From Limnohabitans sp. 103DPR2 (GTDB lineage: Bacteria; Pseudomonadota; Gammaproteobacteria; Burkholderiales; Burkholderiaceae_C), in assembly GCF_001412575.1 (NCBI RefSeq), contig NZ_CP011834.1, forward strand, positions 310,001-374,000: a DNA stretch of 64,000 nt. The letters run 5' to 3'. Numbering within the stretch: position 1 is the stretch's first letter; each line of letters opens with the position of its first letter. Made by a program: the position numbers and the translations under genes. Under the pieces are notes generated by a model. The model was not told where the DNA came from. It did not search any database and saw nothing but the letters and a program-made list of their open reading frames with translations. Of this stretch, positions 1-64,000 are shown one piece after another.

Positions 1-266
1 ACGCGGTGGGCGGTGGATGCGTCAATGATGCGTGGTTTGTGGCTAGGCAAAGCATCGATCATGGCCACGGATTCTTTAGCGGCATCATCGTGGAGGCACA
101 AAATAACCAGATCAACTTGGGCCATCAGCTCGCGCTTGGCCTCGGGGTCCTTGCGCTTTTCTGGGGCAATGCTGACCAATTCGACCTCGGGCATGGCCAG
201 CAAACGCTCGCGAATCAAGAGCCCGGTGGTACCAGCTTCGCCATCGATGAATATTTTTTTGGCCAT
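1..266 (-). CDS. argC: N-acetyl-gamma-glutamyl-phosphate reductase, N-terminal part (cut by window edge)
   Basis: Reading the minus strand from the ATG at 266 gives a protein starting [16 protein letters not shown], the nucleotide-binding start of the shorter (type 2) ArgC family. ArgC reduces N-acetylglutamyl phosphate with NADPH in arginine synthesis. Only about 88 residues are inside the window; the C-terminal part, with the catalytic Cys, lies beyond the left edge. A GGGAGA ribosome-binding sequence lies just upstream of the ATG. The gene is divergent from sucC, leaving a 170-bp shared promoter region with no further gene. Confidence 0.88.
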
Positions 267-436
267 TCAGGGCTCTCCCAAGAAAAAATTTTGCCGCGTC
301 ATGTCAATGTAAGTGACTCGGCTCAAGATTGGTGCGTTGCAACATGATACAGTCGCCGGCTGAAGTGTCCAGTGCTTGCTTAGGGCAAACCACCCTGACT
401 GGCTGGTGAGAATAACCACCCTCTGAGAGAAACCTC

Positions 437-1600
<1,164 letters not shown>

Positions 1601-1604
1601 TTAC

Positions 1605-2498
1605 ATGTCTATCTTTATCAACAAAGACACCAAAGTCATTACCCAAGGTATTACCGGCAAGACCGGTCAGTTCCACACTGAAAAATGCCAAGAGTACGCA
1701 AACGGTAAAAACTGCTTCGTTGCAGGTGTGAACCCCAAAAAAGCGGGCGAGTCCATCTTCAACATCCCCATTTACGCCTCTGTCAAAGAAGCGGCATCCG
1801 ACACAGGCGCTACTGTGTCTGTTATCTACGTGCCACCAGCAGGCGCCGCCGCAGCCATTTGGGAAGCCGTTGAAGCCGACCTCGACTTGGCCATCTGCAT
1901 TACCGAAGGCATTCCTGTCCGTGACATGCTCGAAGTGCGCAATCGCATGCGCGCCAAAGAAGCAGCTGGTGGTAAAAAGACTTTGCTGTTGGGCCCCAAC
2001 TGCCCAGGTTTGATCACCCCCGATGAAATCAAGATCGGCATCATGCCCGGTCACATTCATCGCAAGGGTCGCATTGGCGTGGTGTCTCGTTCAGGCACAT
2101 TGACTTATGAAGCCGTGGCGCAATTGACCGAGATCGGTCTGGGCCAGTCTTCTGCGGTCGGTATTGGTGGTGACCCCATCAACGGTTTGAAGCACATCGA
2201 CGTGATGCGCGCTTTCAACGACGATCCCGACACCGATGCCGTGATCATGATCGGTGAAATTGGTGGTCCCGACGAAGCTGAAGCCGCTCGCTGGTGCAAA
2301 GACAACATGAAAAAGCCAATCGTTGGCTTTATCGCTGGTGTCACAGCGCCCGCAGGCAAGCGCATGGGCCACGCCGGTGCCTTGATCTCTGGCGGCGCCG
2401 ACACAGCCGATGCCAAATTGGCCATCATGGAAGAATGCGGCTTCAAAATTACCCGCAATCCTTCCGAAATGGGCCGTTTGCTGAAGGCCATGCTGTAA
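1605..2498 (+). CDS. sucD: Succinyl-CoA synthetase, alpha subunit
   Basis: 297 residues, slightly longer than the usual 289-290. Carries the CoA-binding Rossmann domain (ITQGITGKTGQFHT near residues 13-26) and the ligase domain with the GHAGALISGG segment whose His is transiently phosphorylated in this family. Partner of the adjacent sucC. A strong hairpin follows the gene. Confidence 0.97.
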   Translation: MSIFINKDTKVITQGITGKTGQFHTEKCQEYANGKNCFVAGVNPKKAGESIFNIPIYASVKEAASDTGATVSVIYVPPAGAAAAIWEAVEADLDLAICITEGIPVRDMLEVRNRMRAKEAAGGKKTLLLGPNCPGLITPDEIKIGIMPGHIHRKGRIGVVSRSGTLTYEAVAQLTEIGLGQSSAVGIGGDPINGLKHIDVMRAFNDDPDTDAVIMIGEIGGPDEAEAARWCKDNMKKPIVGFIAGVTAPAGKRMGHAGALISGGADTADAKLAIMEECGFKITRNPSEMGRLLKAML

Positions 2499-2563
2499 TT
2501 GCTGTAAGCACTTATACGCATCCAGCGGCCCGGTCTGGCCGTTAAAATTCGAGTCCCGACAAC

Positions 2564-2590
2564 AGAACTGGCCCTTAGGGGCCAGTTCTT
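2564..2590 (+). terminator. Hairpin terminator after sucCD
   Basis: Perfect 11-bp stem AGAACTGGCCC / GGGCCAGTTCT with a TTAG loop, 66 bp after the sucD stop, followed by a short T-rich stretch. It separates sucCD from the terC-like gene. Confidence 0.8.
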
Positions 2591-2619
2591 ATTCCTACTA
2601 AAAATGCAAAGGGACTGAC

Positions 2620-3318
2620 ATGGAAATGATACAAAACGCCGACTTCTGGATCGGCTTGATGAAGATCATTTGGATCAACATCATCTTGTCTGGCGATAAC
2701 GCCGTGGTGATTGCCTTAGCGGCACGCTCACTGCCCGAACACCAACAACGTCAAGCCATTTTGTTTGGTTCAGGCGCGGCCGTGGTACTGCGCATTGCGC
2801 TGACCGTGGTGGCAGCGGCACTTCTTGAGCTGTCTTACCTGCAAATTATCGGCGGCCTTCTGCTTCTGTACATTGGCGCACAACTGCTGAGTGAAGATGG
2901 CGACGAAGACGAAGGCGAGGTGGAAAAAGCCAGCCTGTTTGCGGCCATTCGAACCATTCTGATTGCAGATATTGTGATGAGTTTGGACAACGTGATTGCA
3001 GTGGCCGCGGCCGCCAAAGGCAACATGACCCTCCTCATTTTGGGCCTGGCCATCAGCATTCCCATGGTGATTTTTGGCAGTGCCATCATGATCAAACTCA
3101 TGACACGCTTCCCCATCATCGTCACGTTCGGTGCTTGTTTGATCGGCTGGGTAGGCGGCGAAACCATCGCCAGTGACGTGGCCCTGCGTGAGTTTTCTGC
3201 GGAGAACCCTTGGTTGCACTACGCAGCCGCAACTGCAGGCGCATTGGCAGTTTTGGCCATCGGTAAATTCTTCCAAGCCAAACACGCAGCCAAGGAAACA
3301 CCTGACGCTAACGTTTGA
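2620..3318 (+). CDS. TerC-family integral membrane protein
   Basis: 232 residues, about seven hydrophobic segments. The family hallmarks are the two acidic membrane motifs: ILSGDNAVVIALAAR near residues 22-36 and VMSLDNVIAVAAAAKG in the second half, with an acidic cytoplasmic loop (SEDGDEDEGEVEK) between them. TerC relatives are linked to metal ion (often manganese) efflux or tellurium resistance; the substrate here is not shown by the sequence. I looked for a yybP-ykoY manganese riboswitch upstream and did not see one. Monocistronic, bracketed by two terminators. Confidence 0.9.
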   Translation: MEMIQNADFWIGLMKIIWINIILSGDNAVVIALAARSLPEHQQRQAILFGSGAAVVLRIALTVVAAALLELSYLQIIGGLLLLYIGAQLLSEDGDEDEGEVEKASLFAAIRTILIADIVMSLDNVIAVAAAAKGNMTLLILGLAISIPMVIFGSAIMIKLMTRFPIIVTFGACLIGWVGGETIASDVALREFSAENPWLHYAAATAGALAVLAIGKFFQAKHAAKETPDANV

Positions 3319-3340
3319 CATCAAGCAAGCATTTGTGACC

Positions 3341-3368
3341 AAGCCGGCCCTTTGTGGTCGGCTTTTTT
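3341..3368 (+). terminator. Rho-independent terminator after the TerC-like gene
   Basis: Stem AAGCCGGCC / GGTCGGCTT (one G:U pair) with loop CTTTGT, followed by a run of T, 22 bp after the stop codon. Confidence 0.85.
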
Positions 3369-3419
3369 ACGGCCTAATGAAGTCCTTCGAGATAAAATTA
3401 TTCTTTACTTAGGACCACC

Positions 3420-3914
3420 ATGACAGCGCCTCGCTCCAATTACTTTCGCGGATTTACCTTGATCGAACTGATGGTGGTCATTGCCATCATCGGTGTCCTA
3501 GGCTCCTTGGCATTGCCAGCGTACCAAGACTATGCCGTGCGTGCCAAAGTTTCCGAAATGCTGTTGGCCGCCACACAATGCAAAACTGCCGTCTCAGAAG
3601 TGGTCAGCACCGCTTCGCAAGCCGATGTCAGCACGGCCTTGCCCGCGGCTTGCCAAACCCAAACGTCGCAATACGTGTCTGGCTTGTCTGTCGATGCCAA
3701 TGGCATCATCACCGTCACCGGCAACCCCAGTACCTTGCGCGGCGCCACCAGCGCCACCACCAATGCCATCTCATTGACGCCCATTCAATCGGGCACCACA
3801 GCATTGGTGGGCACCACCGATGGCGGCAAACCCATCAGTGCCTGGGTCTGCGGTCCCGCCGCCACCAATCCCCTGGCAGCCAAATACTTGCCCAGCTCTT
3901 GCAAGGGTGCGTGA
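3420..3914 (+). CDS. Type IV pilin (PilA/PilE-like major or minor subunit)
   Basis: 164 residues. Residues 1-11 are a short basic leader ending in RG, followed by [16 protein letters not shown], the class-III signal cut by prepilin peptidase between Gly11 and Phe12, with Glu at mature position 5. A hydrophobic alpha1-N helix and a small globular domain rich in Ala/Thr/Ser follow. Four cysteines (about 53, 79, 144, 161) could form two disulfides, the last pair matching the pilin D-region loop. No other pilus gene is adjacent, so it is an isolated pilin locus. A weak 5-bp hairpin (GGCAC/GTGCC, 3928-3945) follows the stop. Confidence 0.9.
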
Positions 3915-3980
3915 GGAAAAATAGCACGGCACTTTCAGACGTGCCTTCTATTCTCCGGCCAAACAATGACTGGAGATCTC

Positions 3981-4234
3981 ATGAAAACTTCTCAATTATT
4001 GGCCTGCACACTGTTGACATGGTGGTGGTCGTGGCATCACGCATTTATGGTGTGCCTGGCGTTGACATGTTGGGGCTGATCCCTAAAGAACTTCAAACGT
4101 GGATTGGCTTTGCCACAGGCATCAACCCACAATCCAAACACGCTGAAGCTGCACGCGCACTGACCAAGTTTCTAAGCACACCACCCGCCGATGCGGTCCT
4201 CAAACCCATTGGCATTGAGCCCTTCGTCGAATAA
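3981..4234 (+). pseudogene. Decayed substrate-binding protein (ModA-like), signal peptide start plus out-of-frame C-terminus
   Basis: An ATG at 3981 opens a signal-peptide-like start (MKTSQLLACTLLT) but stops within about 33 codons. In another frame, ending at the TAA at 4232-4234, the DNA encodes about 70 residues (GVDMLGLIPKELQ, then SKHAEAARALTKFLSTPPAD and IGIEPFVE) that look like the C-terminal lobe of molybdate/anion-binding ABC proteins of the ModA type. The middle of the protein (roughly 150 or more residues) is missing, so this is an internally deleted, frameshifted remnant. The 9-mer GTTGACATG occurs at 4013-4021 and 4061-4069 near the junction. It sits beside moaC, but no modBC transporter genes are present. 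Confidence 0.6.
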
Positions 4235-4263
4235 GGCAAGCTAGGCCTTGATGGCAGGCGCCA

Positions 4264-4767
4264 TCAGGCCACCCAATGCCCCGATTTGCCACCTTGCTTT
4301 TCTAGCAATTTCACATCGGTGATGGTCATGCCGCGGTCAGCGGCTTTGCACATGTCGTAAATGGTCAGCAAGGCCACTTGGACAGCCGTCAGGGCTTCCA
4401 TTTCTACGCCTGTTTGACCCACAGTTTCGGCTGTGGCACGGCACACGATGGTGGGCACCGGCGCCGAAGTCGGCACGTCAAACTCTACCGCCACGCGCGT
4501 CAAGGCCAATGGATGACAAAGCGGAATCAAATCCGACGTTCGCTTGGCACCTTGAATGCCCGCAATGCGCGCAATGCCCAACACATCGCCTTTCTTGGCT
4601 GTACCCGCCTGGATCAATGCCAATGTCGCGGGCAGCATTTGAATCGAGCCTGTTGCCACGGCCACTCGGTGAGTTGAAGCTTTGCCCCCCACATCCACCA
4701 TGTGCGCTTGACCCTGCGCATCAAAGTGAGTCAGAGGAGAGGATGAGTTGGACGAAGATTGGGACAT
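4264..4767 (-). CDS. moaC: Cyclic pyranopterin monophosphate synthase
   Basis: 167 residues. MoaC turns the product of MoaA into cyclic pyranopterin monophosphate in molybdenum cofactor synthesis. Family signatures are present: [20 protein letters not shown], the DLIPLCHPL segment and [20 protein letters not shown]. The first 12 residues are a Ser-rich extension before the conserved [14 protein letters not shown] start; a shorter start is not obvious. Divergent from the M48 protease gene; the decayed molybdate-binding-protein-like remnant lies just downstream. Confidence 0.95.
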
Positions 4768-4864
4768 GTCTATTGAAAAAAACGGGGAAAACCATTTACA
4801 AACGCTTGACTTAGATCGAGCATGATACGGTGTTCGGATTCACCTTCAAAGTCGGTACCCTTAA

Positions 4865-6448
4865 TTGAAGCTTGCGCCTGCCAAATCTAAACCGCTGATT
4901 GCCATCTTGGCAATGTCTCTGCTGTTGACACCTGTGTGGTCTCAGTTGCCTACCAGCTCGTCCAATTTACCCGCCTTGGGCGATGGCGCGGACATGACAC
5001 TTTCAGCAGAGCGCAAGTTGGGCGATCGCATTGCGCGTGAGCTCTACCGCGATCCAGATTATTTGGAAGACCCCATTCTGGATGAGTATTTGCAAAACAT
5101 TTGGCAATCTTTGGTCAAGGGTGCCCAAGCACGGGGCGACATGTCGCCCGAATTGCAAGAGCGCTTTGCATGGAAAATTTTGATTGGACGCGATCGCTCG
5201 GTCAACGCCTTTGCGCTACCAGGTGGTTATCTAGGCATTCATCTGGGGCTGATCAGCGTTGTCACCACTCGCGATGAGCTGGCCTCTGTCATGGCGCACG
5301 AGCTGAGTCACGTCACGCAGCGACACATTTCGCGCTCCATGGGAGATCAGGCACGCATGACACCTTGGCTCATCGGCGCCATGATTCTGGGCATGTTGGC
5401 TGCCAGCAAAAGTGCGCAAGGCGCGCAAGCCATGATCGTGGGTGGTCAAGCCATGGCTGCACAATCACAGCTCAACTTCTCGCGCGACATGGAGCGAGAA
5501 GCCGATCGGATTGGCTATGGCGTGATGTCAGAAGCTGGTTTTGATACGCAAGGATTTGTCACCATGTTTGGCAAATTGCAGCAAGCATCGAGCTTGAATG
5601 ACAACGGCGCATTTCCGTATTTGCGCAGTCACCCACTCAGCAGTGAACGCATGGCCGACATGCAATCACGCCAACAACTTCAGACCCCGCGTGCCGCCAA
5701 TCAAGAACAAGATCTGGTTCAAGCCATGATGTCTGCAAGGGCACGTGTGTTTTCTCAACCAGGCGTCGATGCCTTGCGCGCATGGGCCCAAGAAGCCAAC
5801 GATGCCAGTGTGGCCAAACAGTCCACTGCCAAGCAGATGGGCATCTTGTATGGTGCTTGCTTGTCGTGGATGCAGCTGCGTGACCTTGCCCAAGCGCGTG
5901 CCTTGTTGCCGCGACTCAAATTGGCAGCGGCCCAACATGCGCCTTCAGCGCGTTTGGTTCAGTTGCTTGAAGCCGAGTTGGCATTCAAAGAAGATGACAT
6001 GCGAAGCGTGCTGACTTCATTGCGGCATGTGAGCGCGCAAGCCAACAGTTTGTGGCAACGACCCGAGCTGCTTTTCATCACGCAGGCCAGCGCGCGCTTG
6101 CAAGTGTCTTCGCCCACTGCAGAGACTTCGCAAATTTTGGCGCAAGGCATCTCAGCGCTCCAGCGTTGGGTGCTTCAACATGCACAAGATGCGCAAGCCT
6201 GGCAAGTGCTGGCAACCGCATTGGCTGCACAAGGCCGGCCTTTGGCTTCGTTAAGAGCAGAAGGTGAAACGCAATTGGCAAGGATGGATTTTGGCGCTGC
6301 TGTGGATCGTTTTAGAGCAGCACAAGATGCCTCCAGGCGAATGAATGCAGCACAAGCGGATCACATTGAGGCGTCCATTGTGGATGCGCGCTTGCGTTTT
6401 GCCCAAGGCCTTTTACGCGAGCAAATGCTAGAGCGACAAGACAGATGA
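4865..6448 (+). CDS. Periplasmic M48 metalloprotease with TPR-like C-terminus (BepA/YfgC-like)
   Basis: 527 residues with a TTG start directly after an in-frame stop; this start gives a proper signal peptide (MKLAPAKSKPLIAILAMSLLL... cleaved near VWSQ). The zinc site HELSH is at residues 145-149 and the third ligand in MEREAD near 212. The C-terminal 250 residues are helical, Ala/Gln-rich and repeat-like, as in BepA, which degrades or assembles outer-membrane proteins such as LptD. No good Shine-Dalgarno sequence precedes the TTG, so the exact start is less certain than the identity. Confidence 0.9.
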   Translation: MKLAPAKSKPLIAILAMSLLLTPVWSQLPTSSSNLPALGDGADMTLSAERKLGDRIARELYRDPDYLEDPILDEYLQNIWQSLVKGAQARGDMSPELQERFAWKILIGRDRSVNAFALPGGYLGIHLGLISVVTTRDELASVMAHELSHVTQRHISRSMGDQARMTPWLIGAMILGMLAASKSAQGAQAMIVGGQAMAAQSQLNFSRDMEREADRIGYGVMSEAGFDTQGFVTMFGKLQQASSLNDNGAFPYLRSHPLSSERMADMQSRQQLQTPRAANQEQDLVQAMMSARARVFSQPGVDALRAWAQEANDASVAKQSTAKQMGILYGACLSWMQLRDLAQARALLPRLKLAAAQHAPSARLVQLLEAELAFKEDDMRSVLTSLRHVSAQANSLWQRPELLFITQASARLQVSSPTAETSQILAQGISALQRWVLQHAQDAQAWQVLATALAAQGRPLASLRAEGETQLARMDFGAAVDRFRAAQDASRRMNAAQADHIEASIVDARLRFAQGLLREQMLERQDR

Positions 6449-6463
6449 GTTGGCACTGACACC

Positions 6464-7090
6464 TTAAGGCATGGGTGATGGTGGGCAGACCCACAAGGCA
6501 TTGACATACTGGCATGTGAGTTTGCCAATGGCCAAGGGTTGGGGGTGACCGCTGAACATCCAACCCGCTGCTGATTTTGTGAGCGCATAACGGTCTCTGT
6601 AAATTTGAGGCGCATGGCCCACACGTTCGGGCAAAAAATAATCGACATCAAACACAATGTGCTGGGGCAGCACTTGCCATTGGTGTATTTGTTTAACAGC
6701 CATGCCCAAATGGGGATCGATGCTGGCGGCACGGCTTGCGTTTCGCAACGCGATGTTCTGTGCGCTGGTGTTTTTTCGCCAAGCGGTTTTGGGTTGCACT
6801 GATTCGGCATGTGCTTCGTTGACCGTGGCGGCAATTCGCTCCATGGCACTGGCAATGATTTGCGTTTCCTCTGGCGTGAGAACTGCATGCAATTGCATGG
6901 CTCTTTTTTCGTGCAGAAATGTGGTTCCGAAGTCGATGGGTACACCATTGAAAACTTCGGTGGCTTGCGCAGCGGGCCAGTACAGGTTGAGTGACATGAG
7001 CAGCATTGCAAGATGGCCCATCAAAGGCGCCACCTTTGCACGCAAGACATGCGCGTCATGCGAATTAGCAAGGTGCAAAAGCAGCGTCAT
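6464..7090 (-). CDS. Uncharacterised, probably exported protein downstream of the phospholipase A2-like gene
   Basis: 208 residues, family not recognised. The start codon lies 1 nt from the stop of the upstream gene (TGA C ATG), suggesting translational coupling. A hydrophobic stretch near residues 24-44 (MGHLAMLLMSLNLYW... then AAQA) looks like a late signal peptide or a membrane anchor; a start at the Met at 7021 would make it a classic signal peptide. The rest is mixed, with a closing CQYVNALWVC pair of cysteines. By position it could be a partner, chaperone or immunity protein of the phospholipase-like gene; this is inference only. Confidence 0.6.
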   Translation of the reverse strand: MTLLLHLANSHDAHVLRAKVAPLMGHLAMLLMSLNLYWPAAQATEVFNGVPIDFGTTFLHEKRAMQLHAVLTPEETQIIASAMERIAATVNEAHAESVQPKTAWRKNTSAQNIALRNASRAASIDPHLGMAVKQIHQWQVLPQHIVFDVDYFLPERVGHAPQIYRDRYALTKSAAGWMFSGHPQPLAIGKLTCQYVNALWVCPPSPMP

Positions 7091-7091
7091 G

Positions 7092-7496
7092 TCAGTTCAT
7101 CTCGAAACAAACTTTTTCTTGAGAAACGGAATACGCTTTACCGCCTCCCAAGCTGACTCCCAAGCCATAGCTTGTTGCAATGACAGCGCACATCAGTCCA
7201 TTACCACCTTGGGCCTCACAGCTGGTCAAGATGTCGGTGCGCAATAAATGGTCGGCCTCTGCTTTTTCAAAGCCGCACATGTTGTAACGGTTGTCGTGCG
7301 CCGCACAAGACGACTGAAGGTTGATGCCAAACATCACGTCGGGCACCACACGGTCAAACATGGCGGTGCCACAGCCTGCACCCAGTGCTTGGCCATCATC
7401 TCGTGCACCGTTGGTGGTGCCAGAGTCAAACTTTAAAAAATCAAAGAAGCCTTGTCCCCAAACTTGTTGGGTTTCGGCAATGCTGCAAACTTGCAT
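7092..7496 (-). CDS. Small phospholipase A2-like protein
   Basis: 134 residues. The core GAGCGTAMF (residues 39-47), VVPDVMFG (50-57) and SSCAAHDNRYNMCG (62-75) match the pattern of phospholipase A2-fold proteins: a glycine-rich calcium loop followed by a Cys-x-x-His-Asp dyad (His67, Asp68). Six of seven cysteines (42, 64, 74, 93, 103, 130) lie in or after this core, as expected of a disulfide-rich secreted fold, and acidic residues in ADHLLRTDIL (81-90) could complete the site. PLA2-like domains of this shape also occur at the ends of bacterial polymorphic toxins. No signal peptide is seen. AAGGA precedes the ATG by 8 bases. Enzyme activity is inferred, not shown. Confidence 0.6.
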   Translation of the reverse strand: MQVCSIAETQQVWGQGFFDFLKFDSGTTNGARDDGQALGAGCGTAMFDRVVPDVMFGINLQSSCAAHDNRYNMCGFEKAEADHLLRTDILTSCEAQGGNGLMCAVIATSYGLGVSLGGGKAYSVSQEKVCFEMN

Positions 7497-7520
7497 GATG
7501 TGTTCCTTATTGGCATGCGA

Positions 7521-7829
7521 TTAAAAATAATCAATGACCAGGAAAGGGGTGGGCGCGGGGACACCGACCGGTTCAATCGCTGGGTTGAATGAAACTGTTT
7601 GTGAAAGTGTTTGTAAAAGTTGGAACTCGTTGGCTTCGGTTTCGCGGGCAAAGTGGGCTTGCAGATCGACGGCGGGTTCTGTGGCGATGCCAAAGTTCAT
7701 CAAGCCCCAAAGAAGCCAGTGGGGTGACTCGATGGGTGACTCAATGTCTGCATCGAAGGCAATGCCACCGAGGGCAACAGGCCAAAAGTCCATTTGCATA
7801 ACGCTTGAAGTGTGAGTTGTTTTGTACAT
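7521..7829 (-). CDS. Uncharacterised 102-residue protein heading the accessory operon
   Basis: Starting at the ATG at 7829 (GGAAA six bases upstream) gives MYKTTHTSSVMQMDFWPVAL and a C-terminus FLVIDYF. Not recognised. It is acidic, with a hydrophobic middle (HWLLWGLMNFGIATEP) and no cysteine. It lies 24 bp upstream of the phospholipase A2-like gene on the same strand. A TTG at 7841 in frame would add four residues but has no ribosome-binding sequence. Confidence 0.55.
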   Translation of the reverse strand: MYKTTHTSSVMQMDFWPVALGGIAFDADIESPIESPHWLLWGLMNFGIATEPAVDLQAHFARETEANEFQLLQTLSQTVSFNPAIEPVGVPAPTPFLVIDYF

Positions 7830-7844
7830 GATGATTTCCAATAT

Positions 7845-7865
7845 TGAGTACCAAAGCAGTACTCA
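7845..7865. promoter_or_regulatory. Perfect dyad TGAGTAC-N7-GTACTCA upstream of the three-gene accessory operon
   Basis: Seven-base perfect arms with a seven-base spacer, ending 15 bp upstream of the ATG of the 102-residue protein. Placement and symmetry fit an operator for a dimeric regulator, which is not encoded next to it. The rest of the 150-bp gap (7830-7980) to the divergent DUF3717/DUF1289 gene shows no other feature. Confidence 0.45.
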
Positions 7866-7980
7866 TGAATGCATCTTAGGGGCGTGGGGATGGGTTGGTG
7901 CCTGCATTGACTTGCAAAACAAGCTCGCCGCCAAGTGCTTTCACAAAAAGCTATGATTCCGGTCCTTCTTCAAAGACCTC

Positions 7981-8442
7981 ATGGCTGGCATTCACATCAC
8001 GGACATCGAAGCGGCGATCAATTACTGGCGCCAAAAAAACCCCTCGCCAGACGGGGTGGCGCTGCCGCGCGAGTTGCGAGCGCTGGCGGAGGTGTATGCA
8101 CTGATGGTCTATTACAAGGAAGATGAGGCCGACGAATACACCTTGCCTTTGGCCGCTGCAGAGGCTTGGCAAGCTTGGTACGCCAGCACACCCGACACGC
8201 CTTGCATCGCCATTTGCTCAACGTTTCAAGGCGACCCCGAATGCAAGGGTTGCGGCAGAAGTTTTGAAGAGGTGCAGCTGTGGACGGAGATGAGTCCCGG
8301 TGAAAAGCGCTCAGTTTGGCGCCGCATCACCGTTGACGGGACTTCTTGGCGCTTCAACCGTTATGCCGAGCGCGCGGCAGAGGATCGCCACTTGGCGCGC
8401 GCAGCCGCAGAAGCTCAAGTCCCGCTTGGCTTCCAAAGCTAA
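7981..8442 (+). CDS. DUF3717-DUF1289 fusion protein
   Basis: 153 residues. Residues 1-60 (ITDIEAAINYWRQKNPSPDG and following) match DUF3717; residues 70-120 (CIAICSTFQGDPECKGCGRS, then WTEMSPGEKRSVWRRI) match DUF1289, a small domain with four conserved cysteines that probably bind metal or an Fe-S cluster. The function of neither domain is known. Convergent with yaeQ; an AGCGG/CCGCT 5-bp hairpin lies in the gap. Confidence 0.85.
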   Translation: MAGIHITDIEAAINYWRQKNPSPDGVALPRELRALAEVYALMVYYKEDEADEYTLPLAAAEAWQAWYASTPDTPCIAICSTFQGDPECKGCGRSFEEVQLWTEMSPGEKRSVWRRITVDGTSWRFNRYAERAAEDRHLARAAAEAQVPLGFQS

Positions 8443-8469
8443 GCGGCATTCATTCCGCTGTTCAAAAAA

Positions 8470-9030
8470 TTATTTCCAACGCACCACTTCCAGGTGCACG
8501 CTGTCTTGACTGTTGCTCAAGGTGAGCTCGCCCTCTTGCACCGTGGCTTGAATTTGCATGCTGCGTTCAGCCAATTTGGCCAAGGCCTGGCTGGCCTCGG
8601 TAGGCACGCGCCACACTTGCAATTTGTCCATGCGCGTGAGTTTGCTTTCAATGCCGCGCCACCACACCTCTGCCGCATGGTTGAAGCAATACACCATGAC
8701 GGCATCTGATTTTTGGCAAGCCTTGTTCAAGGGCTTGTCTTCGGGTTGCCCCACTTCCACCCACAAACGCGTTTGACCCGTGAAATCGCGCAGTGACAAA
8801 TCGGGGTCATCAGGGTCAGACAAGCCTGCGCCAAAGGCCAGCACACCATCGCCATTCAAATCGGTTTGCAATTTGTAGGCATTGAGGGACAAAGCCAACA
8901 AGCGAATCATCATGCGCTCGTCGGTTTCGCTGGGATGACGCGCTAAGGTGAGGGCGTGATCGGCGTAGTAACTGTGGTCAATGTCTGCAATGGAAAGATT
9001 GACTTTGTAGATGGTGGATTTAAGCGCCAT
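8470..9030 (-). CDS. yaeQ: YaeQ family protein
   Basis: 186 residues, full length. The start MALKSTIYKVNLSIADIDH, the middle SETDERMMIRLLALSLNAY and WVEVGQPEDK are the conserved parts of YaeQ, a PD-(D/E)XK-nuclease-like fold protein that can suppress RfaH loss in enterobacteria; its biochemical role is unclear. It follows purB by 11 bp on the same strand, so they are probably cotranscribed. Confidence 0.92.
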   Translation of the reverse strand: MALKSTIYKVNLSIADIDHSYYADHALTLARHPSETDERMMIRLLALSLNAYKLQTDLNGDGVLAFGAGLSDPDDPDLSLRDFTGQTRLWVEVGQPEDKPLNKACQKSDAVMVYCFNHAAEVWWRGIESKLTRMDKLQVWRVPTEASQALAKLAERSMQIQATVQEGELTLSNSQDSVHLEVVRWK

Positions 9031-9041
9031 GCGAGACTCGC

Positions 9042-10448
9042 TTAAACCCGCTGGGCCAGCTCAATGGCTTTGCCAATGTAGCTGCCAGGCGTCATGGCCA
9101 ACAAGCGATCTTTTTCTTCTTGGGGAATCTCCAAGCCTTTGATCAAGCCATGCAACGCATCAGCCGTTACCGTTTTGCCACGCGTCACTTCTTTCAATTT
9201 CTCGTAAGCGCCTTGCACGCCATAACGGCGCATGACTGTTTGAATGGGCTCGGCCAAGACTTCCCAAGCGGCGTCCAAATCTTGCGCCAAAGCTTCTTCG
9301 TTCAACTCTAACTTTTTCAAGCCGGTCATGAGCGATGCATAGGCCAGCGCCGAGTAACCCAAGGCCACACCCATGTTGCGCAGCACCGTTGAATCCGTGA
9401 GGTCGCGTTGCCAACGGCTGATGGGCAACTTTTCTGACAAGTGTTTCAGCACCGCATTGGCCAAACCCAAATTGCCTTCAGCATTTTCAAAGTCAATGGG
9501 GTTCACTTTGTGCGGCATGGTCGATGAGCCAATCTCGCCTGCTTTGAGGCGTTGCTTGAAGTAACCCAAGCTGACATAACCCCAAATGTCACGCGACAGA
9601 TCGATCAAGATGGTGTTGGTACGCGCCACCGCATCGAACAATTCCGCCATGTAATCGTGCGGTTCAATTTGAATGCTGTAGGGCTGGAACGACAAGCCCA
9701 AACCCCAATGCTCACTGGAGGCACCTGCTTCGTGTGACTCGGGTGTTTCGACCACTGACTTGGAAAAATTCTCCCAGTCAAAGTGGGGCCAAGCCGACAA
9801 GTGCGCGTTGTAATTGCCCACAGCGCCATTCATTTTGGCTTTCAATGGAACAGCTGCAATTTTGTCGCGGGTGCTGCGCAAACGCACAACCACATTGGCC
9901 AACTCTTTGCCGACCGTGGTAGGGCTAGCAGTTTGGCCATGCGTGCGGCTCAGCATGGGAATTGCCGCATACGCGTGCGCCATGCTGCGCAACTGTTCAA
10001 TCACTTCATCTAACGCAGGCAAGATCACTTGCTGTCGTGCGCCTTTGAGTTGCAGGGCATGGCTGGTGTTGTTGATGTCCTCACTGGTGCAAGCAAAATG
10101 CACGAACTCTGATGCTTGTTCAAGTTCGGGACGATCTTTGAATTTGGACTTGATCCAATACTCGACGGCCTTCACATCATGGTTGGTGGTCTTTTCGATG
10201 TCCTTGATGGCCAAAGCATCTTGCTCTGAAAACTGGGTGACCAAGCCTGTGAGGTATCGGCGTGCACCCAAGGACAAAGGTTTGAACTCTTCGAACCCGG
10301 CATCGGACAGCGCAATGAACCAGGCAATTTCAACTTGCACACGGCGGTGCATGTACCCCAGCTCGCTCATGAGCGGGCGCAGTGCGTTGAGCTTGTTGGC
10401 GTAACGGCCATCCAAGGGCGATAGGGCGGAAATAGGAGAAGAAGTCAT
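9042..10448 (-). CDS. purB: Adenylosuccinate lyase
   Basis: 468 residues from the ATG at 10448 (MTSSPISALSPLDGRYANKL); a 41-residue upstream extension of the open frame is not conserved-looking and was dropped. PurB cleaves SAICAR and adenylosuccinate in purine synthesis. The fumarase/aspartase-superfamily signature SSTMPHKVNPIDFENAEGN begins near residue 308, and the catalytic-loop regions around TSEDINNTSHAL and SRTHGQTASPTT are intact. Confidence 0.96.
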   Translation of the reverse strand: MTSSPISALSPLDGRYANKLNALRPLMSELGYMHRRVQVEIAWFIALSDAGFEEFKPLSLGARRYLTGLVTQFSEQDALAIKDIEKTTNHDVKAVEYWIKSKFKDRPELEQASEFVHFACTSEDINNTSHALQLKGARQQVILPALDEVIEQLRSMAHAYAAIPMLSRTHGQTASPTTVGKELANVVVRLRSTRDKIAAVPLKAKMNGAVGNYNAHLSAWPHFDWENFSKSVVETPESHEAGASSEHWGLGLSFQPYSIQIEPHDYMAELFDAVARTNTILIDLSRDIWGYVSLGYFKQRLKAGEIGSSTMPHKVNPIDFENAEGNLGLANAVLKHLSEKLPISRWQRDLTDSTVLRNMGVALGYSALAYASLMTGLKKLELNEEALAQDLDAAWEVLAEPIQTVMRRYGVQGAYEKLKEVTRGKTVTADALHGLIKGLEIPQEEKDRLLAMTPGSYIGKAIELAQRV

Positions 10449-10552
10449 ACACCGATTGTAAGTTCTGACTCTGACAAATGACTGAGCTTGCGATTCCTCT
10501 AGAATGCACGTCAATTCGACTCGCTTTTGACGACTTTTACAAGAACAAACCC

Positions 10553-11167
10553 ATGAAATTGATCGGTTCACCCACCAGCCCTTATGTCCGCAAAGTTTGC
10601 ATCGTGATGGCTGAAAAAAAACTGGACTACCGCATGGTGGCCGAAGACGTGTGGTCGGCCAACACCACCATTCACGCCTCCAACCCTCTGGGCAAGGTGC
10701 CTTGCTTGGTCTTGGAAGGCGGCGAAGCCGTGTTTGATTCCCGCGTCATTGTGGAGTATTTGGACACTTTGTCGCCTGTTGGCAAACTGATCCCCGTCAA
10801 TGGCCGTGAACGCGCCGAAGTGAAAACTTGGGAGGCTTTGGCCGATGGTTTGCTAGATGCCGCTTTGCTGGCACGCATGGAAGCCGTCTGGCCACATCGC
10901 CTTCCTGAACAGCGCAGCCAGCCATGGATTGACCGCCAATTGCACAAGATTTCTGAATCACTGCGCGCCATGTCACACGGTCTGGCCGACAAGCCTTACT
11001 GCTCGGGTGCACATCTGAGCTTGTCTGACATTGCGGTGGGTTGTGCGCTGGGGTATTTGGACTTCCGCTTTCCTGCCACTCAATGGCGCGACACTTATCC
11101 CAATTTGGACAAGCTGTACGCCAAGTTGATGCAACGCCAAAGTTTCATTGACAGCGTCCCAGCTTAA
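10553..11167 (+). CDS. Glutathione S-transferase family protein
   Basis: 204 residues from the ATG at 10553 (MKLIGSPTSPYVRKVCIVM). The N-terminal thioredoxin-like domain (1-80) has the glutathione-binding loop (SNPLGKVPCLV and FDSRVIVEYLD); the helical C-terminal domain follows. SPTSPYVRK at the catalytic position is typical of the YibF-like subgroup. A longer upstream frame exists but lacks family features. Divergent from purB and convergent with the SnoaL-like gene. Confidence 0.92.
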   Translation: MKLIGSPTSPYVRKVCIVMAEKKLDYRMVAEDVWSANTTIHASNPLGKVPCLVLEGGEAVFDSRVIVEYLDTLSPVGKLIPVNGRERAEVKTWEALADGLLDAALLARMEAVWPHRLPEQRSQPWIDRQLHKISESLRAMSHGLADKPYCSGAHLSLSDIAVGCALGYLDFRFPATQWRDTYPNLDKLYAKLMQRQSFIDSVPA

Positions 11168-11188
11168 GTCGAGCGCTGCCGACTGTAG

Positions 11189-11220
11189 GGCCAACAGGGT
11201 TTAACTGTTGGCCTGTTTTT
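11189..11220. terminator. Terminator between the convergent GST and SnoaL-like genes
   Basis: Stem GGCCAACAG / CTGTTGGCC (9 bp), loop GGTTTAA, followed by TGTTTTTT on the plus strand. Its right arm overlaps the final codons of the minus-strand SnoaL-like gene. Confidence 0.85.
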
Positions 11221-11635
11221 TCAGCCACCGCATCAAAGCGCCAACCCACGGCAGCTTCTCATAAAGTTCCTCAGCAGCATCCCAATAATCGCGGTGCAAG
11301 CTGATGCGTTGGTCTGCATCGAGTACCAAATGGCTGGTGCCCAACACCACTTGTTCGGTCTGCGTATCAAAGCGCTTGAAACGAAAGCGAAATTCCCACG
11401 TCAAAAACGCCTGATCGCCATCGACCACTTGGCCCGTGATGACAAAGCGCGGTTGCGTCAATGACGCAAACATGTGCGCAAAGATGGTCTCTATGGCGGG
11501 CACACCGGTCACGTCATTGAAGGGATCCTTGAAGCGCGCGGTGGCGCTGTAAAACGCGTTCAGTTCACTCACACTTTGCGGTGTGAGAGTTTCAAAGTAG
11601 TTGGCTATTTGTTCAAAGCGCTGACGCGAGTTCAT
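11201..11635 (-). CDS. SnoaL/NTF2-like small protein (end of lipid-modification operon)
   Basis: 144 residues from the ATG at 11635 (MNSRQRFEQIANYFETL). The pattern AFYSATARFKDPFNDVTG, then FITGQVVDGDQAFLTWEFRF and DYWDAAEELY is that of the SnoaL-like cone-fold proteins of the nuclear transport factor 2 superfamily. Such a gene is a regular member of the cyclopropane-synthase/DUF1365/FAD-oxidoreductase cluster. Its start is 2 nt from the stop of the upstream SDR gene. Catalytic role unknown. Confidence 0.8.
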   Translation of the reverse strand: MNSRQRFEQIANYFETLTPQSVSELNAFYSATARFKDPFNDVTGVPAIETIFAHMFASLTQPRFVITGQVVDGDQAFLTWEFRFRFKRFDTQTEQVVLGTSHLVLDADQRISLHRDYWDAAEELYEKLPWVGALMRWLKKQANS

Positions 11636-11637
11636 GG

Positions 11638-12501
11638 TCACAGTCCTGTAAATCGGCGTACCAAAGCGAAGTACATGCGATAGGGTAACAGGCGCAGCAA
11701 CTTCAACCACAGCGTAAATCGTTTGGGAAAGTGAATGTCAAACAAACCCTCTGCCCAACCTTGCAGCATGGCTTTGGCCGCATCTTCGGGCGACATCAAG
11801 GCGGGCATTTGGAAATTGTTTTGTGCGGTCAGTGGTGTAGCGACAAAGCCCGGGTTGATGAGGCTGACGCCAATGCCTTTGTCTTGCAAATCCATGTACA
11901 TGGTTTCTGCCAAATGCGTGACCGCTGCTTTGGTGGGACCATAGGCCAAACCGTTGGGCAAGCCACGCCAGCCCGCCACGCTGCTGACCACACTGACATG
12001 GCCAAAGCCCTGTTGCAGCAAGACCGGCAACGCTGCATCGAGCACTCTCAGCAAACCGTTGTAGTTCACTTCCTGGTGGCGCAACATGTCGGTCAAATCG
12101 AATTCTGTTGCACGGTGCGCGCGGTAATGTCCGGCACAGTAAAGCACCATGTCCAAAGGTCCCAGCGCGGCCACTTGACGCATGGCATCACGCACTTGCA
12201 AGGCATCCGTCACGTCTAGGGGCAGCAGCGTGAGCGCTTGACCTTGTTGTTGAGATTGTTCGGCCCAGACAGACACCACGCCTAAATCACGCGCGGAAAT
12301 GACCACGTTGGCACCCGCTGCATGCAAAGCTTTGGCACACGCCAAACCAATGCCACTAGAAGCACCGATCAACCACACACGTTTGCCTTGCCACTGAGCC
12401 ATGGGTGGGTTCAAAGGCGCACCCCATCGACGTTTGACGCGGCTTTTGAGGGACTGAACGGGCACCGTGTCTTGCCCTGCTTTTGCAACATCCAGGTTCA
12501 T
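11638..12501 (-). CDS. Short-chain dehydrogenase/reductase
   Basis: 287 residues. NAD(P)-binding GASSGIGLACAKAL, the YCAGHY segment (NNAG position), Ser in SVVSSVAGW and the YGPTK catalytic Tyr-Lys are all present, so a classical SDR. About 33 extra N-terminal residues precede the nucleotide fold. Its ATG overlaps the TGA of the DUF3833 gene by 4 bases (ATGA). Substrate unknown; the operon suggests a lipid or fatty-acid derived compound. Confidence 0.9.
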   Translation of the reverse strand: MNLDVAKAGQDTVPVQSLKSRVKRRWGAPLNPPMAQWQGKRVWLIGASSGIGLACAKALHAAGANVVISARDLGVVSVWAEQSQQQGQALTLLPLDVTDALQVRDAMRQVAALGPLDMVLYCAGHYRAHRATEFDLTDMLRHQEVNYNGLLRVLDAALPVLLQQGFGHVSVVSSVAGWRGLPNGLAYGPTKAAVTHLAETMYMDLQDKGIGVSLINPGFVATPLTAQNNFQMPALMSPEDAAKAMLQGWAEGLFDIHFPKRFTLWLKLLRLLPYRMYFALVRRFTGL

Positions 12502-13112
12502 GACACACGACCCGAGGCGTTGGGAACTCGGCGTTTGAATGACAAGGTGACTTCACCCAAGGTCACACCCCATTTGCGCATCACTGCTTTGTTCATCATG
12601 ACTTGCTCGTCCATGAGGTACATCCAGTCGTCAAATTGCACTTCCCAAACCGTGCCATCGACGGGCAGGGCCAAGGTGTATTGCCAGCGGAAGGTGTTGC
12701 CACTCACCCCACCAGCGGCCATCCCCACCACATCGTCAGCGCGGCCTTCATAGCGGCCATTCGGCAAAGCTTTCAATTTCCAAATGCGCCGTTGTTGGGT
12801 GCCATCAGAGTAGGTGAAGGCCTCGTCTAAAACACCTTCATCGCCTTGCCATTGGCAGTCCATCACCACTTTGAAGCGTTTCACCACGCGGCCTGAACGG
12901 TCGGTGAAAACACCCCAAGCATCGACGATGCCATTGAAGTAGGTTCGCAAATCAAGCACGGGCGTTTGCGCTGCGTAGTCGGACAATTGGGGGCCTGCAC
13001 AACCTGACAAAAGTCCGGCCCCAGCACTCAACGCAGCCAAGCCCGATGTGCGCAAAAGCAGCGGGGCAGCGACGCCTTGAGAAACACGCTTGAGATACTG
13101 TCGTCTGTTCAT
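12498..13112 (-). CDS. DUF3833 lipoprotein
   Basis: 204 residues. The N-terminus has a twin-arginine-like start (NRRQYLKRV) and a hydrophobic segment ending in LLSGC, a lipobox with Cys near residue 38, so it is predicted to be a lipidated periplasmic protein. The body (LDLRTYFNGIVDAWGVFTDR, FQFDD-type strands, DDWMYLMDE) matches DUF3833. Function unknown, but DUF3833 genes recur in this operon type. ATGA overlaps join it to genes on both sides. Confidence 0.85.
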   Translation of the reverse strand: MNRRQYLKRVSQGVAAPLLLRTSGLAALSAGAGLLSGCAGPQLSDYAAQTPVLDLRTYFNGIVDAWGVFTDRSGRVVKRFKVVMDCQWQGDEGVLDEAFTYSDGTQQRRIWKLKALPNGRYEGRADDVVGMAAGGVSGNTFRWQYTLALPVDGTVWEVQFDDWMYLMDEQVMMNKAVMRKWGVTLGEVTLSFKRRVPNASGRVS

Positions 13113-14410
13113 AAGTTACCCCTTGATGTCAGCGAAGTGGCTGACGGTTGAATCCAAAAATAAAACAACGCGGCAACGGCACCGGTTTTCAAAACGCAAG
13201 GCAACACGCCATAGGCGAGGGACAGTGCATGCAAGCCTTCGGCACTTCGCGCACCCGGGGCATAGCCCCAACTGGCCAAAAGTGGCAAGCACAGGCCCGC
13301 TGCCAACGCCAAATTGAATTTGCTGATGAGGTTCCACCAGCCCAAATACAAGCCCTCGGCTTCGCCCCGGTGACCTAAGTGATCAATGACGCGATTGAGC
13401 AAAGCACCAGGCACCACCATGTCTGCCCCTAAGGCAATGCCCGAAGCGACGCACACACCAAGAAACAACAGTTCATCACCTGGGCCTAAAAAACTGACGC
13501 TGGCAAAACTGACAATGGCCATCAACATGCCAACACCCCATGTTTTGGGCAAGCCCCGTTGGCGAATCAACTTCAACCAAACCGGCAAAGACACCACGCC
13601 GGCCATGAAGTAGGCGCCTAAAAACCACGGCGCAATGTCTGATGACGCCTGTATTTGGTCTTCTACAAAAAACATCACCAAGCTGGCAGGAACAGCGCTG
13701 GCAATGCCGTTGAGCATGAACACAGCCAAGAGTTTTAAAAACAAACTTTGACGAATCGGCAAGGCCATGGCATTGGCTGTGGGCGATGCGGCTTCGCTGG
13801 ACAACACAGGTACATTGGCTTGAAACACCCGAGACCATGCCCACAAACCCACGAGCAATGAGGCTCCCAAAAAGATGCTGGTCGTCTGCCAGCCTGCCAA
13901 AGCAGGAAGCAGCGACGCCAACACCACGCCCACCAAGCCGGCCGCTTCACGCCAAGCGATCACGCGGCCTTGTTGCAAAGCATCGCCGCCCAAACGTGTT
14001 GCCCAGGCCTGGTGAAGAATGCTCAAACCACTGTAGGTGAGGTGACACAAACTGACAAACACCGCGACCCAGGCCACATAGCCTGACGTGGAAGCAAACA
14101 GTGGCGGGAAAAACAAGGCGACAAAAGACACCAACAGCAAAGCGGCCAAAGCAAAGGCAGCAGTACCGACGGCTTGATTGGACTTGGCATACAGCACATC
14201 GCTGATGCGCCCCATCCATGGGTCGATGAAAGCGTCCAACAAACGACTGATCAACAAAACAAGACCGAGGGTGGTCAAAGGGACCGCGTAGTGTGTGGCG
14301 TATGCGTGTGGCAAGTTGACGTACATGGGCAAAGCCACAAACGACAAAGGCAAAGCCAGCAGGCCATAGGATGCGCCCGTTGTCTGTGCGGCACGCGATG
14401 TCTCACTCAT
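13109..14410 (-). CDS. MFS transporter of the GPH/MelB-like type
   Basis: 433 residues, about 12 transmembrane segments. The early loop LISRLLDAFIDPWMGRISD matches the glycoside-pentoside-hexuronide/cation symporter branch, and the family member occurs in the same gene cluster in other bacteria. Substrate unknown; export or flipping of a lipid precursor is one possibility given the neighbours. Start and stop codons overlap neighbours by ATGA. Confidence 0.88.
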   Translation of the reverse strand: MSETSRAAQTTGASYGLLALPLSFVALPMYVNLPHAYATHYAVPLTTLGLVLLISRLLDAFIDPWMGRISDVLYAKSNQAVGTAAFALAALLLVSFVALFFPPLFASTSGYVAWVAVFVSLCHLTYSGLSILHQAWATRLGGDALQQGRVIAWREAAGLVGVVLASLLPALAGWQTTSIFLGASLLVGLWAWSRVFQANVPVLSSEAASPTANAMALPIRQSLFLKLLAVFMLNGIASAVPASLVMFFVEDQIQASSDIAPWFLGAYFMAGVVSLPVWLKLIRQRGLPKTWGVGMLMAIVSFASVSFLGPGDELLFLGVCVASGIALGADMVVPGALLNRVIDHLGHRGEAEGLYLGWWNLISKFNLALAAGLCLPLLASWGYAPGARSAEGLHALSLAYGVLPCVLKTGAVAALFYFWIQPSATSLTSRGNL

Positions 14411-14940
14411 AAGCCGTTGATCCAGGCTTGTCGAATGGCGGGTGCTGATGTGGCCTCATGCAGCCAGATGCCAAAAAAAAGCTTGGCAAATTGTGGGTCG
14501 GTGATGGCACCCAAACGTTTTTGTTGAAACCAAAATTCAGCACCTTCGTTGGGCTTGTAGAACCCCATCAAACGGTCACCAGGGCGAACATTAGGAAAAA
14601 TATCGGTCATGGCCTTGAGCCATTCTTTCTCTTGTGCCGCATTGATGCTGCCTAACTTGCGCATCTCGTCCATCGAGCGCTTGGCAATGGCCACCCCTTC
14701 AAAATTGCGAAGGTATGACAGCTCCAAAACGAACGGCGAAGCCGTGTACTGCTGCACCGAAAAACCAGGCGAGGTCCATAAACGGGCATCGTAAATCTCG
14801 AAGCCCCAAAATTGATAGCGCTGAGTGCTTGAAGGTTTCGCGCCTGGCAATATCGTTTCGTTGGCAGCGGCCATGGCGCTCACGTTGCTGAGCACCACCA
14901 CCAACAAGATCTGCCATAAACGACATTGCAGGATGTTCAT
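14407..14940 (-). CDS. Periplasmic chalcone-isomerase-like protein
   Basis: 177 residues with a cleavable signal peptide (about 1-26). The sequence FWGFEIYDARLWTSPGF, then FVLELSYLRNFEGVAIAKRSMDEM and FPNVRPGDRL is that of the bacterial chalcone-isomerase-like family. These are thought to bind fatty-acid-like ligands rather than flavonoids. It is 1 nt from the methyltransferase gene upstream and overlaps the MFS gene downstream. Confidence 0.85.
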   Translation of the reverse strand: MNILQCRLWQILLVVVLSNVSAMAAANETILPGAKPSSTQRYQFWGFEIYDARLWTSPGFSVQQYTASPFVLELSYLRNFEGVAIAKRSMDEMRKLGSINAAQEKEWLKAMTDIFPNVRPGDRLMGFYKPNEGAEFWFQQKRLGAITDPQFAKLFFGIWLHEATSAPAIRQAWINGL

Positions 14941-14941
14941 A

Positions 14942-16165
14942 TCAGCCTGGCTTTTTCAATGTGAACTGAATCACATCGGTGTTGGCTTCATCGAAAGCGG
15001 CTTCGCAATAGGCCAAATAAAACTCCCAAGTGCGAATGAATGCGGTGTCAAAGCCCAAGGTCAACACCTGCGCCTCATGGGCCAAGAAGTCATGTCGCCA
15101 ACGACGCAAAGTTTCGGCGTAATCGGGACCAAACTTCAACTCATCGACCACTTCCAAGCCTGCCAAGCGCGCTTGTCTTCTGAACTCAGAAGGACTGGGC
15201 AAGCAGCCGCCCGGGAAAATATATTGCTGAATAAAGTCAGTTGATTTGACGTAACGGTCAAACAACGCGTCGTCGATCACAATGCTTTGAATGCAGGCCT
15301 TGCCGCCTGGCTTCAACATCTTGCTAACCGTTTGGAAATAAGTCGGCCAGTATTCTTGGCCGACCGCCTCGATCATTTCAATAGAGCACACAGCGTCATA
15401 GGGACCATCGTCAATGTCGCGATAGTCTTGCAAACGCAAATCCGCTTGTTCTGCTTTGCCATTCCATTTCATGCGCGCATTGGCAAAAGCCAATTGTTCG
15501 GTCGACAAGGTCACACCGGTCACATGTGCGCCCATTTCCAGGGTGGCCATTTCGGCCAAAGCACCCCAACCACATCCGATTTCCAAAACGCGAGAGCCCG
15601 CAGTGACATCCGTGGCTTGCAAAGCGCGGCGCACTTTGGCGTTTTGTGCCGCTTGCATGCTGCGGCTGAAATCGCCCTCAAACAATGCGGACGAGTAATT
15701 CATGGTGCCATCCAACCACAATTCGTAAAACGCATTGCCCAGGTCGTAGTGGGCGTGGATGTTTTTGCGGCTGTTGGCTTTGTGGTTGCGATTGAGCAAA
15801 TGCTTGACGCGGTAGATCATGCGACCCCACCAAGAGCCATAAATCAAATCTTCCACAACGCGGCGATTTTGAATCATGACGCGCAACAAATCACTCAAGG
15901 CGGGCGTGGTCCAATCCCCAGCAATGTAGGTTTCCGCAAAACCAATGTCGCCCGATTTCATGCTGGCCAAAAAAACATTCCAGTTGCGCAAGCTGATGGC
16001 GGCATGGGGCATTGCACCATTGCCATAAACTTTCGAGCTTCGATCGGGGAACTGAACGGTCAAGGTGCCGTGCTCCATTTTTTCAAGCAACTGAAGCACA
16101 CGGCGCGCGGCCATGGGTGCAGACTGGATGGCCATCGATGTGCTGGAAGACGTGGTGGAGTTCAT
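14942..16165 (-). CDS. Cyclopropane-fatty-acyl-phospholipid synthase family methyltransferase
   Basis: 407 residues. SAM-binding motif LEIGCGWGALAEMA near residues 195-208 and the family segments YDLGNAFYELWLD, MNYSSALFEGD, CSIEMIEAVGQEYW and FIQQYIFPGGCLPS are intact. Members of this family methylate unsaturated acyl chains of membrane phospholipids, giving cyclopropane or methylated fatty acids. In this operon context it resembles the enzymes of furan or branched fatty-acid synthesis more than the stationary-phase Cfa enzyme; that is inference. Confidence 0.93.
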   Translation of the reverse strand: MNSTTSSSTSMAIQSAPMAARRVLQLLEKMEHGTLTVQFPDRSSKVYGNGAMPHAAISLRNWNVFLASMKSGDIGFAETYIAGDWTTPALSDLLRVMIQNRRVVEDLIYGSWWGRMIYRVKHLLNRNHKANSRKNIHAHYDLGNAFYELWLDGTMNYSSALFEGDFSRSMQAAQNAKVRRALQATDVTAGSRVLEIGCGWGALAEMATLEMGAHVTGVTLSTEQLAFANARMKWNGKAEQADLRLQDYRDIDDGPYDAVCSIEMIEAVGQEYWPTYFQTVSKMLKPGGKACIQSIVIDDALFDRYVKSTDFIQQYIFPGGCLPSPSEFRRQARLAGLEVVDELKFGPDYAETLRRWRHDFLAHEAQVLTLGFDTAFIRTWEFYLAYCEAAFDEANTDVIQFTLKKPG

Positions 16166-16167
16166 GT

Positions 16168-16998
16168 TCAGCGAGATTTAGAAGTGAAGGTTGAAGCCGC
16201 TTGACCACGCGTGACAAATTGCGTGGGGGGCGCGGGTTTGTGAAAAAAAGGAACTTTCTTGAACCAGAGCAACAAGGCGTGCCAATGAATGCGCAACATC
16301 ACGGCCAGAGTCCAAAGGGGATAGCGCCAAAAAGTGTTTCGAATTTCGCTGGGACTTGCGTCCACCAACTTGCCACTTTGACTGGTTTGAATCAAAGGGC
16401 CGTCTTCATTGCTGTGGTCAACTCGCGCAACAATGCGCTCCACGCCGTTTTGAAGGGTTCGCATGAACCTGAATTGGTAATGCCCTGAGACCTTGCAAAA
16501 GGGTGAGACATGAAACACCTTGTCTGCAAGCGCCGAGACACCCCACTTGGGCTCTTGCAACAAATAGCAGTGTCGCTCGCCAAAGGTGTTGTGGACCTCG
16601 GCCACGATCGCGGCCAAACTGTTGTCTTGTCGATGGCAGTACCAAAAACTGACGGGCTTGAAGGTGTAGCCCAAGACGCGCGGAAATGTTTGAAGCCAAA
16701 TTTCGCCGTCCGCGTCTTGCACATTGGCTTCGGCCAACAAAGACTCCAGCCAAGCCAAAGCACCGCCTTGCTCAGGCAATCGACCATCACCATGGTCGAC
16801 GTCGTGAAACGACATCAGGCCTGCTCGGTTGATGGGAAAAGCCAAGGCTTTTGCAGCCTCTGGATTGCTTAGCACCGATTGAAGGTGGCGCATGGGCAAC
16901 ATCACAAAATAAGCCGCATAGTCAAAGGCATGGCGGGCCGGGCGTAAACGCACGTGCCTGATCTGGCCATGTCCAATGCTGATGTGGGCAGTTGTCAT
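16168..16998 (-). CDS. DUF1365 protein
   Basis: 276 residues. The pattern IGHGQIRHVRLRPARHAFDY at the start, LGYTFKPVSFWYCH, AIVAEVHNTFGERHCYLL and VSPFCKVSGHYQFRF is typical of DUF1365, which nearly always sits between a cyclopropane synthase and an FAD oxidoreductase gene. No biochemical function is firmly known. Its ATG overlaps the TGA of the oxidoreductase gene. Confidence 0.93.
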   Translation of the reverse strand: MTTAHISIGHGQIRHVRLRPARHAFDYAAYFVMLPMRHLQSVLSNPEAAKALAFPINRAGLMSFHDVDHGDGRLPEQGGALAWLESLLAEANVQDADGEIWLQTFPRVLGYTFKPVSFWYCHRQDNSLAAIVAEVHNTFGERHCYLLQEPKWGVSALADKVFHVSPFCKVSGHYQFRFMRTLQNGVERIVARVDHSNEDGPLIQTSQSGKLVDASPSEIRNTFWRYPLWTLAVMLRIHWHALLLWFKKVPFFHKPAPPTQFVTRGQAASTFTSKSR

Positions 16999-18308
16999 GC
17001 GTGAACTTTCAGCAGCAACTCTCTGGCCACAGCCAACCCAGACTTCAAACCGTCTTCATGAAAACCATAGCCCAACCAAGCACCGGCATACCATGTGTGC
17101 TGCTGGCCTTGAATTCGGTGGATGTGTTGTTGCGCGTCAATGGCGGCCAAATCGAACACCGGATGTGCATAGTCAAACGTGCGAATGACTTTGCTGGAAT
17201 CGATGGCTTGCGCCGGATTGAGTGACACCACAACGGCTTGCTCGTATGGCAAGGGCTGCAGTTTGTTCAACAAGTAATGCAAACAAACGCGTGCGCTTTC
17301 TTGGTCTTCGCTTTCGGCGCGTGCATAATTCCACGCGGCCCATGCTTTGCGGCGAGTCGGCAGCACGCTGTCGTCGGTGTGCAATACGGCCACATTGTCT
17401 TGATAGCGAATGGCTGACAAATACTGCGTTTCTTCTGCAGAGGGCGTGCGCAGCATGCGCAAGGCTTGATCGGAGTGTGTACAAATGACCACTTCATCAA
17501 AACGCTCTGCAGCCCCTTGCGTCACCACTCGAACGCCTTGCGCATCTCGTTCAATGAGTTGCACGGGGGTGTTCAAACGCTTGTCGTTGATGTCCCTGAC
17601 TATTTTCTGCACGTAGTTGCGAGAGCCGCCCGTGACCGTGAACCACCGCGGCCTGTTGCTGATTTGCAGCAGGCCATGGTTGTGGCAAAACCGAATCATG
17701 GTGGCCACTGGGAAGGCCAGCATTTGATCCGTGGGGCAACTCCAAATACAACCCATCATGGGCAAGAAATACCAATTTTGGAAAGCCTTGCCAAACTGAT
17801 GCTGCTTTAAAAATTCCGACAAAGGTTGGCGCAGTGCGGACTCGGTTTGCTGTTGTGCAATGTGCGTGCACAACTTGTTAAAGCGCAGCACATCCAACAA
17901 CATTTTGTAAAACTCGGGGCGCGCCAAATTTCGGCGCTGTGCAAAGACCGTGTCTAAATTGCTGCCACTCCACTCCAAGGACTCGTTGCCCCAAGCCTTG
18001 GGTGCTTGCACTGAAAAAGACATGTCAGACAAGGACGTCTCGACACCCAACTCTGCAAACAGATTGATCAGGTTGGGATAGGTTCTTTCGTTGAATACCA
18101 AAAACCCGGTGTCGACGCCATGCGTGACCATGCCTGCGGCCGTAGGCAAACTGATGTCAACGGTATTGGCGTGTCCACCAAAGTAATCACCCGCTTCAAA
18201 CAGCGTGACCTCGGCTTGTCCTTTTAAGCTGTGTGCAACGGCCAAGCCCGAGATGCCTGAGCCGACAACGGCAATTTTTTTGTACTTCAAGATGTCAGAC
18301 TTTCGCAA
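16995..18308 (-). CDS. FAD-dependent amine-oxidase-like oxidoreductase
   Basis: 437 residues. FAD-binding dinucleotide motif VVGSGISGLAVAHSL near residues 14-28, then FEAGDYFGGHANTVDI, and the C-terminal QHTWYAGAWLGYGFHEDG close the family pattern of predicted NAD/FAD-binding proteins partnered with DUF1365. Relatives are proposed to desaturate or oxidise membrane-bound fatty acyl chains (UfaD-like). Starts 5 bp downstream of the glutathione peroxidase gene's stop. Confidence 0.92.
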   Translation of the reverse strand: MRKSDILKYKKIAVVGSGISGLAVAHSLKGQAEVTLFEAGDYFGGHANTVDISLPTAAGMVTHGVDTGFLVFNERTYPNLINLFAELGVETSLSDMSFSVQAPKAWGNESLEWSGSNLDTVFAQRRNLARPEFYKMLLDVLRFNKLCTHIAQQQTESALRQPLSEFLKQHQFGKAFQNWYFLPMMGCIWSCPTDQMLAFPVATMIRFCHNHGLLQISNRPRWFTVTGGSRNYVQKIVRDINDKRLNTPVQLIERDAQGVRVVTQGAAERFDEVVICTHSDQALRMLRTPSAEETQYLSAIRYQDNVAVLHTDDSVLPTRRKAWAAWNYARAESEDQESARVCLHYLLNKLQPLPYEQAVVVSLNPAQAIDSSKVIRTFDYAHPVFDLAAIDAQQHIHRIQGQQHTWYAGAWLGYGFHEDGLKSGLAVARELLLKVHA

Positions 18309-18313
18309 TCAAT

Positions 18314-18907
18314 TTAGGAGGGCTTGCCCGCCAAGCTTTTCTCAAGCGCTTGCACCAGACTTCTGCTGTCGGGACTGGTCATGCTGTTGTAGCTGTCGAT
18401 CAACTTGCCGTCGCGGCCAATCAGGTACTTGTAAAAGTTCCACTTAGGACGCTGTCCAGGAGCTTGGGCCAGTTGTTTGAAAAATGGCACCGCTGCTTCA
18501 CCGGTTACCGCGGTTTTGGTGAACATTGGAAACTTCACGCCAAAAGTGTTTTCACAAAAGTCTGCAATTTCTTGGTTGGTGGCCTTCTCTTGCGCAAAAT
18601 CATTGGAAGGAAAGCCCAGCACCACCAAACCTCGGTCTTTGTATTTGTCGTAAAGGGCTTCCAAGCCTTTGTATTGAGGCGTGAAGCCACAGTAGCTGGC
18701 GGTGTTGACCACCAAAATCACTTTGCCGCTGTATTGGCACAAGGACTGCGGCTTTTCATCTTGCAGCCTTGCAAATGTGTGATTCAACAATGTAGGACAA
18801 GCCGCAGATGCCGTCGGCATGGCAGCTGTTGACTGCGCCCATGCGGCAGGCATGGCAAGCAAAATTGCCAAGGCAAGGATGCGCTGGAGTGCTTTGAAAT
18901 TGGCCAT
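18314..18907 (-). CDS. Glutathione peroxidase, exported, cysteine type
   Basis: 197 residues from the ATG at 18907 (MANFKALQRILALAILLAMP), which has GGACAG at ribosome-binding distance; an ATG four codons upstream (18919) has none. A signal peptide ends near AAWAQ, so the enzyme should work in the periplasm. The active site is Cys73 in NTASYCGFTPQ, with FPSNDFAQE and KWNFYKYLI supplying the conserved Gln and Trp. It reduces lipid or organic hydroperoxides and heads the nine-gene membrane-lipid operon, which suits oxidised acyl chains as substrate. Confidence 0.9.
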   Translation of the reverse strand: MANFKALQRILALAILLAMPAAWAQSTAAMPTASAACPTLLNHTFARLQDEKPQSLCQYSGKVILVVNTASYCGFTPQYKGLEALYDKYKDRGLVVLGFPSNDFAQEKATNQEIADFCENTFGVKFPMFTKTAVTGEAAVPFFKQLAQAPGQRPKWNFYKYLIGRDGKLIDSYNSMTSPDSRSLVQALEKSLAGKPS

Positions 18908-18909
18908 TG

Positions 18910-18941
18910 AACTGTCCATTCTATTTTGTGACTGGACAGTT
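18910..18941. promoter_or_regulatory. 9-bp inverted repeat AACTGTCCA-N14-TGGACAGTT in the leader of the lipid operon
   Basis: Perfect arms at 18910-18918 and 18933-18941, directly upstream of the chosen glutathione peroxidase start; the left arm includes the likely ribosome-binding bases. It could be an operator for a dimeric regulator or an mRNA hairpin that hides the start. No regulator gene is adjacent. Confidence 0.45.
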
Positions 18942-18962
18942 TACTTCCAATTTCCCAGCTTG

Positions 18963-21725
18963 TCACGCGCCTTTGTGGGATTTGTTATCAAACGGGAAAA
19001 CGGCTTGCCACAAAGCCAAAACGGCCTCTTGTTCGGTCTTTAAAAAGCTGCCTTCTACCTGGGTTGGCTCTTCGTTTAAACGAGCCTTGTGCTGAACCCT
19101 GCGCAATTCTCGATAGGCAGCTGACGCAGCCATGCCCACCCCTGGCGGCAACAGGCCGGCCGCCTCAGCCCGTTGCAACAAGGCAATGTTGCCCACGTTG
19201 TCTGCCAATTCTGGGTGGGCCGTGGTGTGCATCAAGACCAAATATTGAACAGCAAACTCGGCATCCACCATGGCGCCTGGGCTGTGTTTCACATCAAAGA
19301 AACCAGGCTTGATGGGGTGTGCACCTCGCACCCGATTTCGCATGTTGACGATCTCTTGGGCTAGCGCATGGGGGTCGCGTTGCGCACTGATCACAGCAAG
19401 TCGAACCTGATCAAAGCGCTGCCTCATGTGTGCATCGCCCATCACAAAGCGCGCCCGCGTCATGGCTTGATGCTCCCATGTCCAAGCAGTGTTGCTGCCG
19501 CGCTGCTGTTGGTAGTCGGCGTATGCGTCGAAAGTGGTCACCAACAAACCTGAGCTTCCGTTGGGTCTCAAGGCCGTGTCAATCTCAAACAAATCGCCCT
19601 CGGCCGTCTTCACGGTGAACCAATTGATGAGCTTGCGCACAAAGGCCGCATAGACCTCTTGTGCCCGTTCATCGGCATCTTCAAATACAAAAACGATGTC
19701 CAAATCACTGCCATAGCCCAGCTCTTTGCCACCCAATTTGCCATAGGAAATGATGCCGAATTGGGGCACCTCACGGTGCCGATTTTTGAGATAAGACCAA
19801 CACCACGCCGCGGTCACGCGCAGCACCGCATCGGCCATGGCACTCAAATCATCGGCCACCTGCTCTACGGTCAAATTGCCCTCCACATCGCGTGCCAGGG
19901 TTCTGAACACTTCGGCATGGTGGGCTCGCCGCAAGAGATTCAGGATGTTTTCTTCGTCGTCTTCGCCGGTCCGTTGGAGGGCCGCCCGACGGGCCTGAAG
20001 CTCGGCTTCAAAATCGGTGGCCACAAAGCGTTGTTTCAGAACATCGCCTCCCGCCAGCTCATCAATGACGCCTGGGTGTTGCACCAAATAACGGGCCGGC
20101 CACTTGGCAGCGCCTAGCAATCGAAGCAGTCTTTCATGAACCGCTGGACGCTCCAGCATCATGGCCAGGTAACTCTCCCTGCGCATCAAGGGCTCCATCC
20201 AGTCAGCCATCCGGACAACGGCCACTTCTTCGACACGCCCCTCTTTCAGCCACTGCGCCGTGCGTTGCAGCAAACGCATCAAACGGCCTCTGGCGTCATC
20301 CCGCAAACTTTGAACTTTGGGGCTGTCCTGCCAATGGGCCAAGCGTTGACGGGCCTCGCCTGTAAACAAATCAAGGATCTTTTCAAGCTCGGGGCGTTCA
20401 CGCGTCCCCTGTGATTGGCAGCCTTTGCACTCCCGGTCGCCGCCCAACAAGATGTCAAATTCGTGCGCCACAATTTCACGATGCGCGTCCAGATCGCTTA
20501 AAAAATCACAGCTGTCGGCGTATCCCATGGTGTTGGCGATCCACGTCAAGTCATGATCTTGTGTCGGCAAGACATGGGTTTGCTGATCGTCCAAATATTG
20601 GATTCGGTGCTCTACCCGGCGCAAGAAAACGTAGGCTTCGGCCAATGCTTTGGCCGTATCCAAAGGCATCAAGCCTGCCTTTGCCACCCTTTGCAAAGCA
20701 TCCAAGGTCGGCCGCGTACGCAACTCTGGGAATTGCCCGCCGCGGACCACTTGCAACAATTGCACGGTGAATTCAATTTCCCGAATTCCCCCTCGCGACA
20801 ACTTCACATCATTGGCACGCTCTGGATGGCCGGCGCTGCGTTTGGCCGCATGGTCACGGATCTGCTGGTGCAGGGTGCGCAAGGACTCAAACACGTTGTA
20901 ATCGAGGTAGCGCCTGAACACGAAGGGCAACACCACCGAGCGCAAATTGGCCGCAGAACCGTTTTGGATGCTGCTGCGCGGCGCAATCACTCGGCTCTTC
21001 ATCCAAGCAAAGCGTTCCCATTCACGGCCTTGAACCAGCAAATACTCTTCCAATGCACCCAGCGAAACCACGCTGGGGCCCGAGTTGCCATTGGGGCGCA
21101 AGGCCAAGTCAACGCGAAACACAAAACCATGCTCTGTGGTGTCACCTATCAGGGTGTAGATGGCTTTGACTGCGCGGGCAAAGTACTCTTGGACTGAAAT
21201 TTTCCCCAAGCCTTGTTCATTGCCTGTGGTTTCACCGTCTTCGTCGTAAACATAAATCAGATCGATGTCGCTCGAGACATTCAACTCTCGTGCGCCCAAT
21301 TTGCCCATGCCGATGACCCAAAACTCGGCACGCTTTCCGGCACTTGTCAAAGGCACGCCATGTCGGGCATCGAGGTCTTTGAATGCCTGCTGACAAGCCG
21401 CGTCCAGCGCAACTTCGGCAAGATGCGTCACGCCCAAAGTGACCGTCTCAAGACTTGCTTGATGCTCGCAATCCAGGGTCAGCAAACGGGCCATGGTCCA
21501 CTGGCGCAAGACACGCAATGCCGCACCGACTTCCAAGCCTTGTGTCCGCAATTGAGTGTAGGCCTGCGTTAAAGACTCACGCTGGGGGACTGCGGATGGC
21601 AGGTTTGCAAAGACATCGGCGTACCGTCTTTGCAGACGTTGATAAAAACGCGAGCCTTCTGAGAGGGGTGGGGGACGTTTTGAATCCATGTCGTCGCCTG
21701 TCTCAAATGGGCCTGCGGCAGTCAT
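18963..21725 (-). CDS. glnE: Bifunctional glutamine synthetase adenylyltransferase/deadenylase
   Basis: 920 residues, full length. Two nucleotidyltransferase domains are visible: VIGMGKLGARELNVSSDIDL in the N-terminal half and SYGKLGGKELGYGSDLDIVF in the C-terminal half, each with the acidic metal-binding pair. It adenylylates and deadenylylates glutamine synthetase in response to PII and glutamine. The ATG at 21725 has AGGGAA upstream; the Met at residue 13 (21689) is a possible alternative. Divergent from yhdP with only 40 bp between starts. Confidence 0.95.
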   Translation of the reverse strand: MTAAGPFETGDDMDSKRPPPLSEGSRFYQRLQRRYADVFANLPSAVPQRESLTQAYTQLRTQGLEVGAALRVLRQWTMARLLTLDCEHQASLETVTLGVTHLAEVALDAACQQAFKDLDARHGVPLTSAGKRAEFWVIGMGKLGARELNVSSDIDLIYVYDEDGETTGNEQGLGKISVQEYFARAVKAIYTLIGDTTEHGFVFRVDLALRPNGNSGPSVVSLGALEEYLLVQGREWERFAWMKSRVIAPRSSIQNGSAANLRSVVLPFVFRRYLDYNVFESLRTLHQQIRDHAAKRSAGHPERANDVKLSRGGIREIEFTVQLLQVVRGGQFPELRTRPTLDALQRVAKAGLMPLDTAKALAEAYVFLRRVEHRIQYLDDQQTHVLPTQDHDLTWIANTMGYADSCDFLSDLDAHREIVAHEFDILLGGDRECKGCQSQGTRERPELEKILDLFTGEARQRLAHWQDSPKVQSLRDDARGRLMRLLQRTAQWLKEGRVEEVAVVRMADWMEPLMRRESYLAMMLERPAVHERLLRLLGAAKWPARYLVQHPGVIDELAGGDVLKQRFVATDFEAELQARRAALQRTGEDDEENILNLLRRAHHAEVFRTLARDVEGNLTVEQVADDLSAMADAVLRVTAAWCWSYLKNRHREVPQFGIISYGKLGGKELGYGSDLDIVFVFEDADERAQEVYAAFVRKLINWFTVKTAEGDLFEIDTALRPNGSSGLLVTTFDAYADYQQQRGSNTAWTWEHQAMTRARFVMGDAHMRQRFDQVRLAVISAQRDPHALAQEIVNMRNRVRGAHPIKPGFFDVKHSPGAMVDAEFAVQYLVLMHTTAHPELADNVGNIALLQRAEAAGLLPPGVGMAASAAYRELRRVQHKARLNEEPTQVEGSFLKTEQEAVLALWQAVFPFDNKSHKGA

Positions 21726-21765
21726 AATTCCCTGCCTGAGTCTTTATGTCTGTATTGTGAGCCGA

Positions 21766-24700
21766 ATGCTGAAGTTTTCCACACTGTCCAAGTTGCTGAG
21801 CCACGGCCTGCGCGTCATCGCTTGGATGATGCTGGTGGCAGGTTGCGTCTTGGGCATGGCTTGGGCAGCTTTGCATTTTTGGATTGTGCCCCGAATTGAA
21901 GATTTCCGTCCCAAGCTAGAAAACTTGGCCACACAAACCATCGGCGTTCCAGTTCAGATGGGCAAACTGTTGGCGGTTTCTTCGGGATGGATGCCCACTT
22001 TTGAAATTCACGACTTGGCTTTGTTAGACCCAGAAGGCAGACGCGCACTGACTTTGCCCAAAATCGTGTTTGCCATCAGTGTTCGCTCTATCTTGGATTT
22101 GGGCGTGGAGCAACTGGTCATCGATTCACCGACCTTGGACATTCGCAGAACCAGCACAGGCGAGTGGCGCATTGCAGGTTTGTCATTGAAGCAGGACAAC
22201 ACGCCCGACTCTGCCGCCGCCGATTGGATTTTTGCGCAAAAAGAAATTGTCATCCAACACGGCACCGTGTTCTGGACCGACGAATTCAATCCGCTGCAAC
22301 GCAACAAAAGCGCTCTCGACTTACAAGACGTTTCATGGATCTTGCGCAATTCGGCAAGGCACCATCAATGGCGTTTGGATGCCACACCGCCCAGTGGCTG
22401 GGGCGATCGTTTTGTGTTGATGGGCGATTTAAAACGCAATCTGTTGTCAACGCATCCCGGTCGCTTCAAGGACTGGAGTGGTCAGGTTCACGCTGAGTTT
22501 CCTGATGTCGATTTGTCGCAACTTGGCCCGCACCTGCCCTGGAAAGTCAATGCCACAAAAGGACAAGGCGCTTTGCGCATGTGGGTCGATTTGAACCATG
22601 GCAACGTCAAACAAGCAACCGCTGACTTGGTCTTAGAGAATGTTCAAGCGCAGCTCAGTCCTGAGCTTCAGGCCTTGTCATTTAAAAATATTGCGGGCCG
22701 CCTGTCGGTCAAGCCCCTCCACAAAGGTCTGGACTTTTCAACAGAAGGCTTGCGCTTTGACACCACCGATGGCTTGCATTGGCCCGGCGGCAATGTGAAC
22801 TTTTCCTACGCAGAAGCCGATAACGGTCAAAGCGCCAAGGGGCTCTTTCACGGCGACAAATTGGATTTGTTTGCTCTTCGCAACATTGCGCTGCAATTGC
22901 CCTTGCCTGAGTCTGCGCGAAAAACATTGCTCGAACACAAAGTCAGCGGTTTGGTCAACCCGTTGCACATCGAATGGTCTGAAGAATTGGGCAAGTCAGA
23001 CAAAGCCATCCATGTCGCCGTGGCCAACGGTCGATTTGACAACTTTTATTTTGAAGGTGGCAAAGTTGGCACTGAAACAGAGAGCTGGCCAAGCGTTGAA
23101 AACGCCAACATCAGCTTTGACATGAATGCTGACGGCGGACAAATCAAGGCCACCATTGACCACGGTGCCATCAGCATTCACCGCATCTTTGAAGAGCCAC
23201 GAATCCAACTGGACGCGATGCAAGCCTCCGTGAAATGGGTCAAGCAAAAGGATCAAGTGACCGTTCCCGATTGGCAATTGCGAGTGTCCAATTCTGATGT
23301 CACCGGAGAGTGGCAGGGCAAATGGAAGCCCAGCCCCATTGCCAACAGTTTGGGCATTTTGGACTTGCAAGGCACCATTGCCCGAGGCGATGCCGCACGC
23401 GTTCATCGCTACTTGCCCCTCACGCTGCCACAAAGCGTGCGTCACTATGTGCGTGATTCGGTGTTGAAAGGTGAAGTGCAGGGTGTTGCTGTCAAGATCA
23501 AGGGCGACCTGCAACAATTGCCTTTTGCCAACCCCAAAGACGGAGAGTTCCGATTTGCTGGCAAAGTCAAAGACATTCAATACGCTTATGTGCCGCCCAG
23601 TGGCAGCACACGCAACTCAACGCAAGAGCCCAACTGGCCCGCCATGAACAACGTCAATGGCGACATTGTGTTTGACCGTTACAACTTCAAAGTCAATGGC
23701 GCTTCTGGCAAATGGGGCAACGTTCCCTTCACCCAAATCAAAGCCGAGATTCCCAATTTGAACGGCAAGGTGGTGGTGAATGTGCAGGGGGAATCAAAAA
23801 CAGGTGCCAACCTTGCGTTAACAGACTTGCGCCAATCTCCCGTCAACAACATGTTGGGCGGTTTGTTTGCACAAGCTCAAAGCACAGGAACTCTGAATGC
23901 GCGCCTCAAGCTCAGCTTCCCCTTGGCCGAGCTTGATAAAACCACCGTGCAAGGTAACGTCAGCTTGAACAACAACGATGTGCGCTTGCAATCGGCCTTG
24001 CCTCTGTTTGAAAAAGCCCAAGGCAACATCAATTTCAATGAGTCGGGTTTCAGCTTGGTGGGCGTGAACGCACAGTTCTTGGGTGGCCCGATCAAACTTG
24101 ATGGTGGATCCAGAAAACTTCCAGCGAAAAGCACAGAGGCCAACCCGCTCATCCGAATCCAAGGTCAAGCCACCGCCAATGGCATGCGCCAGGCCAAAGA
24201 AATTCCATGGCTCAACGCTTTGGCCCAACAAGCCAATGGCAGCACCACTTACACCGCCAGCTTGGGATTCAAGGGCGGTCAAAGCGAGCTCAGCATTCAA
24301 TCTCAACTTCAAGGACTTGCGCTGAACCTGCCCTCGCCATTGAACAAGCGCAGCGACGACATGGTGGCCTTCAAGTACGACAACACCGTTCAAAGTTTGA
24401 ATCAAAACAAAGCGACGCGCGATCAAATCCAAATGTCCTGGGGCCGCGCATTGTCTGCATCCTATGTGCGCGACCTCACTGGCACTGAGCCTCGCGTAAT
24501 CAATGGTCGGTGGCAGGTCGGCGACGTGGTCGGCAATCCAAGTCAAACGGACGGCGGTGTATTGGCCATTGTCAATTTGCCCAGCATCTCGCTTGACGAC
24601 TGGCTCCAAATTCTCTCCCCGCCCAAATCAAGCCCTGCTTACGTGGCCTCCAGCAACAGCAGCTTGTCTGCTGCAAGCCAAACCTATTTGCCCAATCGCA

Positions 24701-25800
24701 TGACGCTTAAAGCCAACGAGTTGACTGTGCAGGGACGCAATTTGCACAACGTGTCTGTCAACGGTTCGCGCGAAGGTTATGTTTGGCGTGCGCAAACAGA
24801 TGCCCGCGAGTTCAGCGGTTATTTAGAGTACCGCCAGTCCAACAACCAAAATGCCGGCCGCATTTATGCACGCCTGGCACGTTTGAGCTTACCGCCCTCC
24901 GCGGATCAAACCGTGGAGTCCTTGCTAGAAGATTCACCCGTGGCCATTCCCGCTTTGGACATTGTGGTAGAAGACCTTGAGTTGCGCGGCAAGAAAATGG
25001 GCCGCGTTGAAATTGAAGCCATCAACACCGACCCCACATCACCGCGCAGCAATGCCGGTCGCGAATGGCGCTTGAGCAAGTTGAACATCACCGTGCCCGA
25101 AGCCAGCTTCAAGGCCAGCGGCAAATGGGTGACCTCCAGAGATGGCACGCAACAGGCCATCACCGACATGAACTTCCGCTTGGATGTGTCCGACTCTGGT
25201 GATTTGTTGAACCGCTTGGGCACCAAAGATGCACTTCGCGGTGGTGGCGGCAAGTTAGAGGGTCAAGTCAGTTGGCAAGGTTCGCCTTTAACTTTGCACT
25301 ACCCCACATTGGGTGGCCGCTTCAATGTCAACATTGGCCGCGGTCAGTTTTTACAAGCTGAGCCAGGGGTTGCGAAGTTGTTGGGCGTCCTGAGCTTACA
25401 AGCCTTGCCGCGGCGACTGTTGCTGGATTTCCGCGATGTCTTCAGTGCAGGTTTTGCCTTTGACACCATTCGGGGCGATGTCACGATTCAGCAAGGCATT
25501 GCCAACACGCGCAATTTACAAATGAAAGGCGTCAATGCAATTGTCCAAATGGAAGGCAGCTCGGACATTGCACGCGAAACACAAAATTTACGGGTGTTGA
25601 TCCTGCCCGAGGTTGACGCGGGCACAGCCTCTTTGTTGGCGGGCATTGCCTTGAATCCGGCCATTGGATTGAGCACGTTTTTGGCGCAACTTGTCTTGAA
25701 ACAGCCTTTAAGCCGCGTCAATACGCAAGAGTTTTCAATTGATGGCACATGGAGCGATCCCAAGGTCACCAAGATCTCGTCTTCATCTGCGACGCCTTGA
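21766..25800 (+). CDS. yhdP: YhdP family AsmA-like envelope protein
   Basis: 1344 residues from the ATG at 21766 (MLKFSTLSKLLSHGLRVIAW). One N-terminal transmembrane helix (about 19-40) is followed by a very long beta-rich periplasmic region with a C-terminal AsmA-like domain (KASGKWVTS, KLEGQVSWQG, GRFNVNIGRGQFLQAEPG, LNPAIGLSTFLAQLVL). YhdP, TamB and YdbH form beta-groove bridges that carry phospholipids to the outer membrane. It is followed by a histidine kinase 21 bp later. Confidence 0.92.
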   Translation: MLKFSTLSKLLSHGLRVIAWMMLVAGCVLGMAWAALHFWIVPRIEDFRPKLENLATQTIGVPVQMGKLLAVSSGWMPTFEIHDLALLDPEGRRALTLPKIVFAISVRSILDLGVEQLVIDSPTLDIRRTSTGEWRIAGLSLKQDNTPDSAAADWIFAQKEIVIQHGTVFWTDEFNPLQRNKSALDLQDVSWILRNSARHHQWRLDATPPSGWGDRFVLMGDLKRNLLSTHPGRFKDWSGQVHAEFPDVDLSQLGPHLPWKVNATKGQGALRMWVDLNHGNVKQATADLVLENVQAQLSPELQALSFKNIAGRLSVKPLHKGLDFSTEGLRFDTTDGLHWPGGNVNFSYAEADNGQSAKGLFHGDKLDLFALRNIALQLPLPESARKTLLEHKVSGLVNPLHIEWSEELGKSDKAIHVAVANGRFDNFYFEGGKVGTETESWPSVENANISFDMNADGGQIKATIDHGAISIHRIFEEPRIQLDAMQASVKWVKQKDQVTVPDWQLRVSNSDVTGEWQGKWKPSPIANSLGILDLQGTIARGDAARVHRYLPLTLPQSVRHYVRDSVLKGEVQGVAVKIKGDLQQLPFANPKDGEFRFAGKVKDIQYAYVPPSGSTRNSTQEPNWPAMNNVNGDIVFDRYNFKVNGASGKWGNVPFTQIKAEIPNLNGKVVVNVQGESKTGANLALTDLRQSPVNNMLGGLFAQAQSTGTLNARLKLSFPLAELDKTTVQGNVSLNNNDVRLQSALPLFEKAQGNINFNESGFSLVGVNAQFLGGPIKLDGGSRKLPAKSTEANPLIRIQGQATANGMRQAKEIPWLNALAQQANGSTTYTASLGFKGGQSELSIQSQLQGLALNLPSPLNKRSDDMVAFKYDNTVQSLNQNKATRDQIQMSWGRALSASYVRDLTGTEPRVINGRWQVGDVVGNPSQTDGGVLAIVNLPSISLDDWLQILSPPKSSPAYVASSNSSLSAASQTYLPNRMTLKANELTVQGRNLHNVSVNGSREGYVWRAQTDAREFSGYLEYRQSNNQNAGRIYARLARLSLPPSADQTVESLLEDSPVAIPALDIVVEDLELRGKKMGRVEIEAINTDPTSPRSNAGREWRLSKLNITVPEASFKASGKWVTSRDGTQQAITDMNFRLDVSDSGDLLNRLGTKDALRGGGGKLEGQVSWQGSPLTLHYPTLGGRFNVNIGRGQFLQAEPGVAKLLGVLSLQALPRRLLLDFRDVFSAGFAFDTIRGDVTIQQGIANTRNLQMKGVNAIVQMEGSSDIARETQNLRVLILPEVDAGTASLLAGIALNPAIGLSTFLAQLVLKQPLSRVNTQEFSIDGTWSDPKVTKISSSSATP

Positions 25801-25821
25801 TGGCGCTTGGGTCCAAAGTTC

Positions 25822-27876
25822 ATGCCGTCCCTTCACGCAAGCGATCTGATGAAGCTACAGCCTTTATGGCAGTTCTTTAAGTCTGCAACGCGGTCTTTCA
25901 CCGACCGTCGAATCTCCTTGTGGATTGCGTTGGTTGGGTTGGTGGTGGCCTTGTTGGTCACCCTCGTCTGGCTGGCAGGACGCTATGAAGCCAGTCAATA
26001 CCAAGCCGAATTGGACCGTGATACAGCAGATGCCGTGAGCGACATTCGCAGCAGCTTGGGTCGCCATGTTTTAAGTTTGCAAAATTTGCATGCCAAAGGA
26101 CTGTCTCCCAAATTGTGGGAGTCCGAGGTGCGAAACATGTTCAGCCTCAACCGTGAATGGTTGCGCGTTGAACGGCGCGACGCACAAGGCCTTGTGGTTC
26201 AGGGTGTTGACTCGCCTTTGCGAGAGCCTGTTTTCAACGCCAAAACTCGGATGAATGAACAAGCGGAAATCATCCAGACTTGTCTGCGCGCCAAACGTTT
26301 GAATGGCCCCGCCTATTCCAGAAGTTATTTTGTGCCACAAAACAATGGCCTGGGTTTTGAAGTCATTGAGATGTGTTTGCCCACTCTAGAAAGTGGCATC
26401 CCCGTTGGCTTTGTATTGGTGACCTATGGTCTTCAAGATATTTTGGCCAGCCAATTGGGCGAGACGTATGGCCGGCGCAACGAAATTTCTTTCATCGAAT
26501 CCGACGGCACACGCTTGGCCATTCACGGCACACTGCCGCGCTCCAGACGATTGTTCTCAGCGACACAACTGCTCGATTTGCCAGGCAATACTTTGGTGCT
26601 GCGGATGGACGGCAGAAGAAGCGCACCCGATGTGTTTCCAAGCATCTTGCCTGCGCTGGTCACGGCCATGTCCATTGCCTTGGTCTCCGTGTTGGTATTG
26701 TTGGTCAAAGACTCCCGCAGACGCCTCAAAGCCGAACGCGATTTGGCCGATGCACTGGCTTTTCGAAAAGCCATGGAAGACTCCTTGGTCACAGGTTTAC
26801 GGGCCCGAGATTTGCATGGCCGCATCACTTATGTGAACCCCGCCTTTTGTCAAATGGTCGGATTTGAAGCCGAGCAACTCCTTGGCAAATCAGCCCCCAT
26901 GCCTTACTGGCCTCCGGAAATGGTGGGCGAATACCAACAAAGACAAGCCGTTCGTTTGGCGGGCAATGCGCCACCTCGTGAAGGGTTTGAGTCGGTCTTT
27001 GTTCGTCAAGACGGTACGCGCTTTCCCGTGTTGATTTTTGAAGCGCCCTTGATCAACGTGTTGGGAAAACAAACCGGCTGGATGAGCGCCTTTTTGGACG
27101 TCAGCGAGCAGCGCCGCATCGAGGAGCTGTCACGTGCCAGTCAAGAACGCTTACAAGCAACGGCGCGGTTGGCCACGGTGGGTGAGATGGCTTCTTTGCT
27201 GAGCCACGAACTGAACCAGCCCTTGTCCGCCATCTCAAGTTATGCCACGGGCTCGCTGAATTTGATTCAACAAGCTCAAAGCCCCGCCCACACAATGGGT
27301 GATTTGAAAATGGCCCTTGAGCGCATTTCAGAACAAGCCAGCCGCGCAGGCAAAGTCATCAACAGTGTTCATGATTTTGTGCGCCGGCGCGACCAAGACC
27401 GCGAAGTTGTGCGGCCTGGCTTGATCATGGATGCGGTCATGCCCTTGATTCAATTGCAAGCGCATAAGTTGCACGTCAAGGTTGCCACCCGCATTGACGA
27501 GGGCTTGGCGCCGGTCTTGTGCGATCGCACCATGGTCGAACAAGTGATTTTGAATTTGGCTCGCAATGGCATGCAGGCCATGGACCACCCCGATTGTCAA
27601 GACCGCGTTCTAACGCTTCAAGTCAAACGTGCGGCGTCTAGTTTGTCCCACGGGTGGATTGAGTTTTCAGTCAGCGATCTGGGTGTTGGCATTTCTGATG
27701 ACATTGAAAAACAATTGTTCACGCCTTTTTTCACCACCAAATCTGAAGGCATGGGATTGGGTTTGAGTCTTTGCCGCACGGTGGTCGAGCAGCACGGTGG
27801 TCACCTAGAGTTTGTTCGTCAAGCGCCCAACGGCACGCTTTTTCGATTCACACTGCCAACCGCCTCAGAGGTTTAA
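25822..27876 (+). CDS. Membrane PAS-domain sensor histidine kinase (FixL/DctB-like)
   Basis: 684 residues from the ATG at 25822; a Met at 25849 is an alternative and neither has a clear ribosome-binding site. Order: TM helix (about 30-52), periplasmic sensor region (about 55-270), second TM helix (SILPALVTAMSIALVSVLVL), PAS domain (RITYVNPAFCQMVGFEAEQL and on), then HisKA with the phospho-acceptor His462 in SHELNQPLSAIS, and HATPase with NLARNGMQAM, DLGVGISDD and GMGLGLSLC. It should phosphorylate the FixJ-like regulator encoded next. The signal is unknown. Confidence 0.92.
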   Translation: MPSLHASDLMKLQPLWQFFKSATRSFTDRRISLWIALVGLVVALLVTLVWLAGRYEASQYQAELDRDTADAVSDIRSSLGRHVLSLQNLHAKGLSPKLWESEVRNMFSLNREWLRVERRDAQGLVVQGVDSPLREPVFNAKTRMNEQAEIIQTCLRAKRLNGPAYSRSYFVPQNNGLGFEVIEMCLPTLESGIPVGFVLVTYGLQDILASQLGETYGRRNEISFIESDGTRLAIHGTLPRSRRLFSATQLLDLPGNTLVLRMDGRRSAPDVFPSILPALVTAMSIALVSVLVLLVKDSRRRLKAERDLADALAFRKAMEDSLVTGLRARDLHGRITYVNPAFCQMVGFEAEQLLGKSAPMPYWPPEMVGEYQQRQAVRLAGNAPPREGFESVFVRQDGTRFPVLIFEAPLINVLGKQTGWMSAFLDVSEQRRIEELSRASQERLQATARLATVGEMASLLSHELNQPLSAISSYATGSLNLIQQAQSPAHTMGDLKMALERISEQASRAGKVINSVHDFVRRRDQDREVVRPGLIMDAVMPLIQLQAHKLHVKVATRIDEGLAPVLCDRTMVEQVILNLARNGMQAMDHPDCQDRVLTLQVKRAASSLSHGWIEFSVSDLGVGISDDIEKQLFTPFFTTKSEGMGLGLSLCRTVVEQHGGHLEFVRQAPNGTLFRFTLPTASEV

Positions 27877-27896
27877 GCAGCGCTTAAAATTCCAGC

Positions 27897-28547
27897 ATGC
27901 AACCCGTTCTCAACGCCTGTGTTTTCATCATTGACGACGATGCCATCGTTCGCGATGCCATGGCTTGGTTGTTGCGCTCACGTCGTCTGATGAGCGAGTC
28001 CTTCGAAAGTGCCGACGCATTTGAGCGCATGCTCAGCGGCAAGTTTCCCGGCACCAATGCGCCCGTGCCCACCGAGGCCGGGTGCATTTTGTTGGATGTG
28101 CGAATGCCCGGTCAAAGTGGCTTGGCCTTGTTTGAAACCTTGATCGGCAACGGTTTGGCGCACACCTGGCCTGTGATTTTTTTAAGCGGGCACGCCGATG
28201 TGCCAACGGCCGTTGACAGTGTCAAACGTGGCGCTTTTGATTTTTGCGAAAAACCGTTTTCTGACAATGCGTTGGTTGATCGCGTGGAACAAGCTTTGGC
28301 TTTGTCGAAAGAGCGTTTGGCCTTGCGGCTTCAGAGCGCCGGTTTGGTGACGCGCCTGGAAGAGCTTACCGAGCGCGAACGTGATGTCATGCGCTTGGTG
28401 GTCGAAGGCTTGCCCAACAAATTGATTGCCAGCCAGCTCGACATCAGTGTTCGAACCGTTGAGGTTCATCGCTCGCGTGTGTTTGAAAAGATGGATGTCA
28501 AATCCGCTGTTGAGTTGGCCAATCTTTTGCGCGAAATCCAATCGTGA
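27897..28547 (+). CDS. FixJ-like two-component response regulator with LuxR-type HTH
   Basis: 216 residues. Receiver domain with the acidic pocket FIIDDDAIVRD, phospho-acceptor Asp67 in ILLDVRMPGQ and Lys in CEKPFSDN; C-terminal LuxR HTH (LTERERDVMRLVVEGLPNKL, then SVRTVEVHRSRVFEKM). Partner of the kinase 20 bp upstream. Its stop overlaps the GTG start of mltA, so the pair is transcribed with envelope genes on both sides. Confidence 0.93.
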   Translation: MQPVLNACVFIIDDDAIVRDAMAWLLRSRRLMSESFESADAFERMLSGKFPGTNAPVPTEAGCILLDVRMPGQSGLALFETLIGNGLAHTWPVIFLSGHADVPTAVDSVKRGAFDFCEKPFSDNALVDRVEQALALSKERLALRLQSAGLVTRLEELTERERDVMRLVVEGLPNKLIASQLDISVRTVEVHRSRVFEKMDVKSAVELANLLREIQS

Positions 28548-29701
28548 AGATCCGGTCTTTCGCTAAGTACAGCCTTGTCATGGCATCCATTGGCCTGTTG
28601 CTCTCGTGCGCCTCGCCTCAGAAACAGGCCGTCATCGAAGCGCCCACAGCATCAACACCATCAGCAGCACCCCCTCCATCTACCAGCAATGGCCCCTCCG
28701 TTGTCAATCAAAGCAAAAGCCGGTGGGTCAAGAGCAATTGGTCTGATCTGCCCGGCGTCGAAAACGACAACCTGAACGAGGCTTGGGCGGCCTGGTTGCA
28801 AAGCTGTTCGAGGAACGCTGTTGCAACCAGTGCGCTGTGTCAAACCATCAAGCGCTTGGATGGCCAAAGCGTTGCCAATCAGCGTGCTTGGTTGATTCAA
28901 AATTTTCAACCCTACCGCGTTGAAAGCCTTCAAAGCACGCCCAATCCTGCAAACGGCTTGCTCACGGCCTATTACGAACCGGTCCTAGAGGCGTCTAAGG
29001 TGTCCAAACCTGGTTTTACAGTGCCTCTGTACAGCCCGCCGGCCAACTTGAAGTCGCGCTCGCCTTGGTACACACGTGAAGAAATTGGCAAATTACCTGC
29101 TGCGCAAAACGCACTGAAGGGCAAGGAGCTTGCTTACCTTGCAGACCCCATTGATGCCATGATTTTGCACATCCAAGGTTCTGGCAGGCTGTGGGTGACA
29201 CAAGCCGATGGCTCGCGCAAGCAAGTTCGTTTGGCATTTGCTGGGACCAATGACCAGCCCTATCAAAGCATTGGGCGTTGGCTGCTGGACCAAAACCTCA
29301 CCAAAGATGCCACGTGGCCGGGCATCAAAGCTTGGCTTGCGCAAAACCCAAAACGAACGCAGGAATTGCTCGCCAAAAATCCGCGCTTCGTTTTTTTTAA
29401 GGAAGAAGCGCTAACTGCCCAAGACGCTTTGTTAGGCCCCAAGGGTGCACAAGGCGTTCCCTTAACGGCAGGGCGGTCCATCGCCGTTGACCCTGGCAGC
29501 ATTCCTTACGGATCGCCGGTCTGGCTGGTCAGTCAAGGGCCGCAAACCCAGTTACAGCGGCTGGTCATTGCCCAAGACACTGGCAGCGCCATTCTGGGTG
29601 CCGTTCGCGCCGATTTTTATGTGGGTTCGGGTGATGCTGCGGGCGAATTGGCGGGCCGTCTCAAACAAGACATGAAAGCATGGGTTTTGCTTCCACGATA
29701 A
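28544..29701 (+). CDS. mltA: Membrane-bound lytic murein transglycosylase A
   Basis: 385 residues with a GTG start that overlaps the regulator's TGA (GTGA). Lipoprotein signal with lipobox LLSC (Cys22), Ala/Ser/Pro-rich linker, MltA domain (NGLLTAYYEPVLEAS; ILHIQGSGRLWV) and a C-terminal 3D domain (SIAVDPGSIPYGSPVWL; IAQDTGSAILGAVRADFYVG), whose aspartates are catalytic in the family. It cleaves peptidoglycan glycan strands to 1,6-anhydromuramoyl products at the outer membrane. Confidence 0.93.
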   Translation: MKIRSFAKYSLVMASIGLLLSCASPQKQAVIEAPTASTPSAAPPPSTSNGPSVVNQSKSRWVKSNWSDLPGVENDNLNEAWAAWLQSCSRNAVATSALCQTIKRLDGQSVANQRAWLIQNFQPYRVESLQSTPNPANGLLTAYYEPVLEASKVSKPGFTVPLYSPPANLKSRSPWYTREEIGKLPAAQNALKGKELAYLADPIDAMILHIQGSGRLWVTQADGSRKQVRLAFAGTNDQPYQSIGRWLLDQNLTKDATWPGIKAWLAQNPKRTQELLAKNPRFVFFKEEALTAQDALLGPKGAQGVPLTAGRSIAVDPGSIPYGSPVWLVSQGPQTQLQRLVIAQDTGSAILGAVRADFYVGSGDAAGELAGRLKQDMKAWVLLPR

Positions 29702-29749
29702 GCTCGGTCGTTCTACACTGCGATCCATTGCATTTGAAAGTGGAACACC

Positions 29750-32700
29750 ATGAACGCTCCCTTGCCCGAACATTTGCGCCAAGCATTGGCCAACGTGACA
29801 CTGGACGACAAATACAGCTTGGCAACCGGCCGTGCTTTCATGAGCGGGGTTCAAGCATTGGTTCGCTTGCCCATGCTGCAACAAGAACGCGACGCACTGG
29901 CCGACAAAAAAACAGGCGCACTGATCAGTGGTTATCGCGGTTCGCCTTTGGGCGGTTATGACCAAGCCCTTTGGAAAGCCAAACCTTATTTAGAAAAGCA
30001 CAACATTGTTTTTCAGCCGGGTGTAAACGAGGAGCTGGCTGCCACGGCCTTGTGGGGTACACAACAACTTGGCTTTGCACCGCCTGGCAGCAACAAGATG
30101 GATGGGGTGTTCGGTATTTGGTACGGCAAAGGCCCAGGGGTAGACCGATGTTCTGATGTGTTCAAGCATGCCAACATGGCAGGCACCACGCCCTGGGGCG
30201 GCGTGTTGGCGGTTGCAGGCGACGATCACGTCGCCAAGAGTTCAACCGCCGCACACCAAAGTGATCACATCTTCAAAGCTTGTGGTTTGCCCGTTTTCTT
30301 TCCAGCTTCCGTTCAAGAAGTACTAGACCTCGGCGTACATGCCATTGGGCTTAGCCGCTTTGCAGGCGTTTGGTCTGGCATGAAGACCATTCAAGAAATT
30401 GTCGAGTCCAGTGCAACCGCAGACATCAACGCTGATCGCGTGAAGATCGTGCTGCCTGATTTTGAGATGCCACCAGGCGGTGTGCACATTCGCTGGCCCG
30501 ATTCTGCGCTTGAACAAGAAGCACGTTTGTTTGATTTCAAATGGTATGCCGCATTGGCTTACATTCGCGCCAATCGCTTGAATCACAACGTCATTGAAGG
30601 TCCTCAAGATCAGTACGGCATCATTGCCAGCGGAAAAGCGTACAACGACACGCGCCAGGCATTGGTTGATTTGGGCCTCGACAACGAGACGTGTCAACGC
30701 TTGGGCATTCGTGTTCACAAAGTGTCTGTGGTGTGGCCGCTTGAAGCACAAACCACGCGCGAATTCGCGCAAGGCTTGAAAGAAATTTTGGTCGTTGAAG
30801 AAAAGCGCCAAATCATTGAGTACCAGCTGAAAGAAGAGCTCTACAACTGGCCTGACTCAAAACGTCCGCGCATTGTGGGCAAGTTTGATGAGCTCGATGG
30901 TGACGATGCAGGCGGTGAGTGGTCCGTGCCGAACCCCATGGCTCACCGCTTGTTGCGTGCCAATGCCGATCTCACACCCACGCTCATTGCCAAAGCTTTG
31001 GCACATCGTCTGTTGAAATTGGATTTGCCTTCCGACATTGTGGCCCGCATGAATGCGCAGCTGCAAATCATCGAAAGCAAAGAGCGTTCGCAAAACAGCT
31101 TGGTTTTAAACCCCGCTGCCGATCGCATGCCCTGGTTTTGCTCTGGTTGTCCTCACAACACCAGTACCAAAGTGCCTGAAGGCTCACGCGCCATGGCGGG
31201 CATTGGTTGCCACTTCATGAGTTTGTGGATGGACCGCAGCACGGTGGGCTTTACCCAAATGGGCGGTGAAGGCACGCCTTGGATTGGTCAACAACATTTC
31301 AGCAATGAACAACATGTGTTTGCCAACATCGGCGATGGCACTTACTTTCACAGCGGTATTTTGGCCATTCGTCAAAGCATTGCAGCAGGCGTGAACATCA
31401 CCTACAAGATTTTGTACAACGATGCCGTTGCCATGACAGGCGGCCAACGTGTTGGTGAGCGCGCAGAGGGGCACTCGGTTGTTCAAATTGCACAAAGCAT
31501 GCGTGCTGAAGGTGCCGTGGTCATCAAGGTGGTCACTGACGAACCTGAGAAATACAACGGTGTTGCATTGGCCGAAGGCGTGTTGGTTCATCACCGTGAT
31601 GAATTGGATGCCATTCAACGGGAATTGCGTGAAGTGAAGGGTTGCACGGTCATCATTTACGACCAAACCTGTGCCACTGAAAAACGTCGCCGCCGCAAAC
31701 GCGGCACCATGGTCGATCCGGCTGTGCGCGTGATGATCAATGAATTGGTCTGTGAAGGCTGTGGCGACTGCGGTGTGCAATCGAATTGCCTCTCAGTTGA
31801 ACCCTTGGAAACCGACTTCGGGCGAAAGCGCACGATCAATCAAAACACGTGCAACAAGGACACCAGTTGCCTCAAAGGTTTTTGTCCCAGCTTCATCAGC
31901 ATTGAAGGTGGCCAACTGCGTAAAAAATCCAAAGAACAAAAATTTAGTCCTGCGCAATTGCCGGCTTTAAACCTGCCACGCTTGCCTGATTTAAGTTCTT
32001 CGTTCAACGCTTATGGCATTGTGGTCGCCGGCGTAGGCGGCACGGGTGTCATCACCATTGGTCAATTGTTGGGCATGGCAGCCCACTTAGACGGTTTGGG
32101 CATCGTGACACAAGATTCTGCAGGTTTGGCACAAAAGGGCGGTTCCACTTGGAGCCATGTGCTCTTGGCCAAACATCAAGATCACATTCAAACCACACGT
32201 GTCAGCATGGCAGCCGCTGATTTGATCTTGGGTTGCGATCCCATTGTGAGTGCAGGAAAAGAAACCCTGTCTCGAATGCGGCAAGGTCGAACGCATGTGG
32301 CTTTGAATTCTCACAGCACACCCACAGCAGCATTTGTGAAAGACACTCAATGGGTCAACCCAGCTGAAAGTTGTGCTCAAGAAATTGCAAATGCCGTTGG
32401 CTTGGAAGGCCTCGCTGCGTTTGATGCAGACAAATTGTCTGCACAACTGATGGGGGACACCATCTACATCAACCCCATGATTCTGGGATATGCCTGGCAA
32501 AAAGGTTGGGTTCCATTAAGCCTAGAAGCTTTGCAACGCGCCATTGAATTGAATGAAGTGGCTGTTGCAAACAATTTGGCAGCCTTTGAGTGGGGCCGCC
32601 ATGCAGCGCAACATTTAGAGGCTGTTGAAGCCCTTTTAACGCCAGCACAAGTGATTCAATTTAAAAAGCGTGATCGCTTAGAAGATTTGATCGCGCAACG

Positions 32701-33304
32701 TGTTGAATTTTTAACGGCTTATCAAAATACGGCATATGCCAAGCAATACGAAAATTTTGTGGGCCTTGTCAAGCAAAAGGAGCAAGCTTTAGGTCAATCT
32801 TTGTTGACTGAAACTGTGGCGCGTCAATTGTTCAAATTGATGGCTTACAAAGATGAATACGAAGTTGCCCGCTTGCATACCGACAAACAGTTCCTAGAAC
32901 GCGTTAAAACCCAGTTTGAAGGCGATTTCAAAGTTTTCTACCACTTAGCCCCTCCATTGATTGCAAAACGCAATGAGAAGGGCCATTTGATCAAGCAAAA
33001 AATGAGTCCTTCCACATTGCTGGTTTTCAAAGCATTGGCGCATTTCAAGTTTTTGCGTGGTACAGCTTTCGACATCTTTGGCAAAACTGAAGAACGTCAA
33101 ACTGAACGCGCATTGATTCAGGAATACAAGGATGCTGTATCTGAAGTCATTGCATCTTTAAAGGCTGACAACCATGCATTGGCTGTGCAAGTGGCCAAGG
33201 TGCCAGAGCAGATCAAAGGTTTTGGTCATGTGAAAGAGCGAAACTTGTCTGCTGCGATGGTGCAGTGGCAAAACAGCATGGATGCGTTCAGAAAATCAAT
33301 TTAA
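29750..33304 (+). CDS. Indolepyruvate ferredoxin oxidoreductase, fused alpha-gamma type
   Basis: 1184 residues, the size of the fused single-chain enzyme of Proteobacteria. N-terminal pyrimidine/core domains (SGYRGSPLGGYDQAL), TPP-binding region (ADRMPWFCSGCPHN; GGEGTPWIGQQHF), a cysteine-rich segment near the middle (CEGCGDCGVQSNC, then CNKDTSCLKGFCPS) for Fe-S clusters, and the gamma domain GVGGTGVITIGQLLGMAAHL. It oxidatively decarboxylates aryl-pyruvates (from aromatic amino acids) to acyl-CoA. The last kilobase is visibly more AT-rich than the window average. A terminator follows. Confidence 0.93.
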   Translation: MNAPLPEHLRQALANVTLDDKYSLATGRAFMSGVQALVRLPMLQQERDALADKKTGALISGYRGSPLGGYDQALWKAKPYLEKHNIVFQPGVNEELAATALWGTQQLGFAPPGSNKMDGVFGIWYGKGPGVDRCSDVFKHANMAGTTPWGGVLAVAGDDHVAKSSTAAHQSDHIFKACGLPVFFPASVQEVLDLGVHAIGLSRFAGVWSGMKTIQEIVESSATADINADRVKIVLPDFEMPPGGVHIRWPDSALEQEARLFDFKWYAALAYIRANRLNHNVIEGPQDQYGIIASGKAYNDTRQALVDLGLDNETCQRLGIRVHKVSVVWPLEAQTTREFAQGLKEILVVEEKRQIIEYQLKEELYNWPDSKRPRIVGKFDELDGDDAGGEWSVPNPMAHRLLRANADLTPTLIAKALAHRLLKLDLPSDIVARMNAQLQIIESKERSQNSLVLNPAADRMPWFCSGCPHNTSTKVPEGSRAMAGIGCHFMSLWMDRSTVGFTQMGGEGTPWIGQQHFSNEQHVFANIGDGTYFHSGILAIRQSIAAGVNITYKILYNDAVAMTGGQRVGERAEGHSVVQIAQSMRAEGAVVIKVVTDEPEKYNGVALAEGVLVHHRDELDAIQRELREVKGCTVIIYDQTCATEKRRRRKRGTMVDPAVRVMINELVCEGCGDCGVQSNCLSVEPLETDFGRKRTINQNTCNKDTSCLKGFCPSFISIEGGQLRKKSKEQKFSPAQLPALNLPRLPDLSSSFNAYGIVVAGVGGTGVITIGQLLGMAAHLDGLGIVTQDSAGLAQKGGSTWSHVLLAKHQDHIQTTRVSMAAADLILGCDPIVSAGKETLSRMRQGRTHVALNSHSTPTAAFVKDTQWVNPAESCAQEIANAVGLEGLAAFDADKLSAQLMGDTIYINPMILGYAWQKGWVPLSLEALQRAIELNEVAVANNLAAFEWGRHAAQHLEAVEALLTPAQVIQFKKRDRLEDLIAQRVEFLTAYQNTAYAKQYENFVGLVKQKEQALGQSLLTETVARQLFKLMAYKDEYEVARLHTDKQFLERVKTQFEGDFKVFYHLAPPLIAKRNEKGHLIKQKMSPSTLLVFKALAHFKFLRGTAFDIFGKTEERQTERALIQEYKDAVSEVIASLKADNHALAVQVAKVPEQIKGFGHVKERNLSAAMVQWQNSMDAFRKSI

Positions 33305-33309
33305 TTTGA

Positions 33310-33540
33310 TTGCTGACTTTGTCTCTGTATTCTTCTTTTATATAGATTAATACATAGTAGTAGTAGATAGAGAGGGGCTTGTCTTGTGGACAAGTCCCTT
33401 TTTTCTTTACAGATCAATGCATTGGATCATTTTGAAGGGTGTGCATGGCACTGCAATCTTGGTGTCACACCAGAATGAACAAGTTTTGAAAATTTCAATT
33501 TCTGTGGATAACTGTTCGGTTATCCAAAAATTGTCCACAA
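33310..33540. other. AT-rich intergenic region with a DnaA-box cluster and TAG repeats (candidate origin or DnaA-binding locus)
   Basis: This 254-bp gap holds DnaA-box-like 9-mers: TGTGGACAA at 33385-33393, TGTGGATAA at 33503-33511 (perfect, reverse), TTATCCAAA at 33520-33528 (one mismatch) and TTGTCCACA at 33531-33539 (one mismatch). Four tandem TAG trinucleotides at 33355-33366 lie between the first box and a very AT-rich stretch (33321-33354). On the minus strand the order is box, GC-rich bases, CTA repeats, AT-rich DNA, which is how the DnaA-trio unwinding element is arranged in known origins. parAB and three parS sites lie 7-11 kb away. No gene is seen here. Confidence 0.5.
33374..33404 (+). 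terminator. Rho-independent terminator after the indolepyruvate oxidoreductase gene
   Basis: Stem GGGGCTTGTC / GACAAGTCCC (one G:U), loop TTGTG, then six T. Its loop and right arm contain the DnaA-like 9-mer TGTGGACAA. Confidence 0.85.
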
Positions 33541-33558
33541 GTTTGTGCGTTGACAATT

Positions 33559-33771
33559 TTATTTTTCAAGGAACCACTGGATCCCTGCTTTTGCAACAAA
33601 ACCCACCATGCCAAAAGCCAATCCCAGAAAAAGAACAAAGGTCCCAAATTTTCCAGCTTTGGATTCCCAAGCCAATTGACCAATGATGAACAGCATGTAC
33701 AGCATGAATGCTGTCACACCAAAGGTCAGCCCATAGGCGGCAATTTGTTCTTCAGTCAGTCCCCAGATCAT
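33559..33771 (-). CDS. DUF2788 small membrane protein
   Basis: 70 residues with two transmembrane helices (about 12-33 and 42-64). The start MIWGLTEEQIAAYGLTFGVT and the length match DUF2788, a conserved betaproteobacterial and gammaproteobacterial family of unknown function. Its ATG overlaps the stop of the Spy-like gene by 4 bases. Confidence 0.85.
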   Translation of the reverse strand: MIWGLTEEQIAAYGLTFGVTAFMLYMLFIIGQLAWESKAGKFGTFVLFLGLAFGMVGFVAKAGIQWFLEK

Positions 33772-34250
33772 GGATGCATTTTGTCATGGTGTCCCATGGG
33801 TCCTTGTTTCATCAATTTGTGAGTGTGTGAATCAAAAACTTTTTGCTGAGCTGGGTTCAGACTTGCATAAAAGTTTTTGGTTGCTGTCATGCGTTTGCTC
33901 ATTTCTGCATCCCTCTCACCCTTGAACGCCATCATTTTGTCAATTCTTTCTGGCGTGCTCATTTTTTCCATCTCAGCTGGCTGGGGCCTTGCAGGACGTT
34001 TCATTGGCATTTTCATTTCTGCAGAAAAAGCATTCCATGCGCCCTCTTGAGTTGAATCTAACTGCAATGCAGATTTCAGATCATTCAAATGCTTTTGATG
34101 CTTTGCTTCACGGTGCGATTCCGTTTGAGCGCCCCCCATCATGGGACGCCCACCTTGAGGGGGATTTGCAGGCTGTGCAAAGCCAGTCAGATGAATGCTT
34201 GAAGTGATCAAGAGGGCGGCAGAAAGCGCAATGCGGTGAAAAGTGGTCAT
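33768..34250 (-). CDS. Periplasmic Spy/CpxP-like (LTXXQ-type) protein
   Basis: 160 residues with a signal peptide ending near GFAQ. The mature part is helical, Met/Lys/His-rich, with a repeated pattern typical of the Spy/CpxP/LTXXQ group (KHLNDLKSALQLDSTQEGAW; MSTPERIDKMMAFKGERDAE; FYASLNPAQQKVFD). Members act as ATP-independent chaperones or metal-stress sensors in the periplasm. The His/Met-rich tail (GPMGHHDKMHP) could bind metal. Confidence 0.8.
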   Translation of the reverse strand: MTTFHRIALSAALLITSSIHLTGFAQPANPPQGGRPMMGGAQTESHREAKHQKHLNDLKSALQLDSTQEGAWNAFSAEMKMPMKRPARPQPAEMEKMSTPERIDKMMAFKGERDAEMSKRMTATKNFYASLNPAQQKVFDSHTHKLMKQGPMGHHDKMHP

Positions 34251-34362
34251 GAGATCTCCTTTGAGTCAAAGGCCTCAGATTTGTCGAAGCAAGCTTTGCA
34301 TGACTTGTCAGAGGGCTGCTTGCAGTCTGGCAATTTCATGTATCCCTTCTTTGCAGAAATTG

Positions 34363-35244
34363 TCACGAATTGTAAAGACCCGCCCTGAAATCGTCGACCG
34401 CTTGAATGAGTTCGTCACGTGTGTTCATGACAAAGGGACCATATTGCGCAATAGGTTCGTTCAAAGGTTGCCCAGCAATCAACAAAACTTTGCTGCCTGC
34501 AGTAGCTTGAATTTCAACCCCTTCGCCTTCATTTCGCAAAATGGCCATTCGGTGCAGTGCCACGGGTGATTTTTCTCCGGGGCTGATGACATTCACACTG
34601 CCTCTGTAGACAAACAAAAACGCATTGTGCTGGGTTGGCAATGCTTGTTGAAATGAAGCGTCATTTTCAAAATGAATGTCCAAATACAAAGCATCGGTTG
34701 GAAATTCAGCAATGGGTCTTTGGACTGCTCCACGGATGCCATGTGATTGGCCTGCAATGACACGAACTTTGATACCGTCGTGCGTTGAAAACTCTGGGAT
34801 GTTTTCAGTTTGAATGTCTTGGTAGCCAGGCTTGCACATTTTGTCGCGCGAAGGCAAATTGAGCCAAAGTTGAAAGCCCTCCATCACACCATCTTCTTGC
34901 TCCGGCATTTCACTGTGCACCACACCCCTGCCTGCGGTCATCCATTGAACGCCACCGTTTTGGAGCAAGCCCTCATGGCCAGCACTGTCTTTGTGACGCA
35001 TGCGGCCAGCAATCATGTAGGTTACGGTTTCAAAGCCACGGTGTGGATGGTCAGGAAAGCCGCCACCATAGTCTTTGGGATCGTCACTGCCAAAGTTATC
35101 AAGCATCAAGAAAGGGTCTAAGCGTCGTTGATGCGCTTGTGTCAGCACGCGTGTGAGCTTGACGCCGTCACCATCACGTGTTGCTTGACCTTGAACTTGT
35201 TGTTCGATGCGACGACCTTGAAAAGATGTGGGAGGTGTGTTCAT
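34363..35244 (-). CDS. Pirin family protein
   Basis: 293 residues from the ATG at 35244 (MNTPPTSFQGRRIEQQ); GGAGGTG precedes it. The bicupin pattern is present: DPFLMLDNFGSDDPKDYG, the metal site FPDHPHRGFETVTYMIAG with His residues, HKDSAGHEGLLQNGGVQWM and AGRGVVHSEMPE. Bacterial pirins bind iron and some show quercetinase activity; the role here is unknown. Confidence 0.93.
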   Translation of the reverse strand: MNTPPTSFQGRRIEQQVQGQATRDGDGVKLTRVLTQAHQRRLDPFLMLDNFGSDDPKDYGGGFPDHPHRGFETVTYMIAGRMRHKDSAGHEGLLQNGGVQWMTAGRGVVHSEMPEQEDGVMEGFQLWLNLPSRDKMCKPGYQDIQTENIPEFSTHDGIKVRVIAGQSHGIRGAVQRPIAEFPTDALYLDIHFENDASFQQALPTQHNAFLFVYRGSVNVISPGEKSPVALHRMAILRNEGEGVEIQATAGSKVLLIAGQPLNEPIAQYGPFVMNTRDELIQAVDDFRAGLYNS

Positions 35245-35365
35245 AAGACAAGATTTTGCATGTTTTTCTTGATCTGCATCATTTTCCAAAAGTGCAATTC
35301 ACAGCAAACTGGGTTTGTTTGTGAATCAGACTTTGAGGCCGTTTGGCAAAGAAAGCAACAGATCT

Positions 35366-35944
35366 ATGAAAAGAAGAAGCCTTCACATCATTCGCGATGA
35401 GCACGCCTCGTTGGCTGCCATGCTTCACTCTATGTCGAAACTGTTAGAGCTTGGACCCGCAGAAGATGCCGCACAATTTTTCGATGTGATGCGCGCGATG
35501 TTGTTTTACATCGATGAATTTCCTGAGCGTTTGCATCACCCCAAAGAGTCGAATTTGTTGTTTCCTAAGCTTGCCAAAAAAGCACCGGAGGTGAGAGGGG
35601 CCATCGATCGTCTTGAACGTGATCACATGCACAGTGAAAAAGCCGTGCGCGATTTGCTTCATTTGTTGATGGCTTGGGAAATGGTGGGAAGCTCCCGCAA
35701 GGCCGCCTTTGTCGATGCCTTCGGCCCTTATGTCGAGTCTTATCTCGACCATATGCGCTTAGAAGAGACCGTGATCTTGCCAGCGGCACAAAGCGCGCTG
35801 ACAGACGAGGATTGGTTGGAAGTAGACCAAGCCTTTGATCTCAATGCGGACCCTTTAACTGGCAAGCATCTACCAGGCCCTGCATTTGAAAAACTCTTTA
35901 GCCGAATCGTGAGCAAAGCGCCTGCACCCATTGGTTTGGGTTAA
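35366..35944 (+). CDS. Hemerythrin HHE-domain protein
   Basis: 192 residues from the ATG at 35366 (MKRRSLHIIRDEHASLAAML). The di-iron ligand pattern is visible: His in RDEHASL, HHPKESNLLFP, His in RDHMHSEKAV and a late HMRLEETVILP. Such proteins bind oxygen, NO or iron and often serve in redox or nitrosative stress. A TTG 17 codons upstream was not used. Divergent from pirin. Confidence 0.9.
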   Translation: MKRRSLHIIRDEHASLAAMLHSMSKLLELGPAEDAAQFFDVMRAMLFYIDEFPERLHHPKESNLLFPKLAKKAPEVRGAIDRLERDHMHSEKAVRDLLHLLMAWEMVGSSRKAAFVDAFGPYVESYLDHMRLEETVILPAAQSALTDEDWLEVDQAFDLNADPLTGKHLPGPAFEKLFSRIVSKAPAPIGLG

Positions 35945-35969
35945 TGTGCACAGGCACTGTTAAATTTGA

Positions 35970-37097
35970 TCAGTGGGCTTTCGCCAGCGTTGGGTAGTCT
36001 GTGTAGCCCGCTTCTTTGCCACCATAAAACGTTGCACGATCAGGCGTGTTGTAGGGGCCGTTTTGTTTCAAGCGTGCACCCAAGTCTGGATTGGCAATGA
36101 AAGATTTTCCAAAGGCAATCAAATCGGCATCGGCTTGCAAGGCTTGATCGGCCAAATCGCGCTCGTAGCCATTGTTCAGCATCCATGCGCCTTTGCCGCC
36201 CGCCTTTTGGTAGGCCGCTTTCATGGCTTTGTAATCAAAAGCGTGATCGCCTTGTTGGTAATCCCTGGCGGCACCCGTTGAGCCTTCAATGACGTGCACA
36301 TAAGCCAAGGCCAAGGTGCCTAAGAATTGTGTGACGTGTTCAAACAAGGCCTGCGGCGCGGCATCGCTGGCATCATTGGCCGGCGTCACAGGCGAAATTC
36401 GAATGCCGCAGCGACCTGCGCCAATTTCTTCGCAAACAGCAGACATCACTTCTTTCAGAAGCCGAGCGCGATTCTCAATGTTGCCGCCGTATGCATCTGT
36501 GCGATGGTTGCTGTCAGCGCGTAAAAACTGATCGATCAAATAGCCATTGGCCGCGTGTACCTCAACACCATCGAAACCTGCAGCGATGGCATTGCGAGCG
36601 GCTTTGCGGTAATCGTCCACGATGCCAGGCAGCTCGTCTAAGCGCAGTGCGCGAGGCTCGGATGTTGGCACAAAGCTGGGGACACCGTCCACGATCAATA
36701 CTGTCTTTGATTTGGCCGTGATGGCAGAAGGTGCAACGGGTGCTTGACCGCCGGGTTGCAAGCTGGTGTGTGAAATTCGGCCAACGTGCCAGAGTTGCAT
36801 CACGATTTTTCCGCCTTTGGCATGAACGCCTTGCGTGATGGCTTGCCATGCATTGACTTGTTCAGTTGACCAGATGCCAGGGACATCGGCATAGCCTTGA
36901 CCTTGGTGGCTGATGGCAGTTGCTTCTGTGATGATGAGGCCTGCGCCGGTTGCGGGGTTGGCGCGTTGCGCATAGTATTCAGCCATGAGTGCATTGGGCA
37001 TCGCGTTGGGTGCTCGATTGCGCGTGAGCGGCGCCATCACAATCCGTGAGGCCAATTGAAGTGCGCCCGCTTGGCAAGGTTCGAATAAGTTTTTCAT
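35970..37097 (-). CDS. Old yellow enzyme family alkene reductase
   Basis: 375 residues from the ATG at 37097 (MKNLFEPCQAGALQLASRIV). FMN-enzyme hallmarks: MAPLTRNRAPN, QLWHVGRISH, the HAANGYLIDQFL catalytic/FMN segment, DSNHRTDAYGGNIENRARL and FGKSFIANPDL. NemA-like enzymes reduce activated alkenes, nitro compounds and maleimides with NADPH. The start codon overlaps the start codon of the divergent MFS gene, so neither gene has its own leader. Confidence 0.94.
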   Translation of the reverse strand: MKNLFEPCQAGALQLASRIVMAPLTRNRAPNAMPNALMAEYYAQRANPATGAGLIITEATAISHQGQGYADVPGIWSTEQVNAWQAITQGVHAKGGKIVMQLWHVGRISHTSLQPGGQAPVAPSAITAKSKTVLIVDGVPSFVPTSEPRALRLDELPGIVDDYRKAARNAIAAGFDGVEVHAANGYLIDQFLRADSNHRTDAYGGNIENRARLLKEVMSAVCEEIGAGRCGIRISPVTPANDASDAAPQALFEHVTQFLGTLALAYVHVIEGSTGAARDYQQGDHAFDYKAMKAAYQKAGGKGAWMLNNGYERDLADQALQADADLIAFGKSFIANPDLGARLKQNGPYNTPDRATFYGGKEAGYTDYPTLAKAH

Positions 37098-38355
37098 GTC
37101 ACAAAGTATCAGGTTATGGACGTCGCTGGGCTTGGCTGTGAGCGTGTCGATGGCGGCCGCGGTGTCATTGGGCATGACGCGGTTTGCCTACGCACTCTTG
37201 TTGCCGCCCATGCGAGAAGATTTGTCGTGGACCTACACCTTAGCAGGTGCGATGAACACTTTCAATGCGCTGGGCTATTTGGTGGGTGCGCTGCTGACAC
37301 CTTGGGCGCTTAAACGCTGGGGCGCGGTGCGAGTCTTGATTGTGGGTTCTGTCTTGGCTTCTTTGTTGATGGCCATGACGGGATTTTTCACGCAGGCTTT
37401 GTATTTGTTGTTACAACGTTTTTTGGCGGGTGTGGCCAGTGCGGCTGTGTTTGTATCCGGTGGATTGTTGGCGGCCAGGTTGGGTGCGCACTTGCCTTCT
37501 CAGTCCGGCTTGCTGCTGGGCATTTACTATGGCGGCACGGGTTGGGGCATTGTCATTTCAGCGTTGTGTGTGCCTGCGGCCATCGCGCTGTCTGCTGCCC
37601 ATCATGCGCAACACACCTGGTCATGGGCTTGGTGGTGTTTGGCGTTTATTTGCGCCATCATCAGTGCCGCTCTTTTTTTGATTCGATCACACTTGAATCG
37701 TTGGATGCCAGAGTTGTCGACGGCTTCGCCTGCGCCGTCAAACGAATATCAAGCGTCATTGCCGACGACAACGCTGAGTGCACCCACCCAGCCCGCATGG
37801 CGTGTTTGGGCACCTGGCTTGTTGGGCTACGGCCTCTTTGGTGTGGGCTACATCGGTTACATGACCTTTGTGGTGGCGGTCTTGCGTGAGCAAGGGGCGC
37901 CCTCGGACAACATCACGTTCTTTTATGCCGCTTTGGGTTTGGCGGTGGTGGCGTCCTCCAGAATTTGGGCGGGGCTACTGAATCATTTCAAAGGCGGCCA
38001 AGCTTTGGCCATCTTGAATGCTTTGTTGAGTGTGGCCACGCTCATTCCTGCATTGACCTCTGCATGGCCGGCCATGTTGTTGTCGGGCATTTTGTTTGGC
38101 GGTGTGTTTTTGTCTGTGGTGGCCTCGACCACCGCCATGGTGAAACACAACTTGCCAGCCTCGCAATGGGCCTCGGGTATCAGCGCATTCACCGTGGTGT
38201 TTGCGGTGGGGCAAATTGTGGGACCTACTGTTGTGGGTTGGATTGCCGATGGTCCTGGTGGTTTACAGCGGGGTTTGGTTTTCTCGGCCGCTGCGTTGTT
38301 GCTAGGCGCTTTGGTGGCGTGGCAACAAAAACCGCTTCAGTCTCAAACGTCGTAG
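37096..38355 (+). CDS. YbfB/YjiJ-family MFS transporter
   Basis: 419 residues, about 12 transmembrane segments. GMTRFAYALLLPPMREDL and YLVGALLTPWALKRWGAVRV are the typical YbfB/YjiJ first-helix motifs. The substrate is not known. The gene starts inside the first codon of the divergent reductase (ATG at 37096 on one strand, CAT at 37095-37097 on the other) and ends overlapping the aldolase gene by 13 bp. Confidence 0.88.
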   Translation: MSQSIRLWTSLGLAVSVSMAAAVSLGMTRFAYALLLPPMREDLSWTYTLAGAMNTFNALGYLVGALLTPWALKRWGAVRVLIVGSVLASLLMAMTGFFTQALYLLLQRFLAGVASAAVFVSGGLLAARLGAHLPSQSGLLLGIYYGGTGWGIVISALCVPAAIALSAAHHAQHTWSWAWWCLAFICAIISAALFLIRSHLNRWMPELSTASPAPSNEYQASLPTTTLSAPTQPAWRVWAPGLLGYGLFGVGYIGYMTFVVAVLREQGAPSDNITFFYAALGLAVVASSRIWAGLLNHFKGGQALAILNALLSVATLIPALTSAWPAMLLSGILFGGVFLSVVASTTAMVKHNLPASQWASGISAFTVVFAVGQIVGPTVVGWIADGPGGLQRGLVFSAAALLLGALVAWQQKPLQSQTS

Positions 38356-39122
38356 CCCGGATTTTCTCGGTTCAATTTGCGCAGCAAAGAGGGCCACACA
38401 AACGAGCCCCCCAGGCCGCCTGTCTGAACCTTCATCGCATGAGACACGCCGCTTAATATTTGGGGATTGACGGGCGTTAGATCTGTCGGTGATGTTAGTC
38501 CCGACAATGCGTCCACTTGGATGCGGCACGTGTTCTCAAATGTGTACATCTGCAAGAAAGCATCTTGGATGGATTTGCCGACCGTTAAGAGTCCATGGTT
38601 GCGCAACATCAAATAATTGGCCTCGCCTAGATCGGCTTGCAACCTGGTTTTTTCATCGTCACGAATGGCAACGCCTTCATAGTCGTGATAGGCCAGTGAC
38701 GCCAAGACAAAAGTGCTTTGTTGGCTGATGGGCAACACACCGTGTTTTTGTGCGCTGACGGCCACGCCTGCCCGTGTGTGGGTGTGCAAGACACAAGCCG
38801 CATCAGGACGCGCTTCGTGCACGGCGCTGTGAATGACAAACCCGGCTGGGTTCACTGGGTGCGGATTGTCTTCGTCCAGTTTGTTGCAATGCATGTCGAT
38901 CTTGACCAAGCTAGAGGCGGTGATTTCATCGAACATCAAGCCATAGGGGTTGATCAAAAACTGGTGTTCTTCGCCCGACACAGAGGCGGGTAATTTGGCG
39001 CTGATGTGTGTGAACACCAAATCACTCCATCCATACAAGGCCACCAATCGGTAGCAGGCGGCCAAGTCCACACGCAGTTGCCATTCATCGGGGTGGAAGC
39101 GGTTGTTGTTGTGCTGTGTCAT
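38343..39122 (-). CDS. Class II aldolase/adducin family protein
   Basis: 259 residues. Zinc-binding His pair in VLHTHTRAGVAVSA and the third His in LRNHGLLTVGKS, with the N-terminal RVDLAACYRLVALYGWSDLV and HISAKLPAS typical of the L-fuculose-phosphate-aldolase-like group. Many such proteins of this length have no proven substrate. Convergent overlap with the MFS gene; divergent from mnmG. Confidence 0.9.
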   Translation of the reverse strand: MTQHNNNRFHPDEWQLRVDLAACYRLVALYGWSDLVFTHISAKLPASVSGEEHQFLINPYGLMFDEITASSLVKIDMHCNKLDEDNPHPVNPAGFVIHSAVHEARPDAACVLHTHTRAGVAVSAQKHGVLPISQQSTFVLASLAYHDYEGVAIRDDEKTRLQADLGEANYLMLRNHGLLTVGKSIQDAFLQMYTFENTCRIQVDALSGLTSPTDLTPVNPQILSGVSHAMKVQTGGLGGSFVWPSLLRKLNRENPGYDV

Positions 39123-39275
39123 AAGGTCTCCATATTGGGGCCAAGCTTAGCCTGAGCCGTGATTGCACAGCAGTCGCGCATGGAACACCCGTTACAGATA
39201 AAATCAACCCCCTTGGCCACTGGCCTCCCACGGCGCGGGCAGCGCCGGCCAACATGGCCATGAACGGGTGATTTG

Positions 39276-41309
39276 ATGCTTTATCCACAAGAATTTGATG
39301 TGATCGTCGTTGGCGGTGGCCACGCGGGAACCGAGGCTGCCTTGGCGTCTGCGCGCATGGGTTGCAAAACACTCCTGCTGTCGCACAACATCGAGACCTT
39401 GGGTCAGATGAGCTGCAACCCGTCCATTGGCGGTATTGGCAAAGGCCACTTGGTCAAAGAAGTTGACGCCTTGGGTGGCGCCATGGCCTTGGCCACCGAT
39501 GAAGGTGGCATTCAGTTTCGTATTTTGAACAGCTCTAAAGGCCCAGCAGTTCGCGCCACGCGCGCTCAAGCCGATCGCATTTTGTACAAGGCAGCCATAC
39601 GCCATCGGCTGGAAAACCAAGAAAACTTGTGGTTGTTTCAGCAAGCCGTCGATGACTTGATGGTGGAGTCCAATGGCACGGAAGACCGTGTGGTGGGGGC
39701 TGTAACGCAAGTGGGCGTTCGCTTTCGTTCAAAAACTGTGGTTTTAACTGCCGGTACATTCTTGGATGGCAAGATTCATGTCGGCTTAGAAAACTATGCG
39801 GCCGGCCGTGCGGGTGATCCGCCTGCGGTCAGTTTGTCTGCGCGTTTGAAAGAACTCAAGTTGCCACAAGGGCGCTTGAAAACGGGTACGCCGCCTCGCT
39901 TGGATGGCCGCACCATCGACTTCAGTCAATGCCAAGAGCAACCTGGGGACGGCATGCCTGGCGGACTGAATCCTGAAGCAGGCGTTCCTGTTTTCAGCTT
40001 CATGGGCAGGGCAGACATGCACCCCGCGCAAATGCCTTGCTGGGTCACGCACACCAACGAACGCACCCACGACATCATTCGCTCGGGCTTTGACCGCAGC
40101 CCCATGTTCACCGGAAAAATTGAAGGTGTGGGTCCACGTTATTGCCCCAGCGTGGAAGACAAGATCAATCGCTTTGCCGACAAAGACAGTCACCAGATCT
40201 TTTTAGAGCCTGAAGGCTTGACCACGCACGAGTTTTATCCCAACGGCATTTCCACCAGTTTGCCCTTTGACATCCAGTATGCATTGGTGCGATCGATGAA
40301 GGGTTTAGAAAACGCTCACATTCTTCGCCCCGGTTATGCCATTGAGTACGACTACTTTGACCCACGCTCTTTGAAGAGCAGCTTTGAAACTCGCCAGATT
40401 GGCGGCTTGTTTTTTGCAGGTCAAATCAACGGCACCACCGGTTATGAAGAGGCAGCAGCGCAAGGTTTGTTTGCAGGCATCAATGCCGCACTTCAGTGCC
40501 GCAGCATGTCTGGACAGGCCAATGACATGGGGGGCGCTTGGTTGCCCACACGAGATCAAGCGTATTTGGGTGTATTGGTCGACGACCTCATTACCAAGGG
40601 CGTGACCGAGCCTTACCGCATGTTCACCAGCAGGGCAGAGTTCCGCTTGCAATTGCGAGAAGACAATGCCGACATGCGGCTGACCGAAGTGGGTCGCCAA
40701 ATGGGCCTGGTGGATGACGCGCGCTGGGCTTCCTACTGCGCCAAGCGTGAAGCTGTTTCACGTGAAACAGAGCGACTGAAGTCTACTTGGGTCAATCCCA
40801 GAAACCTGCCAACCTCTGAGTCAGAGCGGGTGTTGGGCAAGGCCATCGAACATGAGCACAACTTGTTGGACTTGCTGCGCCGCCCCAACGTTTCGTATTC
40901 GCAGCTGATGAGCTTGGACGGTGGGCGCTTTGAGGCTCAAGAGGTTTCACGTGAAACATTGGGTGACTTGGCGGCGGCGGTGATTGAGCAAGTCGAGATC
41001 ACGGCCAAATACTCGGGCTACATTGATCGGCAAAAGGTGGAAGTAGAGCGTTCGGCCTATTTCGAAAACTTGAAGCTGCCAGCCAAGCTGGACTATTTGC
41101 AGGTTTCTTCTTTGTCCATTGAGGCGCGCCAAAAATTGGCCAAGCATCGCCCCGAAACATTGGGCATGGCCTCTCGCATCTCCGGCATCACGCCCGCGAC
41201 CATTTCGTTGTTGTTGATTCACCTGAAAAAGGGCGGCTTTAAAGAGTTCATGGCCGTGAAGCCTGAGGCGGTGGAGGGTGTTGAGGATGCTGAGGGCGCT
41301 GTTTCGTGA
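39276..41309 (+). CDS. mnmG: tRNA uridine-5-carboxymethylaminomethyl modification enzyme, FAD subunit
   Basis: 677 residues from the ATG at 39276 ([20 protein letters not shown]); the in-frame TTG just before it was not used. FAD motif [51 protein letters not shown] and [20 protein letters not shown] are diagnostic. With MnmE it modifies U34 of several tRNAs. Two parS-like sites lie inside the coding sequence, encoding the same peptide VSRET twice, and a DnaA-box 9-mer (TTATCCACA, 39281-39289) overlaps codons 2-5. Confidence 0.97.
40754..40769. promoter_or_regulatory. parS centromere site, perfect 16-bp palindrome
   Basis: TGTTTCACGTGAAACA matches the universal bacterial parS consensus at all 16 positions, and flanking C/G extend it to an 18-bp palindrome. 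It lies inside mnmG about 3.3 kb upstream of parB and should be a ParB loading site. Confidence 0.95.
40943..40958. promoter_or_regulatory. parS centromere site, 15 of 16 matches
   Basis: GGTTTCACGTGAAACA inside mnmG; only the first base departs from the consensus, and the 14-bp core GTTTCACGTGAAAC is intact. It lies 189 bp after the first site. Confidence 0.92.
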
Positions 41310-41995
41310 TGGGTGACGCTTTGCAGAATGACTTGGCGTCAAAGTTGGCGTCTGGGGTTGAGACCCTGGGCTTGTCCTTGAGTGAGTCGCAGCTGCAACA
41401 GTTGATGAATTACATGGCCTTGATTCAAAAGTGGAACAAGGTCTATAACTTGACGGCCTTGCGCGACCCCAATGAAATGCTAACGCACCACTTGCTGGAC
41501 AGCTTGTCGGCCATTGGCCCCTTGCATCGTCACCTTCAAAATGACCCGTCCACTCGGGGTGCAGACAGCACTTTGCTCGACGTCGGTTCGGGTGGTGGCT
41601 TGCCAGGTGTGGTCATTGCCATTTGCTGCTCAAATGTGCGCGTGACCTGTGTTGATGCGGTTTCCAAGAAAGCTGCTTTTGTTCAGCAGGTTGCGGCCAG
41701 TTTGAAGTTGCCAAACCTCAAAGGCGTCCATGCGCGCGTCGAAACATTGACCGAGCATTTTGACGTCGTGTGTTCAAGAGCCTTCGCTTCCTTGCCTGAC
41801 TTCGTGACTTGGTCCGCCGCTGCTTTGAAGGACGCAGGTGTTTGGATGGCCATGAAAGGCAGATTGCCCACAGAGGAAATGGACGCTTTGCCGATTTTTG
41901 CCAAGGTGTTTCACGTGGAACAGCTTCAAGTGCCCGGTTTGGATGCCGAGCGCTGCATGATTTGGATGAAAAAAGCACCAAGTTCCTTGGCTTGA
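41309..41995 (+). CDS. rsmG: 16S rRNA (guanine(527)-N7)-methyltransferase
   Basis: 228 residues from the ATG at 41309, whose A is the last base of the mnmG stop (TGATG). SAM-binding LLDVGSGGGLPGVVIAI, the N-terminal IQKWNKVYNLTALRDPNEM and SRAFASLPDFVTW are diagnostic of RsmG. It methylates G527 of 16S rRNA. A parS-like site lies near its 3' end. Confidence 0.96.
   Translation: MGDALQNDLASKLASGVETLGLSLSESQLQQLMNYMALIQKWNKVYNLTALRDPNEMLTHHLLDSLSAIGPLHRHLQNDPSTRGADSTLLDVGSGGGLPGVVIAICCSNVRVTCVDAVSKKAAFVQQVAASLKLPNLKGVHARVETLTEHFDVVCSRAFASLPDFVTWSAAALKDAGVWMAMKGRLPTEEMDALPIFAKVFHVEQLQVPGLDAERCMIWMKKAPSSLA
41907..41922. promoter_or_regulatory. parS-like site, 15 of 16 matches
   Basis: TGTTTCACGTGGAACA inside rsmG; one change (A to G at position 12) from the consensus. 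Third site of the cluster, 800 bp before parA. Confidence 0.8.
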
Positions 41996-42049
41996 GCGGA
42001 CAGATCTGGTGATCGCCCATTACACTTGGGCCAAATAAGAAAGCCTTGC

Positions 42050-42664
42050 ATGTTTGGAATCTCAGATTACGGCGCCTTTGTGGCCGCCTTTGTCCTTCTT
42101 TTGTTTTTGCCAGGACCTGGCAATTTGGCTTTGATCACCTCAACCAGCCAAGGTGGTGTGCGGGGTGGCGTGGCCTCTGTGTTGGGCTTGATTCTGGGCG
42201 ATCAGATTTTGTTGTGGATGACGGTCGCAGGCGTGGCCGCTTTGTTGCAAACCTACCCGCATTTGTTCATGGCCATGCAATGGGTGGGGGCTGCCTACTT
42301 GTCATGGTTGGGTGCGCGCATGGTTTTCGCCAAAGCGGGGGAAGGTCCCTCCATCAAAATCACGCCCGGCAAATACTTCAAAGAAACCATGTTCATCACC
42401 TTGCTCAATCCCAAGGCGATCATGTTCTATTTCGCCTTTTTTCCTCAGTTCATCGACCCAGAGAAGCATCAAGGAATGATTACTTTTTCATTCATGGCGG
42501 CAACCATTGCTGTCTTGGGTGCACTGTATTGTTTGGGTGTTGTTTACATTACACACACCATGGCAGAACGAATTCGCGCCAACCCCAAAATGTCGGGGCT
42601 TTTGCAAAAAGTAGCGGGCCTGTTTTTGATTGGCTTCGGCCTCAAGTTAGCCCTTGGTAAATGA
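42050..42664 (+). CDS. LysE/RhtB-family amino-acid exporter
   Basis: 204 residues from the ATG at 42050 (MFGISDYGAFVAAFVLLLFL). Six hydrophobic segments and the family opening LPGPGNLALITSTSQGG, followed by YLSWLGARMVF and FITLLNPKAIMFYFAFFPQF, place it in LysE/RhtB. Substrate not predictable. It sits between rsmG and parA, an insertion in the usual rsmG-parA order. Confidence 0.92.
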   Translation: MFGISDYGAFVAAFVLLLFLPGPGNLALITSTSQGGVRGGVASVLGLILGDQILLWMTVAGVAALLQTYPHLFMAMQWVGAAYLSWLGARMVFAKAGEGPSIKITPGKYFKETMFITLLNPKAIMFYFAFFPQFIDPEKHQGMITFSFMAATIAVLGALYCLGVVYITHTMAERIRANPKMSGLLQKVAGLFLIGFGLKLALGK

Positions 42665-42695
42665 ACGCATCAACCGAAAATTAAAAGAGTAAGTC

Positions 42696-43466
42696 ATGGC
42701 AAAAATTTTCTGTGTTGCAAACCAAAAAGGTGGCGTGGGCAAAACAACGTCCGCGGTCAATTTGGCGGCAGGTTTGGCCAAGGTGGGCCAGCGGGTTTTG
42801 TTGGTAGATCTCGATCCACAAGGCAATGCCACCATGGGTTCGGGTGTCGACAAACGCCAACTTGAACTCAGCGTTTACGATGTTTTGCTGGAGTCTGCCA
42901 GCATCAAAGAGGCGGCTATTTTTTCTGAAAAATGTGGCTACCATGTCTTGGGTGCCAACCGTGAATTGGCCGGCGCCGAAGTGGAGTTGGTCGATCTGGA
43001 GCGACGCGATCAGCGTTTGAAGTTGGCGCTGGATGCGGCCGATGCAGACTTTGACTTTGTCTTGATCGACTGCCCGCCCTCGCTCTCGATGCTCACCTTG
43101 AATGGTTTGTGTGCAGCCCATGGCGTGATCGTGCCCATGCAATGTGAATACTTTGCCCTCGAAGGTTTGACCGATTTGGTCAACACCATCAAACAAGTTC
43201 ACGCCAATTTGAATCCCGACCTGAAAATCATCGGCTTGCTTCGCGTGATGTTTGACCCTCGCATTACCTTGCAACAACAGGTCAGCGAGCAACTCAAGTC
43301 ACACTTTGGCGACAAGGTTTTCAACACCGTGATTCCGCGCAATGTGCGCTTGGCCGAAGCGCCCAGTTATGGCTTGCCTGGCGTAGTGTTTGATCCATCG
43401 GCCAAGGGAAGCCAAGCATTTGTAGAGTTTGCCAAAGAACTGGTGATCCGCATTCCAACGCTTTGA
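42696..43466 (+). CDS. parA: Chromosome partitioning ATPase ParA (Soj)
   Basis: 256 residues. Deviant Walker A motif KGGVGKTTSAVNLAAGLA starts at residue 11; FVLIDCPPSLSMLTLNGL is the Walker B region. No N-terminal HTH extension, so this is the chromosomal type. It moves ParB-parS complexes after replication. Located with parB and three parS sites. Confidence 0.96.
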   Translation: MAKIFCVANQKGGVGKTTSAVNLAAGLAKVGQRVLLVDLDPQGNATMGSGVDKRQLELSVYDVLLESASIKEAAIFSEKCGYHVLGANRELAGAEVELVDLERRDQRLKLALDAADADFDFVLIDCPPSLSMLTLNGLCAAHGVIVPMQCEYFALEGLTDLVNTIKQVHANLNPDLKIIGLLRVMFDPRITLQQQVSEQLKSHFGDKVFNTVIPRNVRLAEAPSYGLPGVVFDPSAKGSQAFVEFAKELVIRIPTL

Positions 43467-43483
43467 AGCAAGCAATACTATAA

Positions 43484-44038
43484 ATGTCACAGTCTACAGT
43501 CCTTATTTTGCCTGGATGGCAAGGAAGTGGGCCCTTACATTGGCAAATGAGGTGGGTTGCCCTGCATGGCGATGTGGTGGTTGAGCAGCACGATTGGATG
43601 AGACCCTTGCGAGGCGACTGGTTGTCAAGATTGGACGATGTCTTGTCTGATTTAGAGGGGCCAGTTTCATTGGCGGCCCACAGTTTGGGCTGTATTCAAG
43701 TCGCTGCGTGGGCCGCCGTTTCTGCACAGACACACAAGGTCAAAGCGGCGCTGTTGGTGGCGCCAGGTGATGTCGAGGCCTCGAATTTCAAAGACGTCTT
43801 TTCCACTTGGCAACCCATCGTCATGAATCGATTGCCTTTCAAGAGTTTGTTGGTGGGCAGTCAAAACGATCCTTTTTGCACGCTTGAACGTGCGCAAGCT
43901 TTTGCCAAGGCCTGGGGTTCTGATTTCCTGAACCTTGGGAACAAAGGGCATGTCAATGCCGATTCCAATTTAGGCGACTGGCCAGAAGGCCGCGCAATGC
44001 TGAACAGTTTGATGAAAGAAAAAGAACATGGTCACTAA
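43484..44038 (+). CDS. RBBP9/YdeN-type serine hydrolase between parA and parB
   Basis: 184 residues. The short alpha/beta hydrolase pattern of this family is intact: LILPGWQGSGPLHWQMRW near the start, nucleophile Ser in AAHSLGCIQVA, Asp in GSQNDPFC and His in NKGHVNADSNLGDW. Substrate unknown. It starts 17 bp after parA and its end overlaps the start of parB by 11 bp, so it is co-expressed with the partition genes. Confidence 0.9.
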   Translation: MSQSTVLILPGWQGSGPLHWQMRWVALHGDVVVEQHDWMRPLRGDWLSRLDDVLSDLEGPVSLAAHSLGCIQVAAWAAVSAQTHKVKAALLVAPGDVEASNFKDVFSTWQPIVMNRLPFKSLLVGSQNDPFCTLERAQAFAKAWGSDFLNLGNKGHVNADSNLGDWPEGRAMLNSLMKEKEHGH

Positions 44039-44954
44039 AAAACCGAAAGGCCTCGGACGCGGTCTTGAAGCCCTCTTGGGTCCCAAAGTTCAAGACGAAC
44101 CCAGTTCACCTCAAGCCGTCGAAGCGGCGGCCAATCGACTCCCATCGACCTTGCCTTTGAGTGAGATGGTGCCCGGTATTTACCAGCCGCGAACGCGCAT
44201 GGACGAAGGCGCACTTTACGAACTGGCCGAGTCCATCAAGGCGCAGGGCATCATGCAGCCCATCTTGGTCCGCAAGTTAAGCGAAGGTCCCAACGCTGGC
44301 AAGTTTGAAATCATTGCGGGCGAGCGTCGCTTTCGCGCCTCACGTTTGGCAGGTCTGAACGAGGTGCCGGTGCTGGTGCGCGATGTGCCCAATGAGGCTG
44401 CAGCGGCGATGGCCTTGATTGAAAACATTCAGCGTGAAGACCTCAACCCCTTGGAGGAGGCCATGGGTTTGCAACGCTTGATCAAAGAGTTTGGACTCAC
44501 TCACGAAACGGCAGCGCAAGCTGTCGGCCGCTCGCGCAGTGCTGCCAGTAACTTGTTGCGTTTGTTGAATTTGGCCGACCCTGTCCAAACCATGCTGATG
44601 GCTGGTGACATTGACATGGGCCACGCGCGCGCATTGTTGGGCTTGGACAAGGCGGCTCAAATCACAGCGGCCAATCAAATCAGTGCTAAAAAAATGTCGG
44701 TGCGCGAAGCCGAAAGCCTGGTCAAAAAACTCAGCGCCGAGTTTTCTCTGGTTCAACAAAAACCGAAAAAAGAAAAATCCCGCGACATCAAACGTGTGGA
44801 AGAAGAGTTGTCAGACTTGCTCATGGCCGAGGTCGAAGTGCGCATCAAGAAGCGTGTGAAACGCCATGGGCGTTTTGAAGAGATGGGCGAGTTGTCCATC
44901 CAGTTTGGCTCATTGGACGAACTCAATGGACTGATTGAACGGTTGCGCGATTAA
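44028..44954 (+). CDS. parB: Chromosome partitioning protein ParB (Spo0J)
   Basis: 308 residues. N-terminal basic stretch KGLGRGLEALLG, the ParB/Srx CTPase domain with AGERRFRASRLAGL, HTH LTHETAAQAVGRSRSAASNL and a C-terminal dimerisation domain. ParB loads at parS and slides as a CTP-dependent clamp. A terminator follows. Confidence 0.96.
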   Translation: MVTKKPKGLGRGLEALLGPKVQDEPSSPQAVEAAANRLPSTLPLSEMVPGIYQPRTRMDEGALYELAESIKAQGIMQPILVRKLSEGPNAGKFEIIAGERRFRASRLAGLNEVPVLVRDVPNEAAAAMALIENIQREDLNPLEEAMGLQRLIKEFGLTHETAAQAVGRSRSAASNLLRLLNLADPVQTMLMAGDIDMGHARALLGLDKAAQITAANQISAKKMSVREAESLVKKLSAEFSLVQQKPKKEKSRDIKRVEEELSDLLMAEVEVRIKKRVKRHGRFEEMGELSIQFGSLDELNGLIERLRD

Positions 44955-44973
44955 ACAGTCGCATCCAAAAAGA

Positions 44974-45006
44974 AGGGCCTCGTTTCACAACAGAGGCCCT
45001 TTTTTC
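44974..45006. terminator. Terminator between convergent parB and FAD-oxidase genes
   Basis: Stem AGGGCCTC / GAGGCCCT with an 11-base loop, followed by T6 on the plus strand; an A-rich run before the left arm makes it usable in both directions. Confidence 0.85.
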
Positions 45007-46429
45007 ATCGGAAGATTTTTCCGGGGTTCATGATGTTATGCGGGTCCAGTGCTTGCTTCAAAGTGCGCATCATGTTGACCGCGCCTTCGCCAGCTTCGGT
45101 CACCAAGAAGTCCATTTTGTGCAAGCCAATGCCATGCTCACCCGTGCAGGTGCCACCCAGGCTGAGTGCGCGGTTGACCAACTTGTGATTCAAGGTTTCG
45201 GCGATTTCACGTTCTTGGGGATTTTCAGGATCGATCAAATAGCCAAAGTGGAAATTGCCATCGCCAACGTGACCGACCAAGAAGTATGGAACGCCGCTGG
45301 CATCGGTTTCGGCCACCGAGTCCAGCAAGCAGTCGGCCAATCGGCTGATGGGCACACAAGTGTCCGTACTAATGGCCCGGCAACCCGGCTTGCTTTGCAG
45401 TGCTGCAAAGTAAGCGTTGTGGCGAGCCGTCCAAAGACGCGTTCGCTCTTCTGGGGTTGTGGCCCATTCAAATGCATTGCCGCCATGCTCGCTGGCAATT
45501 TCTTGCACAGTTTCGGCTTGTTCTTTAACACCGGCTGGTGAGCCATGAAACTCCATCAACAGCAAAGCCTCTTCGCGCAAGCCCAACTTGGCGTAGGCAT
45601 TGACCATGCGCACAGTGTTGTGGTCGATCAACTCCACCCGTGCGATGGGCACGCCCAATTGAATGGTTTGAATCACGGTTTTCACAGCCGACTCAATGCT
45701 GGGGAAAGAGCAAATGGCCGCGGAGATTGCTTCAGGTAAGGGATACAAGCGGACCGTGACCTCGGTCATCACGCCCAGGGTGCCTTCGCTGCCGACAAAC
45801 AAGCGCGTCAAGTCGTAGCCTGCACTGGATTTTTTGGCACGGGTGCCGGTTCGGATGATTTCACCCGAAGCGGTAACGACTTCCAATGCCAAAACATTCT
45901 CACGCATGGTGCCATAGCGAACGGCATTGGTGCCACTGGCGCGGGTTGCGCTCATGCCGCCGATGGTGGCATCTGCTCCTGGATCGATGGGGAAAAACAA
46001 ACCGGTCGATTTGATTTCTTCGTTCAATTGCTTGCGTGTGACGCCAGGCTGAACCGTGACGGTTAAATCTTCTGCATTGATGCTCAGCACTTTGTTCATG
46101 CGCGTCAGGTCAATGCTGATCCCGCCTTGAACGGCCAATAAATGACCCTCCAAAGACGAACCGACACCAAACGGAATGACGGGCACTTGGTATTGACTGG
46201 CCAACTTCACGGCATCGGCCACATCTTGGGTGCATTCGGCAAAGATCACAGCAGAAGGCGGTGGCACGGGGGCAAAAGCCGATTCGTCGCGACCATGTTG
46301 CTCACGAATGACGAGTGCCGTGGAGCAGTTGTCGCCGAACCGCGCCTTGAGTGCGTCGATAAATGCTTGAGGCACTGGGCGGGCTTGCACGTCGGGTGCC
46401 AAGTGGGCGGCAGGAGTGGGTGCATTCAT
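45005..46429 (-). CDS. FAD-linked oxidase, GlcD/D-lactate dehydrogenase type
   Basis: 474 residues. The PCMH-type FAD-binding domain (VIFAECTQDVADAVKLASQY; IPFGVGSSLEGHL; GADATIGGMSATRASGTNAV) and the C-terminal FAD-oxidase domain (FLVGHVGDGNFHFGYLID; GGTCTGEHGIGLHK) match D-lactate dehydrogenase (cytochrome) and glycolate oxidase GlcD. No GlcE/GlcF partner genes are adjacent, so a D-2-hydroxyacid dehydrogenase such as D-lactate dehydrogenase is more likely than glycolate oxidase. Confidence 0.92.
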   Translation of the reverse strand: MNAPTPAAHLAPDVQARPVPQAFIDALKARFGDNCSTALVIREQHGRDESAFAPVPPPSAVIFAECTQDVADAVKLASQYQVPVIPFGVGSSLEGHLLAVQGGISIDLTRMNKVLSINAEDLTVTVQPGVTRKQLNEEIKSTGLFFPIDPGADATIGGMSATRASGTNAVRYGTMRENVLALEVVTASGEIIRTGTRAKKSSAGYDLTRLFVGSEGTLGVMTEVTVRLYPLPEAISAAICSFPSIESAVKTVIQTIQLGVPIARVELIDHNTVRMVNAYAKLGLREEALLLMEFHGSPAGVKEQAETVQEIASEHGGNAFEWATTPEERTRLWTARHNAYFAALQSKPGCRAISTDTCVPISRLADCLLDSVAETDASGVPYFLVGHVGDGNFHFGYLIDPENPQEREIAETLNHKLVNRALSLGGTCTGEHGIGLHKMDFLVTEAGEGAVNMMRTLKQALDPHNIMNPGKIFR

Positions 46430-46584
46430 AGTGAGGCTCCAAAAAGAAGGGGGCAGTCATCGCTTGTGAGGGGGCGGGAAAAGCCCGTTGACCTTGGTCA
46501 GCCCAATGTTGGCAAACTCGGTCAAAATCAGAGTTTACGCTGAGACAAGCTTTTTTGCAGTGCGCAGAGCACAGGGGAAACACC

Positions 46585-47139
46585 ATGGGTAATCGACTGA
46601 CACAAATCGCCACACGAACCGGCGATGAAGGCACCACAGGCTTGGGCAATAACCAGCGTGTGTCCAAAAACAGCTTGCGCGTGCATGCCATGGGCGATGT
46701 CGATGAATTGAACTCCCACATTGGACTGCTCTTGTGCGAGACCATGCCCGATGATGTCCGTACCCTGTTGGTCGAGGTGCAGCATCAGTTGTTCAATTTG
46801 GGTGGCGAGTTGTCCATCCCTGGATTTGAGTTACTGAAAGCAGAAGCGGTGGTGGTCTTGGACGAGGCACTTGAAAAATACAACGCCCAGTTGCCCAAGC
46901 TTGAAGAATTTATTTTGCCGGCGGGGAACCGAGCCGCTTCTCAGGCACACATTTGCAGAACGGTCGCCAGACGTGCAGAGCGCGCTACCGTGGCATTGGG
47001 CAATGAAGAGGCTTTGAACGACGCGCCGCGCCAATACCTCAACAGGCTGTCGGATTTGATGTTTGTTTTGTCGCGGGTCTTGAACCGAATGGATGGTGGC
47101 AGCGACGTGTATTGGCAAAGCGAGCGCATGAAAAAATAA
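46585..47139 (+). CDS. Cob(I)alamin adenosyltransferase, PduO type
   Basis: 184 residues from the ATG at 46585 (MGNRLTQIATRTGDEGTTGL) with AGGGGAAA upstream. ATP-binding motif TRTGDEGTTGLGNNQRVSKN, VDELNSHIGLLL and the RRAERATVAL / DAPRQYLNRLSDLMFVLSR segments are diagnostic. It makes adenosylcobalamin from cob(I)alamin and ATP. No cobalamin riboswitch was seen upstream. Confidence 0.95.
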   Translation: MGNRLTQIATRTGDEGTTGLGNNQRVSKNSLRVHAMGDVDELNSHIGLLLCETMPDDVRTLLVEVQHQLFNLGGELSIPGFELLKAEAVVVLDEALEKYNAQLPKLEEFILPAGNRAASQAHICRTVARRAERATVALGNEEALNDAPRQYLNRLSDLMFVLSRVLNRMDGGSDVYWQSERMKK

Positions 47140-47155
47140 GCGCAGTCACAAAAGC

Positions 47156-47201
47156 TGCTGTCACCTACGCGCAAACATTCGGGCTTTTCAGGGTGACAGC
47201 A
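47156..47201. repeat. 10-bp inverted repeat between the adenosyltransferase and aacS genes
   Basis: Perfect arms TGCTGTCACC (47156-47165) and GGTGACAGCA (47192-47201) around a 26-base loop, ending 26 bp upstream of the aacS ATG. No T tract follows, so it is more likely an operator or leader hairpin for aacS than a terminator. Confidence 0.5.
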
Positions 47202-47227
47202 AGCCAGACGCAAGATAGGCTTGCAAC

Positions 47228-49423
47228 ATGAACGCTAGCATCCAGTCCACGCCTTATTTGGCTTCGGCCGCCGACTTGCCCAAAGTGGCGCCCCAAGCAC
47301 CGTTTCCGTTGGTCCCGCAAATTCGCCTGTACCAAAACTGGCTCCAACAAAACCGCGGCATCGTTTTTGATCAGTACCCAGATTTGTGGCGCTGGTCCAT
47401 CACCGACCTCGATGCATTTTGGCAAAGCATTTGGGATTACTTTGCCATGCAATCCCCCACACCGCATACCGCTGTCTTGGCCAAGAATGCCATGCCCGGT
47501 GCAGTGTGGTTTCCTGGCGCTCACGTCAATTACGCTAGCCAAGTATTGAGGCACGTGGACGCTGCGCATGCGGCAGGTTTTCCGGCCTTGATTGCGCAAA
47601 ACGAAAAGGGACAACATCAAGAAATTTCTTGGCCTGAACTCCGGCGTCAAGTGGCCTCGATGGCCCTTCATTTGAAGGCGCATGGGGTGCAGCCTGGCGA
47701 TCGCGTGGCAGCGTACTTGCCCAATATTCCAGAAGCCATCGTTGCATTTTTGGCCACCGTCAGTGTGGGCGGTGTATGGAGCATTTGCGCGCCAGACATG
47801 GGTACCTTGGCGGTCTTGGACCGGTTCAAACAGATCGAACCCAAAGTGCTGATTGCTTGCGATGGCGTCTCGTATGGCGCCAAAGACTACGACCGCATGA
47901 CAGTGGTGCAAGAGCTCAAAGATGCATTGCCCTCCGTGCAACATGTGATCGTGCACGACAATTTAGGCGTGGTCGATTTAGCGAGCAATGAAGTGGCTGC
48001 AGCCACGCGCTTTTCTCAAACAACGACCAAGCACGGCGCCGATGTCGATGCCTTTGAACCGATGGCCTTGCCGTTTGAGCATCCCTTGTGGATTGTTTAT
48101 TCCAGTGGCACCACCGGATTGCCCAAGCCCATTGTGCATGGTCATGGCGGCACTGTGATCGTGGCCTTGGCACTCAAAATTTTGCACAACGATGTGGGTT
48201 GCAGCTATCACCCCAACAGCTGGGGTGAGCGCTTTCATTGGTACAGCTCAACGGGTTGGGTGATGTGGAATGCGCAGGTGGGTGGCTTGTTGAATGGCAC
48301 CACCTGTGTCATTTACGATGGCAATCCTGGTGGGAGCAAAGACAATCCCGATTGGAGTACCTTGTGGCGATTTGCTGCAGAGAACAAAGTGACCTACTTT
48401 GGCGCAGGCGCAGCATTTTTTGCCAATTGCCAAAAGGCAAATTTAGATCTGACGCAATGCGGTGACCTGTCCCGCATCAGAGCTTTGGGTACCACCGGTT
48501 CCCCTTTGTCTGCTGATACGCAAAACTGGGGCACACAACAATTCAAACGCATCCAAGCGCAGCATGCCCAAGCGCCTCATTTGCATCGCGAAACAGATGG
48601 CGATATCTGGTGGTGCAACATTTCGGGCGGCACCGATTTTTGCGGTGCGTTCATTGGTGGCAACCGCGAACTGCCGCAAGAGGCGGGCGTGATGCAATGC
48701 CGTTTGCTCGGTTGCGCAGTTGAAGCGTGGAACGAAGCGGGCGATCCCGTGCACGGTGAGGTGGGCGAGTTGGTGTGCGCGCAACCCATTCCTTCCATGC
48801 CTTTGTATTTGTGGAACGATCCCCACAACGCGCGCTACCTGGCCAGTTATTTCGAAATGTATCCCGCAGGCCATGGGCGCAAACCTGGCGGTGGTGATGC
48901 GCCGGTTGAGTATGGTGGTGTCTGGCGCCACGGCGATTGGTTGCGCATTGGCGCAGCCGATCAAGGTCAGAACGGCGGCGAAGGCTGTGTGATTTTTGGT
49001 CGCAGCGATGCCACCATCAATCGCCATGGTTTGCGCATGGGCACCAGCGAACTCTACAGTGCCGTCGAAGCATTGCCTGAAGTGATCGACAGCATGGTGG
49101 TTGATTTGGAATATTTAGGTCGCGAAAGCTACATGCCTTTGTTTGTGGTGTTGCGTCCCGGTTTGCAATTGACGCAAGACATGAAAAACAGTTTGAACAA
49201 CGCGATCAAAACGGCTTTGAGTCCGCGCTTTGTGCCCAATGAAATTTTTCAAGTAGCAGAAATTCCGCGCACCCTCTCGGGTAAGAAACAAGAGCTGCCC
49301 ATCAAGAAACTAATGCTGGGTCAGCCCTTGGAAAAAGTGGTGAACAAAGATGCCATGGCCAATCCCGCATGCTTAGATTGGTATGTGGCATTGGCCAAAC
49401 AACATTTGGCAAAGACGGCATGA
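47228..49423 (+). CDS. aacS: Acetoacetate-CoA ligase (acetoacetyl-CoA synthetase)
   Basis: 731 residues. An ANL-superfamily acyl-CoA ligase: AMP-binding motif VYSSGTTGLPKPIVHGHGG, GERFHWYSSTGWVMWN, the hinge region GRSDATINRHGLRMGTSELY and the C-terminal lysine in RTLSGKKQELPIKKLMLG. The ACS-type N-terminal domain LWRWSITDLDAFWQSIWDYF is present. Activates acetoacetate for use from ketone bodies or polyhydroxybutyrate turnover. Confidence 0.94.
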   Translation: MNASIQSTPYLASAADLPKVAPQAPFPLVPQIRLYQNWLQQNRGIVFDQYPDLWRWSITDLDAFWQSIWDYFAMQSPTPHTAVLAKNAMPGAVWFPGAHVNYASQVLRHVDAAHAAGFPALIAQNEKGQHQEISWPELRRQVASMALHLKAHGVQPGDRVAAYLPNIPEAIVAFLATVSVGGVWSICAPDMGTLAVLDRFKQIEPKVLIACDGVSYGAKDYDRMTVVQELKDALPSVQHVIVHDNLGVVDLASNEVAAATRFSQTTTKHGADVDAFEPMALPFEHPLWIVYSSGTTGLPKPIVHGHGGTVIVALALKILHNDVGCSYHPNSWGERFHWYSSTGWVMWNAQVGGLLNGTTCVIYDGNPGGSKDNPDWSTLWRFAAENKVTYFGAGAAFFANCQKANLDLTQCGDLSRIRALGTTGSPLSADTQNWGTQQFKRIQAQHAQAPHLHRETDGDIWWCNISGGTDFCGAFIGGNRELPQEAGVMQCRLLGCAVEAWNEAGDPVHGEVGELVCAQPIPSMPLYLWNDPHNARYLASYFEMYPAGHGRKPGGGDAPVEYGGVWRHGDWLRIGAADQGQNGGEGCVIFGRSDATINRHGLRMGTSELYSAVEALPEVIDSMVVDLEYLGRESYMPLFVVLRPGLQLTQDMKNSLNNAIKTALSPRFVPNEIFQVAEIPRTLSGKKQELPIKKLMLGQPLEKVVNKDAMANPACLDWYVALAKQHLAKTA

Positions 49424-49453
49424 AAAAAGCCAGTGTGAGAACACACTGGCTTT
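49423..49453 (-). terminator. Terminator downstream of dapD, shared with aacS end
   Basis: 12-bp stem AAAGCCAGTGTG / CACACTGGCTTT (49426-49437 and 49442-49453), AGAA loop. The T-run follows on the minus strand (from the A6 at 49423-49428), so it is oriented to end dapD transcription; it may also stop aacS read-through. Confidence 0.8.
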
Positions 49454-49491
49454 GAGCGACATTGAACTGCGCATGAAGCGCAAATTCATAT

Positions 49492-50475
49492 TCAGTTTTT
49501 GTGCAAGTCGGCGTTCAAGCTGCCCCAGCTCTCAGTGCGGGGAATTACTTGCACCGCACCTGTTTGTGAATCGCGGCGGAACAAGATGCCGTTGCGACCC
49601 GACAATTCACGCGCTTTGACCACGCTGCCATCGGGCATCTTCACACGTGTGCCGCCGGTCACATAGCAACCCGCTTCCACCACGCAATCGTCGCCCAATG
49701 AAATGCCAATGCCAGAGTTGGCGCCCAACAAGCAACGCTTGCCAACAGAGATCACTTCTTTGCCGCCACCCGACAAGGTGCCCATGATGGAGGCGCCGCC
49801 GCCCACGTCACTTTGATCGTCCACCAACACGCCTGCACTGATGCGGCCTTCCACCATGGAAGCGCCCAAAGTGCCTGCGTTGAAGTTGCAGAAACCTTCG
49901 TGCATGACGGTCGTGCCAGAGGCCAAATGCGCACCCAAGCGCACGCGGTCCACATTGGCGATGCGAACACCGGAGGGCACCACGTAGTCGGTCATGTAGG
50001 GAAACTTGTCCACAGCCTTGACGTCAAACACCACGCGGGCTGCGCGAGCGCGCAAACGAGCGTCTTGCAACTGGTCCAGTGGGCAAGGGCCCATGGAGGT
50101 CCAGGCCACATTGGCCAACAGACCAAAGATGCCGGTGACATTGGCTTGGTGTGGCTTGACCAAGCGGTGGCTGAGCAAATGCAAACGCAAAAACACATCG
50201 TGTGTGTCTTTGGGTGGCTCGGCCAATGTGGAAATGCTGGTTTTAACAGCGACCACGTTCACGCCGCGCAACTCGCAAGTGCCCAGTGCTTTGATGAAGG
50301 ACTCGCCCAAGTGCGTGCGCACATCAGCATCGCTCAACACGTGGCTGCCGTTTTCTTTGACGCCTTCAGCCAACTGAGGTGCTGGATACCAAGTGTCCAA
50401 CACAGTGCCGTCTTTGGCCAATGTGGCCAAGCCATAAGCAATGGCGCCGCTTTGAATCATGGGTGGGGTTTGCAT
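49492..50475 (-). CDS. dapD: Tetrahydrodipicolinate N-succinyltransferase, long form
   Basis: 327 residues. An N-terminal domain (about 1-150, with KDTHDVFLRLHLLSHRLVKP) precedes a left-handed beta-helix of hexapeptide repeats (GVRIANVDRVRLGAHLASGT; HEGFCNFNAGTLGASMVEGR; SVGKRCLLGANSGIGISLGD). This matches the longer Pseudomonas/actinobacterial DapD, not the 273-residue E. coli type. It succinylates tetrahydrodipicolinate in lysine and diaminopimelate synthesis. Confidence 0.9.
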   Translation of the reverse strand: MQTPPMIQSGAIAYGLATLAKDGTVLDTWYPAPQLAEGVKENGSHVLSDADVRTHLGESFIKALGTCELRGVNVVAVKTSISTLAEPPKDTHDVFLRLHLLSHRLVKPHQANVTGIFGLLANVAWTSMGPCPLDQLQDARLRARAARVVFDVKAVDKFPYMTDYVVPSGVRIANVDRVRLGAHLASGTTVMHEGFCNFNAGTLGASMVEGRISAGVLVDDQSDVGGGASIMGTLSGGGKEVISVGKRCLLGANSGIGISLGDDCVVEAGCYVTGGTRVKMPDGSVVKARELSGRNGILFRRDSQTGAVQVIPRTESWGSLNADLHKN

Positions 50476-50561
50476 GGGTGTACTCCGCGAAATGTCACGA
50501 TCCTGTCGTGCGTTATGAAAATCAAAACCGAGATTATCGGGCTTTGTGGAAGGGTTTGTTT

Positions 50562-51644
50562 TTATTCAAGTTCAGCCAAGGCAATGCGGCCTTGTTGAAG
50601 CCATTGATCTTGTGTGTTTTTAAAGCCCCATTGAATTTGCCTTTGTTGCCAGTCCAATTCGATCATTGCAAAATGGTTTTGTGTCACCAATTCGCCCAAG
50701 CGATTGGGGCCGGCCTCCTTTGCGGTCTGCCATGCATGCGTCATGCCGCTGGAAGTGAACTCGTAAAGGGGGTACAAGTCGGCCGACGGGCTTTTATAGA
50801 CAGCGCCAATGTGGCGATCGCCTGACAACAAAACCACGCCTTTGGCACCTGTGCGCCGAATCACTTGGCGCAGTTTTTCTTGCTCTAAGGGCAAATTGTG
50901 CCAACCTTCCCAGCCATGACCTTCCACCACCACCTGCACGCCAGAGACAATGAGGCGAAGGTCTGCAGGCGTTTGCAGTTGCGCCGTCAACCATTGCCAC
51001 TGGACCTCTCCCAGCATGGTTTTGGCAGGGTCCGCATCGGGCACATAGCGTTCTTTGCCAGGCGCATCGCGTTGGTCTGTTCTGCGCAGTGCAGATCGAA
51101 ATGAGCGCGTGTCCAGCAAGATGACCTGAACGCGCTGTCCTGCGTTGCCAAAGCTCACGGCATGGTAGAGACCTTCTCGTGAACGGCGTGGGTCGTTGGC
51201 GGGCAAGCGCCAAAAGTCAAGGAAGGCTTTTTTGGATGCTTCTTTGTGTTGAAACTCTGCGCCGCCATCGTTCAGACCCATGTCGTTGTCATCCCAGATG
51301 GCCATATGGGGAATGGTTTTGCGGAGTTGCGCAAAACCAGGCTGCGCCGCTTGGGTGGCATAAGCCTGCTCGAGATTGGCCAACAGCCATGGTTGGCTGT
51401 CTGCATAGACGGTGTCGCCTCCAAAAATGAACAGATCGGGACGATTGGCCAGAACAGCTTGCCATATGGGCTGCTCTTTGTTTTGGTTGATGCACGAACC
51501 AAATGCAATTTTTTGGATGTGCGTTGGCCAAGCAGGTGTCGTTCCAGATGTCTCCACCAAAGCTTTGTTGTTGCTGGCGCATGCGCCAAGGCCAGACAGC
51601 AGCGTGCTGTAGAGGGTGGTCTGGAGCAGTTGACGACGGTCCAT
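50562..51644 (-). CDS. PhoD-like metallophosphatase, predicted Tat lipoprotein
   Basis: 360 residues. The start MDRRQLLQTTLYSTLLSGLG has an arginine pair and leads to a lipobox-like LGAC near residue 22. PhoD-family metal-binding motifs: FGSCINQNKEQPIW, FIFGGDTVYAD, WDDNDMGLNDGG and LLSGDRHIGAVYK. Probably a periplasmic phosphodiesterase or phosphatase. Divergent from a TetR gene. Confidence 0.9.
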   Translation of the reverse strand: MDRRQLLQTTLYSTLLSGLGACASNNKALVETSGTTPAWPTHIQKIAFGSCINQNKEQPIWQAVLANRPDLFIFGGDTVYADSQPWLLANLEQAYATQAAQPGFAQLRKTIPHMAIWDDNDMGLNDGGAEFQHKEASKKAFLDFWRLPANDPRRSREGLYHAVSFGNAGQRVQVILLDTRSFRSALRRTDQRDAPGKERYVPDADPAKTMLGEVQWQWLTAQLQTPADLRLIVSGVQVVVEGHGWEGWHNLPLEQEKLRQVIRRTGAKGVVLLSGDRHIGAVYKSPSADLYPLYEFTSSGMTHAWQTAKEAGPNRLGELVTQNHFAMIELDWQQRQIQWGFKNTQDQWLQQGRIALAELE

Positions 51645-51741
51645 GAGGGTCTTGTTCCTTGGCAGTATTGAAAATGTATACGCTCTGGATATTTTATGAC
51701 TGTTCAGTTCAATTTTGAGTTTCCCTCGCTAAAATGCCCGC

Positions 51742-52389
51742 ATGAACACCGCAGCCGCGCCACTTAAAAAGTCATTCAAAGCCCAGATGCTCGAAGCACG
51801 TGAGCAAGCCATCACGGCTTCCGTCAACCGCTTGTTGTCGGAAAAAGGCTTTGATGCCATGACGGTGGACGAGGTCGCTGCCGAAGTGGGCATTGCCAAG
51901 GCCAGCCTGTACAAACACTTCAACAGCAAAGAAGAATTGGCTTGCGCGGCCATGGTTCAAGCGATGCAGAAGGCCGAGGCATTTTTGTTGGACTTGAACC
52001 AAACCGAAGAACAGGGACCTACAAGCTGTGTGTCCATGAACAAACTCATGGCGACGGCGCGTTGGGTTTTGCAGTTGAAATTGGCCGGTGAAATGCCAAG
52101 CTTGCCTAGCCAAAACTCTACCTTGCGCGCCAGTTTGATGGGCAGCAAGCCTTACATGGATGGCTTGATGAAGGTCAGCGACTTGTTGGGTGCATGGATT
52201 TTGCAAGCGCAAAAAGAAGGCTTCATTAATCAGGCATTACCGCCTTTGGCCGTGCTTTACACACTGTATGCCAGGGCCTGTGATCCGGTGGTGGAGTTTT
52301 TGAAGATGAGTGAACTGCACACCGATGAGGAAATCATCGACATCATCATGACCACTTGTTTTGCTGGCTTGAGTGCACGGGCCAATTAA
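51742..52389 (+). CDS. TetR/AcrR-family transcriptional regulator
   Basis: 215 residues. N-terminal HTH typical of the family: ITASVNRLLSEKGFDAMTVD, EVAAEVGIAKASLYKHFNSK, EELACAAM; ligand-binding C-terminal half not recognised. Divergent from the PhoD-like gene with a 97-bp shared promoter region that contains a short ACTGTTCAGT dyad; it may regulate that gene or itself. Confidence 0.9.
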   Translation: MNTAAAPLKKSFKAQMLEAREQAITASVNRLLSEKGFDAMTVDEVAAEVGIAKASLYKHFNSKEELACAAMVQAMQKAEAFLLDLNQTEEQGPTSCVSMNKLMATARWVLQLKLAGEMPSLPSQNSTLRASLMGSKPYMDGLMKVSDLLGAWILQAQKEGFINQALPPLAVLYTLYARACDPVVEFLKMSELHTDEEIIDIIMTTCFAGLSARAN

Positions 52390-52418
52390 GCCCTAGTCAT
52401 CCAAAGTCACCCACAGTT

Positions 52419-53249
52419 TCAAGCATCAACGCGCCAAATTTTGCGCGCTTCAAATGCCAGTTGTTCATTCTTGCGTGCATAGCCCAAAGGGTTGGCCACC
52501 ACTCGGCAACCCGCGTGCACATAGTCATGTGCGCAATGCAAATGACCATGCAACCACAGATTGGCTTTGGGCAACAAGTGGTCCAGCGCGTTGCAAAAGC
52601 CTGCGGTACCGGGCGTTAAACCGTAACGGGGGTCGGCACTTTTCAAGCTGGGTGCGAAGTGTGTCACGACCACTGTCACGCCTTCAAAGGGCTCTGACAA
52701 TGCATGGGTTAGCCAAGCTTGATCGGCCTTCGCTTGAGCTCTGACTGCATCCGATAAAAACGGTTTTCCGTCAAGTGTGGTACCGGTTTTGCGCAAATAA
52801 AAATCGGCGGCACGCTCTGCTTTTTCGCGGGCTTTGAGTTGTTGCGTGAGCGGCCCTTGCTGGGGCACCAAGGCTTCAAAATCACTCCACAAAGTGCAGC
52901 CGATCAAGCGCACACCGTTCATCACCTTCACACGCCGATGCAACCATGTGATTTGCAAACGCTCACAGGTCTCTTGCAATCGTGTGTGTGCTTCTTCAAA
53001 GGGCATGCCATCGTATTCGTGATTGCCAGGCACAAAGAAAACGGGTACTGGCCATGCGGCCAAATCTGCCCGAGGTGAAAACCGAGCCAGACCAAAATTG
53101 TGGTCATCTTGAGTGACCAGCATGGAGCCTTCTTGATAGGAACCAATGTCACCAGCCAAAATCAACACGTCTGCACCCGGTGCAAATTCGGGCACAAAAT
53201 GTGGGTGAGTTTCCAGATGGAGGTCTGACAGCAATTGAATGTTCATCAT
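52419..53249 (-). CDS. Calcineurin-like metallophosphoesterase
   Basis: 276 residues from the ATG at 53249, which overlaps the LysR gene stop (ATGATGA); the frame upstream is not conserved-looking. Motifs in order: LLSDLHLETH, LILAGDIGSY, FVPGNHEYDG, VVVTHFAPSLKS, WLHGHLHCAHDY. A generic phosphoesterase with two metal sites; substrate unknown. Confidence 0.9.
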   Translation of the reverse strand: MMNIQLLSDLHLETHPHFVPEFAPGADVLILAGDIGSYQEGSMLVTQDDHNFGLARFSPRADLAAWPVPVFFVPGNHEYDGMPFEEAHTRLQETCERLQITWLHRRVKVMNGVRLIGCTLWSDFEALVPQQGPLTQQLKAREKAERAADFYLRKTGTTLDGKPFLSDAVRAQAKADQAWLTHALSEPFEGVTVVVTHFAPSLKSADPRYGLTPGTAGFCNALDHLLPKANLWLHGHLHCAHDYVHAGCRVVANPLGYARKNEQLAFEARKIWRVDA

Positions 53250-54220
53250 CTGCCCTGAGCTTTGAAGACATCGTGCGCAATGTTGATCAGCACATCGCGC
53301 AACCACACATGGTCACTTTGTGCATGTTTGCGGCGATGCCACAAAGCGTCCACGTGCAAAGTCGGAACCTTGAATGGCAAATTGCACAAATAAAACTCTT
53401 TTGAAATGCCTGTGGTGGGCACAAAGTGACGCGGCAACACGGTTAGCAAATCGGAGTTCACCACCACGCGTCCAGCGGTGAAAAATTGATTCACGGTCAT
53501 CACCACACGCCGTTGTTTGCCAATCGATGCCAAAGCTTCGTCAATGAAGCCATACGGCCGACCCGAAAAGCTCACAAGCAAATGGCGCGCATTGCAAAAA
53601 TCTTCCAGCGTGATTTCCTTCTTCGCCAGTGGATGGTCTTTGCGCATCACACACACATATTCGCCGTCGTACAAGCGGTGATGTTCAAAGGCGGTGGCTT
53701 CACCGATTTGCGCGCGGGCGGTCAAGTCGGCCAAGACAGCTGGAAAATAACCCAAGGCCAAGTCCACCACACCGTTTTCTAACAAGCCCCTGGGGTCGCG
53801 CGTGGTGAGCGGCAAAACGCGCACCGAAATGTTGGGCGCGTGATGTTCAAGCTCTTGTGCAAGGCCGCCCATCAATTCAGCCGCGGTGGCATCGGCCATG
53901 GCCAACACAAACGAGTTGCGCGCTTGGCTAGGCACAAACTGCTGTGGCACCAAGGCAGATTGGAGTTGGTCCAGTGCCTCTCGCACGCTAGGCCACAAAG
54001 TCAAGGCAAAAGGCGTTGGCGTAATGCCTTGGCCATCACGGCGAACCAAATCATCGCCCAGGGTTTCACGCAAGCGGCGCAAGGCATTGCTGACCGCGGG
54101 TTGCGTGATGGACAGGTTGCGCGCCGCTTTGGTCAAGCTGCGCTCCGCCATCACCTCGTCAAAGACCCGAAGCAGGTTCAGATCCAGGGTGCGGAAGTTG
54201 GTTTGTATGGCTTCAATCAT
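53246..54220 (-). CDS. LysR-family transcriptional regulator
   Basis: 324 residues. N-terminal winged HTH: LNLLRVFDEVMAERSLTKAA, RNLSITQPAVSNALRRLRET; the co-inducer domain follows. Similar to the regulators of aromatic or aliphatic acid genes, but the target is not evident. The leader has ATCATT-N9-AATGAT at 54216-54236 over the start codon and another ATCAT at 54241, possible autoregulatory sites. Divergent from the small membrane protein gene. Confidence 0.92.
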   Translation of the reverse strand: MIEAIQTNFRTLDLNLLRVFDEVMAERSLTKAARNLSITQPAVSNALRRLRETLGDDLVRRDGQGITPTPFALTLWPSVREALDQLQSALVPQQFVPSQARNSFVLAMADATAAELMGGLAQELEHHAPNISVRVLPLTTRDPRGLLENGVVDLALGYFPAVLADLTARAQIGEATAFEHHRLYDGEYVCVMRKDHPLAKKEITLEDFCNARHLLVSFSGRPYGFIDEALASIGKQRRVVMTVNQFFTAGRVVVNSDLLTVLPRHFVPTTGISKEFYLCNLPFKVPTLHVDALWHRRKHAQSDHVWLRDVLINIAHDVFKAQGR

Positions 54221-54366
54221 TTCCGTTGTGAATGATAGGCATCATGAATATAAAGTTGAACAATATCAGAGTAAACCCTATGATTCAATCATTGATCGGG
54301 CAAATGATGCGTTTTTGCATCAACCCCAGATCAGCAAAGCATTCAATCTCGCAAAGAGGAAACGTC

Positions 54367-54861
54367 ATGAACCACAATTTTGTTCACTTAGAGTACCCCC
54401 TGACCCACCCCGGTGTTGACCGAGCTGAAAAAGTTGTCAACAACTTCAAGCGCTTGAGCGACACCTTCAGCCCCACACGCACTTTGGCCATCATGCTGTT
54501 GGCTGCTGTTCTGGCGGCATTCGTTGTGGTGGCCGATCAGATGATTGACACATGGGCCGAAGGTCACTTGTTGGCCGCATGGGTTGCACTGTGGGCTGTG
54601 GTGTTTGCGGCAGTGGGTTTGTTCGCTGGCGTTTCCAAGTCAGTGGCCATTCAGTTGAAAACTGGCTTGGACCGTTGGGCGGCCAGCGCTGCACAACGTC
54701 GCTCTGATGAGCGTCTGTGGGCCATTGCACAAACGGATGCTCGCTTGATGTCGGAGTTGCAAATTGCCACGTCGCGCAGCGATGAGGAAACTCTGTTGGG
54801 CGAGAACAGCACACAACGCCGAGTAGCCCGTTTGTTGAACCAACGCCAGTACTACATCTGA
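54367..54861 (+). CDS. Uncharacterised two-helix membrane protein
   Basis: 164 residues from the ATG at 54367, with GAGGAAA six bases upstream. Two hydrophobic helices (about 38-57 and 69-92) with an acidic loop (DQMIDTWAEGHLLAAW) between, and a charged C-terminal half (LDRWAASAAQRRSDERLWAI; ARLMSELQIATSRSD). Family not recognised by me. Divergent from the LysR gene and closed by a clean terminator. Confidence 0.7.
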   Translation: MNHNFVHLEYPLTHPGVDRAEKVVNNFKRLSDTFSPTRTLAIMLLAAVLAAFVVVADQMIDTWAEGHLLAAWVALWAVVFAAVGLFAGVSKSVAIQLKTGLDRWAASAAQRRSDERLWAIAQTDARLMSELQIATSRSDEETLLGENSTQRRVARLLNQRQYYI

Positions 54862-54904
54862 TCCTGTGTTGGCGTTCAGCCTGGCTGGACGTCAATGATC
54901 CATG

Positions 54905-54926
54905 CCTCCTTCGGGAGGTTTTTTTT
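54905..54926 (+). terminator. Terminator with UUCG tetraloop
   Basis: Stem CCTCC / GGAGG with TTCG loop followed by eight T, 44 bp after the membrane-protein gene. Confidence 0.85.
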
Positions 54927-54943
54927 CGCCTGCTCAGGACGCA

Positions 54944-55810
54944 TCACTGCGTCACCGATTTTTGCGAAGCCAAGTAGATGCCAGGCAAGATCATGGCAGC
55001 CCCCATGGCATGGTGCCAACCCAAGGTCTCACCCAAGAACAGCCAAGCGACCAAACTGCCATACAAAGGGCCCATGTACAGGCTGGCCGCGACGCGACTG
55101 GCGCCTAAGGTTTTTTGACAAAAACCATAAGCCCAGTAAGCACCCACTCCGGGGAAAAGCGCTGCGGTGATGACAAGTAGGCTGGCCGTCCAACTCCAAT
55201 CGGCATGAGGTGTGGTTACCCATTCCGTTAAAGCAAAGGGCAACAGAACCAAGCTGCCACCCATGCAAGTGGCAGCCAATCGTGCTGTGGAACTCAAGGG
55301 GCTTGCCCATTTTTTCAGCAGCAAAGCATAAGCAGCCCACGACACCATGGCCATCACAATCAGGCCATCGCCCAGTACCCAGACCACTTGCGACAGGGCC
55401 GTCCACTGGCCTTTGACGACCACATGCAAGACGCCCAACAAGGCCAGCACCACACCGAAGCCTTGACGCCAAGAGAAGCTTTCTTTGAGGCCCACCACAG
55501 CGCCAAGTGTGATCAAGACAGGAGATGCGGCATAGATCAAGGCAATGTTGATGGCCGTGGTGGTTTCAGCCGCCCAATAAACCCAAGCACCACAAATGAG
55601 CATGCCCAATGTGCCCAGCGCCAAATATTGAGGCCAAACTTTGGTGGTGTGATGGCGCTCCCGCCAAAGCTCGTTGCGCGAGATGGCGGCCAGGATGAGC
55701 CCCGCCAAGAACCATCGGCCCAGTGCGAGCACGTGGGGGCTGATGATGCCTGGCGCAGTTCTGGCGACCACGTAGTTCACCGACCACATGGCCGGTGTGA
55801 ACCACAACAA
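54944..55810 (-). CDS. EamA-family (DMT) transporter
   Basis: 288 residues from a TTG at 55810; ten transmembrane helices with two EamA repeats. The frame is open upstream and the N-terminus of the family usually has about 12 more residues (here AASRLKLAQAL), which would need a CTG start at 55849 overlapping the pckG stop (CTGA). Solute unknown. Confidence 0.85.
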   Translation of the reverse strand: MLWFTPAMWSVNYVVARTAPGIISPHVLALGRWFLAGLILAAISRNELWRERHHTTKVWPQYLALGTLGMLICGAWVYWAAETTTAINIALIYAASPVLITLGAVVGLKESFSWRQGFGVVLALLGVLHVVVKGQWTALSQVVWVLGDGLIVMAMVSWAAYALLLKKWASPLSSTARLAATCMGGSLVLLPFALTEWVTTPHADWSWTASLLVITAALFPGVGAYWAYGFCQKTLGASRVAASLYMGPLYGSLVAWLFLGETLGWHHAMGAAMILPGIYLASQKSVTQ

Positions 55811-55845
55811 AGCTTGCGCCAGTTTGAGGCGCGAGGCAGCGTTTG

Positions 55846-57717
55846 TCAGACCGCCGCTAAGCGCTGTTCCAACGCTGCTTTGGTGTCGAGCAAAGCCTTG
55901 GGCATGTTGTAAGCCAACTGCTCAAAGTGGGTCGTGTGCAATTGCAACTCTTGTTGCCACGCAGCTTTGTCAATGCTGGTGACGGTTTTGAATTGGTCGG
56001 CTGTGAAATTCAAGCCGGTCCAGTTCAGTTCGCCATAAGTTGGCGTGATGCCAAACATGGTTTCTTGACCTTGGGCCTGACCTTCTAAGCGGTCGATCAT
56101 CCACTTCAAAACGCGCATGTTGTCGCCGTAACCGGGCCACACAAACTTGCCGGCTTCGTCTTTGCGGAACCAGTTGACGCAGTAAATGCTGGGCAACTTG
56201 TGACCGCCCGCTTCAATCTTGGCGCCCACGTCCAACCAGTGTTGGAAATAGTCGCTCATGTTGTAACCGCAGAAGGGCAACATGGCAAAAGGATCGCGGC
56301 GAACCACGCCTTGTGCACCAAATGCAGCGGCAGTGGTTTCAGAGCCCATGGTAGCGGCCATGTAAACGCCTTCAGTCCAATTGCGTGCTTCTGTGACCAA
56401 AGGCACGGTGGTGGAGCGGCGACCGCCAAAGATGAAGGCGTCGATCGACACGCCAGCCGCATCGTCCCATGCGGGGTCGAGTGCGGGGTTGTTGGTGGCA
56501 GCCACTGTGAAACGCGCATTGGGGTGCGCCGCTTTGGCGCCCGTGTCTTTGGCAATCTGGGGGGTCCAGTCTTTGCCTTGCCAGTCGATCAAATGGTCTG
56601 GCAATTTGCCGGTGTCTTTGTCCATGCCTTCCCACCAGACGTCGCCGTCATCGGTCAAAGCCACATTGGTGAAGATCACGTTCTTGTCCAAGCTGGCCAT
56701 GCAGTTGGGGTTGGTGTGGTGGTTGGTGCCTGGTGCCACGCCAAAGTAACCTGCTTCGGGGTTAATGGCCATCATCTTGCCGTTGGCTTGAGGTTTGATC
56801 CAAGCGATGTCGTCGCCAATGGTGGTGACTTTCCAGCCATTGAAACCTTCGGGCGGCACCAACATCGAGAAATTGGTTTTGCCACACGCACTGGGGAAAG
56901 CCGCAGCCACGTGGTACTTTTTGCCTTGAGGATTGGTCACGCCCAAAATGAGCATGTGCTCGGCCAACCAACCTTGTTCGCGGCCCATGCTGGACGCGAT
57001 GCGCAAAGCCAAGCATTTTTTGCCCAACAAAGCATTGCCGCCGTAGCCGGAACCGTAAGACCAAATCTCGCGTGTTTCAGGGTAGTGAACGATGTACTTG
57101 ACGGTGGGGTTGCAAGGCCAAGACGTGGTGTCTTTGGCGCCATTGACCAAAGGTGCGCCCACGGTGTGCAAGCAAGGCACGAACTCACCATCGGTGCCAA
57201 TGACGTCGAACACCGCTTTGCCCATGCGCGTCATGAGCTTTTGATTCACGGCCACATAGGCGCTGTCGGTCAACTCAATGCCAACGTGTGCAATGTGAGA
57301 ACCCAAGGGGCCCATAGAGAATGGCACAACGTACATGGTTCGGCCTTGCATGCAACCATCGAACAAAGGGTTCAAGGTTTTGCGCATCTCGGCGGGGGCC
57401 ATCCAGTTGTTGGTGGGGCCGGCGTTCTCTTTCTTTTCAGAGCAGATGTAAGTGCGGTCTTCAACACGGGCCACATCCGAGGGGTCTGAGCAAGCCAAGA
57501 AGCTGCCAGGACGCTTGGCAGGATTGAGCTTTTTGAAGGTGCCACTGTCAACCAACTGTTGGCACAGGCGGTCGTATTCTTCTTCGGAGCCGTCACACCA
57601 GTAAACATTGGCGGGCTTGCACAAGGCAGCCATTTCAGCCACCCAAGCAATCAGCTTGGGGTTTTTAACGTACGTGGGTGTATTCAGGTTCAAGCCCTGC
57701 ATCACGGGTGAGTTCAT
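55846..57717 (-). CDS. pckG: Phosphoenolpyruvate carboxykinase (GTP)
   Basis: 623 residues from the ATG at 57717 ([20 protein letters not shown]), GGAGC upstream; a 47-residue frame extension was dropped. GTP-type active-site loop [11 protein letters not shown] around Cys278, [29 protein letters not shown] and [14 protein letters not shown] are diagnostic. Converts oxaloacetate and GTP to phosphoenolpyruvate and CO2 in gluconeogenesis. The 265-bp upstream gap holds a dyad (separate entry) and no gene. Confidence 0.96.
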
Positions 57718-57941
57718 GGGAAAAGCTCCAAAGTTTAAAAATCGTTTTTTGCAAATGTCCTCTTCTGCACAGTTTCCTGGGCGATGGCAAACGACACTTG
57801 CAAAAAACGACCAAAGCGCGCCAAAAGGCACGCTTGGCTGGTCAATTTCCAACGGCAATGTACCCGTCTTGTAACCACACTTGAATTTTAGGGAGGCTGA
57901 CCTGAATTGGGAATGACTAATTGCCGAATCAGCTCAAAATA

Positions 57942-57958
57942 TATGCAAAACTTGCATA
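57942..57958. promoter_or_regulatory. Perfect dyad TATGCAA-AAC-TTGCATA between recQ and pckG
   Basis: Seven-base arms with a three-base spacer, 225 bp upstream of the pckG start and 24 bp beyond the recQ stop. It looks like an operator for a dimeric regulator of pckG; the regulator family is not known. Confidence 0.45.
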
Positions 57959-57982
57959 AAGTTAGCCGGCGCTATGGCAGCC

Positions 57983-59848
57983 TTAGCCTTTGCAGATTCT
58001 CAAGACCTCTTGACCGTAGGCTTCCAGCTTTTTAGCGCCCAGGCCGCTGATGCCATGCAGGTCTTCGAGGTTTTGGGGTGAAGCTGCAGCAATGGCTGCC
58101 AAAGTGGCATCGTGAAAAATGACATAGGCTGGCAAGTTGTGTTCTTTGGCCACTTCGGCCCGCCATGCTTTGAGGTTGATGTAGCGCACCAAGGCGTCTT
58201 GACTGAGGTTAGCGGCCGCTGGGCCAGGGGCCTGAGGTTTGCGGCTGCGTTTTTCGGGTTTTTGGCTTAAAGACTCACGCAACTGCACACTGACCTCCCC
58301 TTTCAGAACCGCACGTGAGCCTTCGGTGAGTTGCAGGGTGTTAAAGACCTGTCCTTGCACATTCAAAGCACCCATGGCAATCAGTTGGCGTAAAACGCCG
58401 CGCAATTGAATTTCGCTGAAGTTGGCGCCGATGCCAAAGGTGCTGAGTTGGGTATGCCCGTATTGCGTGACCTTTTCGGTGGCCTTGCCCCGCAAGATGT
58501 CCATGATGTGACCAGCGCCAAAAGAAAAACCACTGTGTTGTTGAGCGCGGAAAACGGTGGAGAGCAATTTACGGGCTGCATCGGTGCCATCCCAAACGGC
58601 GGGTGGGTTCAAACAGTTGTCGCAATTGCCACAGGGCTGGCTGGCTTCATCAAAATAAGACAGCAAGCGAACACGTCTGCAATCGGTGGCTTCGGCCAAT
58701 GCCAACAAGGCATCCAATTTGCCGCGCATGACTTGCTTGAAGTTTTCTTCGGCAGGACTTTCATCGATCATGCGGCGTTGGTTCACCACATCTTGCAAAC
58801 CATACGCCATCCAGGCATCTGCACGCAAACCGTCGCGCCCTGCACGGCCTGTTTCTTGGTAATAGCCTTCGATGTTTTTGGGCATGTCCAGATGCGCCAC
58901 AAATCGAACATCCGGTTTGTCGATGCCCATGCCAAATGCAATGGTGGCCACCATGACAACACCTTCGTCGCGCAAAAAACGGTCTTGGTGTTTTTGCCTC
59001 AGGGCCGCGTCTAGGCCGGCGTGATACGGCAGGGCATCGATGCCGGTTTGGGCCAACATCTCGGCCACTTCTTCAACCCGTTTGCGTGACTGGCAATACA
59101 CAATGCCAGCCTCACCTTCGTGCTCGCGCTCGATGAATCGCAGCAGTTGGGTAGACGCATCTTTTTTCTCGACGATGGTGTAGCGAATGTTGGGGCGATC
59201 GAAGCTGCTGATGAAGAGTTGGGCTTCTTCAAGTTGCAGTCTTTCAATGATGTCTGCACGTGTGAGGGCGTCGGCCGTGGCCGTTAAGGCAACCCGCGGT
59301 ACACCTGGAAAACGTTCATGCAAGACCGTAAGGCTGCGGTACTCTGGGCGGAAATCGTGGCCCCATTGGCTGACGCAATGCGCTTCGTCAATGGCAAACA
59401 AACTGAGAAGGCCTTGGGCATACAGCGAATCGAGTTGTGCCAAAAAGCGGGGTGTGTTGATGCGCTCTGGGGCAGCATACAAAAGCGTGATGTCGCCTTT
59501 GCGCAAGCGTTGTTCGATGACACTGGTTTCGTCTGGGCTGAGCGTGGAGTTTAAAAATGCGGCACTGACACCCGCCTCATGCAATGCGCCCACTTGATCG
59601 TGCATGAGCGCAATGAGCGGCGACACCACAATGGCGATGCCCAAGCCAGCTTGCTGCCTGGCAATGGCGGGAATTTGGTAACACAAACTTTTGCCGCCGC
59701 CAGTTGGCATGAGAACCAAGGCATCGTGTCCGCCGGTGACATGCGAGATGATGTCTTGCTGGGGGCCTCTGAACGACTCGTAGCCAAACACCTCACTGAG
59801 AATGCGCAGGATGTTGCTAGAGGGCGTGGATAAAACAGAGCTTGTCAC
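57983..59848 (-). CDS. recQ: ATP-dependent DNA helicase RecQ
   Basis: 621 residues. Helicase motifs [49 protein letters not shown] and [14 protein letters not shown]; zinc-binding cysteines in RQC ([23 protein letters not shown]) split here in two pieces: [10 protein letters not shown] and CGNCDNC; C-terminal HRDC domain ([20 protein letters not shown]). Works in recombination and replication-fork repair. Confidence 0.96.
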
Positions 59849-59895
59849 AGCGGGTATTGTCCACCATGTGATTGCCTGGATTTTGTAGACGGTTG

Positions 59896-59937
59896 ACGCC
59901 GCCTTGCATTCTTAAGTCAATGCAAGATTCGCGGCGT
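59896..59937. repeat. Long hairpin between the Bug gene and recQ
   Basis: ACGCCGC / GCGGCGT (59896-59902, 59931-59937) outside CTTGCATT / AATGCAAG (59903-59910, 59919-59926), with a four-base bulge on one side. It lies 13 bp after the Bug stop. It may act as that gene's terminator, though no T run follows. Confidence 0.5.
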
Positions 59938-59950
59938 TAAGAATTGCGGT

Positions 59951-60931
59951 TCAGGTGGTCTTGAACTGCGTGGCTTTGATCACATTGGTCCAACGGACCA
60001 CTTCGTCGGCAATGAATTTTTCGGGGTCTGCCAAAGTGAAGGGGTCAGCGCCGGCTTTTTCAAGGTCCAGCAAAAAAGCGGGGTCGTTGCGCACCTTGTT
60101 GTGCGTGGCGCGCAAAAAGTCCATCACCTCGCGCGGCACGCCGGCGGGTGTGAACACCGCATTGAAAACTTGCACGCGCATGTCTGGAATACCCGCCTCA
60201 ACCGATGTTGGAATATCAGGTGCCGCTTTAAGGCGTGCATCGCTGTTGACGCTCAAAATGCGTGCACGACCTGCACGGTGCTGCGTCAGTACAGCGGAGG
60301 ACATGATGGGCGTGATCATGGGGACATGGCCTGCCACCAAATCTTGCATGGCGGGACCGCCGCCTTTGTAGGGTACATGCTGCACATTGAGCTTGCCGCC
60401 TTGCAGTTTGAACAGTTCACCTGTGAGGTTGGTGATGGTGCCTGGGCCGGCTGAGCCATAGGCGTACTTGCCGGGGCTGGCCTTGATCAAATTCACCAAC
60501 TCTTTGAGATTGTTGGCCGGCACGCTGGGGTTGACCACGATGCAGGTGGGATTGATGCTGACCATGCCAACCAAATTGAAGTCTTTGATCGCGTCGTAGG
60601 TGGCCGTGCCAGAAGCCAGAGGATTGATGATTTGAGTGGAAGAAGTGCCCAGCAAGAGGGTGTAACCATCGGCCTTGGCTCTGGAGGCTTCTGCCGCGCC
60701 AATGGCCCCGCCAGCGCCCGCTTTGTTGTCGACAATGAAATTGGCGCCGGTATGCGCAATGGCAAATTTGACCCATAAGCGGCCAATGATGTCGCCATCG
60801 CCACCCGGGGCGAAAGGCACAATGACCTTAATAGGGCGATCGGGAAATTTGGCTTGGGAGAAGGCGGCGGAGGGTGTTAAACCAGAGAGCAGGGCGCTGC
60901 CACTCAAGGCCAAAAATTGACGTTTTTTCAT
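59951..60931 (-). CDS. Bug-family tripartite tricarboxylate transporter binding protein
   Basis: 326 residues with a signal peptide (KKRQFLALSGSALLSGLTPS). Mature start KFPDRPIKVIVPFAPGGDGD, GKYAYGSAGPGTITNLTGEL and HVPYKGGGPAMQDLVAGHVP are the hallmarks of Bug (TctC-like) proteins, expanded in Burkholderiales and usually orphan. Ligand unknown, typically a carboxylate. No TctAB genes are adjacent. Confidence 0.94.
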   Translation of the reverse strand: MKKRQFLALSGSALLSGLTPSAAFSQAKFPDRPIKVIVPFAPGGDGDIIGRLWVKFAIAHTGANFIVDNKAGAGGAIGAAEASRAKADGYTLLLGTSSTQIINPLASGTATYDAIKDFNLVGMVSINPTCIVVNPSVPANNLKELVNLIKASPGKYAYGSAGPGTITNLTGELFKLQGGKLNVQHVPYKGGGPAMQDLVAGHVPMITPIMSSAVLTQHRAGRARILSVNSDARLKAAPDIPTSVEAGIPDMRVQVFNAVFTPAGVPREVMDFLRATHNKVRNDPAFLLDLEKAGADPFTLADPEKFIADEVVRWTNVIKATQFKTT

Positions 60932-61028
60932 GTGCTCAATATAGAGAGATTGGCAACAAGCTTCAATTGGGGGTGGGCCTGACTGTGACGAATTCTCATG
61001 AGTCAGTTTGTTTTTCTACAATAGGGGG

Positions 61029-62075
61029 ATGAAAGCCTTGAATTACACCCGCGCGAAAGCCCTGCCAGAGATTCTGGAAAAACGCATTGCCATTTTGGAC
61101 GGCGCCATGGGCACCATGATTCAGCGCTTCAAATTGAGCGAGGCCGATTACCGTGGTGAGCGCTTCAAAGACTTTGCTAAAGACGTGAAGGGCAACAACG
61201 AATTGCTGAGCCTCACACGTCCCGATGTGATTCGCGACATTCACGAAGGCTATCTGGCCGCTGGCGCAGACATGATCGAAACCAATACGTTTGGTGCGAC
61301 GACCATTGCGCAAGAAGACTACAACATGGCCGACTTGGCCATCGAAATGAACCGGGCCTCTGCGGCCTTGGCCCGTGCAGCATGCGACAAGTTTTCAACA
61401 CCAGAGAAACCACGCTTTGCCGTTGGCGCTTTGGGCCCCACCCCCAAAACAGCCAGCATCAGTCCTGATGTAAACGATCCTGGCGCACGCAACGTGGACT
61501 TTGAAACTTTGCGCAAAGCCTATTACGAGCAAACCCAGGCCTTGGTAGAAGGCGGCGTGGATGTGTTGTTGGTGGAAACCATCTTTGACACCTTGAATGC
61601 CAAAGCTGCCTTGTTTGCCATTGAGGAATATTTTGAAGCCAGTGGCGAACGCTTGCCCCTCATCATCAGCGGCACCGTGACCGACGCCTCGGGTCGCATT
61701 TTGAGTGGTCAAACCGTCACTGCCTTTTGGCACAGTGTGCGCCATGCGCGCCCCTTGGCCATTGGTTTGAATTGCGCATTGGGCGCGACCTTGATGCGCC
61801 CGTATGTCCAAGAGTTGGCCAAAGTGGCAGACGACACCTTCATCAGTTGCTACCCCAACGCGGGCTTGCCCAACCCCATGAGTGAGACCGGCTTTGATGA
61901 AACGCCCGAGGTTACCAGCCGTTTGCTGCATGAATTTGCAGCGGAAGGTTTGGTCAACATTGTGGGCGGCTGTTGCGGCACCACGCCAGATCACATCGGT
62001 GCTATTCAAAAGGCCGTGGGCCCCTTGGCACCCAGAGGCTTGCACACGGCGGCGTTTTACAAAGAGGCGGCCTGA
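61029..62075 (+). CDS. metH: Homocysteine S-methyltransferase part of split methionine synthase
   Basis: 348 residues from the ATG at 61029, GGGGGA just upstream. It is the N-terminal homocysteine-binding domain of MetH as a separate gene: [49 protein letters not shown]. Zinc ligands Cys249 (NCALGA) and Cys315-Cys316 ([10 protein letters not shown]) are all present. The rest of MetH is encoded 150 bp downstream after an SAH riboswitch. Confidence 0.95.
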
Positions 62076-62106
62076 TCGTCCCGTTTAGCCAGTTAAAATA
62101 AGCCAT

Positions 62107-62205
62107 CTCCAAGGAGCGTTGCAGCTCGCCGCCCATCAAGGTTGCGAGTCAGGCTTGGAGTTCAATCTGGGGCATGCCCCATTCTTATTGCAAACCACGC
62201 TCACC
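62107..62205 (+). ncRNA. SAH (S-adenosylhomocysteine) riboswitch
   Basis: P1 pairs CTCCAAG (62107-62113) with CTTGGAG (62154-62160). The conserved GGAGCGTTGCA follows P1; its GAGCG (62114-62118) pairs with CGCTC (62198-62202) as the pseudoknot. P2 is CTCGC/GCGAG (62125-62129, 62144-62148), and the conserved CAGG precedes the 3' P1 strand. A palindrome TGGGG-CATG-CCCCA (62168-62181) is an inserted variable stem. The ribosome-binding sequence AAGAGGTGAG lies 10 bases after the pseudoknot. SAH binding is known to raise expression of recycling genes such as ahcY and metH. Confidence 0.88.
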
Positions 62206-62225
62206 TGCGATCCAAGAGGTGAGTT

Positions 62226-64000
62226 GTGTCTTCAGTTGCTGTTCCCCCGTTAAAACTGTCTGGCTTAGAGCCGGTTCAAATCGGCACGGGTACTCTTTTC
62301 GTGAACATTGGTGAGCGCACCAACGTCACAGGCTCTAAAGCCTTCGCCCGCATGATTTTGAACGGCGAATACGAACAAGCTTTGGCCGTGGCCCGTCAGC
62401 AGGTCGAAAACGGCGCACAAATCATTGACATCAACATGGACGAAGCCATGTTGGACAGCCAAGCGGCCATGGTTCGTTTCTTGAACCTCATTGCCTCCGA
62501 GCCCGACATTGCCCGCGTGCCCATCATGATCGACTCCTCCAAGTGGAGCGTGATTGAAGCCGGCCTGCGTTGCATTCAAGGCAAAGGCATCGTCAACTCC
62601 ATCAGCATGAAAGAAGGCGTCGATGCCTTCAAACAACAAGCGCATTTGATCAAGCGCTATGGTGCTGCCGCGGTGGTGATGGCGTTTGATGAAAAAGGCC
62701 AGGCCGACACCTACCAACGCAAAATAGAAATTTGCGAACGCGCCTATCGCGTGTTGGTCGATGAGGTGGACTTTCCACCCGAAGACATTATTTTTGATCC
62801 GAACATTTTTGCCATTGCCACCGGCATTGAAGAGCACAACAACTACGCGGTCGATTTCATTGAGGCCACGCGCTGGATCAAACAAAATTTGCCAGGCGCC
62901 AAAGTGTCGGGCGGTGTGTCCAATGTGTCCTTCAGCTTCCGCGGCAACGACCCTGTGCGCGAAGCCATTCACACGGTGTTTTTGTACCACGCCATTCAAG
63001 CAGGCATGGACATGGGCATTGTCAATGCCGGCATGGTGGGCGTGTACGACGAACTCGAATCCGACTTGCGTGAGCGCGTAGAAGACGTGGTCTTGAACCG
63101 CCGCCCCGATGCGGGCGAGCGTTTGGTGGAAGTGGCAGAAAACGCCAAAGGCGCGGCCAAGGACGATTCCCAAAAGCTCGCTTGGCGCGGCACACCCGAT
63201 GCGCCCGTATCTGTATCGGCACGCTTGTCACACGCCTTGGTCCACGGCATCACCGACTTCATCACAGAAGATACCGAAGAAGCCTACCAAGAAATTTTGG
63301 CCAAAAACGGAAGGCCCTTGCACGTGATTGAAGGCCCGCTCATGGATGGCATGAACGTGGTGGGCGATTTGTTTGGTCAAGGCAAGATGTTTTTGCCGCA
63401 AGTGGTCAAGTCTGCGCGGGTGATGAAGCAAGCCGTGGCGCACTTGGTCCCTTACATCGAAGAAGAAAAGCGCCAGCAAGAAGCCGCAGGTCAAGACGTC
63501 AAATCCAAAGGCAAGATTGTGATTGCCACCGTCAAAGGCGACGTGCACGACATTGGCAAGAACATCGTGACCGTGGTGCTTCAGTGCAACAACTTTGACG
63601 TGGTCAACATGGGCGTGATGGTGCCTTGTCACGAAATTTTGGCCAAGGCCAAAGAAGAGAACGCTGACATCATTGGCTTGTCCGGTCTCATCACCCCCAG
63701 CTTGGAAGAGATGCAGTACGTGGCCAGCGAGATGCAAAAGGACGCGCATTTCCGTTTGCGCAAAATGCCTTTGCTGATTGGTGGCGCCACCACAAGTCGT
63801 GTCCATACTGCCGTCAAAATTGCACCGCACTATGAAGGCCCGGTGGTCTATGTGCCCGACGCCTCGCGCAGCGTGAGCGTGGCGCAAGGTTTGTTGTCTG
63901 ACCAAGCTGCCACCTACATTGACGAACTCAATGCCGACTACGCCAAAGTGCGTGAGATGCATGCCAACAAAAAGCAAACGCCCATGTGGCCATTGGCCAA
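62226..64000 (+). CDS. metH: Cobalamin-dependent methionine synthase, folate- and B12-binding part (cut by window edge)
   Basis: Starts with GTG at 62226 (reads [20 protein letters not shown]); open to the window end, 591 residues seen. Folate (pterin)-binding domain: [40 protein letters not shown]. Cobalamin-binding domain: [12 protein letters not shown] with Asp439 and the cobalt-ligand His441, and [10 protein letters not shown]. The C-terminal reactivation domain would begin near the window edge. Uses methyltetrahydrofolate to remethylate homocysteine together with the upstream gene's protein. Confidence 0.95.

Follow-up and report, generated by a model that had tools for sequence, protein, structure and literature searches.

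A very probable chromosomal replication origin lying apart from dnaA in Limnohabitans sp. 103DPR2, and the apparent loss of the min genes beside it

The intergenic gap and its elements

The window analyzed here, a stretch of 64,000 nucleotides, corresponds to bases 310001–374000 of the 2,948,795-bp single contig of Limnohabitans sp. 103DPR2. It contains an intergenic gap of 254 bp on which two genes converge, the flanking ORFs ending at 33304 (plus strand) and 33559 (minus strand), and whose G+C content is 36%, as against 53.5% for the window (Table 1). The plus-strand gene presumably encodes an indolepyruvate/2-oxoacid ferredoxin oxidoreductase-like enzyme (hereafter the oxidoreductase). An earlier sequence-only reading had placed the gap upstream of the mnmG-rsmG-parAB region; the neighborhood was confirmed, with mnmG lying 5.7 kb from the gap and not adjacent to it. 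All three parS sites are located 7.2–8.4 kb from the gap, and a whole-genome scan returned these three as the only parS matches with at most one mismatch. Among the matches listed, the nearest named relative of mnmG was that of a Limnohabitans metagenome-assembled genome (MAG), with 96% identity.

Table 1. Features of the gap and its surroundings (positions in the window; loci refer to the 39-locus alignment)
Feature	Position	Strand	Evidence or remark
Gene running into the gap (oxidoreductase)	29750–33304	+	Pfam POR, TPP_enzyme_C, DUF6537
Intergenic gap, very probable oriC	33305–33558		ORF ends; skew switch; aligned in 31/31 same-genus genomes examined
AT-rich stretch	33324–33354		79% A+T over 33324–33357
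DnaA-trio run: TAG x4, extra A, TAG (relatives: TAA or TAG)	33355–33370	+	39/39 aligned loci match the pattern
G-rich 14-bp spacer, trios to R1-like box	33371–33384
Terminator-like hairpin: 11-bp stem, 3-nt loop, then TTTTTT	33374–33404	+	RNAfold
R1-like DnaA box TTGTCCACA	33385–33393	-	Box scan, alignment
IHF-like site GATCAATGCATTG	33412–33424	+	12/13 positions of WATCAANNNNTTR
Conserved TGAACAA(C/G)TT block	33476–33485	+	Alignments
DnaA box TTATCCACA, most conserved; 118–119 bp from R1	33503–33511	-	At most 1 mismatch in 39/39 loci
Weak DnaA box TTATCCAAA, faces the box at 33503	33520–33528	+	At most 1 mismatch in only 6/39 loci
DnaA box TTGTCCACA; start 28 bp past start of the 33503 box	33531–33539	+	At most 1 mismatch in 31/39 loci
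DUF2788 small protein gene, ends at the gap	33559–33771	-	Pfam PF10981
mnmG (gidA) and rsmG (gidB)	39279–41995	+	Pfam GIDA, GidB
Three parS sites	40754–40769, 40943–40958, 41907–41922		Within mnmG and rsmG coding regions

The four DnaA-box-like 9-mers that the sequence-only reading had reported in the gap were all found where it had put them. Single DnaA boxes were not enriched either in the window (10 observed vs. 8.7 expected) or in a 454-kb sample of the genome (52 vs. 63.5), and the whole genome contains 10 copies of TTATCCACA. The clustering of the boxes in the gap exceeds chance: four boxes with at most one mismatch within 160 bp occurred nowhere else in the 454-kb sample, and in 60 Markov simulations of 454 kb the largest cluster comprised three boxes (once) and never four. 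Two boxes had also been described as facing each other as a hairpin, and the pair is present at 33503–33528; since so few of the aligned loci carry the box at 33520, which is not generally conserved, the facing-box hairpin is a local feature.

The four tandem TAG trinucleotides at 33355–33366, likewise described earlier, constitute the sole run of at least three TAG or CTA that a scan of 464 kb from the own genome returned, and the very AT-rich stretch beside them was also confirmed. Judging from its position next to the trios, this stretch is probably the region that melts first. The trios lie on the plus strand and read away from the minus-strand R1-like box, with an extra base after the first trio; the window shares this interruption of the run with 27 of the 38 other loci in the alignment. 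When the spacer was set to 14 bp, the nine bases after it formed a DnaA box with no more than one mismatch in 31 of the 33 genus loci. According to PMC8287927, the basal unwinding rule calls for 3'-GAT-5' trios beside a DnaA box at a distance of at most 16 bp, and the system of DnaA-boxes plus DnaA-trios is present in B. subtilis and in 1755 of 2070 predicted origins. Under the published criterion, at least three 3'-NAN-5' trios on the correct strand and within 16 bp of a DnaA box were found here. Trios near a DnaA box are common to both systems, the present one having a 14-bp spacing and an extra base. The trio layout proposed by the sequence-only reading was in register in all 39 aligned loci. 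The distance from box to trios complies with the published rule only when the additional TAA/TAG trio at 33368–33370 is counted.

Between the two groups of boxes, the IHF-like site was scored against WATCAANNNNTTR, which we took as the IHF consensus. Across the aligned loci, 10–13 of the 13 consensus positions were matched within the 60 bp scanned, these being counts without a chance control. The best IHF-alpha match in the genome reached 116.7 bits, under the family cut-off of 120.25. The TGAACAA(C/G)TT block was among the best conserved parts of the region, and TGAACAAC also occurs in E. coli oriC.

Conservation of the element in the genus and the order

Of 35 same-genus genomes, 11 had the gap at the same place, as judged by DNA similarity (all E values 5e-21 or better). 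For 20 of the remaining 24 congeners, the DNA downstream of the oxidoreductase gene was fetched (G015, G023, G028 and G029 were left out), and a profile built from the close group detected the element in all 20 of these more distant genomes (E 5e-11 or better). The element therefore lay at the homologous place in 31/31 same-genus genomes examined. An alignment of 39 loci was then available, comprising the own locus, one named Limnohabitans MAG, the 31 congeners and six other betaproteobacterial loci, the last being picked from 80 named mnmG loci because the profile matched them; weaker matches (L114, L122, L124 and L133) stayed outside the alignment, and the other named loci gave no match within the flank. 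In all 39 aligned loci, the trios, spacer, R1-like box, IHF-like site, TGAACAAC block and distal boxes were in register, so that the conservation of boxes and trios in relatives, which the sequence-only reading had put forward as a check, was borne out.

A sequence model of the element (the oriC model) was built from 38 of the 39 loci, with Methylobacillus left out and the own site included. The own site was matched by construction; elsewhere in the genome nothing matched strongly (next E 0.0018), and the model did not match the dnaA region. The weak second match, at C1:399285-399404 (E 0.0018), was set aside as chance, and a later profile found nothing there. When 200 genomes of the order were searched, 64 matched, including four that belong to the same family but to other genera.

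Two copies of the element were seen in three of these four same-family genomes, spaced by about 0.4 kb in G128 and G168 and by 9.5 kb in G206 (two-copy loci: L246, 17788–18451; L256, 1866–2523; L248, 6066–15803), and two or three copies were present in G042, G213, G133 and G091, which belong to other families. In contrast to a two-origin or bipartite oriC, for which the double copies in other genera might be taken, the present genome has a single strong copy.

A profile built from the loci only was compared with 8 kb of E. coli K-12, and its best match was the annotated oriC (E 6e-4), in the mnmG-mioC gap. The two are roughly collinear: the alignment, to which we applied the E. coli box names R1, R3 and R4, passes through the R1 box, the IHF region and an R3-like box and is of low confidence in the parts between them. 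Both contain the TGAACAAC block and both lie on the mnmG side. In contrast, E. coli oriC adjoins mnmG, while here the distance is 5.7 kb and fewer boxes are recognizable; no alignment was obtained between E. coli R4 and the last box; and in place of the 13-mers of E. coli oriC, the present element has the TAG trio run.

Strand skew, the distance from dnaA and the very probable replication origin

The window and 20 other stretches were sampled for GC skew. In those 20, the skew was positive in 9/9 stretches of the right arm and negative in 9/11 of the left arm, and the sign switch fell inside the window. The opposite switch was at 1,834,647, close to the point exactly opposite the gap (about 1,818 kb). 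Measured from the gap, the arms are 1,491 and 1,458 kb (50.6:49.4); taking dnaA, which lies 82 kb to the left (minus strand, about 260.1–261.5 kb), as the starting point would make them about 1,573 and 1,376 kb. The two left-arm exceptions were contig 1–20000 (L004, skew +0.034) and 2400001–2420000 (L021, at 2.40 Mb, +0.0002), where the skew runs against, or without, the sign of the arm, possibly owing to a recent insertion or inversion. In the right arm, the stretch at 374–394 kb had a skew of merely +0.007.

The raw skew optimum was at 335.0 kb, 8.4 kb left of the gap, with positions from 331.6 to 340.0 kb scoring within 2 log units of it; the gap was 6.8 log units under this optimum, and a change at dnaA was rejected by 29.9 log units. 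A corrected skew, i.e., a per-gene model that uses four-fold sites and takes gene direction into account, with a resolution of about 10 kb, had its optimum at 338.5 kb; relative to this optimum, a change at the gap fitted worse by 1.3 log units and one at dnaA by 12.3. The plain GC-skew minimum was discarded as an exact locator because plus-strand genes pull it to the left. Skew thus located the origin to about 10 kb, the switch coinciding with the gap to within about 5–8 kb and lying nearly opposite the terminus; the sequence-only reading had named GC skew as a check, and the switch was found within a few kb of the gap and not at dnaA. In three relatives, the skew agreed with the element only roughly. 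In G001, the corrected optimum was 8 kb left of oriC and 3.7 log units better than at oriC; in G012, the raw minimum was 49 kb to the left, and the corrected model came within 1.2 log units at oriC; in G032, the raw minimum was 1.0 kb from oriC, and the corrected best, a weak optimum, was 53 kb away and 2.3 log units better.

Further strand-biased and terminal motifs were examined. In the sample, GGGNAGGG occurred 7:0 (plus:minus) in the right arm and 5:10 in the left arm and mostly turned over at the terminus; no local flip of this motif was seen at oriC, all three copies from 240 kb up to oriC being on the plus strand, as was the one to the right. No E. coli-type dif pattern was found with 3 mismatches; a looser scan (280 kb) gave a single 3-mismatch match, at 2,004,453, which was rejected as lying away from the skew switch.

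Within the genus, dnaA, by convention regarded as the start of the chromosome, lay at a distance from the element in 5/5 congeners measured (82–183 kb), the distance being 82–83 kb in the own genome, G001 and G030 and 148–183 kb in G012, G032 and G034. In other genera, the element was at most 300 bp from a DnaA match in 6 of 18 genomes read and in two named loci, and in G128, of the same family, the order was dnaA, 16 kb, oriC (two copies), 10 kb, mnmG-parAB. The dnaA-linked oriC of other Burkholderiales families is the same element in these cases, yet dnaA is 82–183 kb away in this genus. Since dnaA is far from the element within the genus while mnmG-parAB is close, it appears that oriC stayed with mnmG-parAB and that dnaA separated from it; more generally, oriC can part from dnaA while staying near mnmG-parAB-parS. 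In a survey of 568 chromosomes, oriC adjoined dnaA and was near the skew switch in 342 (PMC2275245); by that account, origins apart from dnaA are common, and the present one is of a kind already known.

Taken together, the skew switch and the conservation supported the proposal of the sequence-only reading that the gap may be oriC, and we conclude with high confidence that 33305–33558 is the chromosomal replication origin. It is of the usual DnaA-box/DnaA-trio kind, a kind already known. Another location close by, e.g., 335–340 kb of the contig, with the gap serving as an accessory box cluster, would suit the skew of the own genome, in which both optima, raw and corrected, are 5–8 kb to the left. 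In the window, no other box cluster or strong model match was found, and the plus-strand genes left of the gap explain the offset in part, because the correction for gene direction moves the optimum towards the gap; we therefore regard a nearby origin outside the gap as very unlikely.

It is slightly less probable still that the gap is a DnaA-titration or reloading site of the datA or DARS type while replication starts at dnaA-dnaN, an alternative that had been raised along with the first proposal. The gap is a compact cluster of DnaA boxes with an IHF-like site, as is datA, and a perfect TTATCCACA is present just upstream of dnaA (contig 261512; about 1512 in L007), where a DnaA box is expected for autoregulation. 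That box has no second box (at most one mismatch) within 250 bp and forms no cluster, the oriC model has no match there, and dnaA sits inside one skew arm, a skew change at its position being rejected by both the raw and the corrected analyses. Sites of the datA/DARS type lie away from the replication start, which the gap does not, and we know of no titration site that carries trios and an AT-rich opener in fixed register.

With the gap taken as oriC, its working can be proposed by analogy with DnaA-trio origins, as outlined in PMC8287927, and with work on E. coli oriC. DnaA would bind in two places, at the R1-like box (33385) and at the boxes of 33503–33539, and bending of the intervening 118 bp by IHF or a relative may allow the two groups to cooperate. 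From R1, a DnaA filament would then extend over the 14-bp spacer onto the plus-strand TAG trios and open the AT-rich stretch at 33324–33354, where the helicase would be loaded, and the forks would leave both ways and meet near 1.83 Mb.

Complete genomes of eight Limnohabitans strains have been published in a form rotated to begin at dnaA (PMC10019246, PMC12697174). The six same-genus genomes measured here (the own and five congeners) are a set apart from those eight strains. Analyses of replication rate, gene dosage and strand bias in the freshwater genus Limnohabitans should use the oriC beside mnmG-parAB and not dnaA.

The min genes and the R1 hairpin

MinC, MinD and MinE were absent from the whole genome of the own strain and of 11 congeners in profile searches (cut-offs: MinE and MinC, E 0.001; MinD, E 1e-50), the completeness of these genomes being 100% for the own strain, G001 and G030 and 66–99% for the others. 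In the 24 congeners having MinE, MinC and MinD, they adjoin the oxidoreductase gene in every case, and oriC follows directly beyond the min genes in 20/20 of those fetched. Judging from the three profile searches, minCDE appears to have been lost in the clade of the window. When 31 oxidoreductase proteins (from loci of 30 genomes and from one named MAG, which was judged by its locus only) were placed in an unrooted tree, one branch (support 1.0) split 11 min-less from 20 min-bearing loci; G002, G005, G006, G015, G018 and G023, i.e., 2 of the 12 min-less and 4 of the 24 min-bearing genomes, are absent from this tree. Another branch (support 1.0) parts G033 from the other min-less loci.

The R1 box lies in the loop and 3' arm of the terminator-like hairpin, which in RNAfold has -23.1 kcal/mol over 45 nt, a value computed without a shuffle control, and whose orientation is suited to stopping oxidoreductase transcripts. 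Of 13 min-less loci, 12 had a strong hairpin with T's after it (-16.7 to -23.1 kcal/mol), the exception being G033 (-10.1), while the same 45 nt in 20 min-bearing congeners gave -3.5 to -16.6, most strongly in G020 (-16.6) and G021 (-14.7). The energies overlap, as the min-bearing G020 is about equal to the weakest of the twelve min-less loci. A consensus terminator scanner did not report the R1 hairpin, perhaps because the T run is able to pair. Covariation was thin: a single pair had changes in both of its bases, in 3 of 11 distinct sequences, and shuffles scored as high in 27/500 for cells paired, 29/500 for cells changed on both sides and 141/500 for the covariation score. We infer from the folding model that the hairpin may act as a transcription terminator facing the gene that runs into oriC; to call it a proven terminator was rejected in view of the silent scanner, the thin covariation and the overlap at G020.

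The notion that the R1 region is a mere intrinsic terminator of the oxidoreductase gene, with a coincidental box, draws on the 11-pair stem and six T's located 70 nt past the stop codon and is scarcely credible, as the box (at most one mismatch) is present in 18 of 20 congeners with min genes in between, in which, except for G020 and G021, only weaker structure was predicted. The presence of the box there, mostly with weaker structure, suggests that the box is older than the hairpin, and the order in the tree suggests that the min loss came first and the hairpin second. A reading in which box and hairpin both have a role is tentative, plausible while falling a little short of probable. A single deletion of the entire minCDE operon, which serves division-site placement, beside oriC may have let a plus-strand gene run into the origin, and the R1 box may then have been remodeled into the loop and 3' arm of a terminator, which would both seed DnaA opening and stop entering transcription; division sites in these cells would be placed without Min.

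What was less expected at this locus is the loss of min and the hairpin at R1. Among the literature matches listed, no title concerned a Limnohabitans origin or Min loss in this genus, and such work may exist in print. The min-less clade offers a natural test of transcription suddenly facing an origin, and of division without Min. In the 20 fetched min-bearing congeners, the interval between the oxidoreductase gene and oriC was about 2 kb, reaching nearly 3 kb in G025, and the translations of the interval in L181, read by eye, resembled MinC and MinD.
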